From contig CM026426.1 of the NCBI GenBank assembly GCA_014871385.1, positions 57,314,089 to 57,378,088 on the forward strand: DNA of 64,000 bases. The letters run 5' to 3'. The notes under the pieces were generated by a model. The model did not search any database, was not told the origin of the DNA, and saw only the letters and a program-made list of their open reading frames with translations. Position 1 is the first letter of the stretch; each line of letters starts with the position of its first letter. The DNA is from Ceratodon purpureus. Its lineage: Eukaryota; Streptophyta; Bryopsida; Pseudoditrichales; Ditrichaceae. Below, one piece after another: positions 1-64,000 of this stretch. Position numbers and translations under genes: made by a program.

Positions 1-1396
1 ACTCAGATATGGAATGGGGACTCCAGGAGTAGTTAGCACAACCGTTAGATTATACAGTATTTGGAAACCATAGATGTGAAAAGAGATGACTTTCATCTTT
101 TGGTAACTTTTGCTGATGGTATTCACCGTGTGGATTGTAAACAATTTCTGGAATGGAATGCCTTCAAAACAGGGCTCTTCTAGACGAAAACTAGTGTTTC
201 ATCTGATGCTTTCATATTTGTATATTTCGTATTCTTATATGTCCATGCTAACTAGTAAATGTAGTAGTAAATTTCGTTTGAATCTATGAATTATGAATTT
301 TGTATTTTAAAATTATGCAAATGAAGCAAGCATTCCACTTTCTTATTAGAATGTAATAAAATTGTAAAAATATTAGTCAAGGTAGAACGTGAAAGAATTG
401 ATTAAAACTATTGTAATATACATGCTAATCATACAAGGCATACCATGGTTAAAATATTCGCTTCTCATGAATAAATATAAAAAACCCTAAACCTTCTAAA
501 AAATATAAATAATTTGCCATAATAAATGAATTTAATTCTAGAATTCAATACTATTATTTTTAACAATGTACTCCATATATATACTTCAATATACTTATAT
601 ATCATTTTTAGATTTGTATATAGATTTGAATATAGATTATAATTCTAGTATTATTATCATTAATTAAATATAAAATTATAAATGAATATATTAGTATCTT
701 AGTAAACTATACTATATTATTATATAATAAATAAAATATGATATCAACATGTACTTTAAGAATATGATGACAACATTTATGTAAATATGTTTCCAATTAG
801 AGTTTATGAAATTCATTTTCATTGCTAATAGTGTAACCATATTTGATGCTTTAGTCAAATAATTACAAATTATTATTACATAAAAAAAAATGTACATTTT
901 CATCCTTTACAATTGATCATAATTTGTCCACTTTGAAGCTCGAAATTGTGTATTTTTTCAAAACATCCAAAATTGCGTGCAATTTCTTTTAAATAGAATT
1001 TTAATTTATAAACCCTATTTGTTTATTCTATATACGTTAAAAAAGTAGAATATTTCCTACTCATGAATATTTGTAGTTTTGTAGAAATTAAGTTTCTCTT
1101 ATAAGAAACTAATTCGTACAAAAATATTAGATTCTCTTGACCATAATATTAAAGTAATGTAATTGCACCTTAGTAGATAATAATGAATATTTACAAAATT
1201 TTAAATATTTGCTTCTCATGAATAAATATAAAAATTTCAATTCTCTAAAAATTGTTATTAATTTGCCTAGTTAGATTTTGTGCTTGCTCAAGTGTCTATA
1301 CCGTTATATAATATCATATATTAATACTACAACAATGCTGTCCATTGATATAGGACAATACATTTGAATCCATAAAATGAGGATTTTATTTTTCGA

Positions 1397-1410
1397 ATAT
1401 ATATAAAAGA
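1397..1410 (+). promoter_or_regulatory. TATA box of copy A
   Basis: TATATATAAAAG lies about 110 bases upstream of an abrupt change from AT-rich to GC-rich sequence that looks like the start of a 5'UTR. The same string is conserved in copy B. Confidence 0.5.
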
Positions 1411-2842
1411 GTAAGAAAATTAAGTTCCGTTTCTGTATTTGAGAAAACCCAAAAAATATTTGCTGAACGAAACTTAAAATAAAAAGGTAGAAAAAAGTAA
1501 AAAAAAGTGAAACCTGCGGGGACGGGGTAGTGAACCCCGCGGTGACGGGGCCACGGGATATGGCGGCGCGGTCATGGGTCAGTGCGAGGGGGAGGAGCTC
1601 ATCCCCACCGCGACCTCGTCCACAGAGTGTTTCTTTGTTTCCTCCCTTTCTCTGTCTGTGTCTGTGTCTGCGCGCGTTTCTTTGTAGTGGCGGGAATATA
1701 TTCCGTGAGAGACTGTGTAGTAGAGTTGTTTTGCGCGAGTTTTCAGGGCTTCCTCTGCTCCATTTCCTTCCTCTAGAGTGTGTGACTTCTATGTTTGAAG
1801 TACTGTTTGTCTCTAGGGTTTAGGTTTTAGGGTGACGGTTTCAAATGTAAATGCGCGGAGGGAGTTGACAGTGTTTTGCGCTTGAGCTTGTGCTTATTCG
1901 AGTTGTTTCACGGATCTCTGTTAGGTTTTCCTGTGCTGGGTTCTTCCTCGCTCTGTAGGGTTTAGGTGTATTTCATATCTGTCGTTCTTGTGCGAACTTC
2001 TTCGGTGCTCTGTGGAGGCGTGCGGTTTGGATTGGGGTTTCGGGAGGGGTGGAAAACAGTCTTGCGGCGCTAAATATCAGGTGCGTAATTGATCGCGCCT
2101 GTGGTTTCTTTTTTCTTTCAGTTCAATTCCATTGAATATCGCAATTTAGGGTCTTGTCAATTGAGTTTTTTCGTTTTTTTTTTTGTTTCAATTATAATTC
2201 TTTGGCATGATCTCGCTAGTTTAGGATTAGCATCCTGTAATTTTCGTACTGAATTCTGAATTGCGTGTGTCTGTTTATGTTCGTACTCTTTATGTGTTGT
2301 ATGTGTGTTTTCTGTGGAAGAATTCTGTCTTGATCTCGTATTCTGTGTGTGTTCGAATTTAGACTTCTGTTTGTGTTTGAATTATGAATTGGTTCGTCTA
2401 CTGTGTGTGTCTGTTTATGTACGAATTCAGAATTGTGTTCGTGTCCTGTCTGTGTATCTTCGGTTTCCAAATCTGAATAATGTTCGTTTTTGGTACGTGT
2501 GTGTATGTTTGAGATTTAATGTGTGGTTCTCAACAGGATTGTGTGAGTGCATGTGTGTACCATAAGAAAAACAATAGCATATTCCTTGCAGTTAGGTTAA
2601 TTGATGTCGAGGTTGTAGTTATGTTGAGAACAGATTTGCTACGTTGCATTAATTTTGGCGCCAATGTTTTGAGCCATATGTGTATGTGTTATGGTAATCT
2701 GAACGACTTTGCTTATATTAGAATCTTCTGAAAAGGAATCCAATTACATTTGTACTTTTCTCCCGTATTTTTCGGTAGCAATCTTGAACGTTTCTAATAT
2801 TTATCCCATCTTCTGATCCTCTGCAACCATTTCTTTTTGCAG

Positions 2843-2909
2843 GCAAAACACGATTGCCATAATTTCCAAGAGAGACACAGGAGCTAATTAATCTGGAAAT
2901 GGCGGAGAG
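2843..2909 (+). pseudogene. Orphan first coding exon, copy A
   Basis: The acceptor TTTTTGCAG ends at 2,842. The exon runs to a GTATAA donor at 2,910 and contains ATG GCG GAG AG (start at 2,899), as in the intact gene in copy B. A 5'UTR donor (CAG/GTGCGT) sits at 2,081. The next intron begins with the array at 3,052, but no exon coding for the rest of the protein follows. If the promoter works, the transcript would consist of the UTR, three codons and the palindrome array. It is either a by-product of tandem duplication or a non-coding array transcript. Confidence 0.7.
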
Positions 2910-3051
2910 GTATAAAACCAAATGCCAATATCATATACTCCTCATGAAAAAGGCTTGACTGCAGTGCTGCAATGTCATATTCAACAAAAACAGAGAATAA
3001 TGCAATATATTTTTCATAAAACTGACGGAAATTCGATCATAAAAGCCAACA

Positions 3052-3527
3052 GTTTAGCTCGACTCGAGCTAAACTGGAGGTACAACTCTCCTCCACATAC
3101 TGGGAGTATCACATATAGTTTAGCTCGAGTCGAGCTAAACTGGAGGGCTCCCATGCTCAAAGCCCAAGCAGTTTAGCTCGACTCGAGCTAAACTGCAAGG
3201 CTCCCATGCTTAATCCCAACAAGTTTAGCTCGAGTCGAGCTAAACGGCTGCTGCCCTTTCGATGCAGAAGTTTAGCTCGACTCGAGCTAAACTCGTGTTG
3301 CCCTTTGGATACAGATGTTTAGCTCGAGTCGAGCTAAACTTCTGCACCCAAAGGGCAACACGAGTTTAGCTCGAGTCGAGCTAAACTTCTGCCGCCCTTT
3401 GGGTGCGGTAGTTTAGCTCGACTCGAGCTAAACTTATGCTGCCCTTTGGGTGCTTGAGTTTAGCTCGAGTCGAGCTAAACTCATGATGCTCTTTGGATGC
3501 AGCAGTTTAGCTCGACTCGAGCTAAAC
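3052..3527 (+). repeat. Palindrome array A, ten copies, 47-bp period
   Basis: Ten near-perfect 23-bp palindromes: arm GTTTAGCTCGA, one centre base (C or G), then the arm's reverse complement. They start at 3,052, 3,118, 3,171, 3,223, 3,270, 3,317, 3,364, 3,411, 3,458 and 3,505. The last seven are spaced exactly 47 bp. The 24-bp spacers are related to each other (core GCCCTTTGG) and the one at 3,340-3,363 is inverted. The first two spacers match those of array B. Confidence 0.97.
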
Positions 3528-3540
3528 TGCCGTCCGCAAA

Positions 3541-4125
3541 AAGCGGCGCTTTAATAGGTGCTTCCATTTTCGGAATTCTGAGTCCCAGACTCAGAGTACG
3601 CTTACGGTGTCCGCTCTAAAACGTCTGTAAGAAGGAAAGAGAGACACTGCAAATACACCATGACTTGAATCAATGGAAAGCATACAACAAGCAGATATCA
3701 ATGAAGTGTACTGATGATCGGAGAAAACTGAAGAGAAGACGTACAAGAGAAACGGCGCAATACAGCTTCCGCCCAGAAAACAACAACCTCCAAGTGAGCG
3801 CCGAGAGCTCCTACAAGCGAGAGAAGCAAGTGAGTAGAGAAAAGACTTCGACCGGGGACGATTCCAGAGGTCATTCTGTAACGTGTGACCGTTTTCATGC
3901 CGATTCAGTTTTGAAAATAGGCTGGAATCATGCATGACCATTCGACCCTCCACATTTCGGGGTGTGAGAAAGCGCGGGAATTACCACTTTCCACAATTCT
4001 GGGCCCTTTAGATAGATGCAGATGCGAAATATTTGGTGCATTAATTGTATCAATCGGGATGGGTTGGGCACGTCATAGCGCCAGAGAGAATGTTGACTTT
4101 TGGCCCCGAACTTATCATCTTCGAT
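3541..4125. other. Unassigned stretch after copy A
   Basis: Short overlapping open frames on both strands, none with recognisable similarity, splice context or codon character. I see no gene. Confidence 0.5.
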
Positions 4126-4213
4126 CAGGGTTCAGGGTTTAGGGTATAGGGATCAGGATTAAGGGTTTAGGGTCTTAGGTCCAGGGTTAAGGGTTTAGTG
4201 TACAGGGTTAAGG
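4126..4213 (+). repeat. Degenerate telomere-like tract
   Basis: AGGGTTTAGGG-like units with many changes (CAGGGTTTAGGGTATAGGG, then further AGGGTTTAGGG and AGGGTTAAGGG units). It resembles an old interstitial plant telomere repeat (TTTAGGG). The units are too degenerate and too few to mark a chromosome end. Confidence 0.6.
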
Positions 4214-4639
4214 CATTTCTAGGGACATTAAATATCACGTATATGGAATAAAATTAAATCGAAAATTGTTTGAACCTATTTGTATTTCGTGAGTAAGGTT
4301 CATACAGGGAAGTATATCGTTGCAAATATTCATACCTCCATGTACTAGAGTATGTATTTTTGCTCAATTTCATTATTATATATGATGTATGAAATCAAAT
4401 CATTATATGTGAGTTCATGAATAGTTCTTGATAGACCTAGGTAGATATGTTTTTAAATTTAGAATTATTTATTTATTCTACAAATTTAGTCAGATATAAT
4501 TGTCATGTATATATATTCATGTACTTTTATTTATGTCTCTATTTATTTCATAATGTGTTCTTTACGCCGTGAATGGTGTAACTTTGTTCTTTCGTTTCTG
4601 GAACTCTACATCTTAACATGTATATTTTTAATATACATG

Positions 4640-5400
4640 TTAGGATTATAATATGTATAATATAATTATATATTCATTTACAAGTAGGTACTAATATATT
4701 CATTTACAATTTAATGTCCAGTTAAAAATAGTACGAGAATAATTAACTAAAATCTAATGTATACAAATCTTAGAATGATATACAAGTATATTCAAGTATA
4801 TACGAAATACATTGTTAAAAATAATAGTATTAGATTATAGAATTTAATTCATTTCTCATGGCAAATTATATACGTTTTTTAGAAGATTGAATTTTTAATA
4901 TTTAATCATGAGACGCAAATATTTGAACCATGGTATGCCTTGTATGATAGGCATGGGGTGAAAGTACGTTGACCTAAATGTAAGCCTAATATTCTTAAAG
5001 TACATGATAGTATCATAATCAAATTATAATATAATAATATAGTATAGTATACCAAGGCTCTAATATTTTAATTTACAATTTTATATTTAATTATTGATTA
5101 TAATACGAGAATAATAAAACAATATTCAAGTATATATACGAAGTACATTGTTAAAAATAAAAGTACTAAATTATAGAAATCAATTCATTTATTATGGCAA
5201 ATTCTTTATATTTTTAAAAAGGTTTAGGTTAATTATATTTATTCATGAGAAGCGAATATTTAAACCATGGTATGCCTTGAATGGTAGGCATGGAAATTAC
5301 ACAAACCTTAATCAATTCATTAATGTTCTACCTTGAGTTCTATTTGTACAATTTTATTACATTCTAATAAGAAAGTGGAATGTTTGGTTCATTCATTTTT
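4640..5400 (-). repeat. AT-rich repeat, two adjacent inverted copies
   Basis: Read on the minus strand, 5,400-4,980 and 4,970-4,640 match the plus-strand AT-rich tract at about 330-700 and 6,700-7,080, including the shared string GCATACCATGGTT near 4,930 and 5,265. The family thus flanks copy B in both orientations. No reading frame is evident. It may be a non-autonomous element or old duplicated flank. Confidence 0.7.
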
Positions 5401-5761
5401 TAAAAAAAACTCATAAATTATGGATTCATATGAAACGTTTTAAACCAATTATCATAATTATAGTTGTAGTATTAATATATAATATCGGGAAAGGCTCTAG
5501 ATGCTTGTCTAAGCATACAATCCCATTAATCAATTCTTTAATAATAAATTGAAATGACACTTTAAATTAGATCCGGACTTTCGAAAGCCCACATCGGTCA
5601 AAGTCCCGTTACCGAGTCTGGTCAAAGTCCCCTTCCTTACTTTGGAACATTCGGCTTCCCGCCCATGCTGCTTCATAAGCATAAGTTCCTTTGGGCAACG
5701 AAACAGTTGTTTCATTCTTAGTTTCCCTTCTGTTTCATCTACTTGTAGTTCATTTGCTGTG

Positions 5762-6097
5762 ATGAGGAGGTCGGGCGGTCGTTTTAGGGTGTCAAGTTAC
5801 CCGCCAGACGAGTGGGAGGTGGTTGTTTTTCCACAAGGAGTGGAGGAGCTTCGTCCCTGGTTTATGGCTGTGGAACGCGCCCGTGGTCGCGGCGTGGAGA
5901 TTCCCCCGTGGAACCTCATTGCACGCCTAATGCAGCCCGGTGTGGAGTGGGATTGGACTATTGCACATGGTCTAGAGCAACTGGAGATTATGAACGCCTC
6001 CAACATCAAGTTTCCCCTCACCTCCGGCGAGGGCTTCTCTATGCCTGATTCTAATGAGGAGGGGAGCGTGGATTTGGGGAGCCCACCACATGAATGA
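5762..6097 (+). CDS. Hypothetical 111-aa protein
   Basis: A GC-richer frame starting ATG AGG AGG TCG and ending TGA inside an otherwise AT-rich block. The protein has a run of aromatic and charged residues (PPDEWEVVVFPQGVEELRPW near residues 14-33) and an acidic tail. The frame stays open upstream to 5,642, but this Met follows a leader-like CT-rich stretch. About 230 bases downstream, at 6,329, an acceptor-like CTTGCAG precedes the start of duplicated copy B, so this may be the 3' part of a transcript unit also present left of the window. I do not recognise the family. Confidence 0.35.
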   Translation: MRRSGGRFRVSSYPPDEWEVVVFPQGVEELRPWFMAVERARGRGVEIPPWNLIARLMQPGVEWDWTIAHGLEQLEIMNASNIKFPLTSGEGFSMPDSNEEGSVDLGSPPHE

Positions 6098-7209
6098 GTA
6101 GGTGAATTGTTATCTCCTCAAAACCCTTGACCTTGTCCTCAGTTTGATGTTTTCATAATAATAGATTGCGTTTGCTGTATGTGGTGCGCAGCATTTTAAT
6201 GGCTCATGCTGTGTTCGTTCTGATTCTTAGGAGGATGAGTCCTTGCTTTTGACATGCACTTTTCCGTTTTGAACCCTAAACATCATACCATCTGATCCTG
6301 TTTTTCTCTTTTCTCCAGAACTTGCAGGCATCTTCGATATACTTCTACGATTTTACTTTTTGCTGCTATTCAACTCAGATATGGAATAGGGACTCCAGGA
6401 GTAGTTAGCAGGACCGTTAGATTATACAATATTTAGAAACCATAGATGTGAAAAGAGATGACTTTCATCTTCTGGTAACTTTTGCTGATGGTATTCCCCG
6501 TGTGGATTGTAAACAATTTCTGGAATGGAATGCCTTCAAAACAGGGTTCACCTAAACCCTAAACCAGTGTTTCATCTGATGCTTTCATATTTGTGTATTT
6601 CGTATTCTAATATGTCCATGCTAACTAGTAAATGTAGTAGTAAATTTTGTTTGAATCTATGAATTATGAATTCTGTATTTTAAAATTATGCAAATGAAGC
6701 AAGCATTCCACTTTCTTATTAGAATGTAATAAAATTGTAAGAATAGTCAAGATACAACGTTAATGAATTGATTACGATTATTGATTAGGCTTCTCATGAA
6801 TAAATATAAAGAACCATGAACCTTTTAAAAAATATAAAGAATTTGCCATAATAAATTAAGTGAGTTCTATAATTTAATACTCTTTTTTTTAACAGTGTAC
6901 TGCTTATATATACTTGAATATATTTGTATATCATTTTTAGATTTGTGTATACTTGAATAATGATTATTATCCTCGTTTCATAGTCAATAGCTAAAAAAAA
7001 TTTGTAAATGAATATATTAGTACCTTAGTATACTATACTATATTATTATATTATAATTAAATTATGTTACTAGCATGTACTTTAGGAATATGATGATTAT
7101 ATTTAGGTAAATATGTTTCCAATTTGAGTATAGGAAATTCATTATCATTGCAAATAGTGTATTTGAATTTGATGCGTACGCAAATAATTACAAATTATTA
7201 TTACAAAAT

Positions 7210-7930
7210 TGGAAGAAGCATTATTGAATTGATTAAAATTTAGTTAATTCAAAAAAATCAAAAATCACAATCTAATGTAGATTCAGAAATGTATATAAAT
7301 GCAAATACAATCAAAACCGGAAACCAACTTCACATAATGCAAGCATGTTGTGAAGCATTGTAAAATATTACCAATACTTTTCATCAGAACCCTGAAAAAA
7401 CGAGGTCCCTATCCTGTTTAGGTTTCATTGAAACTCACACTGGGTTGGTAACCTCAACCCCATTCATAGTACACATTAAGGGTCATGGTTCTCCAATCCC
7501 ATGTGAGTTATTGGAGCCATCATGGTGAATTCTTCTTAAGGTAAGAAAGAGCAGGTTTACCAAACCATATGGGGTTAACAATATGGAGACTGAATTGCAC
7601 TATCTATCTTTAAAGTAAATTCCTATAACAAGTTATTTTTATGAACCTTTTTATAGGAATTTATAGGAATTTCTCACTTTCATAAAAATAAAATAAACAA
7701 AGGGCCAGTAATATTTAACTCGCAATTCTTACAAATATTAATAATACCATTCAGTGATTGTGATATAACTAAAATTACTATTCCATAATGAAAAACAAAT
7801 TTTCGAATTGCAGTATCAAAGTACATGCTAGTATATGAATTCTGAATTATCAAAATATATGGAATGGCATGGAGTTTATTTGGAATAGAATTATAATTCA
7901 GTATAAATACAGAAAAATTTATATACACAC
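7210..7930. other. AT-rich sequence unique to copy B
   Basis: Extra sequence relative to copy A, within the AT-rich upstream tract. The only open frame (minus strand, 7,680-7,928) is low-complexity and unsupported. I see no gene here. Confidence 0.5.
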
Positions 7931-8654
7931 AATGTATTTCGTATAATACATACCTGAATATATTTGTATATCATTTTAAGATTTGTATATACTTGAATAT
8001 ATATGATTATTCTCGTACTTTAATCATTAATTAAATATGATATTCTAAATGAATATATTAGTACCTTAGTATACTATAATAATTTATTATATTAATGATA
8101 AATTATGATACTAACATGTACTTTAAGAATATGATGAAAACATGTATGTAAATATGTTTCCTATTAGTGTATAGTGAATTCCTTTCATTGCTAATTAGAG
8201 TATTAACTTCATAGATCCAAACTAGGATTATTGTGTTAATTAAATTTAAAGACATCTCATATTCGATTAATATTAGCGAAGATAAAATATACGTTAAAAA
8301 AGTAGAATATTTCCTACTCATGAATATTTGTAGTTTCGTAGAAATTAAGTTTCTCTTATAAGAAACTAATTCGTACAAAAATATTAGATTCTCTTGACCA
8401 TATTATTAAAGTAATGTAATTGCACCTTATTAGATAATAATGAATATTTACGAAATTTTAAATATTTGCTTCTCATGAAAAAATATAAAAATTTCAATTC
8501 TCTAAAAAGTGTTATTAATTTGCCTAGTTAGATTTTGTGCTTGCTCAAGTGTCTATACCATTATATAATATCATATATTAATACTACAACAATGTTGTCC
8601 ATTGATATAGGACAATACATTTGAATCCATAAAATGAGGATTTTATTATTCGAA

Positions 8655-8666
8655 TATATATAAAAG
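8655..8666 (+). promoter_or_regulatory. TATA box of the ParB/methyltransferase-like gene
   Basis: TATATATAAAAG at the AT-rich to GC-rich transition. A GC-rich, CT-repeat-bearing 5'UTR follows (about 8,775-9,342). A 760-bp 5'UTR intron then runs from an AG/GTGCGT donor at 9,343 to the TTTTTGCAG acceptor ending at 10,102. It is conserved in copy A. Confidence 0.55.
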
Positions 8667-10158
8667 AGTAAGAAAATTAAGTTCCGTTTTTGTATTTGGG
8701 ACAACTTAAAAAATATTTGCTGAACGAAATTTAAAATAACAAGGTAGAAAAAAGTAAAATAAAATTGAAACCTGCGGGGACGGGGCAGTGAACCCCGCGG
8801 TGACGGGGCCACGGGATATGGCGGCGCGGTCACGGGTCCGTGCGAGGGGGAGGAACTGATCCCCACCGCGACCTCGTCCACGGAGGTGTTTCACTGTTTT
8901 CTCCTTTTCTCTGTGTGTGTCTGTGTCTGCGCTTGTTTCTTTGGTGGTGGCGGGAATGAATTCCCTGAGAGACTGTGCAGTACAGTTTGTTTCGCGCGAG
9001 TTTTCGGGGCTTTCTCTGGTCCATTTCCTTCCTCCAGAGTGTGTGACTTGTTTGTTTGAAGTAGTGTTGGTCTCTAGGGTTTAGGTTTTAGGGTGATGGT
9101 TTGAAATGTTAATGCGCGAAGGGAGTTCAAAGTGTTTTGCGCTTCAGCTTGTGCTTCTTCGAGTTGTTCCACGGATATCTTTTAGGTTTTCCTGTGCTGG
9201 GTTCGTCCTCGGTCTGTAGGATTTAGGTGTATTTCGGTTCTTTCCTTCTTGTGCGAACTTCTTTCGGTGCTCTGTGGAGGCGTGCGATTTGGATTGAGGT
9301 TTCGGGAGGCGTGGAAAACATTCTTGCGGCGCTGTATTTGAGGTGCGTAATTGATCGCATTACTGGTTTCCCTTTTCTTTCAGTTCAATTCCATTGAATA
9401 TCGCAATTTAGGGTCTTGTCAATTGAGTTTTTTCGTTTTTTTTTGTTTCAAATATAATTTTTTGGCATGTTCTCGCTAGTTTAGGATTAGCATCCTGTAA
9501 TTTTCGTACTGAATTCTGAATTGCGTGTGTCTGTTTATGTTCGTACTCTTTATGTGTTGTATGTGTGTTTTCTGTGGAAGAATTCTGTCTTGTTCTCGTA
9601 TTCTGTGTGTGTTCGAATTTAGACTTCTGTTTGTGTTTGAATTATGAATTGGTTCGTCTACTGTGTGTGTCTGTTTATGTACGAATTCAGAATTGTGTTC
9701 GTGTCCTGTCTGTGTATCTTGGGTCCCGAAATCTGAATTATGTTCGTTTATGGTACGTGTGTGTATGTTTGAGATCTAATGTGTGGTTCTCAACAGGATT
9801 GTGTGAGTGCATGTGTGTACCATAAGAAAAACAATAGCATATTCCTTGCAGTTAGGTTAATTGATGTCGAGGTTGTAGTTATGTTGAGAACAGATTTGCT
9901 ACGTTGCATTCATTTTGGCGCCATTGTTTTGAGCCATATGTTCATGTGTTATGGTAATCTGAATGACTTTGCTTATATTAGAGTCTTCTGAAAAGGAATC
10001 CAATGACATTTGTACTTTTCTCCCGTATTTTTCGGTAGCAATCTTGAACGTTTCTAATATTTATCCCATCTTCTGATCCTCTGCAACCATTTCTTTTTGC
10101 AGGCAAAACACGATTGCCATAATTTCCAAGAGAGACACAGGAGCTAATTAATCTGGAA

Positions 10159-13100
10159 ATGGCGGAGAGGTATAAAACCAAATGCCAATATCATATACTC
10201 CTCATGAAAAAGGCTTGACTGCAGTGCTGCAATGTCATATTCAACAAAAACAAAAAATAATGCAATATATTTTTCATAAAACTGACGGAAATTCGGTCAT
10301 AAAAGCCCACAGTTTAGCTCGACTCGAGCTAAACTGGAGGTACAACTCTCCCCCACATCCTGGGAGTATCACATATAGTTTAGCTCGAGTCGAGCTAAAC
10401 TGTAGGTCTCCCATGCTTAATCCCAACAAGTTTAGCTCGACTCGAGCTAAACTGCTTGGGCTTTGAGCATGGGAGCCGTGCAGTTTAGCTCGACTCGAGC
10501 TAAACTGCTGGGATCCCATGCTCAAAGCCCAAGCAGTTTAGCTCGAGTCGAGCTAAACTGCTGGGATCCCATGCTCAATGCCGAAGCAGTTTAGCTCGAG
10601 TCGAGCTAAACATCTTGGGTATAAGCATGGCATCCCAGCAGTTTAGCTCGACTCGAGCTAAACTGCTTGGGCAATGAGCATGGGAGCCCATCAGTTTAGC
10701 TCGACTCGAGCTAAACTACTTGGGCTTTGAGCGTTGGAGCTGTACAGTTTAGCTCGAGTCGAGCTAAACTGCAAGGCTCCCAAGCTGAAAGCCCAAGCAG
10801 TTTAGCTCGAGTCGAGCTAAACTGCTGGGATGCCATCGGTTTTCTGATTAATAGAATCAACATTTAGCTCGAATCGAGCTAAATGGCTTTGAATTTGTCT
10901 AATGGTAAATGTCTCCTCCTTGCAGTGAGGAGAGAGCAAGGGTAACTGAGGCGCTACGACATTTCTTCAAGCCTGTTCCTATATCTGATTCAGATGACGA
11001 TGACGGGGATGACTCAAGCACATACGAGCCATGGACCTTCAAAGACCCCACGAAGGTCAAACATTGGACTCTGCGATGGGTTGCATACACCCCATATCTT
11101 ACCTTCGCAACCATTTTCAAGGGAGAAGTCAATGATCCCGAGGTCATCGATATGGATACAAAGGTCACCGAGTGTGACAATAAGGGAAAAGACCAAATCA
11201 GGATCCTCTGCTCATCTACCGGGGCTAATCCATACCTCTTCTCCATAGTAGTAGACGTAGCGGAGAACCTCTTCGACCCCATTTCCTTAATGGAAAGTTT
11301 GTCCAATTCACCTTTCGAGGAGATAGTCTCCACGATGAGACAAGAAATACTGGACAAGAGATGGGCAACAAAGGATGGACGAACTCTCGGGGCGAAATCC
11401 CTAGCGTGGAAACTGAGGAATGTTGTCAGCACCCTTACGCTCCGCGCAACGGAGGCAAAGGTGAAGCAGAACCTCGGAAAATCTCAAGTTGACGTTTCTG
11501 GAGTCACAGCAACCGGAAGTCAGATGGGGAGCCAACAGACAGGACGCAGTAGGGGGAAAGCGATTGTTCCATCCCAAAGCCGAGGCGCTTCTGCAACTCC
11601 CACGCCCCACTCACCATTGAAGAAGAAAGGACTCGAGAAGAAAACTGACAAGCCAAAGCCCAAGAAGGACTTGCTCTTATCTGCAGAGGACTTGGCAACA
11701 TGTTTGAACTCTGTTCTGGGGGAACTCCCCAAGGTGAACAAGGCTGGAGAGATCCTGGACTTCGACAACGCCAATCGCATTTACCAGAATTTCTTTTCTG
11801 ATTGCCAGGACGAGTTTGTCTTCAAAACGAATGGGCAACCAAAGAAGTTCAGTGTGGACGTGACGCGGTGCAAGCCCGCACCGGCCGCATGGACAATCCG
11901 TGCATATGAGAAGCGGGGCATGGAGGAGATGAAGAATTACCTGGTCAACATGCCTGATAGGGGTCAAAAGCAAACCCTGTGTCTGATGCCAGACACAAAG
12001 GCACGACCTCAACAAGAGTCGGATCTGGAAGGCTGTGAATTCCACATCATCAACGGGCAACACAGCGTGGCGGCGTCCAAATCTCTCATCGAGGATAACG
12101 CCAGTGAGGAGTTGTTGAGGGACTTCAGGAGGTGGGATGCGTACATCGTGTGGACGAAGGATCATGATAAGCTACGAAAGATCTCAGCATTCTATAATCG
12201 GGTGAACCATCTCGCACCCTTCAAGCCAACTTGGGCGAGCAATATACTTGCCGCTAGAAAAGTGTGGGAGAGGTATGGTAAGCCCCAGAAGAAAAATGCT
12301 GCCGCTGGTGTTGCGGACCGCAGGAGTACAGGTCCGAAAAGTAATCCAGCGTCGAAGACGTACGACGTAAGTTCACTGATTCATTAGCATTAGCAGTTTA
12401 GCTCGACTCGAGCTAAACTTCCTGCAGGAAGTTTAGCTCGATTCGAGCTAAATATTGATAATCTTTTTCGTTTTCATTATTTTGGTATATCTCGATCAAT
12501 TTAGCTCGAGTCGAGCTAAACAGTAGTTCCGAGACAGCATCATCTAAGGTTTCTTCCTGTGCGTATGCAGAACTTTTTGAATGCTATCAGGGAGCGCTTC
12601 GCTATGATCGATGTGGCGAAGCATCAAGCCATGGTGGCGAAGAAGGGAGGGAAGAACACTATCTCCCTAACAAACGAGCTGTTTATCATCACATCCAGTG
12701 ATGAAACATGGGACCTGTGGAAGGAGGTGATCGCGTCTGCGGCATGTACTGGACTCATTGATCCCGACAGCGAACCTCCGCATAAGAAATTCTATGAGAG
12801 GAAGGGGTTCGTTCCGGACAAGGATGGGACGCTTCCGAGGGAGTTCTTCAAATGGCTCGGGAACTTGACAGAGGCAGATCACCAGAAGATGTGTAAGCAC
12901 ATCCTGCATAAGTCTGGGCCAAGTCGGAAGTCCACATATCCGAAGGTGACCATCAAGCAGAATACGAGTGTATTGGAGGACTGCTACTCGATCAAGGAGT
13001 GGGCGGAGCGGAGAAAACGTAAGGCTGTAGCTCAAGTGGAGTTCAACAACATTATTCCAACGCTCCATTTATTCAAGAGAGACGGCCTTGATGTACCCGC

Positions 13101-15016
13101 TTGGAAGCAGTTCAAGAAGACTTACTTTGTCTCTAAGGAGTCGAAGCACGTTCTGCTTGATTGGGGTATTCCAGACTCGTACTGGACTAACTCCAGAGCT
13201 ACACAGTTCCGCAACAAGTCGGCCAAGGATCTCTCCCCATATGCGGTTGAGTTCTTCAAAACCTTCCTGAAGGTTCGACATGCGTTTAAGTGTCCTTCAG
13301 CTGAGATGTGGTTCCTCCCATTCATCAGGGAGCCTCGACTCGCCTTCGGATCTTGGCCCTCCGATATATGGAGGTTGGCGGGCGGCGCACTCACATTCGG
13401 AATCATCGACTTCCGGTTCCTCCCAACCTACAAGACGAGGCAGAACTACACTTTGGAGAACCCCTTCTTCATGGAGTTTTTCAATATGATCGAAGAGTAT
13501 GGGCAGCCCCAGTTTAACGATGTTCGGCACTGGCTTTTCATTTGCGGAGACGATGAGGACTTCGCCCAGGTGCTCACTTGGGTGGAGCGAAACACCTTGA
13601 GTGGTCGCAGAAGAGTCCATTCAGAGTATTTACCCGCTCCTAACGAGCGACTCGGCGGACACCCCCCAAAGAGCAGAATCGCGATGGAACCCGTCAAACT
13701 CCTGTTTCTCATTGATGATAATTTACTTGAGAACGAAGTGTCAACGCCAGAACCTCTGAGCGAGTACAGAACTCCGGACCACCCACTGTACAAGGACAAC
13801 AGGAAGTTCAACGAAAGGAGGTACGCAATGTATCCATCCGAGTTAAGGATGGAGTTCTACCTGCAGGTCCTCGACACTTTCTGCAGTACTGGGGTGGCGG
13901 TTTATCAGCTCTATGCGGGAACGAAGTCCCTCATAGCCGCCGCGGTAAGTTTCCACACTTTAGCTCGAGTCGAGTTAAATCGTTCCACTGTTTTGATCAC
14001 ATGCACCATGTATGCACACACTTCCACACTTTAGCTCGAGTCGAGCTAAACCGTGTTTACCTTGTCTTTGTTTTCTTCAGATGCTCTCGATCTCGTCTTT
14101 CGTGGTCGCGGATGATAGTGACTCTCCTCATATGGTCGAAGCTCAGGCACTTGGATTAACTCTGGACCCAACCGATTTTAGTGTCGACGCTTATTTTGTC
14201 GATAAGGAACGGTTTCCGGAATACGGCAGAGCCGTGCGGAAAGGGAAAGGCAGAGCTGCGGAGGAGGGTGACGATGTTGATCTGGAGGAGGATGCCCCCA
14301 CCGAGGAACAGACCCCCTCCTCCAGTGCTGCGGACATTAGCAATGAGAGCGATGCTCCGCCTTCTGATCCGGTAAGTCAGACAGCATCTGAGGGTGGAGT
14401 GGGGAGAAGACTCGAGTTTCCAGACGTCGACATTACACGTACGGACGATGAGAGACCGGGTTCTGCACCGGAGCTGGGATCCGGAAGTGGGAGAAAGACT
14501 GCCGCTGCGCGAAGTACTGGAAAGCCGGCTCAGAAGAAAAAGAGGGTCAATCCTCCAGCTCGGCAAGCCTCCCCGTTGGGGAGAGCCGCTCCCGATCCGG
14601 ATATTCAAGCTATTCTCGCAGAATTGCAGGCGACCAAGGATAGGAATCAAGCATTACAAGATCGGATGGCACAGCAGGAAAAGGATATAGAGAAGACCGT
14701 GCAGGCGGCACTGCAGAATGTTCTGCAAGGCATGAGTAGTGCCACTCTTTTCCCGAATGCGGGTCCAGTTCTGCCCAATGTCCAGCCGATAGGTAGTGCC
14801 CTGCCTACTTCGCGAGTACTTGAGATTTTGGGCTCCCCTACTGGTGGTGCAAAATTGCCAGAGTCGGATCCGAGTCCCGCATCAGTGCCTGAGCCAAGCC
14901 ATCATTCCACCGACCAGGTCATGCGTGACCGTAGTCCCAGTCCTCCCCGTTCTCCCTCCCACAGTCAGACTCAGGGAGATGCTCCCGAGACATCTTCAGG
15001 TCCCTCCCAAACTTAG
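10159..15016 (+). CDS. ParB-like / DNA methyltransferase-like protein, 4 coding exons, 1,253 aa
   Basis: Coding exons are 10,159-10,169, 10,926-12,366, 12,571-13,944 and 14,081-15,016. Donors are GTATAA, GTAAGT and GTAAGT, acceptors end TTGCAG, ATGCAG and TTCAG, and all phases join. The start is ATG GCG GAG AG/T (MAESEE). Residues about 380-388 read INGQHSVAA, a motif like the G-x-H/R-x-x-A site of ParB/sulfiredoxin-fold and DGQHR proteins. A conserved-looking stretch with FYNRVNH and WASNILAARKVW follows. At about 681 DWGIPDSYW stands where beta-class methylases have DPPW. At about 917 VLDTFCSTG resembles SAM-binding VLDPFCGSG, with LIAAA and VVADDSD downstream. Residues 960-1,253 are acidic and proline-rich with one coiled coil (about 1,140-1,180). 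ParB-methylase fusions are known in bacteria and phages. Motif IV is not canonical, so activity is uncertain. All three introns carry palindromes. Confidence 0.72.
10312..10884 (+). repeat. Palindrome array B, eleven copies, 53-bp period
   Basis: It lies wholly within the intron after the fourth codon of the ParB/methyltransferase-like gene. The 23-bp palindromes start at 10,312, 10,378, 10,430, 10,483, 10,536, 10,589, 10,641, 10,694, 10,747, 10,800 and 10,862. Most steps are 52-53 bp, with 29-30-bp spacers related to GGGATCCCATGCTCAAAGCC. Spacers 3-4, 6-7, 7-8 and 8-9 are the reverse complement of the others. The last copy has A at its first position and T at its last, so the pairing is kept. 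Confidence 0.97.
12396..12521 (+). repeat. Three palindromes in the second palindrome-bearing intron
   Basis: Copies at 12,396-12,418 (perfect), 12,431-12,453 (centre T, last base changed) and 12,499-12,521 (first base changed). All lie in the intron 12,367-12,570. Spacing is irregular, unlike the arrays. Confidence 0.95.
13958..14051 (+). repeat. Two palindromes in the third palindrome-bearing intron
   Basis: Copies at 13,958-13,980 (one internal arm mismatch) and 14,029-14,051, both preceded by the same CTTCCACA-like context, in the intron 13,945-14,080. Confidence 0.93.
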
Positions 15017-15118
15017 ATTTTTTGAACTCGGAATTTTGTAGATGAGGTGTTAATACCGGAGTAGTTCACTGAAATGTGCATTTTGTACCAAAACGATTGT
15101 AATTAATACAAATGGGCT

Positions 15119-15141
15119 GTTTAGCTCGACCCGAGCTAAAC
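15119..15141 (+). repeat. Palindrome between genes 1 and 2
   Basis: One copy with a single mismatch near its centre, 103 bases after the stop of the ParB/methyltransferase-like gene and upstream of an acceptor-like TGCCCAG at 15,222. It may lie in an intron of the next transcript. Confidence 0.9.
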
Positions 15142-15276
15142 CGTTCAACTGTTTACCAATCCCTTCTATGTCAGCTTCATTGATCACTCTCTGATGATTC
15201 TATAGTTCTCTTGCAATGCCCAGGTCACGAAGTGAATGAGGAAGTGGAAGATCTTCGGATCGTGGATGATGTTGTC

Positions 15277-16390
15277 ATGGCCCAAACTGCGGATGAGCCT
15301 GGACGCACAAATATGGATTTAGATGTCACGGCCCAGTGTGCTCTGACCTTGCCAATGTGCGTAGAGGTCTTTCCTAGCGATCAACCTCAGAATTCATTAG
15401 GGTCGATGGGTCCTGTGGAGGATCGGGATGTTGTAGAAGGCCAAGCCGAGGATGCTCAGGTATTTCATCTATCATTATATCTCGTTGCACTATTTCCTTC
15501 GAGAATGACTTGCCTTGCGACTGTCCTTATTGTATCATTCGTATAACCCCGTCCTAGTATAATATAGTAATGTCCATCTGTCATCGGTATTTCCTCTCCA
15601 GGTGCGCGAGGCATCTGGATGTGACGTAAGTTCTAGTGAAGAATTGAGTCCTGTCCCGACAAGACCTCAGAGTGGTTGGTTGAACGTTGTCCTCGACCTG
15701 AATGGAATACTATGCTCCAGTACTCCTAATTGGCCTGGAAAATCATTCGTTAGCCATGACCTTAGCATCCACTCAGCGTCCAAGCCAGCAGCCGTGGGCC
15801 CCAAGCTTGTTTGTGTCAGGCCCAATTGCGCTGATTTCCTTCGTCGGTTGTCAGCATTTGCAACCATAACCGTCTGGAGTTCGATGAAGACTTCGACGAC
15901 AAAAATGATCTGCGACTATCTGTTCGGTCCGATTCGTCCTGTCTATCCGCTCAGAATTCTAGGTCAAGAGGACTGTCAGAGAGTTCCTATGGGCGTAGAT
16001 TTTCGAGGTCGTCCGGTATATATGAAGGAACCCGGGACTCAGAAGGACATCTTCCTTAAGCCGATGTCCGATGGTCTCTTTCGTAAATTTGGTGGCATAT
16101 ATTCCGAAGCCAACACCATTTTTATCGACGACAGCCCGATCAAGCACTGTCAGAATAATTCTTACAATGTCCTTCTACTCTCCACTTGGAACAACCAGAA
16201 TCCCGATGCCGCAGATGATCGTTTTTTGTTGTCGAAACTTTTGCCATATCTTGTAGACCTACACCACTTTGTGGGGACAATCGCTAGATTCAGGGCCGAG
16301 CGTTCGATTGGGAAGAAAATGTATTATGATGACTGTTCTACCTGTGAACAATACGCTAAGATTAACGAGGCAATTAGTCGTAGAGCATAA
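15277..16390 (+). CDS. FCP1-type HAD-family protein phosphatase, two exons, about 323 aa
   Basis: Exons are 15,277-15,459 and 15,602-16,390. The donor is CAG/GTATTT, the acceptor CTCTCCAG, phase 0. The catalytic FCP1-homology domain fills exon 2: motif I DLNGIL (about residue 93; plant FCP1-like proteins often have DVNG or DLNG in place of DxDxT), motif II TVWSS (about 151), the lysine of FLKPMS (about 214) and motif IV IDDSP (about 236-240). Family members remove phosphate from Ser/Thr, often next to proline. No signal peptide or membrane segment is seen. The first exon may begin at 15,223 after an acceptor-like CCAG, which would add coding sequence from an unseen upstream exon. The start at 15,277 is simply the first in-frame ATG. 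It shares strand with gene 1 and begins 260 bases after its stop. Confidence 0.75.
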
Positions 16391-16731
16391 TTTGGCATGA
16401 TTTTGGTTCTCTAGTTTGTTAATAGACATTTCTAAACTGCCGCGGAGCTATTAGTATATTGTACATCTTAACTACTTGCGTAATCTTTGTATCCAGACTA
16501 CTCCTTTTGTAATACGAAGATCATATTTCTTTCTTGATCTACTGTGCCCCTTACGACGAACCCTTGTCCATTGCTGAATTATTGGTGGATGTATGTTTCT
16601 ATTCGCTTTGTGTATTGCAGGATAATGCATGTCGAGCCTCTGTGGATTCTTTGAATTATGCTTATGGCTGCGGGCCCTCTCTACGTAGCAGAGGGCTTCT
16701 GTTGCAATCCGTTGCAACAGCGCAGTCCACG

Positions 16732-17450
16732 ATGGACTATTCAACTATGGCTGTCGACGAAGGGGTTGTGGACAGCCCGGTTAACCTGTCCGTTCCCAAG
16801 ACCCTGAAATCCCCTTCTCCTATGTGGCCACGGACCGTACTGCATGTTCTATCTCCGAAACGACAGAGTTCTACCCCTACGAAGCGTGCTCTTTATAACA
16901 ATGTGGTGGACATGCCGTCACCGCCACCGGCAAAGGTTGGTTTTCATTCCTCAGTATTCACTCTTCATTCCTTTCTGATGTTTCATTCTTGTAAGTTTCT
17001 TTCATGATGTTTCATTCTGATGTCCTTATTTTAGCTCGAGGCCACCTAAAATGATTGGTCTTCTTATACTCTCGTGTAGGTCTAGTTCTAGCTTATGTAG
17101 GCCTCCTCGTTCAAGGTCCGTTCGACATTTACAATTGCACTCAGCAGTTTAGGTCGATTCGACCTAAACCGAAATCTCTTCCCAATGCTAATTTATCCCC
17201 TTTGCAGATGCCGAGGCTGCGATCAACAACTACTGGATCCAGGGCAAGGAAGTCCGCCGACTCCCACTCTAAACCATCCAGTACCCGTCGCCACTCTCTG
17301 CCAGAGTCAAGCATCGGTGACAGGCGTAGGCAGAAGTTGCAACGTCTTCTTGATAGTCCAATGATGCAGGTTGAGGGAATGTCGTGGACACGTCAGCGCC
17401 AACGGGAATTTGTCAAGTCAAGAATTGAGGCTTACGGAGGGACTCCATAA
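16732..17450 (+). CDS. Basic SP/TP-rich protein, two exons, 148 aa
   Basis: Exons are 16,732-16,935 and 17,208-17,450, phase 0, donor AAG/GTTGGT, acceptor CTTTGCAG. An acceptor at 16,620 and an open frame from 16,621 mean the exon begins upstream of the chosen Met. Ser/Thr-Pro sites include DSPV, KSPSP, LSPKR, STPTKR, MPSPP and DSPM, two of which fit a cyclin-dependent kinase consensus. The second half is rich in Arg, Ser and Lys and ends in a short helix-like basic stretch with a tryptophan (MSWTRQRQREF). It is probably nuclear and perhaps binds nucleic acid. No known family is recognised. Its intron holds a GGTC-type palindrome, and the FCP1-type phosphatase gene lies just upstream. Confidence 0.55.
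17030..17169 (+). repeat. Variant palindromes (GGTC type) in the SP/TP-rich gene intron
   Basis: 17,147-17,169 is a perfect 23-bp palindrome with arm GTTTAGGTCGA, where the usual arm has GCTC. Both arms have changed together. 17,030-17,050 is a worn copy of the ordinary type (TTTAGCTCGAG then CACCTAAA). Confidence 0.85.
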
Positions 17451-17754
17451 CCATATAGAGGATACTATGTACTGTATAGCAATGGCGCAGACAATATAGA
17501 CGATTATAAGACACCTCTGTGTTATTTCAATGTAATTATGTTTTGAATAAAACGATTGATCTGTTTGTCAAGTTTTCTCGCATGCTATTTTTGCCTCATT
17601 GTCTTGCACACTTTTTGTGTTATTCAAATTTCCGAATGTAATTTATGTGAGTGGACATTGCCTTTTATTGAAACCTTGGTTTAGAAAAGGTAACGGATAG
17701 TTACTACTAAAATTACAGGGGACGTGGTATATTCTTTTTCCTTGTTTATATTGC

Positions 17755-17879
17755 GTTTAGGTGTGATCGACCTAAATGACTTAATCATCATCTCTATTTA
17801 AACATGTTTTTAATGAATCAATGAACATTACTAAGTTTTCTCCTGTATGTTCGTGCATTTAGGTCCACTCGACCTAAAT
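17755..17879 (+). repeat. Two worn GGTC-type palindromes between genes 3 and 4
   Basis: Copies at 17,755-17,777 and 17,857-17,879. The outer arms TTTAGGT and ACCTAAA are kept, with a few inner mismatches. They lie 72-196 bases upstream of the next start codon, in intergenic or 5'UTR sequence. Confidence 0.85.
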
Positions 17880-17950
17880 GACATGGGCCTCATTGTTCCT
17901 TTAAGGTGTTTTTAATGATTCAATATTGATTTCCGCAAGATTGAAGTAAA

Positions 17951-18494
17951 ATGGAGATGACGAATGTCGCCATTTCTCTGCACTCTAATTTCCCAAAATC
18001 AAGAATATCTCCCAAAATAACGAATATGGTGTTACAACCAGATGAGGTGCAATTTGTTGCCTACAGGAACCGAGTGGAGCGTTGCCAATCTCGACTTTGG
18101 GTGGATAAAGAGTCCCAAAATAGGACTGCAGTAGCACTAGCTCAAATTCTGTCACGGCATGAAGGTGTAGCTCTCGCTTCTCAGCCTACAATGGCACATG
18201 TTCAGTTAGAGATTGCGAACAATGTGCTTAAATCGATTGGTAAGAGTCACTACAAGGGATTCTGTGTCCTAATTGATAGAAAGTTGATAGAATTCTGTCA
18301 ATCGTGGTGTCAATTAGGGTACCTTGATTCGGTCACATATTTGACAGTTTTCTGTAGGTTTGACTGTCATCTTGGACAAAATTACACGTAGGATTCCTCG
18401 TCCTCCAGGATGGTTGCCAGATTGGATTACCGCAGCCATGTCAGCTTCCATGTTTACCTTCTTCATTTACTTATCGTTGGGGTGGATAGTGTAA
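17951..18494 (+). CDS. Small protein with C-terminal membrane anchor, two exons, 141 aa
   Basis: Exons are 17,951-18,239 and 18,358-18,494, donor G/GTAAGA, acceptor TTCTGTAG; a split GGT codon joins the frame. The unspliced frame runs to 18,391 and would lack the anchor. The product starts MEMTNVAIS, has a polar middle (residues 30-95, with LAQILSRHEG and VQLEIANNVL helices) and a basic proline turn (TRRIPRPPGW). It ends in a 23-residue hydrophobic segment (119-141, ending LSLGWIV) right at the C terminus, the layout of a tail-anchored protein. It is the last gene of the four-gene cassette. The family is not recognised. Confidence 0.55.
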
Positions 18495-19090
18495 ACTGCA
18501 CAGAAACTTCGTCATTCTTGTAAAGACAGTTTTGGTTTTGAAAGAAATATTTTTCACACATTCCTTCTTTTCATTAAATACAGTTATTTTTAAGTAATGC
18601 AAGTTCTCGGAAATTTCCACTGCGGACGGTCAGCTCTCGACAGGTGTGAATGTCTGCAGTTCGGGATAGTTTTTTAAACCAATAGTTAAACGCTGATCTC
18701 AGTGACGTGCTCTCAACCAGACCGCTGATTTAAACAATATGTGGATAATGCAATTAACAGAAATTACAAATACTGTAATAATATGTATTAGTCTGATGCG
18801 TTCACACTAATGTAATATTCAATGTGGATATTGTTCCGCTCTTTTCGGTATTACGGTTTAGGGTTGCCAATATGAATCAAAAAGTAGATTCCAGTATATC
18901 CACCTGTTCTGTCTGTAATGTATTAGCCGATTCATGTGGTCTCTATATGTATATTCAATGTCTTTAGTGCATTCGAAATAGCTGCACACAAACCATATTA
19001 GCACCATAGCGTTTATGTGAATCCCTCAGTTCATCTGCATCCACTTCAGAGTGAATGGGTGAGGAAAAGTCCAGCAGAAAGGGTCCTATC

Positions 19091-22000
19091 CTAGTGTCTT
19101 CTCGCCTTCTTCTTTGCCCGCGCTGGTTTAATCACTGGTCGACTGCTCCCTGGTACAGCCCCACACTGTAGACGCTGCGAAAAAACACTCTATGCATGCT
19201 TTATAATAACATCATGTTCGTTATAGTGTTAAACATAACCGCAAATTAGTCCCAAATGCCGACATTCAAATCGAATAGGTACATCGCAAATTCATACCCA
19301 TATCACAGTTTAGACATTCGACTCAAGCCATGGAACAAACAGACGTAGATTTCTCTGTTACCCTTCATGGTAACATTGGATATTCATGAATTCTACTGTG
19401 TACTTCACTAGCATAGTGTTGCATCATCCAACACTTTCTGAAATTCTAAAGCTACATACCCATCCGCCTTACCCACTACTAATCTCACACACCTGTTCTT
19501 GTTGGGGCGTTTGTGCATGTGAGGTTGACTCCCCGACATTTCCCTGATGAACCGTAGTACGTCAGAAAACATTAACACTATGTACAAAGACGAGAAAACA
19601 TTAACGACTACACTACAACCACTGAGTACGCTCAGACTGTGTTCACTGTAAATGAGATTCTTCGACAAGAGTAAAAAGACTAATACCATACGGTGATATG
19701 TCATCAGAATTGGCCTTGGAAAATGTAATTAACTGAACACATATTTACGATAGAAACTCACTTCTCGAAGTCGTGTAATTGTGATGGCAGGCACAGCATC
19801 CTGTGACCCATCCTGTGAAATGAATCCGATGTTGTTAGTGATTAATGTAGGTGAAGGAGACAAACTTACTACTTGCAAAAAAAAACTGTCCCATTTACGT
19901 CAGGGCTGGCCCTTTCTACTTGCACTAAACCTTATAGCATTCAGAAGTCAATTAACAGATATATGAAAAGGAATGATCATAATTTAGAACTGCATAATTC
20001 TATGTATGGTTTCTTGTTCAAACATGAAATGTATCCACTATCCAAGCCACATCTACTCAATGTACGGATGAAGGACTCATTAGGAGGTCATGAATTTACC
20101 TCTGCCACATGAGCACGCTTCGGCATTTCTCCTTCTCCTAGCTCATCGCCACCAACAACACGGAGGTTACGCTGTCCAGTCACGGAACCAGCCTCTTCAT
20201 GAGCAAGTGCTTGTTGTTTTTCCAAATCTGCAATCCGCTTCAAAAGCTTCAACACGAAGGGGTCAGACTGTAGTCGCCCTTCACTCATACGGTCTGCCCT
20301 CAGGCTCGCAGAATTTAAAACGTTATTCTCTTCGATATCATTTTTTTTCCCAACGTTAGTCATGTGGGGCTCCACCGTCATTCTTGTTCGACATTGCCCC
20401 TCTCCATCGGAACTGTCACTGTCCCCTATCCCGACAACGTCTACTGCTCGGGCCACTTCATGTTCGATGGGTGGTACAATACCAGCGCCATGCATGAGGT
20501 TTTCAGGTTTTTTTTTGTTAACTGTGCGGCCCCCATATCCTTTGTCCCGTTTCATCTCTGCGTCTATTTCATGTGGTTCGGGTGACCTCCTGTATCGCTT
20601 TCGCAGTCTTTCTCTTACCCCAACCTCTCCCGAGGGTCCTGTTCTACCGAAATTCACTCGGCTAGCATTGGCTTTGCTGCAGTCCACTGATTTTTTGATG
20701 TTTGCGGGATTCTCCAACTCTCTCTTCAGCGATCTCCAAGTCCGGTCTGTAATATCATCCGGTTTCGGGAACTTACCTTTGATTTTCTTCCAAAGGCTTG
20801 CACGCCTTAGTGATACCCCCCTCGCAATAACCTCTTTTACAATTTCAAACTTCAAAGGGTGACTATACTCCCAAGTGTGCTGGATCCATTCTGCTATTTC
20901 AAGAATAGCATCCCGTGGTTGTTGGTTGATAACCCCTATGGCAGGGTCTAACTTCCGGGAGAGTAGCATGACCTCCCTCCTCCAATCAGAGACCCCTACG
21001 CCGTAAGGTTTGCCTGTGAACTGATCGACCTTCAAGTAGTTCCTCGGCAATCCTTCTCGTCGACGTCTATCTCCTTCTCTGTCCCGAACTAACTTCTCGT
21101 GTCTCCTCTCCTTTCTCTTCTGGGCTTCGGATTCGTCCTCAAACCTTTCTCCTACCGTGTCCAGCACCTGATCCGGTGTTGCATCCCCCTTGTCAGGTCC
21201 TTCCTCTACCTCTTCCTGGTACTCGGATTCACTACCATCACCACTGTTGCTGTCAGAAGCCTCATCGTAGAAAGTGTAGGTGTTGGGATCCATAAATCCA
21301 TGTCCTCGAGCAAGTAGTGGTTTGCCGGTGACATTTTCCGCCACGGCTCTTGCTGGCTCCTGATTCACATCACATTAGTAGAGCAAATTCTTTCTCCAGT
21401 AAATAGCATGTGGACTCTGTAAATGACTTAATAGCACATTTATGTTGAGTCGATGTCAGCAACAGTAATGTGACAATGTGTTCTCATCTGTAAATCAGGT
21501 GGGAGATAACCGGATTCAGTTTTCTTTTTTACAAAGATTGAACTAAAACAAAGACCATCATTCATAGTGCGCACACTTGGTATCATTAATGCGTGACGGC
21601 AATTTTGGAAACATATTTTCATATACAAATTACGATGCAATGATATAATTTCTAGTTACACGAATATACAGAAAAGGTTTCACAGAGCAGGTGTTACTGT
21701 TAGTATCGTGAAAATTCTTTACATCTGATCAGGTAGGTGAAAATGTCCCTCCTTTAGCAAAACGTGAGCGCACCTCGATAGCCTGTTCTGTATTATTTGG
21801 AGACGCTGAACCCCTGCGGAAGCCTTCTGCCGAGGCATTGATTCCCATTTGGCAGGAAAGAGTTCTTGATGCTGTTCGCTCCTTCTCCTTCGTCGGTTTC
21901 TTCCGGAGTAACACATGATCTGCATCGGACGGTTAATAATTACAAATAACTTTCAGATGCTTCGGACGTCAAATGCTTCAAAAAAGATCTTAAGTCATGT

Positions 22001-24075
22001 AAATATCCTACTCTATACAACCGTGTCATGTACGGTAGATCACTGCTTCATATAATTTTGTAGTTTTTAACTTACATCTTATCTCGATGTTACAGAATTA
22101 TGGTTTCATGCTTCAAAGTTTTGAATAACCTATCATTCCTCCGACATTTTGTACGCTTTCCTTACCTTTTGTTGTAGCGTCGACTGGGGAAGGAGCTGTG
22201 CCGTCCACATGTGCTGCCTTCAGAGGTCTACTCTCCCGACTGGCCTGCTTGTCGCTGGTCACCCCCAGAACTTGGTCATCCCCAGAAGGTCTAACTTCAA
22301 CTCTGTGATTGCCCTCAGCGACAGCACCAGAAACCCGTCCTGTGGACCTTGTATTCAGATGCTGTCGGGGTGGACGAAATTGTGGTGCGACAGCAGTAGC
22401 TGGTACTGCCGCTGTGACACCACATTCTTTACCTCTTCTACCTTCCGACTCCGTTGGACTTGCCACAGCAGGGGAGACTGCATTCGTACTCTGCGTGCCT
22501 GATCCAGCAACATCAGCTACCACATGTCTACCACTGACCTTGGGCCTAATCTGTCTCCCCTTCGAAGATGATGCCTCCCCATGAAACGATTGTTCTTCTC
22601 TTCGTGCAGGGGGGGGTTCCTTCCACTGGACAAATTTTTCGTTTCTCCTCTCGGAAGACGGACGAGGACCCATAATCTGCACATACCATCATTGCACCAA
22701 AAACCAAGTACAATCTTTACACGAAGACCATTTTCTTTAAGAGCTGTGAATACTATGTCTTGCTATACCGTATCTCTATCACTGCAAAACATGCTCAATA
22801 ATTATAAATTATTTTTCGCATGTATATGGTAAGGCCAGCTTATTACTTGCAGCAAAACATTCACTATTAATCATGTTTTTTAAAATACTTCACATACGCT
22901 GTACAATGTCGTGGTTGTAATGGACGGTGTATATCTTTGGACATACTGAAGTCGGTGGCTGATGTCTCTCAAGGATTTTTAGAAACATACTCCACTCAGT
23001 CAGAAATGCACCAGTAATAGCCAGTACGACCAATTCAGAGGAACATGCCCAGACACACAAGGTAAATGTCGGAACATTTTATGAAATGAATAAAGGTTTT
23101 TTTAGGTGAATGCACTTCATATCCACATTAATTTCGACACTGCTTAGACATTATCTAGGTGTGATTTGACGACTGTAGATTATTTGTTTTCGGCGGGGCT
23201 TTTCATAAATAAACATACACTGCAGATAGGAACTTACTGTAGAGCAGTCCTCCTCCGAGGACGACGTTGACGTGGTGCTAGTGTCCGCTGCTTCCCAACT
23301 ATCTTCAGTATCAGTACTCTCTTCGGATGTCTGGAATGACTCCTCCTCTAGTTCTTCTGTACAACAATCCCGGCTGTCACCGTCTTCGTCACTATTTGTG
23401 CTTGAACTCTCAGTTACTATGTCATCTTCGTTGCTTCGAGGGTAGTTGTTGCTTTCACCACAAGTTCCTCGAGGCTCGTATTCTTCACCACTGCTACTAT
23501 CTGATGTAGCTCTCCCTGAATGACCTGCGTCGAACTCTCCTGTGCCTGCACCCAGACCTTCAGATGACCACGACGAAACCGCGGACGGAGTCCTTATTTC
23601 ACCATTCACTAATGCGGTTCTTGCTTCTTCCAGGGCCTTCTCATTCTGTTTCGTGTACCTGTGCTCTAAAACAAGACACTGGTAAAGCAGCAACAACGAG
23701 ACCGATGGCAAACACTTCACAATGACAGACACGCTTCACAACATTTCAATCTACCACGGTGCTATGTGTTCTACTGGACGTACTTCTGCCTGAAGCATCT
23801 TCAACCCGTTTTACCAAAGCAATTGCTACATATTCAGCAGCGACTGTAGCTACCTGTGGGCACACAAGGTTGACAAGGAATAGTTGCACTGAAACCCCAG
23901 CAATCCCTCGCCGCCTAATACGTGATACTAAGTTACCTAAATTGACAGGAGGCATGCAGAGCGAGATAGGGGAGACGACAGCGTTATTAACGGGATGTAT
24001 AACCTTGGTTTCTGTGCCTTGACCCTTTAGTTGAGAAATCTTCATCCAAATTTGAAGACACCTAGAACATTCCAC
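19091..24075 (-). CDS. TNPA-like CACTA protein (Transposase_24 type), multi-exon
   Basis: Minus-strand exons visible from splice signals and coding character: about 23,669-23,239 (acidic, Ser-rich), about 22,674-22,170 (basic, low complexity), about 21,917-21,730, 21,359-20,100, about 19,817-19,768, about 19,550-19,490, and the last, 19,174-19,091, which ends with basic AKKKARRH before TAG. The large exon holds the family domain: a tryptophan-rich helix region (WIQHTWEY, RTWRSLKREL), then SKANASRVNFGRTGPSG, like the conserved nKaNR...HttGs block of plant Transposase_24 proteins, and a C-terminal coiled coil (FVLKLLKRIADLEKQQALAH). The known role of TNPA is binding subterminal repeats and bringing the ends together. 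The first exon is uncertain; an open frame from 24,075 is the candidate. Confidence 0.7.
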
Positions 24076-25520
24076 CGTAGTGAGTCGTGCGCATCGTTCA
24101 AATTAGATATCTGTGCCACGTCCAAGTACTAAATACACATCTCCACAACTACTTCGCATTACTCTCTGCTGGACAAAAAACCTGCTACAACGTCGGGAAA
24201 GTAGTACAGTCCATTGTCCAGGCGGCTAGTCTTTGCGGACACCTCGTTCTTTCCCTCAATGCCTCTCAATTTAGATTCTATCAGGGGGACTTCGCTTGAT
24301 TTACCAGTCTCACAAGGATTACTACTACGAAGGTACATTACAACAAAGGAGAGTGAAGGTCTGAGAGTCTTACAGCCAGGTAGTCACTCCCGTTTGCTGA
24401 CGCAGGAGTTTGTCGTTTTCAGCTATGGTTTCATACCTTTTCAGTGCGTATTCAGGTACCTTCATACTCAAACATTCAACGTTTGCTCATGGTATGAACA
24501 AACAACCGAAGTACTCTTTGTGATCGGGTACAATTACACCCAACTCTATTTTGCTCTACTGAATACTTCGTGAAGTTTGTTGAAGGCAGCCACCCTTGCC
24601 TGTGTGCATTTATATTTTCCTTCTGAAGCGTCATTCGTGGGCCAGGAAACAAGTGCGGTAATCGACATATAATCGAGCAATTCACGGTATTCACTGCGCC
24701 CTTCAAACCCTAATCAGGCAGAACTTCGTAGTCACCCATATCACTCATTGCTTGTATTTATGAAATATTATCGTGGGTGATTTTGTGGGTTTTCTTGAGT
24801 CACCTCAAACTCCTTACAGTCCCTGAAATTGGGATAGGGTTTAGATTAGGTGTTATTACATTTTTGTTACAGTGTTATTGTCATTTGATTGTCAATTTCA
24901 TTTTGTTGACAGAGCAGTACGGCATCTGCTCTTTTAATTCAGTTACTGCTATGTCTATCAAAGTCATATAAGTTCAATGACCTGGACAATTCATGTAGGT
25001 CTACTTGTGAGGCATTAGTTATAGAGTTCTGTCACAACACAGTTAGGAGTGCAATGTGGTTTGTTTCTTATAGGTAGAATATGTTCTCCGGCGGTGTACT
25101 GATACGAAGTGATTTGTCTGTGTCAACTAGAAAGGCCGATTCAGCTGTGGAGGGTCTTCAACACCATCACTCAAGTTCTTTATCTGGATTGTAATCATAT
25201 TGCCCTCTGTGAGTAACCCACCGAGAGAGACGTAGTACTTATTCTGTTTCACGAATTATATTCTCTACAGAAATTAGTGTCTCACATATCAGGAAAGTGC
25301 TCATGCGTGGAAATCTGAAACACTTGACTCAGAGTTAATTGTATTCTAGTGTCTTGTCGAAGAATTAAATAGCTTTATTTGATCCACAGTAGTATGTGGA
25401 GATGTTTGTAGATGTGAATGCTTAGACATCTCGGTATCACTTTGTTTTTCACACACATAAAGTCGATAACTGGAGCAATCTTCGTCTGCAGATACTACAC
25501 GGAGAAAATTCTGAGGGAAA
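24076..25520. promoter_or_regulatory. Shared upstream region of the divergent CACTA genes
   Basis: About 1.4 kb lies between the outermost plausible exons of the TNPA-like (minus) and TNPD (plus) genes, with only short unsupported frames. By position it should hold both promoters. No array of repeats is obvious. Confidence 0.4.
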
Positions 25521-28500
25521 ATGAGAGAAACAAACCTGGGGGAGGCCTACCACCACGAAAGATCTTTGGCTGCTCGGTATGGAATATCACGGTATCCTTG
25601 TGGCTGCGAAAGGTGTCATGGATTCAAGTCCCAGTCTGTGCACAAAGTGGAAGTTCATCACCGCAAGTATGGTCGTGACCGTACGCTGTTAGACCCGCTT
25701 CTCGTAAGTTCAATCGATTAAAATGTAAATTTCTATTGAGTACCGCATGTCTATGCTGCTGGATGAACATAGGCTGCGCATTTCATATTTATATATTGTA
25801 CGAAAAAACTGTTGAATTTGCAGAGGAATCCTAATTACCCTTTTCAACAAAGAGAAGTGGAGGCTCAGGACGACGTTTCAGCTACTGAAGACGAATCCAC
25901 AGATGGTGAAGGTGAGGAGTTCCTGGACGCAGAAGATAGGGCCCCATTTGAAGAAGATCCTGCAGACGTCGACATAGATCTTAACCACATGGCAGAGGAT
26001 TTTTTTGCTAGAGCCGAAGAAATTCATAGACAACGTAGAGACGACGACGACGAAGTTGTCGATTTTGAAGACTTGTCATCAGAAGAAGATGAGGAAGACC
26101 AGACACCGTTGCTGGAGCACCTTCTTCGAGAATCGATGGATCCCCTGTATCCCGGATCGAGAACAACCAGGTTACAATTCAGTGTCGTTTTGATGTCTTT
26201 GTGTACACTCTTTTCAGTGAGTCACCATTGCTTGGACGAAATTCTAATTTTTTTAAAGTATGACGTACTACCCGTGGAAAACACTTGCCCGAAGTCGTCA
26301 TATGAAATGAAGTCAATGATACATAAGTTAGGTCTGTCTCACGAAACAATACATTGTTGTGAGTGCGGTAAAACTTTGTACTGGAAAGAGAAGTCCGAAT
26401 TAACGGAATGCCCTGTGTGCCTAAAGTCAAGGTTCATTTCAGGTTCGACCACGGTTCCAGTAAGAGTCCTCAGATACTTTTCCATTATCAAAAGATTACG
26501 TCGAATGTTCCGCTGTCCAGAAATTGCAAAGCATTTGCGATGGCACAATGCTCATCATTCGGTAGATAATAAAATGAGGTCGGTTGTAGACAGCGAACAG
26601 TGGGAATTTATAGAGCAGCGCTTTCCCGCCTTCAGTCGTAATGAGCGCAACATTAGAATGGGTCTCGCCCTTGACGGTGTGAATCCGCATAGTTTGCAGT
26701 CTTCGAGGCACTCTGTTTGGCCAGTTATGCTGGTCCTATACAACCTTCCACCCTACCTATTGACTAAAAGATTTTTTATAAGTCTGAGCATGATCATACC
26801 TGGACCATCCTCACCGTCAGAGGAAACAATAGATGTATATTTACAGCCTCTGGTCCACGAATTAAAAAAACTTTGGAAAGGAGTTTCAGCTGTTGACATG
26901 TCTGAGCCGGAGGGTAGGAGTCGTAGTTTCAGAGTAAGAGGAATGTTAATTTGGACAATACATGATTACCCTGCGTACACTTTAATCTCTGGTCAATCGG
27001 GCAAAGGTTATGCAGGTTGCCCTATTTGCGGGGAAGGGACATTTGCAGAATACTCTAAGCAGGCTAGGAAGACTGTGTTCCTGGGGCATCGTAGATGGCT
27101 GAGGCAAGACCATAGGTGGAGATCTGCTCGTGCAGCATTTAATGGAGAAGCAAATCACGATGCACCACCAGGCAGGCAATCGGGATTAACAGTGAGGCAA
27201 CGTGGAGCATGGAGAGAGTCGTTCCTGGACCTAAGGGGGCGTCCAAATTCGTAGCACGATCTAGTCAAGAAGACGGGTGTAAAGAGGGTTAGCATTCTTT
27301 ACCAACTTCCGTATTGGGAGGTGAGTCACTACTTCATTTCTTTCGGGCATATTGAATTTGTTGACGTATCGCATTTTACCTGTACAAAGTTTGAGAGTCC
27401 AGAAACTGAATGTGAATTGTTTTAGGTGCTCTGTGCAATGGGATTTGTGAGTTCATTAGTCGTTGTGGTTTTAAAATCAATGTCAATGAACCTGTATTTT
27501 GGTATTGTTCATCCCCGTATAAGGTAATGTAATAACTACACCTAATATTTATAAACAGTGAGTAGTAGGTGTTAAGAGCATGCCTGTACTCGTAATCATG
27601 TGACCTGTACTTATATTGTCGCCCTCAACCGAATGGACTGTTTTTGTTTACACTGAATCTTTTGTTATTTACGAATTACTATGCTGATTTCTGTGGCCAT
27701 CAGGTACACAGTAGTCATGTTTGTTAATTACCATATACATGGACGGATACTTTGCTGCTCTGAATTCTTAGTAAACCAGCATGCACATAGTCAGAGTTGT
27801 TCATTTCATACTGTGTCCAGTTCATTTCATAGGGTGTCCAGTTAAGTTGGAATTTAATGCACTGCGTATGGTGTCCAAAGTCACAGTTTCTGACGTTAGA
27901 GGACGAGTGCTCCCTTAGATGAATAGAGTATGCGATACGTATTTATCCACAGTGAGGAAGGTGAGCTTCTGTACGGAGTTTCCCAAACACTGTTAATTAA
28001 GTTATGTGCTATTAGCTTGTGGTCCAGAGAACAGAGTGTGCCTTGTAGGTAATATCAGTACAAGAAAACCATGTGCATATGGTGCTCTTGCACAATTGGG
28101 CTCACTATTGGATTTTTGAAATGTTCATATCAGCTGAAACATAATTTTATGGCTAACAGTGAACGATGCATTTAGATATTTATAATATTTGGTTCTCGGT
28201 ATTCCACAGTGCGTGAGTATTTATAATCTTCTACCCTCGTAATTCTCATTTTTTGGGGCTAGACGTCAAACTATAGTCACCGCAGTTTTATCTGTAAATT
28301 GTAAACTAATTCCTTTCTAATGTTTGTGTGATAGATTCTACCTATAAGGCATACCCTAGATGCCATGCATTGTGAAAAAAACATCTGCGAGAATTTGCTT
28401 CGGACTTTGTTTGGAGAGACAGACAATGCTAGGTCCCGGGAGGACATGCGGGTTCGAGGTATCCGGAACCACCTCCATCTACAGCGAAATCCAGATGGCC

Positions 28501-30813
28501 AAACATACTTCAAGCCAGATGCTGCGTATGTCCTGACAAAGGCTCAGCAACTTGAGTTCCTGAAGACTTTGAGCGACTTGAAATTTCCTACCAATTACGT
28601 GGGACCACTTAGACAAAGAATAATTCACGGGAAACTTAGAGGTTTGAAAACTCACGACTTTCATATCCTGTTACAACAAGTTATTCCCGTTTGCTTGCGA
28701 AATGTAGGGGATCCTGCTGTTGTTGGTGTAGTAATGCGAGTGAGTAGACTCTTTCGGAAGATTTGCTCTAAAGTTGTGGATAGAAACGATAAGCTGTCAA
28801 TGATAGAGGATGTGGCGGAAACAATCTGTGCATTAGAAAAAGAGTTACCGCCTTCAATATTTGTTATCATGATGCATCTTCCTGTGCACCTAGTTGAGGA
28901 GCTTTTCATATGTGGCCCAGTCCATAATCGATGGATGTACCCGTTTGAAAGATACATGAAGGGCTTGAAAGGTTTTGTTAAAAATAAAGCACAACCTGAA
29001 GGAAGTATGGCTAACGGATATTTACGGGACGAGTCCATCGGTTTCCTCAACGAGTATCTGTCGCAGTACACTCCGACAACGAAGCGTGCCTGGGATGATA
29101 AGGAGGAGACGGCTATGTACGACGAGATATTGGAAGGGGCCAGAAGAGACCGAGTGATGTCAGCAGAGTTTCTGGAGCTAGTTCATGGCTTTGTTTTAGA
29201 AAACACTGAGCACATGGACGGGTACCGCAGGTTCGTGGTTTCCCAGGAACTCACATTATGTCGGTGTTTGAGCTACCTTCCTGTTTCATATAGTTTTGTG
29301 AATATCGTGTCCTTGTAATGCACATCTGTTTTGCAGGTACATTTAATCTTCATGCGGAACAAAGTAGTTCGTCATCACTGGACGCAAAGGACTCACAAGG
29401 AGCTAGGGCGGTCGCTAGTTTTCAATAAGCTTGCACTGTGTCTCCGAAAGCGGTAGTTATTAGGATAAATGCATCATAAGTATGGTCATTATGTAATACC
29501 TTTCATGTTTTTTAAGTACAGGAGTCATCCATGTTTTGCTTATGGGTATAATAAAAGTCGGGTGATATCTAGTCTTGAACACACATAAAGTACTTTAAAT
29601 TTTAAATTAATACATACTGTTTTTCAGGAGGTACGAGGAGGCTTTTTCAAGAAGAGAGCAGGAAAGGGAGGAATATCGACGACTCCAGCGGCGGAGAGGG
29701 AGAAGAAGTAGATTCGCTTTCCCTGCAGAGCTCAATGCACTCCTTGCTTTTGCCACGTGGGTACAGGAAGAAGTGAGGCACGAGCAACGAGCTCATGTGC
29801 CTGTGGATCCGAAGGTTGTGGACACGGCCAGAGGACCACTTCCAATGTCCACAGCGTACAAAAGCATGTATGCTTATGGAAATCATTATCGGGTACTGAG
29901 CTCGGAGGCACATTTGAAAACTAGCGACAGTGGAATCGCTGCTACGTATAAACAGGTCTGTCGTAACAGCGTTCGCGATGGTAATATCGTTATGGCAGAC
30001 GTGGAATATGTAGGTCATATTGAAGAAATATTGGAGCTAAACTACAGACGACATTGTGTGGTTGTGTTAGTATGTGATTTCGTGAAAGCAAATTACAGGG
30101 GTGAAAATGCAACAATAAAGAAAGATAAGTGGGGATTCACGCTAGCGAACTATGCACGTAGGTATGGAAGAGTTTGCAAGGACAGTTTCGCGTTCCCAAT
30201 GCATTGTGAGCAAGTCTTTTACTCCGACGCCAACGAAAGCCCTGGTTGGAAAGTCGTATTGAGAAAAGAGGTACGAGGGAAGCGTGTCATACCAGAGAGC
30301 AATTCAGAAGGAGAAACGGAGTTATTCCACATGGGCCGAGATGATGACTATGAGGGATTACGGCCAAATCTCGAAGTTGGAGAACAGGATGTGCCTCAAG
30401 CAAGAACAAGGGAAGATATTATTTTAGAACCCGCTATAACAGGACAAGTAGGCAGGGGCCGAAGACGTGGTGGCCGTGGTTTAGGCAGAGGTGGTGCTCA
30501 GAGGGGGCGGCCAAGGTGCACTGCTGATGTTATTCCAGAACAAAATGAAGCTGAGGCAAGTGGCGGTTCAGGCGGTGAGGAGGACTCTTTACCCGCAGGG
30601 GAAAGATTGAACCGAGAAGGATTGCACTGTGAAGACCATCTGAACATGCGCAGACACGCTGGTTCATCACCTGTACGTACAAGAAGGGTGAGACAGAGAA
30701 GAGTAAACGAAGCTAACACCGTGGATCCCATTAGTTCAAACTCCGAGGACGTTACTACGTCTACTGATGAAGGGACTTCGGAATCTACTTTTGAGAATTC
30801 GGACTCGGAGTAA
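25521..30813 (+). CDS. CACTA transposase TNPD (transposase_21, DUF4218, DUF4216)
   Basis: Exons: 25,521-25,703, 25,824-27,320, 28,335 to about 29,270, a short one from 29,337, and 29,628-30,813. Exon 1 has the transposase-associated motif ISRYPCGCERCHGF. Exon 2 is acidic at first, then the transposase_21 domain with zinc-like CCECGKTLYW...CPVCLKSRF, the PLVHELKKLWKGV block and CPICGEG. Exon 3 resumes at LPIRHTLDAMHCEKNICENL and holds the DUF4218 block (MMHLPVHLVEELFICGPVH, WMYPFERYMKGLKG). The last exon holds DUF4216 (VCDFVK, KWGFTLANYARRYG, HCEQVFYSD) and an RG-rich, acidic tail. One in-frame TAG at 27,252-27,254 interrupts exon 2; otherwise the frame is open. The 1-kb intron 27,321-28,334 shows nothing else. 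Confidence 0.85.
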
Positions 30814-31712
30814 TTTTATTTCATGAGTTCAGTATATCTTATAGCTGTGTTGTAACATTATAAGTGTATCTAGGTTCCGCTTATGGTTGGCTCGGTGACC
30901 ATAGATGGTATACCAGAGCACTGTAGACAGAGGCGTCGAACGATGTTTTCAACATAACAGATTCCAGGTAAAGGATGTCCACCACCCTTGTGCTGTTTTC
31001 ATTTTCATTTACCACTGTCGAGCTAGTAGATGACATAACAATGTTGAGAAATAATCCCAGAAGTTCACATTCAGAGAGTGCTTCCAACGTCGGTAGAGAC
31101 TAGTAGGAGAAATTATTAAAAAATTCTCTACGTAACGTCCCGTATGATATGAAAGAAAGGAAAATGAAATCTAGGATCTTGGCTTTGTAGGGCGTCTACT
31201 TCGACGTACTGTCCGTTACGAAGGCACAATGATTGCCGTAAGGATGCATGGAATGGTGAAGAGCGTGACCGTCAAAAAAATTCGGAAAACACTATATGAT
31301 ATCAAGGTGAAATTCTAATACCTATTCATTCTTCAATTACAGTCTTCAAAATACATAGTAACTCAGAGATTCAGCATAGACATTGAAATTATCTTTCGAG
31401 GAAACCACTGAAGTTCTTGGCCGCTTCTATATGTAGGAGATACCGGAACTGTATTCGAGATATATAGGATGTAACTTCAGTATGACATAGAGTCCTGATG
31501 TTTACATAGATGGCTGACGGAATAATATTCGATTTCAGGTCTGAAATGTCTCTTGACAGTAAATGACGTGCAAAACTATAACAAAACATGTGGAAAACTG
31601 TGGAAGACGTGCCTTATCTACATTCGGTGCCTGAGGAGTACTGTAATACAAGATGAGGGACACGGTGCTTATGTACATTCGCAGCGTCAGTACGTTTCTC
31701 TGTCATCGCTTC

Positions 31713-32231
31713 CTACTGAACCGCTTTGCTTCCATTGACATTGGAGAAGTCCAGACCGCTACAAACTTCTGCAGATGACGCGCTGAAGAATTCGGAGGGG
31801 GCCGAGTTGCTGTCGTCGCTGGAAACTTCCTCCCCGTCTCCCGAATTGCTGTCGTCGCTGGAAACTTCCTCCTCTGAATCACCGTCTATGACAATGGGGT
31901 GAAACGGGCAGCATCCAGGCCGAGCTGGTGGAGTGGGCTGTTGTGCAACAAAATCCAGCAGGTGCACACCTGATGCATCACCAAGGGAGACAACTTCGTT
32001 ATAGGTATAGTCAGTCCACTGGAAGTCGTTAGAGAACTTCAAGAATTCTCCCAACAGAGGCACATCTGGGTAGCTGAGACGAAGAGACTCTCGGCGTCTA
32101 TGGATATGAGCCAACCATTCCAGAATGGCAGCCTTGTCAATTGCATAGGACGCTCGTGGACAATCCATTCTGAATGCCATGGAACTGGCTGACAGAAACT
32201 GGTAATTCTTTGAAGTATAAGGTGATGACAC
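31713..32231 (-). CDS. Hypothetical acidic protein, terminal exon
   Basis: A minus-strand frame of 172 codons. An acceptor-like ATTACCAG falls just inside the 5' part of the frame, and the first good Met after it (MAFRMDCP) is at 32,180, so this is probably the last exon of a spliced gene. The middle is helix-like (AAILEWLAHIHRRRESLRL). The C-terminal third is acidic with the unit EEVSSDDSNS twice, from a direct DNA repeat at 31,807-31,833 and 31,846-31,872. No family is recognised. It lies inside the right flank of the CACTA element and could be a captured host exon. Confidence 0.4.
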   Translation of the reverse strand: MSSPYTSKNYQFLSASSMAFRMDCPRASYAIDKAAILEWLAHIHRRRESLRLSYPDVPLLGEFLKFSNDFQWTDYTYNEVVSLGDASGVHLLDFVAQQPTPPARPGCCPFHPIVIDGDSEEEVSSDDSNSGDGEEVSSDDSNSAPSEFFSASSAEVCSGLDFSNVNGSKAVQ

Positions 32232-32399
32232 AGACTACTCTCGTAAAAGGGGATTGCAGTGAAGAGAAGAAACAAATTTTTGACCGAGAAAGATCATTGG
32301 AGAGGCGAATCAACAGAGGATTACTTCAAGAGGTTAGAGAAGATACAGGTGGTATTCTGATAATGTGCAGAAGCATTAGGCACCGACAGGGAGAGTGAA

Positions 32400-33730
32400 G
32401 ACAAGGTTTTGCGATGTGAAGAACAATGAGCACAGATACAGTACTTCAGATGGCTACTTCCGGGTAGGTGATTTTGTGAGCTGAAGGTGAATCACTCTCA
32501 CTGTGTATGTACTTGTGGACAATGACGTTTCGTTATATTTGATCTCAGATTTCATTGTTTGATTCAGTACGAAATAGGTTCGTAGCTCCTTCTTCGTGAT
32601 TGATGTACTTGAGCCACACACATGTAATATGATTTAGAGCGATCCATCGTATCTAAGAAGTGCCCTTGGTACTGCCACAGGTGTTTTTTCTCAAGATTGG
32701 ACTGCCAAAAACACAGAGACTTGAAATCTTCATGTGGTCTCTATATGTACAGTAAACCACGTTGAAGATTCTGAGCTTCTAATATCTGTACCAGGAAGTT
32801 AGAGTCAACGAAGCTCGAACAAACCTACAGAAGCGGGGGTTATAAAGGAAGCTACGTAGTTGAACTAATCAGACAGCTCGAATTCCTGGTCATCGGAAGG
32901 TGTAAATTTCACCATCTCAGTAGAGGGGACAGGCTATTTTATATACAACTTCTAGGTGTGTGTCTCAAAATTAATAAATTCTGCTTTTGATTGCGAATTT
33001 CCCTGATGTGCTTGAATATGCATGTTCTACTTCATATGGGTCTCTCAATTTCTTTCTTTTTTCATTTGCCATGTGGAACAAACACATAAATACTATTTCT
33101 TTTTCCACTCTAAATTTCAAATTCTTATAATTTCGTTACACTGGAATTATGTGGTCTAATAAGTAAAACTTCAACGCTTCAATGTGTTAAGTTAATGCAC
33201 TGAACTTGCTGGAACATATACATATAACAGTTCAAAATGGACAATGAAGAAATTATAGTAAGATATGTAGGTCAGACTAATTTGCCAGAGCCGTACCAAA
33301 TTCTGGAAAAACTTTTTGACAAGCGTTTGACACATGTAAACTCCTCCCTAACTACAGGTACTTCTCTGTGAAATATGGTGTAAGATGAAAACAGAGTTAC
33401 TTTGGCGTTATTATAACAACCAACACGTAGTAAAGAATTCGGAAAAAGCCGTCCTGTAGGTGGGTCCCCCTGGGGAAATAGTCTTACCTTTTGCAAAAAA
33501 AATTATTTACTTTAGAAAAATAACCGTCAAATTCATGTTTACTTTCACATCCGGGTAATTTTGGTGAAGTACTGGACGAACCAGATTCCGGAATGGACGA
33601 GAAAATGTGAAATAGTCCAGTACTAACGAGAGTTCGAAGATCCTTGACAGATTCGACGACTTTCTGCTGTCCACGCTGGAAAGTGCTTAAAAAATTGACA
33701 AAAAAATGACAGAATTACTAGACTCTCGGT
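32400..33730. other. Gene-free stretch right of the CACTA element
   Basis: No convincing coding frame. It carries the direct repeat matching 18,933-18,951 (at 32,731) and a 10-bp inverted pair AGTACTGGAC / GTCCAGTACT near 33,566 and 33,620. I see nothing else. Confidence 0.5.
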
Positions 33731-33732
33731 AG

Positions 33733-35958
33733 TTGACAACAGAACCGGGCAGAAATGGTCGTTTCGTCATCTTGGACAATATTGTGTCATTTTTCTGTCA
33801 TCTCGACGCCTATATCCTTGTAGTGAGTACTGGACCGGACAAAATTCTTGCTGCTTGCGACCAGGCAAGGGTTTTCCATCGGAGATATGATGGTATCTAC
33901 AAAGCTGTGAAGGCTCCCATTGCTGATCTGAACAAAGGAGTCACCGGAAGTATTTTGCTAAGCCCCTATCATGTGAAACTGCTTCGGCAGGAGTTAAATG
34001 GAAACTTGCCACAGTATATTGACGAATACTACCATGCTCAAGGACGACTTACGCTGCCAGCAAGTTCTAAGAAGAACAAGAAGTCCGAGGACATGGTAAA
34101 AGAAGTCGTTTTGACTGAGAAGAAATCCTCTTTTCACAGACCTTGAGGTGGTCCAAAGAAGCATAGTGATCCTCTACGGCATCACAAAAGAAGGTAACGT
34201 GATCACCTCGGACTGTTGTTTTCAGATTTTGTTGTGAGCAGGTTTATTTATCGATAAATCATGCCCTCACAACCACTCGCCGTGTTTCCACAGAGTTAAG
34301 AGGTGCACCGCTGGTATTTTTCATGAAATTGGACGAGGCTGAGATTGTCAATGGCAAGAAATTTGAACGGGTGAGCATCACGTTGATGGATAGGGCGCTG
34401 GACCCAGGCATTCAGAGGAAACATGCCCTGTTTCTCTCAGTCCAGTCAGAGCAAGAAATTTGGCCGGTAGCAACCTTCTAAGTGGAAAAAGAGTCCTACG
34501 AAGTTCTCTCCTGGATATTTGGGAAATCCAAATTTCCATCTCTGATTGCAGCACAGTCCAGTGGCGAGAAACTCACGGTCCCTGAAGTTGGTGAATCCCA
34601 TGTGGAGTGGCATCTCGCTGCGGACATGAAGACGATCAAGTGTATGTACGGGCTTCAGTCGGGGCCATCAAGCCACGCGAGTGCTGCCATCAGAAAACGT
34701 GGGAAACCGAAATGGGTGGGGGGATTGTTTGCCAACTCAGTGGCGCCAAAACCTTGTGACATGCATGCACATACAAAGTGGCGGCCTATCTTGCCAATTC
34801 CGTTGCATAGAGTGCACATTTATACACTCCATGCCCAGGTTCGAATAACGGCGAAGATTGTGCATCAACATATTATTTATGTCTGGAACATACAAGATCA
34901 AAGACTCAGAGCTACAGCAATAGAGCAGATAGAGAAGTCCTTGTCAGCTATCGAGGCTCATGGCGGCAACGTGGAGATTAGAAAGGATCCGAAACTGAGT
35001 GGCAGCACAGGGAATGTGCCATAGAAACAATCTTTCAGTGGAGTTGTTGCCAGCAGACTTTTCAGACCAAGCATTTGGTCTAGCAACGACAAGGCTTGGA
35101 AAGACATATGTCAAGCAGAGAGCAATAATAGTGGCGGTGGTGCAAATCATAGGGCGAGGGCTGCTATGTGGCAAGCCTTTCAAGAGGTTCTACCATACTT
35201 CAGCGGTTTTGGTGTTGACAGCAGAACAACGACTCCAGTTCAAAGGGAAGATAGAAACGTGGGGAAAAAGATTTTTGGAGGCCTTTGGACAGGAGCATGT
35301 GTCCCACTACATGGTGAGTTCAATCCACGATTTTTGAGATGAATTAGGGGTTGATGGCTGACCTTAATTTCTTCAATTCTCAATCCAAATCTAACCTTGT
35401 TCTCGCTGTTGACAGCATGTACTTGTCAGGCACGGCAGCTGGTTTGTGGAGGAATACGGTAGTCTGGCCGTACGGAGTTGCCAGGGTATTGAGAAATTCC
35501 ATCATCAAGCGAAGGCAGCGAATCAAGCGCATACAGCTCATGGTGGTGGCAAAGAGCGCATCAGTGTTATTTTGCAACAATTCCAGCATTGGTCCCGAAA
35601 TATACACCATCGGTATAAGAAGAAATTAGAGTGCACCAGGGTTCTCAATACCCCGGCTGATGACGCAAGATTGGCGGCTACGCGCAGAAGGCGAGAACAG
35701 TGGCATCAATCAAATGCTGCCAGGGCTTAGGAGAATTGGCGGTCAAGGCGACGGCGTGTTGGCAGTGCTTGGGTGTGTGATAACACCGTTGGAGGTGGTG
35801 GAGCCAACAATGGTCAAGCAAGTGGTTCTGCCAACGAAGATGACCCTGAAGAGGATGGCAACAATGTGGATCCTGAGGTAGGTTGCAACTCCACTGATGG
35901 GGACGACGCTGGCAACAACGTGGGCAGTGGTGATGCTAGCAACGACGGAGTGAATTGA
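33733..35958 (+). pseudogene. Decayed transposon-like gene of an uncharacterised family
   Basis: Coding pieces in order: about 33,733-34,140, 34,146-34,194 (after a TTTTCACAG acceptor), 34,297-35,024, 34,999-35,313, then 35,416-35,958 after a GTGAGT donor and a GTTGACAG acceptor. Recognisable blocks are WHLAADMKTIKCMYGL, then IPLHRVHIYTLHAQVRI, then HVLVRHGSWFVEEYGSL followed by CQGIEKFHHQAK and a HGGGK block. I recall this block order from a repetitive, transposon-like gene family of plants and invertebrates but cannot name it. The tail is acidic and Asn/Gly-rich. Several stops and at least one frame change make it non-functional as it stands. No inverted ends were found. Confidence 0.5.
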
Positions 35959-35959
35959 G

Positions 35960-36800
35960 TGCAATCCATTGTAAACTCATTGGATGGACATCTAGACTGG
36001 GGCAAGATTTTATTTTTTTTATTTTTTTATTTTTTTAAAAATCGGAGTAGACAGGGGTTCTTCTTTGAACATGTTTTCTGGTTTCATTCTAGAATAGCCA
36101 TTTACGGATATATTTATTAAATTTTCCGGATTTATTCATGTTTAATTCACTATAGTGGCTGATCCATAGCTATGTGGAACTCCATGATTAATAATGAGGC
36201 ACCCTTGGAGATGGTAGTAACTCCACTGACAATGAGGTCGTTGGCAGCAATGAGGACAGTGACAACGCAAGCAATGGCCGTATGTGATTTGACCGCAATG
36301 TGTCTTAGTAATTAAGTTGTAGCTATGTAGAATGTCGCTGGCAACAATGTCTTTTTTGAATGAGTTAGACCATGGTTCTCCCTTAAACTTGTTTTGTAGA
36401 TAACTCACGAAAGTGCCTAGTCCATGCAATTATTAATCCCTTTAATAAATGGGTCTTAGTAATCATATGTACCGGTCACCCTAAAACTAAGATTTTAATT
36501 TCTAAGACGATTTTCTAAGTACCCACATCAAATGGGGATGTGTGGTTTAGGGCCATGGCAATGATTTGCATGGAGTGGCAATTAAGGGGTATATGAGAGC
36601 TTCCCACCAACTCCTTAACCTCCCTTCATTAAACTCAGTTTGAGACTCTCAACTCCCTTAACCAAGGATGCACAGGTGGTTGACTCCAGCACGGATTCCC
36701 CTCTCTTTTCTTCTCTTCTTCCCATAGGCTCCATGTCGATGACTTCAGCACAAGTGAGCCCCTAGAGCAGCCGAAGCCGCTCCCTTTGCAATCAGCAAGC
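35960..36800. other. Gene-free AT-rich stretch
   Basis: T-rich run at 36,009-36,038 and otherwise unremarkable sequence. I see no gene. Confidence 0.5.
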
Positions 36801-37436
36801 GACCAGACTTATCTTGTTTTTTCAATTGGTGTTGTGGGTGCCGGGGAGAGACCGTGGAGGAGAAGAAGCGCCCTCTTTGTGCTGTTGATGATCGGGAGCA
36901 AGTGACGAAGAGCAGGTGACAAAGAGCAGGTGACGAAGAGCCTTTGCGGTGTATAGCTCGAAGGAGCTGCAGCGCCCTCTTCGGGTCGTGGAGGAGGGGG
37001 CAGCGGAGCTCCAGCACAAGGGGCTGCGAGGAGCAGCAAGGCGCAAGGAGGCAAGCAGCGGAGGCGCAAGAGGTGAGCTGCAGAGGCCGCGAGGGGCGAG
37101 TTGGGGAGGCCGTGAGGGGCGAATTGCGGAGGCAGTGGAGGTGAGCTGCGGAGGCCCAAGGGATGAGCTGCAAGGCGCGAGGGGCGAGCTGCGGAGGCGC
37201 GTGAGAAAGACTACTGAGGGCTTCGGCGAGGTAAGTTGCCGGTTTTCTGCCAAGGCTCTTCGCATTGTCTTCTTCCAGTTCACTTGGAGTGAATCGGCCA
37301 TGGTGTATTCGGAAGGGTATGGGTTTAGCCATGGCCGCCACAGTCCTCAGTTCTAAAAGATTTTTGGAGAAACAATATAACCAGTCTAATCCGCAAGAGT
37401 AATCCTCCGTCAGTGGTCTTTTGTATTCCAGCTGCC

Positions 37437-38319
37437 ATGCGCGATCCCCCTATTGTAAAATCTGTTTTTTTTGCACTACCAGCGCCAAGGATGTCGAGTT
37501 GTAGGAAGGAAAAGGCCGCGGCTTCTCGGGAGGAGGACCGCACCGAGAAGGCTGTGAAGAAGAAGGAGGTCGTGGAGGTTGCTGACAGAAAGGAGGAGGA
37601 AGGAGTTGAGACGCCAAGGGATGATGCGTTTGATTTGGAGGCCTTACCCCCCGCACTCGTAGGTCAGCTCCGCCACCTCACCCCATTTCTGCTGGGTAGG
37701 CAGGCTGCGGACTACGATGAGGACTTCTTCCACCGCACCTTGGGGCTCTTCATTGTGGGGTACAGGTTCAGTGACCTCTGCAGCGAAAAGCATTGCAGGA
37801 AGTCCGACTTTATTGAGGCATGGCCGGAGCGTTCTTCAGGGTGGCACTATGTTGTTGACTATGAGGATGGGGAGGCCGTGAGGACTTACTTGCTCCAATA
37901 CCGGAAGACCTATGGAGGTAACCCCGACAATGGCGCATTCGGGACATCCTTCCTTTGAGCTTGCCACCTCTTCTTTGAGCAGGGCGAGGATGTCAACTCT
38001 GCCCAGAAGGTGGAGGCCCTTCAGAAGGCGCGTGAGAAGCTGCCAGGGCATAATCCGCAGAAGTTGACACCCCCGGCCTTGAGGGAGCAGATCGAAGCCA
38101 TCATTGACTTCCTTCCTGGCCACATCCCTGGTGCTGGCAGCAAGGGCAAGGGCGAAGGGGCGGAGGCAAGCTACGGAGCCAAGGCAGTTGGAGTCACCTC
38201 TAGGGCTGTGAAGGCCGTGAAGGCCGCAGAGGCGAAGAAGGTGAGGGCTCCTAGATCCTTGCCCGCTCCTGCCAAGGTGTGGAGGAGAAGAAGGCCGTGA
38301 AGACCCCAGCTGCCGCTGC
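37437..38319 (+). pseudogene. Coiled-coil/RING gene 1, 5' part, cut by an LTR element
   Basis: An upstream GC-rich exon ends at a GAG/GTAAGT donor (37,230). The coding exon follows a TATTCCAG acceptor at about 37,431, with ATG at 37,437 (MRDPPIV). The N-terminal part is lysine/glutamate-rich, followed by a globular block (GQLRHLTPFLLGRQAADYDE, FIEAWPERSSGWHYVVDYED). An in-frame TGA at 37,956-37,958 and a likely one-base loss near 38,276 (the frame moves from KVWRRR to VEEKKAVKT) break the frame. The reading continues across the LTR insertion into 58,026: GCTGC before the LTR is repeated after it, and the sequence resumes as a coiled coil and RING. It resembles gene 2 at 42,352, so both may belong to a mobile family and not be ordinary host genes. 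Confidence 0.65.
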
Positions 38320-38776
38320 TGTTAACCGGAGACCCAACCAGTCTCTCCCTTTAACCCCATCCAGTACCCTCTCAGTTATATCTAGGAAGTGTCCCGACAG
38401 TCATCCAGTTCCTACGGATGAACTCTGTCAGTCGGTTGGATGAACTCTAGCGGAGCCGACTAGATGAACTCTGTCGAAGCCGACTGAATGAACTTTGTCC
38501 GTTTTCAATGGGTTTAAGAGGCAAGTTTAGGGTTTTAAAGATCATTCTACACTAGAGCAGGTAGAGTCAAAGAGGTTTGAGAGCTGTTAGGAGCTGTTGC
38601 ACCATGTTTTGGGGCTGTTTTGACCCATTTTATGCAGTTTATGATCTCTTTTTGCACTTGTATTGTACATTTCCAGCATTCTATGAGGGTTTGGAGCACT
38701 TAGTTTAGTTGGGTTTTGTTGGGTTTTGACGGGATTGTGAAGGGTAGGGTTTAGTAGTTAAATCCTCCCTTTACCA
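38320..38776 (+). repeat. 5' LTR
   Basis: TGTTAACCGGAG at the start and CCCTTTACCA at the end, with tandem GAACTCTGTC / AGCCGACT units near 38,440-38,500. It matches 57,570-58,025. Confidence 0.95.
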
Positions 38777-39666
38777 TTGGCGACCATGCTTTAGTTCGTA
38801 CCATGTGATCTCCTGCTGGTTGTAGGCTGTTCCACACACTAGAGAGGTCCTGAAGTACACACATTAGGTCTGCAGAGGTGCAGCAGTGACTGTCCGGAGT
38901 GTTTAGGGGTGCTGAACTATTGTTACTATAATTCCGAGGTGCTGAACAGTTACTGGCAGGGTGTGGGGAGTCACTGCAGTGTTAGAATCGGTCGGCAGAG
39001 TGCTGTCTAGCCATTGGCAGGGTCCCAAGACACTTGAAGTCCGGCAAGACTGTTGCAGAAGGAGCAGAGGCGGCTCTGTTGCAGGCTGGTGGGCGCAGGT
39101 GCTGTGAGGAGGTGGAGGGCCAGATTTGCCTTCGCGTCAATTCCTGTGAACTGAGGGCAGTTCAAGAGCAAATAAGGGGATAGGGCTGCTACAGGTCAGA
39201 TTTGTATTCCCACTATAAAAAGGGGCGAAAGGTAAGTAACCCGAAATTTTAGAAATTTAATTTTCATATTTCAGAGCCGAAAATTTAGGATCTTAAAATT
39301 TTGAACTTTGAATTTTGAATTTCAGGACCTCAATTTGGGACCTCAGTCGGCTCTGCGGACCACAATTTGGAGATCTGGGTTGGCGATGAAACGTCGTTTT
39401 TGGGGACGTCAGGTGACATTTGGGACCTGGACCAGAGGTTGGTACATGTTAGTACAGACTGGTAATTTGGGTTGCTGAGTGCATTTGGGCAGATTCAGGG
39501 TGATTACTGTTTCAAGTATTATCAGAAGTGTAACGAGCATTGTAACCACTGGACTTGATTATCTAAGGGTCAGTACAATGTGAAAAAGGGGATAGGAACT
39601 AATTAGGGGCAATTTTGCAGAACTGCCTTGGTCTGTTCCTATTTGCTAAAAAAAAAAAGTGTCTGT

Positions 39667-39685
39667 AGGGTGTAAGTATGCTAGA
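39667..39685 (+). repeat. Left terminal inverted repeat
   Basis: AGGGTGTAAGTATGCTAGA, a perfect 19-bp partner of 54,154-54,172. Confidence 0.85.
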
Positions 39686-39769
39686 CCCTATATACTTGTG
39701 GCAAAATAGGGGAGTACTAAAACTACACATAAGTACTCACATGTACTCACTATTGGGACAGGGTTCCAA

Positions 39770-41025
39770 TTATGGCCACGCATTTGAGATCGACGGTGGA
39801 AATTGGTGGATCTGAATCCTCCAATTAGGAAAGGGGGAACGTGGCAACGAAAGAATGTAAGTTAACTATATTCGGAGTAGTACACTGGACTTTTAATGAA
39901 TCCCATGGTCTGACAATAAAAAAGGTAATCAGACAAGGTGGACAAGCATGGTATCACGCCCATTTCGTGAGGCTACCCAACTTCAAGACCATGGCAGCCA
40001 TTGACGCCGTGACACGTATTCGAACAGGGCCAAGAATGGGAGCATCAAATCTTATGCGATTTATTTTCCTAGTTGGTATCCAAAGCCTGAATGTAATCCA
40101 ATGAACTTTTATTTGAAATGCTTTAAGTCTCATCCAAATCTGTCTATCTAAAATATTTAAAAGGCAATATGCTATGGTTTGGGAAAAATGCATAATATTA
40201 ATGTGGATGTTGCATGGATGAGAAATCATGTCAAACGTGTTTTGGGGAATGTATGGAATATTTGTTAGCCCAATGAAGTATTCAGTAATACTTGTATATA
40301 CATTAAATGTGTTAATGCTATTCAAATTGATTCGTTTCATCGTAATGCATGTAAATCAAATAATAGTTGTTTATTCTATTCGACCCAAATGCCATTGAAT
40401 ATGATATTAAAATTAGAAAGTAAGGGTATTTATAAAATTACTTCATTTTAATTTTATGTGAATACGCATGTAATTCAAACAATAGTATGTTCTAGTGGGC
40501 TCCAAAATGTAATAAAATCAATATCCGGCATTGTTCACCGTTGTATCTATATTATTACCACAATTTCCAAAGTGATTCATTTAAAATTACCATGTGTTGA
40601 GGATCATTACTAGTCATAGAAGGTAAAAGAATCATTCATAAAGTTTGCTATAAGTAATGTAGACCTAAATATATATTGATTCTAGTCACATACACTTCTA
40701 ATTCATTATTTGTAATTACGAGTGAATATATAATATAGATATATTTTAAATGGTTCCAAGTTTTAATTAGTATAACTTCATTTAATCGAATTAATTGTCT
40801 TCATCTATCTTTATACATTTTTATTGTTTCATTATTCTTCCATTCAATCTCTCCATACTTTTTTTTCGACATTACTCTCCCATCCTATCTTCTTTTTCAA
40901 ATTTGTTCTACTTCTCTTCCACTCTAACTTCTTGTTTTTTTATTATGTCATTATTCTTCCATTCAATCTTCCTCCTCCCCCCCCCCCTTTTCCCCTTCTT
41001 TTTATCTCCATTATTCTCCCATCTT

Positions 41026-41061
<36 letters not shown>

Positions 41062-42350
41062 TTTCTTCCACACGATCTTCTTATTTTTATTATTTCATTA
41101 TTCCATTATTCAATCTCCTCCTTTTTTTTTTTTACTCTCCCATTATAACGTTGTATTTTAATATTTTCCACCACTCTTCCACTCAATCATCTTATTTTTA
41201 ATTTTTTTGAATACTCTTATGTTCTTTTTCTATTTAAAAACCTACGAAACTATTATGAGGAGGTATATTCTAAGTGGGTCATGATGAATAAAAAATCTTA
41301 ATATATTTGGTGCAAGTATATATTTAGTATTATCATTATTCTATAACATAAGTATTAATATTTATAGACTGTATTTTTTTTAATACCACGCATAAATAAA
41401 ATCATTTAAAACGTATTCTAAGTGGGTCATAGTGAATCAAATATAGTATCGAATTTATGGGAAGAATGTTTTTCATGTAATCTTTAAATTTTTTTATGAA
41501 AATTTTAATGCTATTATATTATATTATTGCGATTTAGCCATGGAAATATAATAGAAATATATTAACATGAGTCCAAAAGGAATTTAAGATTGTATAGCAT
41601 TCTTATAGATAATTTAAACACCATTCACACTTTATATTATTATTCACCATTCACCATTAATAATACCATTTAGCATTTACCATTCATCATTCACACTTTA
41701 AAACACCATTCACCATTTATAATAACTTAGTTAGCTTGGGTACAAGACAATTTAAAGGTTTCGGAACATGATGGAGATATTGACAGTTTGGGGTTTATGT
41801 AATTACGTATTTGCCACTCACTGGACCGGTAATCAGAGGATAAGGTTCTAGAAATCACCGTGTGGTAACCGGTGACCGAAGGTTCGCGACCGTGAGGCAC
41901 TGGTGACTGCCGGTGGCAGTTCCCATAACCGGTGGTAACCGGTTGCTCATCGGGTCTGTTTGGTGATGACCGGTGATCACCATTTCCTCACCATCACCAA
42001 CAGGTGATCACCGGTGGTCGTCTTCTTCCTCATTGTTCGGGAGTGTAGGGTGTCACACCCAGTTGACAGAGAGTCGTTGCTGCGGTGAGGGTGAACTGGG
42101 TGAGGAGTCTTGGCGTGAGGGCGTGGGAACGAGCATGAGCTACGTTTTGGGTGTGTCGATGCTTGGGGAATTTCTAGAGATAGTTAGGGTCAAGGGTCTT
42201 GGGGCGAATGGGTGGTAGCGATGGGGAGGGATTCTGAGAGAGGAGCGTGTTCTCCGTTACTGGTTGGTGGAGAGAGGGGTTGATTAGTCTAGGTGCGGTA
42301 CATTGGTGGCTTCAGAGGAGGGAGAAATTGAGGGCAGAGTGCGACGACTG
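39770..42350. other. Long gene-free left arm of the DNA transposon
   Basis: AT-rich to 41,720, with a pyrimidine-rich degenerate repeat (ATTATTCTTCCATTCAATC near 40,840, 40,950 and 41,095), a homopolymer T run of about 35 at 41,027-41,060, and CACCATT-like units at 41,630-41,730. From 41,820 to 42,020 ACCGGT-type motifs cluster (GGTAACCGGTGACCG, ACCGGTTGC, GACCGGTGATCACC). The open frames here are low-complexity by-products. Confidence 0.6.
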
Positions 42351-42351
42351 A

Positions 42352-44167
42352 TTGAAGACGATGGAGGGGTCTGCTGGACGGCGTTCGGGTAGCACTCATA
42401 GTGGGAGGAAGTCGCGACAGAGTGCACAAGGGGGGCCAGGGGAGGACAATGAGATCTCTGAGGACCTGGGCGTGAATCGAAGACGTTCCGGGGTGAAGAA
42501 GACCATAAAACCGAAGATAGAGCGTACCGACCAGGTGGACTTGGAGATTGGGAGGTTGCGGCCGCCACCGCGAGCATTGACACGGGAGGATTTCAAGAGG
42601 GAGTACCCGACCCTTGCGAGCGATGGAGACAACCCACATCGTTTCCGGAAAGGGAGGGTGTCTCCTGCTCTACTGAAAGAGTTGTTTGGAGAGCCATATG
42701 GCGATGGTGGACGCCAAGGCTACGCATGGGTACGGTGCAAAGAGGCGGGGGTGGTGAAGAGGATTCAATATCTTCACCCGATTCTCTACCAACATCCACC
42801 GGGTGAGATCCCTCCATACCTGAAGATCCATTTCGCTGAGGGCGTTGCGATTGAGTTTGATGAGGGGAAAGGGAAGGTGGATTGGTGTGCCTTTGGGGCT
42901 GACACTAACAAGAGGCAGGTGAATCGGTACGAGCAATCTGTCCAGAAGTTGATGGCGTTGAGGAAGACCATTGAGGGAGATAAACCACTAGAGGTTCGTG
43001 GTAGAGAGTGGGCGAAAATAAAGGTGGAACCATGGATTTGTGGGGAAAGTCCACCATGGAGTTCAGGGGTTAGGACTGGAGAGGAGGGGAGGACGAAGTT
43101 GAGGCTGGGTGAAAGCGGAGGTCTTTACGAATGTGGCATGGGGTCGGGGGTCGATGTCGAAGGTGGTACAGAGTATGCACGGAGAGGAGGATGTTGGACT
43201 CAAGGTAAGCTGAATCCTTGCCGTCTACGTTTGAGCTGATACGTCCTTTCTTGCTTCTAATAGTCTGCTCAAATAATTGTGTGATAAATGGATCTCTCGA
43301 CATTGTAAAATTGTTGTTGATTTATCAATTTTTCTAACCTAAGTTTTTGTTTGTTGCATTGTATGCACTTGAATTTATGCGCAGAATCAGTGAAGGAGAG
43401 GGGCAGGGAGGTATAGGAGTTGGTAACAGTACTGACTGTGGAGATGGAGGCGGGCAGAGTGCGAGAGAAGGAGGCACTTCAGAGGCGGGATAGGTGTAAG
43501 GTAAAGGTAGAGTAGTCAGAATGTGTCTTGGAGAGCTACCAGCACCAGAAGGTGGAGAAGGGGTTGAAGATCGATGCCATGCTCAGTGAAGGACGTGACG
43601 TTGATCGGGAGAAAATCAAGATGGAGCTCATAATGGAGCAATTATCGGATGAGCAGACTCGGCTTCTTGTTTTAAGGGCAGATTTGGAATCGGCAGAGTC
43701 AGCTGTGGCCAACATGACACATGGAATTGAGGCGCATCGTTTACAGTATAAGGCGTTGAAGGCGGAGTTGTTCGAGCTACAAAAGGGAAAGATCTTGGGG
43801 TCATTTTGGCCACGGCCCATGGCTTACTCGGAGGAGAAGGATGCACAGAGTTCAGATCCATCCGGATTTCTGGAGATTTCTTCTTGTTCTCTGTGTCAGT
43901 TTCAGTTTCCTAACAGTGACATTATTGTATCATCTTGTATGCACTTGTATCATCCCTATTGTGCATCGGTTGTTTTTGTGCATGGAGGTACATGTACTGC
44001 TAAGGGGTGCGATATTTTATCACATCCGGATTGGCATAAGAGTTTTGGGTGGGGAGAGCCTAGTGCTGAGATGCTTCAGAGGGCCGAGATGCTTGGATGT
44101 GCTGAGGAGCAAAGGAAAACCTTGCAACTGAGGATGGAGAGAGCAAAAGCAACTTGTCCAAATGCGG
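42352..44167 (+). pseudogene. Coiled-coil/RING gene 2, exons 1-2
   Basis: Exon 1 is 42,352-43,203 (donor AAG/GTAAGC), exon 2 about 43,386-44,167 (acceptor ATGCGCAG, donor GCGG/GTAAGT). Exon 1 has a basic N terminus and a globular block (IQYLHPILYQHPPGEIPPYL, KVDWCAFG). Exon 2 holds a long coiled coil from about 43,530 and a RING-like zinc module, CSLCQFQF...CMHLYHPYC...CTAKGC near 43,885-44,020, which would fit ubiquitin- or SUMO-ligase or chromatin-adaptor roles. At least two in-frame TAGs stand in the first 130 bases of exon 2, so either exon 2 starts further in or the gene is broken. It has the same order (globular, coiled coil, RING) as the gene split by the LTR element. Confidence 0.55.
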
Positions 44168-45027
44168 GTAAGTTTTCAAGTCTGGAATCTATGTGTTCCT
44201 GCTAATTCGTTAGTACCTAGAAATATGGTTTAGCCTCTTATGAGTGAATCAGAGTATACCGTAAGTACGTTAGGTCTTCGTTTTGTAGTTTGAGGGTGTG
44301 CTAACTATACATTTTTGTAGATTGTATAGTTTGTAAACGGTGTTTGGCACTACATGTAAAGTACGTGCTACTCTAGAGTACTAAGAAGCACATTCGTCAA
44401 CGTGATTTGTGTTGTCCACTGCCACTGTTACGTATTCACAGTGTCTAGAGTACTAATGTGTGAGCTGAATGGACACTGTAATTTCAATGCAATATACTTC
44501 TAGTACACTTATAGTTCTCCACATACTGACTAGGTTAAAGGTTATGTATTTCAGTGTACATTGACTCCCTACCTCATCAGAAGTCGTAGTATACAATGTG
44601 ATAATAGTCGTTTTGTACATTAAGTGTATTTAGAACTAACTATGCTAAATGTATTGGAAGTGTGTAAGAGTATTTTAGAGTAATTGATATATCTGGTTCA
44701 TGTATTGGAAGTACATAGGAGGACAATAGAGTACTTGTTATATAAGTTGACTAATGCTTAGGTACTTTTCTTCATGTACTCCACGTGCATCTTATACTCG
44801 GGTTACAAACACTCTGCTTTTGTACGCATTGTATACTATGAGATAAGACTTATTTTTGCATATGTACTTATGGTATTGTTCCTGGGTGCATGCAGTATGA
44901 CTTAATAGTATTATTAGTACTATTGTCTGCACCTCCCCGTTGTACGTTGTCATGTCATAGAAGTACTGTCTGTTTTAAGATGTCGTTCGAATTATTAATT
45001 AACAATGATATTTTCTGTGAGACTTCA
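44168..45027 (+). other. Intron or spacer rich in GTAC motifs
   Basis: It runs from a GTAAGT donor to a TTCAG acceptor. GTAC occurs about 13 times in 44,221-44,880, several times the chance rate. I see no coding frame with support. Confidence 0.5.
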
Positions 45028-46310
45028 GGCCTGTCGTATCAGAAAATCGCTCCCCCTACTTCAAGGTATTCACCAGGCCATTTTACTGAGGGTGACGCGA
45101 GCCAAGCAACAAGCTCTCTTGCGGGTGGCCTTGGACTCTCCCCTGCTGCGTTGCTAAACCCTTTGCAACACACCGTGAAGGACGTGACCCGCAAGGGAAG
45201 GGTTAACAATAAGAAAACTAAGAGAAACAAATTGCAAAAGGTGGATGAGGTCGTCTTTGAATGTTTGGTGAAGGGTGCGGTGCGGTGCGAGGTAAAGGGA
45301 CTGAGCCTGATATGCTCAGTGGAGATGAGTCATCCAGCGGTGACGAACAGGAAACGCAAAACTTGAAGCTTCCGTCCTCTTCTGGAACTACTGACTCAGG
45401 TGAGGAGGAAGAGGACTTTGAAGGTGAGAAATCTGTGGATTCCAAGGAGCGTGAAGATTCAGAGGAGGAAGACGAGGAAGAAGAGGATGGTCCGAGTATG
45501 CCTACTCTAAAGTCCTATGACCCACTGTTTATAAGCCCACAGGAGCCGCTGAGGGTGAAGATTGCTGGAGATGAGCATGTTGTGGCTCCGATCGAAGAGA
45601 TTGTAGCTCCAACAACGGTGACGATTGCTGTAGAGGAGGACCGGTCGAAGACGACAGCAGCAGTGGAGGTTCCTGGTTCCGAGTGTTTGGAGGGGCGCAA
45701 TACAAGGAAGACTGAAGTGACGACAACTGTTGGGGCCGGAGAGCTGATACTAGAAGCACTGGAGGAGGAGATCTTCAGAACACCAGAGAAGACAGTGTCG
45801 AAGACATCGGAGAAGTCACCTGCAAAGAAAAAGATTAAGGATGAGAAGAAGAAGATTAGAGATGTGCCAAACATGGAGGAGGTAGGCCCGGAGGTTGACA
45901 AGGTCGGAGAACAGAAATCGCCTACGAAAGACGAAGACAAGCTACAGGATGAGGAAGATGTACAGGTGGGGCATGCTGAGAGGGTAATGGAGAAAAAGAG
46001 CAACACAAGTGGATCAAAGAAGAGGAAGAAGAAGATGGAACCAAAGAAGGAGGAAGAAGAGTTTTCCACTTCAATGGAGAATCTATACAGTGCGAAGACC
46101 ACCAATCTCTTAGAGCTCACGGATTTGGCAGCGAGGCGGGGTTTTTAGCAGGGTGTTGTAGAGGTTGGGGAAGATTCTAAGGATGACAGTGTCTATCCTC
46201 AAGCCCCGGTAAAGTCTCCGGTTGGACTAGGTAGAGTTATGACAAGGTCGCAAGAGAAGCTACATGCGGTTTCACAGGTAAAGAAGAGGAAGAAGTCTGT
46301 AAAAAAGTAG
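45028..46310 (+). pseudogene. Acidic/basic, lysine-rich nuclear-type protein segment
   Basis: From the acceptor at 45,027 the frame reads LSYQKIAPPTSRYSPGHF and a small basic block. After a frame change or unseen intron near 45,260-45,300 a 290-codon stretch follows with acidic runs (EEEEDFEGEK, EEEDEEEEDG), SP sites (SPAKKKIK, SPTKDED) and nuclear-localisation-like GSKKRKKK. A TAG at 46,146 is followed in the same frame by QGVVEVGED and ends at KKRKKSVKK. It may be the C-terminal part of the RING gene or a separate chromatin-associated protein. Composition alone gives no function. Confidence 0.45.
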
Positions 46311-46582
46311 ATTCTGAATGTGGCTACGGAATGTAGCCACTGCGATGTATCTCCTATCTTGCAACGAGGCTGCTGAAAAAGGAGCCGGAGGTATTCACTC
46401 CCTTTTCTGTTATTGTTCAATTCTGTATTTCTGGTGCGGCTTTGAGCTTTGTCGTGCATGCAGGTGTATGTATGTACTGTCTGTTCAGAGTTATGGTGGA
46501 AAACTTGTAGTTATTATGTAATTGTAAATTCCTTGCCCCTTGACTGTTTTTTGGCTTTTTTTTGGGGCTGGGACCCGTACCA

Positions 46583-47658
46583 GGCTATGCCCTGGTTTGA
46601 TCCTGGAGATTTGTCAAGGGGGATGGAGGCTCTTCCTATTCTAGTCTGTAATCCCTATGCATATATGTCGCCATTCCGGTACATGTCCAACAGCAGGGTT
46701 CATGGGAAAGCCTCTCTGAATTTGAGCCTTTTCTCTCCGAAGCTTGGGAAGTGTTGTAATTGTGGGACTCGGGATTGTTTAAAATCTTTGCAGCCTTGTG
46801 AATGTGGAAAGGAGTAAGGTGGAGAGATAGTCTATAAGGAGGGTGGCATTCTCAAGGATCGGTACCTTCAGCACGGTGGCAACAACTTCCTTGGTTGTAA
46901 GAGGAAAAAAAAACTCTATTCACATGGTGGCTCAGTGATTTATGTGGAGAGGAGGCTTAGTGCCTTGTGTGGTAATCGTGGATCACGCAGGTTCATTAGA
47001 GAATGTAGTGTTAGGTGTGGGTACCACAATGAATGTGGTAATCGTGTTGTTCAACAGGGGATGAAGTATCCAGTAGAGATTTTTCATACGGGCCAGACTG
47101 GATGGGGGGTGAGGGCGAGTAGACCCATTCCTAAAGGTGTGTTTCTCTTTGAGTTGGCTGGGGAGATTCTCACAAATTCTGAGATGATTCTTAGAAATCT
47201 TGTAGCCCCACCTGGACCATCTTTCGCAATGCAATTGGATGCTGATTGGGCCACCGAAGCCAAACTTGATGACAACTCTGCGCTCTGCTTGGATTCCCAA
47301 TTCTTTGGTAACGTGGCAAGATTTGTAAACCACAGGTTTGTAATCCAGCCGGCTGATATGCATTACTGTAATTGTTCGAACTTGTTTAATAATGTCTAAT
47401 GAAAATGTGTGTTTCTTTAGGTGTGAAGATGCCAACTTGATCGAAGTTCCAGTGTAGATTGACAAATGGGATAAGAGCATTTACCACATTGCATTCTTCA
47501 CAAATCGAGACATAGAGATTCATGAAGAGTTAACTTGGGACTATGGCTGCGACTTTAGCTACGAAGACCCTGATTTGCCTTCCTTTGCATGCAAGTGTGG
47601 GAGTACCTACTGTAGGGACTGGCGTAGTACCTTTGTCGTATCTCGTAGATCAGAGTAA
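46583..47658 (+). pseudogene. SUVR-type SET-domain histone H3K9 methyltransferase, transposon-borne
   Basis: Blocks follow the plant SUVR1/2/4 order. There is a DLSRGMEALPI N-terminal block, pre-SET cysteines (CCNCGTRDC...PCECGK, then ECSVRCGYHNECGNRVVQ) and the SET domain (GWGVRASRPIPKGVF, ELAGEILTNSE, NVARFVNHR). An intron at 47,336-47,420 is followed by CEDANLIEVPV, IYHIAFFTNRDIEIHEELTWDYG and the post-SET CKCGSTYCRD. The catalytic and cofactor residues NHRC and EELTWDYG are present. In-frame stops (TAA at 46,815-46,817; TAG after EVPV near 47,453) make it a likely pseudogene. The family methylates H3 lysine 9 in silent chromatin. It lies within the 14.5-kb element, so it is probably a captured host gene. 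Confidence 0.7.
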
Positions 47659-48038
47659 AAGAGTTTTTCTAAATACTAAGTGACATTAATCTTGCGTCTA
47701 ATTAATTGTAAACACTAAGTGCTGCATTGAAGTACTTACAGTAATTGACTGCAAAGATCTATCGAAGTTGCATTTTTGTCTAACAAAGGACTGAAGTTCT
47801 GAAATACAAATCCACTTAAAGAATAAATGCTCACAGTGAATTAAAAAATTAATACAAATAGTATCCAAAGAATACTTATAATATCAGAAGGAGCCATTCA
47901 AATACTACAAAGAGTACTCAAAATTAGTACATATTATACATTCCAATTTACATTAAAATACATAAAGTATTAAAAAACACTAAGTTATTTACATTAAGAG
48001 TACTTGTAGTATCCAGAGACACTCTTAGTTGTGGTTTA

Positions 48039-51000
48039 CTACTCCTCATCGAATGCCCACCAATCGCGCAAAGCATCTTCACATACTCTCATTGTCTCGC
48101 TGGACATCTTGTATACTGGAGAGCCCTTGGCCCTATGGAAAGCAAGTACCATGGGGAATTTGCATGCTCTGACTAGATGTGCATCGACATGCGCCTCCAC
48201 TGCTTCGTTGCAAAATAAATACGTTTTATCCCCACGTCCGTGCTTCTTGAAGTATTTCGCCCTAATAACTTCATCCCCAGCGGCAAAGACACCCCCCCAT
48301 GGACATTCTAGGGGCTCTTGTACCTCGAACTTAGATCTGGTGCACTGCAAAATGTAAAAATCAACGCCGTCTTCATTCTCCTCTTCTGCAGGTATCATGA
48401 AATTATCGCCAACCTGAACCAGGTCTCCTAATTCCAACGACACGCCATCATGCACCCAATTACCTTCATCGTCCATTTCCTCCATCTGTGCAGCCACTGA
48501 AGAAGCGCTCTCCGGAACCAGCCTAGCAACATTCCAGCCCTACACATGAGACGAGTTCAAACAATTAGCCCAATCGCCATCAACGCATGATATACAGAAA
48601 CAAGATAAAGCACGTGTCCTAAGAAGAGTAGGGTCAGATTCAGAGAAGCCCATGATGAATAGAGAGATTTAGATCATGGCAAAGTGTTGCAGCGGATGCT
48701 CCTGTCACTATGGACGACCTCCTTCTCTCCAATGTGCCAAAATACACGGGAGAGGGGTGGAGCCGTGCTGATCTTTGTCCGCCTGTAGGAACTCTAAACC
48801 CGCTCAATGTACTTCTCTTGTAGAAAGTCGACAACTTGTGCAGCATTCGCCAATGGCCTCAAAGGATTCTGGATTTGCTCAGCACTCAATGCCCTCTTCA
48901 CGACCGCCCCGGCTCCGTCCCACTCTTCCTTCCCATGAGCAGTCTCAAAATAGTTCCACCGCATCTTGCATCCCTTGGTGAGCATGGGATATCTAGCCAC
49001 AAAGTACATAGCTGTTGCACATATAAACTGAGCGCTACAACCATCACTATACACCCGATGTTCCTCTGGAATAAATCCTGAGTCCTCTAGCCAATCCCAA
49101 TGCAAAAGCAAGCAATGTTGGACTGTAGCAGAGTCGTGATCTTTGTCATCAGATATGTAAAAGTGTGTCTGCTTCATTACGGTATCCCCTTCTTTCCACA
49201 TTGTAATGTGGACAAGGATGGTTACGGACGTGCTGAAATAGTACAAACTTTGCACTTCATTCTGAATAGCAAAGCTATAATTTTCTGCAAAATCGATATG
49301 AGACACAATTACTCCCTCCGGGACGTTCTTCATCATTAATTGACATTGCTCATCCTGCCACCTTGCTCGAAAGTTGTGGGTGATGAACGTCGACACTGTT
49401 TTCTCCATGTACGACAAAAATTCTTTCACAGGAGTATCCCTGAAAGCCTCTCTGAGCCGCTTCTTGGGCTTTCCAGTCCTCTTATCAATGCCAACCTCAT
49501 AGTATTCAAAACACTTCCACTACACAAGAAACGAGTCAGTACTAGACAACTCGAGAGGGCAAAGGGGAAATAAATGAAAGCCACAGTTTGGACACTCTCC
49601 CATGAGACAATCAAGCTTGTGCCACACATCCATTTCTCCTTTTGGGCACACACAAGATTCCCACATCATTGTAATGCGCTTATAAATTGCCTTGTGTGCA
49701 TGGCAAGCCCCTTCAGCCTCACCCTTACATACTTGACATCGGCAGTTGCACATGATCCTTGAATGCAACCCCCTTAGTTGATCTCTGAGATGGCTCAATC
49801 CAACCTTCATGAAGTCCATCTCTACGTGGTATATACAACAGCAGGTATTTCGTTCCTTCAATTTCCGAACCCACCATGGTTTCAACCTCTCGAAGGCTCT
49901 CTGTTGCACGTTGCACTCTGGATGAGCCTCCATTAAACGCAAAAATAATGTTGTCTGTCAACCACGAATACATTTTCCAAAAGTGTTATACTTGTTGTAC
50001 TAAAAGTAATAAACCTAGGTACAATATGTTCTGAAATCAAGTACAAGTTATACAAAGGATTATATTAAGTACACTATCTTTGTGTTTGTGTTTACATCCA
50101 GTACAAGAAATACAACGGTACTTCGAACACAATAACCAAATGTACGGAGTATAGACGACTCCTACACTCGGTGAATACAAAATATACAAAAAGTATCTTG
50201 GCGTTCATACATTTAATCTTAGTTGTACATCTCCAGTACAGAGGACTTAACACAAATATCACTTACGTACATCGTCAACTACATAAATACAAGTAAGGAG
50301 TCCCAAGTCAGTACCAAACAACAAGAAGCAAAGTATTTAATATACACAACTCCTAAACCAAGTGATACCACTCTGTATAGTAGCAGTACTTATTGCCCAC
50401 GGTAATACATTCGACCCTAGGTTGGTAGGAAATCAAGTACAAATTGCACTATATATTGGGATGGTACTGACGACCTTGTACACTATGGTTGAAAATGCAG
50501 AAGAGGTAAACAATGAATGTACAACATGTATGTTCAGTGGAAGGTCTTACCTGTGTCTTGCAAAGGTAGTGCGTAGGATGAGGCTCCACCCACAGATTTT
50601 GTCCTACCCTGTGTTTAACAACGTCCTTTTTGTTTGGCGAAACCTTGGTTTGCCCGTTCCACCATATCTCAATCTGGAGTTTGACGTAATCTGACAAGCC
50701 TCCTCTCTTCTATCGATTGAGGCAAAGCCGAGGCACTATCTCTTCAGGACTCAACTCATACACTCTTCTATTCATGGCTATATTGATGCTAGACGTAGAA
50801 GTATCCAGTACACGTGACAATGCTGACACTCCATCGACTCCCAAGCTTACTGCCGCATCTAATAAAACACTCTTTCTTGCTAATCGCTCATTTGAGTTTG
50901 CCACCTTCATCAACTGCAGTTCGTTCTTAAAGTTCTCTATGAAACTGTAGGTGACCTTTGCCTCTTGAGGCCTAGGATAATATAGCGGTAATAGAGGCCA

Positions 51001-51359
51001 AAAAGCATTGTGCCTCATGACCCTCTCGACAGCATCTCTTCTACTAGAAGGACCGGGACAACTCCTCAACTCTCCAACAATATACTTCACTATTCCCAAA
51101 GAGATCCGATTCAACTCCCTCAGTGACATCTGATCATGTGTGTCATCATGTAAAGGGTCTGAAGCAAGTTCTCGTGTTTCCTCCTCTCTCTCTCTCTCTC
51201 ACGTGCTCTTTGTAGAGGCTTGCGTGCTCTAGCCGTCTCTCTAGACACAGCTCTCTGCTCTTCCTCCATCCTGTCTGCAGCAGCCCTGGCTGCAGGACCA
51301 GGCCGACTAACACCCCCTCGCACTCGTTGCCTCTTTGCAGTATTCCCCATAACTGACAC
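48039..51359 (-). pseudogene. RNase H-fold transposase-like gene of the 14.5-kb element
   Basis: Minus-strand pieces from 51,359 to 48,039. A basic Arg/Glu-rich N terminus (MGNTAKRQRVRGG) is followed by a helical block (51,129-50,710). The stretch 50,697-50,530 continues in the same frame beyond a TAG. Next is a Cys/His block (CNCRCQVCKGEAEGACHAH, CPNCGFH; 49,942-49,520). The likely catalytic region (49,429-48,794) holds three acidic motifs, SHIDFAENYSF, YSDGCSAQF and HGKEEWDGAGAVVKR, spaced as in RNase H-like transposases; this set recurs in repetitive plant and animal genes. The C-terminal part (48,497-48,039) has GDLVQVGDNF and ends WWAFDEE. Introns lie between the pieces. With the element's inverted ends around it, it is the best candidate for its transposase, now decayed. 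Confidence 0.55.
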
Positions 51360-51510
51360 CCTGAATCTGGTAACACATAAAAATGATTAGTACATAGAGA
51401 GTGCAGATTATAGCAATGAGCGAAGTACAATCAATGAGGCGATGAAAATGAAACAATTTGAATGCGTCCACATGAAAATGTAAAAGAACTTACCAAACTG
51501 TAGTTGCCTG

Positions 51511-52002
51511 TCACCGCCTAAATGCAATGGACTTGCTGCTATTAGTGGGGGAACCTATGGAAAATTGTACGTCTGATAGAGAAGGCAGGTACTCGTAGCT
51601 ACTATAGGAATCTAGACTAACTGCGGTTGCAAATAGTGCACGCCTCGGGGACTCTTCAGATACGGTGTTGCATTTGCCTAGATAATAGTCACGGTTCCCT
51701 TGTTTAGAGACCGGGGTTTCAGAAACGTAACAAGAGTCACTAGTCTCGCTATCCACTGTGTATAGGAGGGAGTCTATCTCGGTACTAGCGGAGAGCAATC
51801 CCGGAGAGAACCCTTTTGCAAGGAAGTACGAAGTAATCAGTTTTTGGACAAAGAGGGATTGCTGCCTGAACTTAGACATCGTACAACGAACAGTTCTGTA
51901 AATCGCATATTCTAGCAAGGAAACAAAACAAGAGCCATGCACAAACTGTAGTTGAATTCCAAGCGACACCGAGTAGACACAGAATACAGCAGAGCACAAC
52001 AA
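51511..52002 (-). CDS. Hypothetical Ser-rich protein, possible first exon
   Basis: A frame with a likely internal start MSKFRQQSLF (near 51,879), about 120 residues, rich in Ser/Tyr (SETSDSCYVSETPVSK). A TTTG/GTAAGT donor lies just beyond, at about 51,494, so it may be an upstream exon of the transposase-like gene. No family is recognised. Confidence 0.3.
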   Translation of the reverse strand: MLCSAVFCVYSVSLGIQLQFVHGSCFVSLLEYAIYRTVRCTMSKFRQQSLFVQKLITSYFLAKGFSPGLLSASTEIDSLLYTVDSETSDSCYVSETPVSKQGNRDYYLGKCNTVSEESPRRALFATAVSLDSYSSYEYLPSLSDVQFSIGSPTNSSKSIAFRR

Positions 52003-52733
52003 CTAGGCTGAGAAGAAGAGGGAATCCAGGGCGGCGCCAACGTGGAGGCCAAGGGGTTGCTAGTGGCGGCGGCATCTTAGGCTCGGCGCCCCTAGAAAAT
52101 AGGATCTTGATTATCCGTTACCAGAGAATGTACTCACTGTATGTGGAAACTTAGTGTACTCTTTGCATGTACAAAATGCATGTACTCACACCGTGTACAC
52201 ACTGCACATACTAAATTAACTTCCTATCGTGTTGCTTGATAAGAGCCTCGAGTGTAAATATTTTAATTGGTTGTCATTTCCTTCGAATTGACCAGTGGAC
52301 GTTGATGTTGCGGATAAATATTGATCATGTGGACGATATTTATTAGTTTTAAGCTCTGCGCTTTATAAATGAATCTTGTGGATTTCTCGCCAGCTAATAT
52401 GGATAAACCGAAAGGGTGCCTTTAAATCTTTTTTACAGTATGTGAATTTCTAAACGGCCAATATGATGTAGAGGAATGTTTCTTTGTAACAATGTGCATC
52501 TGCAAAACAATAAGCAGTGTAGTTGCAGTGACTTAGAAAAATGCGTGATCCTTCAACTTGATCAGAGTATACACCTGTTAAAATTGAAAATGGACCCTTG
52601 ACAGCTTCTGTGTAGTTGCGTCAGGTACCACAAAAATATCCTAAAACTAATGAGAACTTCATTTACAAGGGGAGATTTGAGACACATCTAGCATGTAGTC
52701 ACTACGGGAGAGAACAAGAAATCAACATAACCC

Positions 52734-53033
52734 TTAACTCATATAAAAATGGAACAACATTGCAAAAACACGGTTCCAGATGTCTACATCTTGCGCAAGC
52801 TCCCGTTCATGTTCCAAGCCGATGCGGATGAGGAGCAGAGTGGTTAAGACGCTGGCATTCACCAAGGCAACATGATTCTCGAAGGGCTTCTCGAATCCGA
52901 AAACGTCTGCAAGGAATTGAAAATGCTCCTCCAACTCCCCCTTGTCCCACCATAGTTCGACGTCGTCTTCTTCAACAGATGCTGTTCTCAGTATGGCCTT
53001 CTGTCTATCACCAGGGTCGAACAGTTCGTCCAT
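52734..53033 (-). CDS. Hypothetical 99-aa acidic protein
   Basis: MDELFDPGD start, acidic first half (VEEDDVELWWDKGELEEHF), then a helix-like hydrophobic second half (NASVLTTLLLIRIGLEHE). No family is recognised. It lies in the right arm of the 14.5-kb element. Confidence 0.3.
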   Translation of the reverse strand: MDELFDPGDRQKAILRTASVEEDDVELWWDKGELEEHFQFLADVFGFEKPFENHVALVNASVLTTLLLIRIGLEHERELAQDVDIWNRVFAMLFHFYMS

Positions 53034-54150
53034 CTCCTCGGATTTTGATTCCTCTCAAAGTTCTTCGACATCACCGTTACATCGACTTCCCACCTGAACA
53101 AGTTGAACAACAGTATAAGTATCTACAAATCAAAACGTCATGATTAAATATACAAATGCTAATGCCAAATGTGTGGTAGGTTTTTCCAAACCTGTAAAAT
53201 ACGTGCTCGATCCTCCTCCGCTTCTAATAGTCTCATACAAATACCACCCCTTGAGCTCTCTCATTCTCTCTAAACAAAACCCCTACAATTGAATGAACCT
53301 AGAACCTAGTAGAAGATGAAGGTGCTAAGACAAGGGTATGTTGAGTGATTACGGCACTAATGCGCACCCACAGCTGTGCATGCGAAAGCTATGTAGAAGA
53401 AAGGCAAAGCAGAAGAAAGACGCACACTTGACTAGGTCTCGACGCTAGAAGAGGTGTGAAAGTGGCAGGGAGAACACAAGGCAACCTCTGACGGCGCTTG
53501 GCGTCCTGGAATGTAGGATCTAGGGGCAAGAAATTGATGGTGGAGATGAGCGATGCTCAACACGAACGGTCAAGATCTACCGGAGCTCTGTACAATATGT
53601 ACTCTATGTACCTTATGTATAGATTGAACGCAATCGCATGTATAAAATGAGATGGCGGGAAAATTGTTTTTTCACGTATTCTTTGATTAGCCATCGTAGA
53701 ACAACCTTTGGGCACCCAAAATCCGCGCTTGGATCCACAGAAATCTTAATTTTACATACACTTTCCCCCCGCCAACTATACAGTACTAATTATGCAAATT
53801 CACACCAAATATGTAATCCCGCTTCAAATCTTCTAACGGTTTTGAAAAGGCCATTCCATTGCCTATTTCCTGCGAGATAATCAGCTAAATCCATGCAATC
53901 CCAAACAAATATTTCTGTACTTTTCTTTTTTTTTTGTACTTGGGACATATGAAGTGAACCCGTCATAAGTACAAAATTAACATGAACAATTAAGTTTTAC
54001 AATCCTTTCAACAGTAATAATAAGACCTTCGACATCTTACCTATTCCTTTCTCAGATCAAAACCTGCAAAAACATTGAGGCATCATGCTCTATCAAAGTA
54101 TAAAGCTAAGTTACTCTGCCATATACTGTACTGTGACTCAAAAAGTACTA
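53034..54150. other. Gene-free right arm of the 14.5-kb element
   Basis: Only short unsupported frames. GTAC motifs and AT-rich sequence lead to the right inverted repeat. I see no gene. Confidence 0.5.
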
Positions 54151-54153
54151 GGA

Positions 54154-54172
54154 TCTAGCATACTTACACCCT
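54154..54172 (-). repeat. Right terminal inverted repeat
   Basis: TCTAGCATACTTACACCCT, the exact reverse complement of 39,667-39,685. Confidence 0.85.
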
Positions 54173-54394
54173 GTAAGCACTAATTATGCCACACAGCCGA
54201 CTGTTGGGTCAATGATTGCTAAAGTAGCAGGGACTACAAAAACGTAAAGGAAGGAGCCAAGTATTGGTAGCTGACTGATTGGAGAAGGCCAAGGAGAGCC
54301 GACCAGAGCAGAGAGGGAATAACAGCCGCCCAAACTAGGAAGAACACATTGCCAACTGAACGCAGCCGACTGACAATATCAGCCGTTCACACCC

Positions 54395-57325
54395 ATGGAG
54401 GAAGGTGAATCGAACGATCTGCAGGCTGAGCAACAAGCCATGGAGAGGTACAAACGTTGGCTGCAACATGAGGAGCAGATAGTAGAGCCGATGTCACCTG
54501 AGGTGCTACTGGAAAGTGACTGGGTACAATGGGCACTGGAGGCCTTTGCAGCGGACTTACTGGCCAAGAAGGAAAGAGCCTGGCAACACCAAGTAAGTCA
54601 AAACCAAGGCAGGCCAGACCCAAGAAAGTACCTCATGCAGCTAGAGGCTTTGCAACAGGGCGCACAATCGGGAGTTGCATCACTGCACCACTGGCATACA
54701 GAGCCACAGTGGCCAGAGAAGAATCCAACACCACAGGAGGCCGACTTTGACCGCCGTGTTGAAGAAGCAATGCAGAGATTGGCAGCAGAGGAGTTGGCAG
54801 CTCAGCAGTCGGCAGCGCAACACTTGGCAGCACAGCAGTTGGCTACCCAGCAAAGGGAACAAGAACGGCTCAAACGGGAGCAGCATGAGCATACACAAAT
54901 CGAGGATTGGTGGAAGGAGCAACAAAGGAGGCAGGAGTATGAGCGCATTGGAGAGATATCAGCAAGGCCGCCTGATTTATCTACCTTTCATTTAGAGTCA
55001 ACTGTGGGCAAGAGCGTTTCAATACTATTGCTTGCAAAGCCGACCTTGACACCACACAAGTTTTCTGGATACTTGGGCAACCGGACAGGTGATGTGTACG
55101 ACGCGCTACAGCCAACTCAGTCCGTATGGTATCCTGAGCAATCAGCTCAGCCAGCTGTTGGAGACTCAATACTTGGTCCAATTGATGTAGCCCAGTCACT
55201 GGATGCTTGGCCTAATCCAGCACCTCCGGGCTATAGTTTTGGTGATCTTTCGTGAGCCGACCGGGCCGTGCCGACTGCCACTAAAATACAGACGACTTAT
55301 CCGGCCACTTTGGCAGGATGTCCCTCTGTAGTACCAGTAGTGCGCACAGCCAACTTTAAGTGAGCTCTTCCAAGGCCACCTGTCAGTGCAGAGCGGAAGC
55401 AATTACCGTACCGGGCATACAAGGAGGGAACTGACCCTGATGCTCACCTAAGGCATTTTGACAAGTGTGTTTGGTACAATGGAGAGACAGATGAGATTGT
55501 CATCATCCTCCTCTTTGGAACAACCCTTGTTGATAAGGGCCAGACTTGGTTTGATGATTGGCTGGATCATCACCCCAATTGTACTTGGGAGGAGGCGAAG
55601 GAGGCGTTCAAGATGCGGTTCAGGGAGCAAGATTCTGATGAATAGGTGTTCATGACTCTAAGGACCTTCAAACAAGGTGAGGGGGAGAAGGTTCAAGATT
55701 ATTGTGAGAGGTTTACAAAACTGATCAGGTGTTTGAAAACAGATGTTGGAGAAGGCTTCAAGCTGACCTACTTCAGGGCAAGCCTGCTGGACTACCAAGA
55801 AGGTCACCACAAGCGCCCATACAGCCAACACTCTGGCTGATTTGCAGGAGGTAGCTCGGCGCTGTAAAGCCCACTCCATCAATGCCTTAGGGGAGGAGCT
55901 GTACTTTCAAGCCCGGCATACAAAGCCGACTACTGGACAGCCGACTGCTAGACAGCCGACTACCTTACCGGCTCAGGCGGAGGGAGCAGAGTCAGATAGT
56001 GGGAGGTAATGCACAGTCTGCAAGAAATACGGCCCTGACGATGCTTACTGTTTTTTCAACCCAGCCAACCCGAACAATAAACTTCCACGACCTGAAGGTA
56101 CACCAATTGTGGGGGTCGACGACGTAACTGCTCAACAACACGGCAGCAACTCGAGCCGACCTGTTGACAGCCTACCTGGAGGGTACCAGCATGATGGCTA
56201 TGGCCAAATCGATACTTGCTATATTTGCGACGAGACCGACCATCAAATGCGCAATTGTCCTTACAAGTTGAGGTTTGAGCAGTTTGTGGCATCTAGAAAA
56301 CTTGATAGTGATACAATGGGTGTCAATAATGTGGAACCGCAGGAGCTGGAAGTGGAGGAGCTGGAACTGCAAGAGCCATCTGAGGTGGTAGATTCTCTAA
56401 CCAGAGCAGCAAGAGTGGAGGTGGGCTTCCGTTGGAAGACAAAGAGGCACAGGAGGAGCTTGAAGGGGCCACAACAGTCAACTTGGATGCCAGCGCACCT
56501 ACGGCACCAACTTTGGATGGTGACTGGATTGGTTTTATTAACCCTGATTGTCTACAGGATATCCCAAAGAAGGCGCCTGACACAAATATGGAGAGTCTTC
56601 TCGGAACCCAGCTAGAAGCTTTGGTGCAGGAGATTAGCCGCCAAATCCTGGAGACCCCCATTACACTATTGTTAGGACAACTGTTGGTAGTGGCCCCTAC
56701 TCTCACAGAGTACTTGAAGAGTCAAGTGTTCGGAGCAAGGGCGTGCAAGCCGATTGCGTCTGTAGACTCGATTGAGCCGCCTGTACCAGCCGACCATACC
56801 GAGCCGACCGTGAAACAGGGTTCACTTGAGTTGATTCCAAGGGTCTCCAATGATCCAAGGATACAACCTACGGTGGTTGTTGGAGCTGTGAATATTGATC
56901 TTGGTCGCCCTGTGATTTCTGTATAGGTGGAGGATTTGACCTTTAAGAACGTACTTCTGGAAGAGGGCTCTATAGTCAGCTTGATTACAGAAGAGGAGAA
57001 GGTGACGGTACCATCGTTAGAGGAGGCCATTGGATTCAAGCAGCGGCTGCTATTTGTCAACACTGCATTGAGGGAGACAATCTTGGCAGCAGAGCAGATA
57101 GCAGCACGGCAGGAGGATTTTCACTGCCCAACTGTTTTAGACGGTGAGGTCCCATTTCGAGGAGGAAGCTCCCTAGGTGGCTTCTTCGAGCCAACTCCTT
57201 TACAGAGCCGACCGCCACAGCCTTCTTCAGACGGCTCTCAGAATGATTATCAGGGCGCCACTCCAGTTTTTACGAAGCGACTTTTACACAGCCCACTTCT
57301 ATGGAGCCGACCGTTTCAAACTTAA
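54395..57325 (+). pseudogene. gag region of the LTR retrotransposon
   Basis: It begins with a Gln/Glu-rich coiled-coil segment (MEEGESNDLQAEQ, with repeated LAAQQ). The retrotransposon gag domain follows (block FKQGEGEKVQDYCERFTKL), then a CCHC zinc knuckle (CYICDETDHQMRNCPYK, near 56,215). After the knuckle comes a stretch weakly like a retropepsin and a low-complexity tail. No polymerase follows before the 3' LTR. The region is broken in several places. Confidence 0.75.
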
Positions 57326-57569
57326 GCTCCACCAATGGGCCCAAGGTTGAGCGACCCCACGAATGGACGACTTCACGGCAGCAGCTAGCATCACTGCTAG
57401 TTAGGAAGGGGTTCCATGTATTTGATACCAAGGATTAGTTTTCTTCTCCACCATTTACTAGTGTAGTCAATTTTTTTTACTGCAAGCCGCTTAGCCTTCT
57501 TTCCATTTACCACCCTCTCTCTGAGTCTCCATGCGTTCTGAAGGCAGAACTACCGGAAAAAGGGGATAA

Positions 57570-58025
57570 TGTTAACCGGAGACCCAACCGGTCTCTCCCT
57601 TTAATCCCATCCTGTCCCCTCTCAGTTTCATCTAGGAAGTGTCCCAACAGTCATCCAGTTCCTGCGGATGAACTCTGTCAGTCGGCTGGATGAACTCTGT
57701 CGGAGCCGACTGGATGAACTCTATCGAAGCCGACTGGATGATTCTGTCCGTTTTCAGGGGGTTTAAGAGGCAAGTTTAGGGTTTTGGGAGATCATTCTAC
57801 ACTAGAGCAAGTAGAGTCAAAGAGGTCTGAGAGCTGTTAGGAGCTGCTGTACCATGTTTTGGGGCTGTTTTGACCCATTTTATGCAGTTTTGACCTCTAT
57901 TTGCACTTGTATTGTACATTTCTAGCATTCTATGAGGGTTTGGAGCACTTAGTTTAGTTGGGTTTTGTTGGGTTTTGATGGGATTGTGAAGGCTAGGATT
58001 TAGTGGTTAAATCCTCCCTTTACCA
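57570..58025 (+). repeat. 3' LTR
   Basis: Same ends as the 5' LTR. It is preceded by the purine tract AAAAAGGGGA and followed by the target duplication GCTGC. Confidence 0.95.
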
Positions 58026-59274
58026 GCTGCCATTAAGGTGCAGCCGTTGGTGGCAACAAATCCAAAGCAGGTCCTGGAGCAGCAGCGCCTCAAGAAGAAG
58101 TCATTGGACGCGGCACTTGTGAAGGTGGAGGCCAACCGGGACAGCGTGAAGGTCAACCTTACAACCCACCGGGCCTACATGAAGACCAAGGAGGACGAGG
58201 AGTCCAAGCTCTATGAGGACGTCTTCTCCGTTCGCGAGGCCGGCGAGAAGGCCGCGGCTGCTGACAACGATCAAGAGAAGAGGCGCTTCGATCAGGTGGC
58301 CCTCTTAGGCCAAGACGAGCTGGGGCTTGCAAGCAAGGCAGTTGAGGAGGCCCAGGGTCGCATTGATTGGCTCTACAAGAAGTTGGAGGAGATGGAAGCC
58401 AATGAGCAGAGACAGCATGCTGAGGTTTCTGCTCTGACAGGGGAGATCTCGTCCTTGGAGTTGGCATCAGCTTTCTTGCGGCCGAAGAAGGTGTTGGCTC
58501 GGTATCCATGGGAGTTTCAGGTGTTGCCAATAGCCCTGAATGATCCATGCCCCTTCTGTGAGCTTTACTTTGTTGAGACTTGCTGCGTACCTCTAACCTA
58601 CGGCTGCTTGGCACATCCCCATTGTATGTTTGAGGCGGTTTTCTCCCAAGACGCCCGATGTCGTCGATGCAAGCGGGATATGACTGGAGGGTGGCTTGGA
58701 CAGTGGGGCTTCGACCCTGACTCCAAGGCCGCGGGGTAATTATGCCTCGCCAAGGAGATTCTATTGGCCGAGCCAGCTTCACCCCGTGCTGGCAACAAGG
58801 TCTTTAGTGGCAGCAAGGTCTTTGCTGACAGCAAGCGGCCCGCTGCCCCCTCTGTGGCCGCGCTTCCGTAGAAGAAGGCCAAGCATGTCACTAGAGACAC
58901 TCCTGGTCCATCGACAGATCTCAACAAACGCCCCGCTCCTGCCAAGGGCGACCAAGGTTTGTTGCCCCTAAACCTACCTACCCATTGCTTATTGCCTGCC
59001 CTATTGCTACATCCGAATGTAACTTCTTATGATTAATTCTTGTTTGTTGGCAGTAATTGCAGAGGATGCTCTCCCCGACTCAGACTCCCTAGCGTTCGAT
59101 CCCACGCAGGTCTCTCCTTGTGAGACCCAGGCAGCCCTATCCGGAGATGGGAACCGTGACTTCTCCGCCACCATGCAAGGACCAGGTGGAGGTGAGAAGA
59201 ATGAGGAGGACACCAAAATGGAGGGACTGTCGAGCCTTGTTGAGGCAACTGCCACAAATGCAACCATGGAGTAG
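58026..59274 (+). pseudogene. Coiled-coil/RING gene 1, 3' part
   Basis: Resumes right after the 3' LTR. A long coiled coil (58,038-58,450; LEQQRLKKKSLDAALVKVEA) is followed by a RING-like module, CPFCELYF...CLAHPHCMF...CRRCKRDM near 58,545-58,680. The frame then meets TAA at 58,737-58,739 but stays coding-like to an AAG/GTTTGT donor near 58,952. A last exon follows (acceptor GTTGGCAG at about 59,053; ends TAG at 59,272-59,274) with an acidic stretch. Together with 37,437-38,319 this is one gene split by the retrotransposon and carrying further stops. It is a pseudogene, paralogous in layout to 42,352-44,167. Confidence 0.6.
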
Positions 59275-59832
59275 ATTCCCACCTTGGATAGTTTTCTAGG
59301 CCGAGTTAGGGGTTTGTTGGCAGCGACTGTAGGTCCGGACTTTTATGGGCCACCTTTCTCAAACTTTTCCAAAGTAGAAAAAAATTTGCCTCTGGAGTGC
59401 CATGTGTCTTTGAAAGAAATGGCATTCTTGTAACTCTTCTTTTTTATTTGCAACTATATTTCTTCTTTCTTGGGGACTGCCGTCAGCAAGGGCTGCATTT
59501 TAGCCGCCATTTTATCTTTCAACCTATTTATCCTTTCAAGCCCGCCCTATTTGAGAGCTATGGCCGTCTTCAAAGTTCAGCCCTTTGTATTTCCCTTCTT
59601 ACAAGCAACCAGGTTGCATTTTTTATTTGCAAGCTCTTTTGTTCTTCTTTTTTTTCTTATTTCATTAATCGCAACCATGGTTCCTTATAATATTTAAAAA
59701 TGTTGTTATTTTCCATGTGCGGCCTACTTTGTCTCTTATGTACAACTGTTTTTTATTTTTATCTTATTCTATTAGAATCAACCGTGGTTCTTTTTTTATT
59801 TGCAACCTTCCTTTTTTATCTTGTTGTTGGCA
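59275..59832. other. Gene-free T-rich stretch
   Basis: T-rich tracts and frames without support. A GCAAGGGCTGCATT string near 59,488 matches the insertion site of the MITE at 59,841, suggesting an internal repeat of the flanking sequence. Confidence 0.5.
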
Positions 59833-59840
59833 GCAAGGGC

Positions 59841-60064
59841 CAGGGTTGTCATAACGGACGGACATGGGCAAAATTTCCGGACACGGACGGACGGACTGGT
59901 CAGTCCAGGGTGAAAATCGGACATATTCTATGAATATTCCTAATTTTTTCTCAAATATGCTCAAATTTGCTCGAATATTCTCTTATGGACCGGACATGAC
60001 CCTTAACGGACGCACGAGCGGACCGGACGGACGGTCCGGTCCTTATGTCCCATGAACAACCCTG
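59841..60064. mobile_element. hAT-type MITE, 224 bp
   Basis: Ends CAGGGTTG and CAACCCTG, with a perfect 8-bp target duplication GCAAGGGC on both sides (59,833-59,840 and 60,065-60,072). The interior is full of GGACGGAC / GTCCGGTCC units near both ends, giving a strong fold-back. It has no coding capacity, as expected of a non-autonomous hAT element. Confidence 0.93.
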
Positions 60065-60072
60065 GCAAGGGC

Positions 60073-61090
60073 TGCATTGTACCCGCCACTGCCAGTTCAG
60101 AGCACCAAGTTCACGAAGGAGCCAACCTCTACGACCGAAATGGCAAACTTTACCTCCACTACCGTTGACACCCTTCTCCTTGCTTGGATTTCGTGCGCTT
60201 AGAGGCTCCGCTCTCGACCTGTGGGAATACATGCGCGAGGGGACACAAGCTTTTTTGCGCGACTACTGGCTGGACCCCCAAAACGCCTATTTGGCAACCT
60301 GCTGGCACCATTGGTGCCAGCGGAGAAAGTGCACGGGCATGGCCAAATTTTGAGGCCCGTGGGAAACCCAAAGGCCCGTTGCAGACCCCATATTTCCCCT
60401 AATGGCATCTAAGAGAGTTTGAGAGCTTTCTTCTAACATCTGTCGTGCGGATGTCCCTTGCTCCTCCTCTATTCTTGCAGCCTGCTCCCCTTTGCCGTTG
60501 CAGCTGGCTCTGTTTCCTGTCCATTCTCAAAAACGGACATGCTCAAACTGGGTGGCGGATGCTCTAAGTCTAGTTCGTTCTCAACAGGTACTTCTTGGTC
60601 TTGTGCAGTTTGAGAAATCTCCCTGTGCTGTTGGAATGCGTGTTGGACAAGATCTGTCATATTCATGTCGACATCGGAGCCTCTCGAAGAATTCGCGCTC
60701 TGCCGAACTTCCTCTACTCATTCTCAAAGAGAGTATCCCATTTATTTAAATAGGAGCCTATTTCATCAATTCAAGCTTATAGTAGGAATTATTGTGGCAT
60801 AATTTTGGCGTCAAAACTCCCACCATGGACTTGAATTGAGGCCTCAAATGGCAGTTGAATTAAGGAACAATCTCGCCAAACCTCCGGCCAGCCCAAGACA
60901 ACATTTAGAGTAGGCCTAAGTTTACTAGAACCTTCAAAATTATGATGGTTACCACCTCTAACTTTCACTAAGATTCTGTTGACTCTTCTATGTAATAACC
61001 AGCATAAAGCTCCATTCTATGTAATGATTGTGGCATTATAAATATACTAGTTCAGAGTTTATGTAGTTTAATTTTCTTCTCCCCGACAAT
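60073..61090. other. Gene-free stretch
   Basis: Open frames overlap on several frames with no recognisable product or splice context. I see no gene. Confidence 0.45.
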
Positions 61091-61093
61091 ACT

Positions 61094-61167
61094 ATCAAGT
61101 CGCGGCCAAACGGACAAGGCTTCTCACTTCTGGTCAGGGGACTGTGGGTTTGAGACCCACCGGAGTG
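61094..61167 (+). pseudogene. tRNA-Arg(TCT)-like fragment
   Basis: A-box-like GGCCAAACGGACAAGG, an anticodon loop CTTCTGGT that would read TCT, and a T arm GTGGG-TTTGAGA-CCCAC, in tRNA order and spacing. The acceptor stem does not pair and the T loop has TTT for TTC. It is probably a tRNA-derived SINE head or pseudogene. Confidence 0.5.
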
Positions 61168-61299
61168 CTGTGTGCCGCAGTGCAGTGATCAGGACACTGA
61201 TACCCGCGCAGTCACTCACGACTCAACACAATGAGCATCCATACTGTGGAGGTGAGCCAACGGCTGGTTTCGCCGGCCTTCAGACTTCTCGATTTTTTT

Positions 61300-61363
61300 C
61301 CGGGGAGTTGTTCAGGACATTGGACTCTGAATCCAGTAACGCGAATTTAAATCTCGCCGGGTC
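61300..61363 (+). pseudogene. tRNA-Gln(CTG)-like fragment
   Basis: A perfect anticodon arm TGGACTCTGAATCCA (anticodon CTG) and a worn T arm GCGAATTTAAATCTCGC. The D arm is poor and the 5' end does not pair with the 3' end. It lies 130 bases after the tRNA-Arg-like piece, so both may belong to one composite SINE. Confidence 0.5.
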
Positions 61364-61774
61364 CTTTCACTTTTTTTGTCTCACATTCACACTTGTCTAG
61401 TTACTTTTTCATAAAGTCGGACAAGAGATATATGTAATGAGTAAGAGAGAAAGAAAGAGAGAAAGTAAATGCCTTTGGAAAGGAAAAAGATAAGGAGGCC
61501 TTCAGATGGAAAAAGAAAAAGAAAATAGAAGGCCTTTACAATCGATTGCCAACTTGAACACCTCATTGACATCTTCTTGCAGACAACACCACTACAATAA
61601 ACAAAAACCATCAGAGCGATTCTCATTCCTGAAGCCCAATTGAAAATGACCATGGTGAACAAAATAAAAATAATTATAGGACAGTCCAATTGAAAATGAC
61701 CATGTTGAACAAGATAAAAACAATTCTGGAACAGTGACAACATGAGAGTGCAGGCAATTAGCTAATGGCAATGC

Positions 61775-63994
61775 TCACTTGGAGTTCAAGGTCATGGCCA
61801 CAACTGCGGCAAAGTCTATCAACTTGAAGTTGAGCTCGGCAACGACCTTGCTCACGTCCATGGAGATGTCTGGAGGGTTCACCAAACCTCTATTTACCTG
61901 TTTTGCAGGACACCACAGAGTCATTAGAGTTAACATTAAATTCACCTTCAGTTTTTATGACATATCATGAATATTGCTTTTATGGTATTATTATTCTTTG
62001 CTTCAACTAGGTAACAAACATGGAAGAGCTTGGAGGTTTCTCTTGAAACATACCATGAATTTTGTTTTTTTGTACTTTTATTTTTTACTCCAAATGTTGA
62101 GAGGCATGGAAGAGTTTGATGGTCTCACTAAATTCTTTGTGTAAGAGCATGGTGATCTCTAAACTCAACAAAAACTAGTTTTGTTGTCATTCCATCTTTG
62201 AAAACTGATTTTTGTTGAGTTTAGAGATCACCAAGCTCTTACACAATGAATATGGAGAGACCCCAAGTTCTTCCATGTCTTTATCTATTTGAAGTGAGAA
62301 GATAGGATTACGTTTAGTCAAAACTCATGGTATGTAAGTCAATTACTGGATGAATTTACAAGTAGCTCTATTAATGGTTGTAAAAGTTCTATTGATGGTT
62401 AATGATCTCCAGAGTTTTCAGAACAGGAATGGAGAGAAATCAGGTGTGTTTTGGGATTGAGGGACTTACTGCTGTATGTGATGAGACTTTCCTTACGAGG
62501 GCCTCGTCGTAGCCTCGCACATGAGCCACCGTCTCCGCCATGGCAGCCCGAGAGAGCCGATCTGGGCCTCCCACATTCAGCACCAGATGCATTGGAGTAT
62601 TCGTTCCAGCAAAGCTTTTCTCCATGAGGAGCTTGATCACTTGCACTACGTCCTTCACAAAGACAGGGCACCTGTACTCGTCGTCAAAAAAATCGGCTCC
62701 TTCTCCACTCGACAGCACGCCGTCAATCCACTGCAGCCATTTAAGCATCAGTATTGGTGAGCACAGGAAGTCATGCAAAAGCAACTCTCTCCAGGTTGGG
62801 GTCGTGCAGAAGCACTCACTGTCATAACCTAATCATCATCGAATGAATACACTTCTGAAGTTCATAGCTGCTGATGAGAATTTGCACACATTATGTAACA
62901 TGAGATCAAGATACAGAAATTTACTTTTAATCATAATGTGATTGATGACAATTGTTTACATAGAGCGTCGACAGTCTTAACATTCTGCGTTTTAATATTC
63001 CGATCGCTGGCTATGGGTTACCTGAAGAGGAAGGGTCTTGGGAAGAGGAACGAACGGCTGAGGCCCAACTATGATGCTGCTTCTTAGAATTGCATAGTTG
63101 CTGTAACTCGACTGGATAAAGCTCTCAGCTGCCACCTTTGTCTCTCCATAAGTGTTCACTGGGTTGGTTTCATCCGTTTCCTTGTAAAATGACTTCACTC
63201 CTTCGTACACTGTCCTCATAAAGCACATGGGTACGTCACTGATAGGCAAAGCAAGCATACGAATTCAGAAGACACTAACTCAATGAAAGAGTAGAAGATG
63301 AGTCTGGCATACTGAAAAGTTGGTGCGCACCAATACTGACGCTTAAATGGTTCAATGCCTTGATAAGTTGTACTGAATTTACAAAAAAAGGGTTATATCA
63401 AAGTTGTGACGGATCTGAATTATCCAGCAGATGAGAAGGTTTAGGGTTTAGATGATGCATACCTTGGTCGGTTGAGAGGTGAATCAGAAACGGAGGTTGT
63501 GCAACATCCAAGCTGTTAAGCCATTGAACCAGAACAGTAGGGACGTTGATGGCCATGGCTGCTTCCGGATCTTGCTCACAAGCACGCGGTACAGAGATGG
63601 CCGCACAGTTTATCACAACATCCGGCTGCCCCCTCCACATCCCGACCCCAAACACTTAGTCTGCATGCCCATCCTCACTTAGCATACCAGATGCATTGAC
63701 AATGCCAAGAATTATCAAAACCATTCAGATGAAAAATTTGCTCAGAACGAGACTTACAGTGTCCAATGACTTGGAAATTTCCTCCATTCCCTCGCCACTG
63801 CGAAGATTCAACCGGAAGGCCAGGACGTTGGGGAGCTTTTCCACAAGGTCAGCAGGAGCCGGGTGCGAGTTGTAGGTGTATGCCAATGTGTAGTCGCATG
63901 GAGCACATGCTAGAGCTTCCACAACATGAAGCCCCAGGTAGCCTGAGCCCCCAACCACCAAGACCACCTTCTTCTTCTCCCCTCCCGGCGCCAT
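61775..63994 (-). CDS. NAD(P)-binding RmlD/MAT2B-like protein, five exons, 323 aa
   Basis: Complete minus-strand gene. Exons: 63,994-63,758, 63,625-63,463, 63,209-63,022, 62,730-62,470 and 61,897-61,775, with GTAAGT, GTATGC, GTAACC and GTAAGT donors; all phases join. Residues 10-20 carry the Rossmann loop (VVLVVGGSGYLG). Later come NCAAISVPRACEQ and LSTDQ/VYEG (the join of exons 2 and 3), then YGETKVAAE, the YxxxK catalytic pair of extended short-chain dehydrogenases. WIDGVLSSGEG and FVKDVVQVIKLL follow, and the last exon ends DISMDVSKVVAEL and a short tail. It fits plant homologues of dTDP-4-dehydrorhamnose reductase and of the methionine adenosyltransferase beta subunit (the At4g00560 type). 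The first Met lies 7 bases from the window edge, so its promoter is not visible. It is the only clearly intact, single-copy-type host gene here. Confidence 0.9.
62105..62277. mobile_element. Fold-back element in the last intron of the RmlD/MAT2B-like gene
   Basis: Long inverted repeat. The best part pairs GTAAGAGCATGGTGATCTCT and the following AAACTCAACAAAAA (62,140-62,174) with 62,210-62,243, with one mismatch. Weaker pairing extends to 62,105 and 62,277. A further weak pair (ACATACCATGA near 62,048 and TCATGGTATGT near 62,326) suggests an older, larger inverted repeat around it. It is a MITE or hairpin and removable by splicing. Confidence 0.75.
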
Positions 63995-64000
63995 AGCTCC

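What the first reader, a model, noticed from the sequence alone, without database searches (positions are those of the whole stretch)
3052..17879. A 23-bp palindrome repeated about 30 times, confined to the introns and gaps of one gene cassette
Seen directly: arm GTTTAGCTCGA, one free centre base, then its reverse complement, near-perfect in most copies. There are 10 in array A, 11 in array B, 3 and 2 in the other introns of gene 1, one before gene 2 and four worn or variant copies around genes 3 and 4. By eye none falls in an exon and none occurs in the other 46 kb. Such perfect dyads next to spacers that vary argue for selection on the palindrome (a dimeric DNA-binding site, a modification site, or an RNA hairpin) or for a very active repeat mechanism.
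Basis: seen in the sequence. Interest (0 to 1): 0.92.

Follow-up and report, generated by a model that had tools for sequence, protein, structure and literature searches.

The report
Jumping gene family with private palindromes
The repeated palindrome belongs to a large young "jumping gene" of a moss, and each of three related jumping-gene families read here carries its own version of the palindrome in matching non-coding places, which suggests a private address label read by a protein that the element itself makes.

Summary
The "cassette" is a TIR DNA transposon of the moss Ceratodon purpureus, with 27-bp inverted repeats, 392 ends in the genome and a DUF7869-type transposase. An exact 4-bp target duplication was found in 12 of 13 end pairs examined. 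The exception is the window's own copy, a 25-kb recombinant on the V sex chromosome whose middle array is a hybrid of two others.

The palindrome is family-specific. Two related families (transposases 56% and 47% identical) carry different palindromes in the transposase leader and just before the first long exon of gene 1, and in family 2 also in introns 2 and 3. Cross-counts are 35/0/0, 0/21/0 and 0/0/20. Of seven differing arm pairs, five changed on both sides and still pair. Family 2's palindrome has 14 exact places in 362 Mb, all within 32.2 kb; its gene-1 exons were predicted from that layout before the DNA was fetched.

Best reading: binding sites for a dimeric element-encoded protein, working like VANC/VANDAL anti-silencing in an unrelated transposon. 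Binding and function are inferred.

The parts
1..18033 (+). Part of the transposon inside the window. The element is 25,182 bp; its left terminus lies 7,149 bp upstream of base 1 (G000:C6:57306940 = L006:2852).
   Evidence: Copies end at these bases with identical 27-bp TIRs
18007..18033 (-). Right 27-bp terminal inverted repeat ATCTCCCAAAATAACGAATATGGTGTT
3052..3527 (+). Array A: 10 palindromes. Hybrid: the first three spacers (43, 30, 29) are of the array-B kind, the other six are 24-bp spacers of the array-1 kind; read as a product of unequal exchange.
10312..10884 (+). Array B: 11 palindromes in intron 1 of gene 1 (10170-10925)
12396..12521 (+). Three palindromes in intron 2 of gene 1 (12367-12570)
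13958..14051 (+). Two palindromes in intron 3 of gene 1 (13945-14080)
15119..15141 (+). One palindrome between gene 1 and the phosphatase part; it falls in an intron of the fused gene model P0001 (by comparison of its protein with the window)
17029..17169 (+). Worn site (17029) and perfect G-arm variant GTTTAGGTCGATTCGACCTAAAC (17147) in an intron-like gap between gene-3 exons
17755..17879 (+). Two right-subterminal G-arm sites, starting 279 and 177 bp from the right end
10159..15016 (+). Gene 1: exons 10159-10169, 10926-12366, 12571-13944, 14081-15016; 1253 aa, no Pfam family above E 0.1 for the whole protein
15224..16390 (+). NIF/FCP1-like phosphatase exons (15224-15459, 15602-16390), fused to gene 1 in NCBI model P0001
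   Evidence: PF03031 E=6.8e-14 for 15602-16387; P0001
16621..17450 (+). Gene 3 exons (16621-16935, 17208-17450); not searched against family libraries
   Evidence: P0010 and P0016 carry translated parts
5762..6097 (+). Small ORF (111 aa) with a second copy in the left flank at L006:9387-9722; no Pfam match for either

Best explanation
Each palindrome is a binding site for a dimeric, sequence-specific protein encoded by the same transposon family. The sites are stationed in the non-coding DNA of the element's own genes: the leader of the transposase, intron 1 and later introns of gene 1, and, in variant form, near the ends. Many sites in arrays make a high-density landing platform that lets the protein recognise copies of its own family and no others. 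The most likely use is to keep those genes expressed against host silencing, as VANC proteins do for VANDAL elements. Shown here: transposon, positions, family specificity in the three families read, mostly complementary change, lower variability than surroundings, recombination within arrays. Inferred: that a protein binds, which protein, and anti-silencing as the outcome.
For: Mutual exclusivity: the F1 element and the stretches read of F2 (L040, L047) and F3 (L042, L045, L046) hold 35/0/0, 0/21/0 and 0/0/20 sites of the F1, F2 and F3 motifs. Matching places: transposase leader in all three; array just before the first long gene-1 exon in all three; introns 2 and 3 in F1 and F2. The F2 layout was predicted from palindrome positions before the DNA was fetched and held. 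The F2 motif has 14 exact places in 362 Mb, all in C3:20391-52600; F3 has 809, reversed control 0. Of 7 arm pairs that differ between F1 internal and the other three forms, 5 changed on both sides and still pair; 2 (outermost and innermost, both F3) do not. Arms differ at 6/154 positions against 74/515 in spacers in the array shared by copies E2 and E4 (p=1.9e-4); dispersed sites vary in 9/220 columns against 128/1136 (p=6e-4). In the F2 gene-1 array, of the seven sites six are perfect and one has 3 mismatches, while the four long spacers of its 125-127-bp units are only 59-80% identical. The VANC parallel comes from passages of PMC5735166: motifs in non-coding regions, in introns of VANC21 and VANB21 and upstream of VANA21, different motifs for VANC6.
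Against: No binding, expression, methylation or small-RNA data. Gene 1 matches no known family and no structure could be predicted. Array homogeneity can come partly from exchange between palindromes rather than selection (C/G centre flips in 4 of 7 E2/E4 sites), and the F2 gene-1 array and F1 arrays are tandem repeats at least in part. Only one F2 copy and one F3 copy were read, in pieces, and F2's outer end beyond gene 1 was not found. F1 has a second arm type at its ends, so one reader may not explain every site. One of the 50 listed places, C1:15616581, lies outside any copy.
Confidence: 0.55

Rival explanations
1. The transposase itself binds the palindromes, as TNPA-like proteins bind subterminal repeats (recalled): to assemble ends for transposition and to repress its own promoter. 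Internal arrays would be titration or autoregulation sites.
For: Subterminal G-arm sites near both F1 ends; an array sits at the transposase leader in all three families read; motif divergence goes with transposase divergence (56% and 47% identity).
Against: Most sites are kilobases from the ends, in or before gene 1; subterminal sites of F1 differ from internal ones at pair 7/17; no F2 palindrome at up to 7 mismatches in L041, which holds the last 0.95 kb before the F2 end.
Confidence: 0.25
2. The palindromes act as RNA: repeated hairpins in introns and leader that affect splicing, nuclear retention or small-RNA production.
For: Most sites lie in introns or a likely 5' intron; complementary pair changes are also what an RNA stem would show.
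Against: The sequence, not just pairing, is held constant at 20-35 sites per element and switches as a set between families; F1 sites also stand 177-279 bp from the right end and 518-828 bp from the left end, where transcription is uncertain. No Rfam family reached its gathering score.
Confidence: 0.1
3. No function: a self-maintaining repeat. Template switching at near-palindromes perfects the arms, and exchange between neighbouring palindromes homogenises and inverts units.
For: Inverted spacers, centre base G 47, C 41, A 3, T 0 in 91 array sites, and C/G flips between orthologous sites with unflipped spacers; hybrid array A and the missing target duplication of the window copy. Mutations that extend identity between arms of imperfect inverted repeats are generally attributed to template switching (abstract of PMC3820800 in the listing).
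Against: Does not explain the same sequence at single sites kilobases apart in later introns, matching positions between families, absence from exons (0 of 42), or the F2 leader, where site spacing runs from 45 to 165 bp and, apart from one 22-bp spacer pair 86% identical, spacers are at most 58% alike.
Confidence: 0.1

Closest known systems
VANDAL elements with VANC anti-silencing proteins (Arabidopsis; passages of PMC5735166, abstract of PMC10398659)
   Same: Element-private short motif at high density in the element's own non-coding DNA, in introns of accessory genes and upstream of the transposase; different motif for a different VANC; motif arrays gained and lost by repeat formation.
   Different: Transposase is DUF7869, not a Mutator-like one; 27-bp TIRs and 4-bp target duplications; motif is a 21-23-bp palindrome, not a 9-bp directional motif; accessory protein has no Pfam match and is fused to an FCP1-like domain; no functional data here.
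Sola DNA transposons (review PMC9033089, table passage naming Physcomitrella Sola1)
   Same: TIR element with 4-bp target duplication (the Sola figure is recalled) in mosses.
   Different: Sequence relationship of DUF7869 to Sola transposases was not tested; I recall no accessory gene or palindrome arrays for Sola.
CACTA/En-Spm subterminal repeats bound by TNPA (recalled)
   Same: Many copies of a short element-specific site, some of them subterminal.
   Different: No CACTA termini, 4-bp not 3-bp duplication, no Transposase_21 match in the proteins searched; arrays are internal and intronic. A CACTA-type gene set stands next door at 25.8-30.8 kb.

Membership tests
TIR DNA transposon | Perfect terminal inverted repeats | tested here: met
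   27/27 at both ends of the window copy and in 20 of 20 further ends, chosen among exact matches; 392 ends genome-wide at 3 or fewer mismatches, control 0
TIR DNA transposon | Target site duplication | tested here: met
   Exact 4 bp in 10 of 10 TIR pairs picked at 17.5-19 kb spacing and in E1 and E3; not in the window copy (tgac/acaa), read as a recombinant
TIR DNA transposon | Own transposase | tested here: met
   946-aa ORF with DUF7869, E=1.5e-42; the 48 best-scored of 1782 candidates are 98-100% identical, 35 of 48 without stops. Transposase activity is inferred
VANDAL/VANC | Mutator-like transposase (VANA) | tested here: not met
   Only DUF7869 found in the transposase
VANDAL/VANC | Dense family-specific motif in non-coding parts of own genes | tested here: met
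VANDAL/VANC | Protein binds motif and removes DNA methylation | not testable with these tools
   Needs EMSA, ChIP and bisulfite data
Sola | 4-bp target duplication (recalled) | tested here: met
Sola | Sola-type transposase sequence | not tested
   No Sola reference sequence at hand; DUF7869 occurs in 0 papers of the library
CACTA/En-Spm | CACTA termini, tnp2 transposase, 3-bp duplication | tested here: not met
   Termini AACACC, 4-bp duplication, no Transposase_21 in the element proteins searched
Satellite or MITE | Repeat independent of these genes | tested here: not met
   49 of the 50 places listed (of 3393) lie in stretches homologous to the element

The most novel reading that the evidence does not exclude
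A second, independent anti-silencing or self-recognition system in plants: a non-Mutator DNA transposon group in which an accessory protein carrying an FCP1-like (Pol II CTD phosphatase type) domain is tethered as a dimer to arrays of palindromes inside the first introns of the element's own genes, and licenses their transcription. Protein and palindrome diverge together as lock and key, so that each family frees only itself.
Probability: 0.25. Interest if true: 0.9.

Novelty: new variant of a known kind. Interest (0 to 1): 0.78.

Why it matters
How selfish DNA recognises itself and escapes silencing is known in detail for few plant elements. Here one moss genome holds at least three families with a matching layout and three mutually exclusive palindromes, a ready-made natural experiment on how a DNA-binding protein and its target sites change together. 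The best-scored transposase copies are 98-100% identical, so family 1 is young. In the capped list (all of C1-C5 and C6 up to 56.6 Mb) 17 of 31 end pairs lie on C6, the V sex chromosome. Physcomitrium patens, easy to engineer, has a homologue of gene 1 (P0017) and of the transposase (P0041).

Tried and rejected
Pfam and NCBIfam on gene 1, also exon by exon at lax thresholds: nothing above a curated cut-off apart from the FCP1 domain of fused models. A motif seen by eye, I-N-G-Q-H-S, resembles ParB/DGQHR-type proteins, and a later stretch resembles DNA methyltransferases; both are recalled resemblances without tool support and carry no weight here. Solved-structure searches gave only weak, unrelated hits (best E 0.059 for the gene-1 profile, 0.087 for the transposase). 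Viral contigs: no exact palindrome and no gene-1 relative. Rfam at gathering threshold and tRNA scan of the window: none. Homologue searches found gene 1 only in Ceratodon purpureus and one Physcomitrium patens protein (17 and 15 hits; only the 8000 best candidates were scored). Considered and rejected: satellite or MITE; gene family without transposition; CACTA membership; pure tandem-repeat origin.

Limits of the counts. The lists of 3393 palindrome places and 392 ends show only the first 50 and 100; pair statistics come from those (31 pairs under 45 kb, 23 of them 17.6-19.9 kb). Homology ends: the left end was seen in 2 of 4 other copies (E2 and E4 stretches do not show it), the right end in 4 of 4, within 7 bases. 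Variation tests use 4 or 5 copies per region and drop gapped columns and the centre base. In one search only site pairs with both flanks at 72% identity or more were counted, and in array 1, where spacers resemble each other, some pairings are not unique. cross-counts use 2 mismatches for F1 and F2 and 1 for F3. The 1-in-1000 figure assumes independent units and is not used. Never answered, so not known: genome-wide search with gene-1 exon 3, with transposase P0068, and the genome count of the G-arm variant. My first look for gene 1 beside the F2 leader found none in 8.5 kb; it lies about 28 kb away.
Full report
What is in the window. A spliced model of gene 1 gives a clean 1253-aa protein; the sites lie outside its exons. 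A phosphatase-like NIF/FCP1 domain follows and is fused to gene 1 in NCBI's gene model P0001.

Where it comes from. Gene-1 homologues are Ceratodon purpureus proteins, 16 of 17 hits, plus one Physcomitrium patens protein. The window is G000:C6:57314089-57378088 in a 362-Mb assembly. C6 is 110,524,308 bp, the length given for the contig of proteins named KC19_VG, hence the V sex chromosome (inference from the name).

It is a transposon. Stretches of four other copies, E1-E4, were compared with the window and its left flank. On the right, homology stops at window base 18033 in 4 of 4 copies, within 7 bases; on the left at L006:2852 in the 2 copies whose stretches show that end. Both ends carry a perfect 27-bp inverted repeat, AACACCATATTCGTTATTTTGGGAGAT. 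The repeat has 192 + 200 places in the genome at 3 or fewer mismatches, with 0 in the reversed control. Of 31 end pairs under 45 kb among the 100 ends listed, 23 are 17.6-19.9 kb apart. Ten such pairs were checked, and 10 of 10 have an exact 4-bp target duplication; E1 and E3 also have one, the window copy does not. A minus-strand ORF near the left end is the transposase candidate: DUF7869, E=1.5e-42. The 48 best-scored of 1782 candidate copies are 98-100% identical and 35 of the 48 have no stop.

The window's copy is recombinant. It is 25.2 kb, has tgac/acaa in place of a target duplication, and carries a duplicated unit of about 7.3 kb. Its array A starts with three spacers of the array-B kind and goes on with six 24-bp spacers of the array-1 kind; its left neighbourhood repeats that of array B and its right one that of array 1. 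The simplest account is unequal exchange between arrays of two copies.

Where the palindromes are in the whole element. Array 1 (8 sites) lies just upstream of the transposase start codon, behind what looks by eye like a splice acceptor. Array B lies in intron 1 of gene 1, and further sites in introns 2 and 3, between gene 1 and the phosphatase exons, and in a later gap. Near both ends are sites with a G-arm, TTTAGGTCG...CGACCTAAA, at 518-828 bp from the left and 177-279 bp from the right end. None of 42 sites overlaps assigned coding sequence, which is 35% of the element. Genome-wide there are 3393 places at 2 or fewer mismatches. Of the 50 listed, 49 lie in copies of the element. The exception, C1:15616581, has no other element sequence around it.

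Selection and recombination. At ten dispersed sites over 4-5 copies, arms vary in 9 of 220 columns against 128 of 1136 in other non-coding columns (p=6e-4). In the array shared by copies E2 and E4, most of whose spacers cannot be matched with those of the window, arms differ at 6 of 154 positions and spacers at 74 of 515 over the seven sites counted (p=1.9e-4). At the same time 4 of those 7 sites have a flipped C/G centre while the spacers keep their orientation, and over 91 array sites the centre is G 47, C 41, A 3, T 0. In arrays, therefore, palindromes seem to be exchanged or inverted among themselves. Dispersed sites 12396, 12499 and 15119 show no centre change in the five copies aligned; 12431 varies between T and G.

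The decisive comparison: related families. A transposase 56% identical stands at C3:53134. Its leader holds palindromes of another sequence, ATTCAACTCGANTCGAGTTGAAT: 8 dyads against a shuffle mean of 0.125 and maximum of 2 in 200, 9 sites at 2 or fewer mismatches, 45 to 165 bp apart. Apart from one pair of 22-bp spacers, the spacers there are at most 58% alike. Its end shares GAATATGGTGTT with ours. A third family, 47% identical in transposase, sits inside a family-1 copy on C6; its leader holds an array of TTTAGCTCANNNTGAGCTAAA, and a second array stands in front of its gene-1 homologue (29% and 41% identity in two pieces, E=2.7e-20). Against family 1, seven arm pairs differ in the three other forms; five changed on both sides and still pair, two at the edges of the F3 site do not. 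The motifs do not mix: 35/0/0, 0/21/0, 0/0/20. The F3 motif has 809 exact places, control 0, again in clusters about 7 kb apart, for example at C2:19210169-19210839 and C2:19217737-19218592.

A prediction that held. The F2 palindrome has 14 exact places in the genome, all in C3:20391-52600. Their spacing looked like array B, intron 2 and intron 3 of gene 1 on the minus strand. I wrote that prediction down, then fetched the stretch. A gene-1 homologue (27-38% identical to P0001 over four aligned pieces) fills those gaps: an array before exon 2, two sites in intron 2, four in intron 3, one further on, then the FCP1-like domain. The first intron-3 site follows a GTAAGT donor by 18 bases; the protein alignment itself runs some 36 bases past that donor, across the site. 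In this array six of seven sites are perfect and one has 3 mismatches, while its first four spacers, 101-104 bp each and plainly old repeats, are 59-80% identical. So these palindromes outlast the repeat units that carry them.

How it probably works. A symmetric site, constant at 20-35 places in an element, replaced as a set in related elements with mostly complementary changes, and kept at matching places in the element's own genes, is what a dimeric, element-encoded DNA-binding protein would require. The closest described behaviour is that of VANC proteins, which bind dense motifs in non-coding parts of VANDAL elements, including introns and the region upstream of the transposase, with a different motif for a different VANC (passages of PMC5735166; abstract of PMC10398659). 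This element is not a VANDAL: transposase, termini and duplication differ. The binder may be the gene-1/FCP1 protein or the transposase. RNA hairpins and a function-free repeat remain possible but explain less.

Novelty. DUF7869 appears in no paper of the library. Searches for Ceratodon purpureus with palindrom-, with genome and DNA transposon, with sex chromosome and transposable element, and for DNA transposon, palindromic repeats, intron, moss and anti-silencing listed no paper whose title or shown abstract describes this; those papers were not read. Most subscription journals are not in that library. I file it as a new variant of a known kind, element-private motif arrays, in an unrelated transposon group.

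Noticed in passing
window 20088-30813: A CACTA-type gene set (Transposase_21, DUF4218, DUF4216) with a minus-strand gene beside it lies next to the element and carries none of the palindromes.
   Followed up: no
L039:901-1100 (C1:15616581): A lone perfect palindrome with a half copy some 65 bases upstream, the half copy flanked by AAGAAGACT on both sides, near ORFs that look like a HIT-type host gene (recalled resemblance); it may be element DNA captured at a repaired break.
   Followed up: partly
C1:18085541-18085930: F3-type palindromes at a strict 41-bp period, mostly with CAG or CTG centres, unlike the 25-bp period read in L045.
   Followed up: no
window 46818-47650: Reading frames that look like a decayed pre-SET/SET-domain protein (recalled resemblance).
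   Followed up: no
window 4730-5393: Segments of the AT-rich region at 320-785 recur here in inverted orientation, so the duplicated unit has an inner rearrangement.
   Followed up: no
C6:72360667-72362166 (L042): A family-3 element is inserted in the transposase gene of a family-1 copy: related families nest in one another.
   Followed up: partly
P0039: A transposase homologue 60% identical, from an ENA contig of unknown organism, has the translated palindrome NLARLELN in an N-terminal extension, so the F1 palindrome may also occur in a more distant relative.
   Followed up: no
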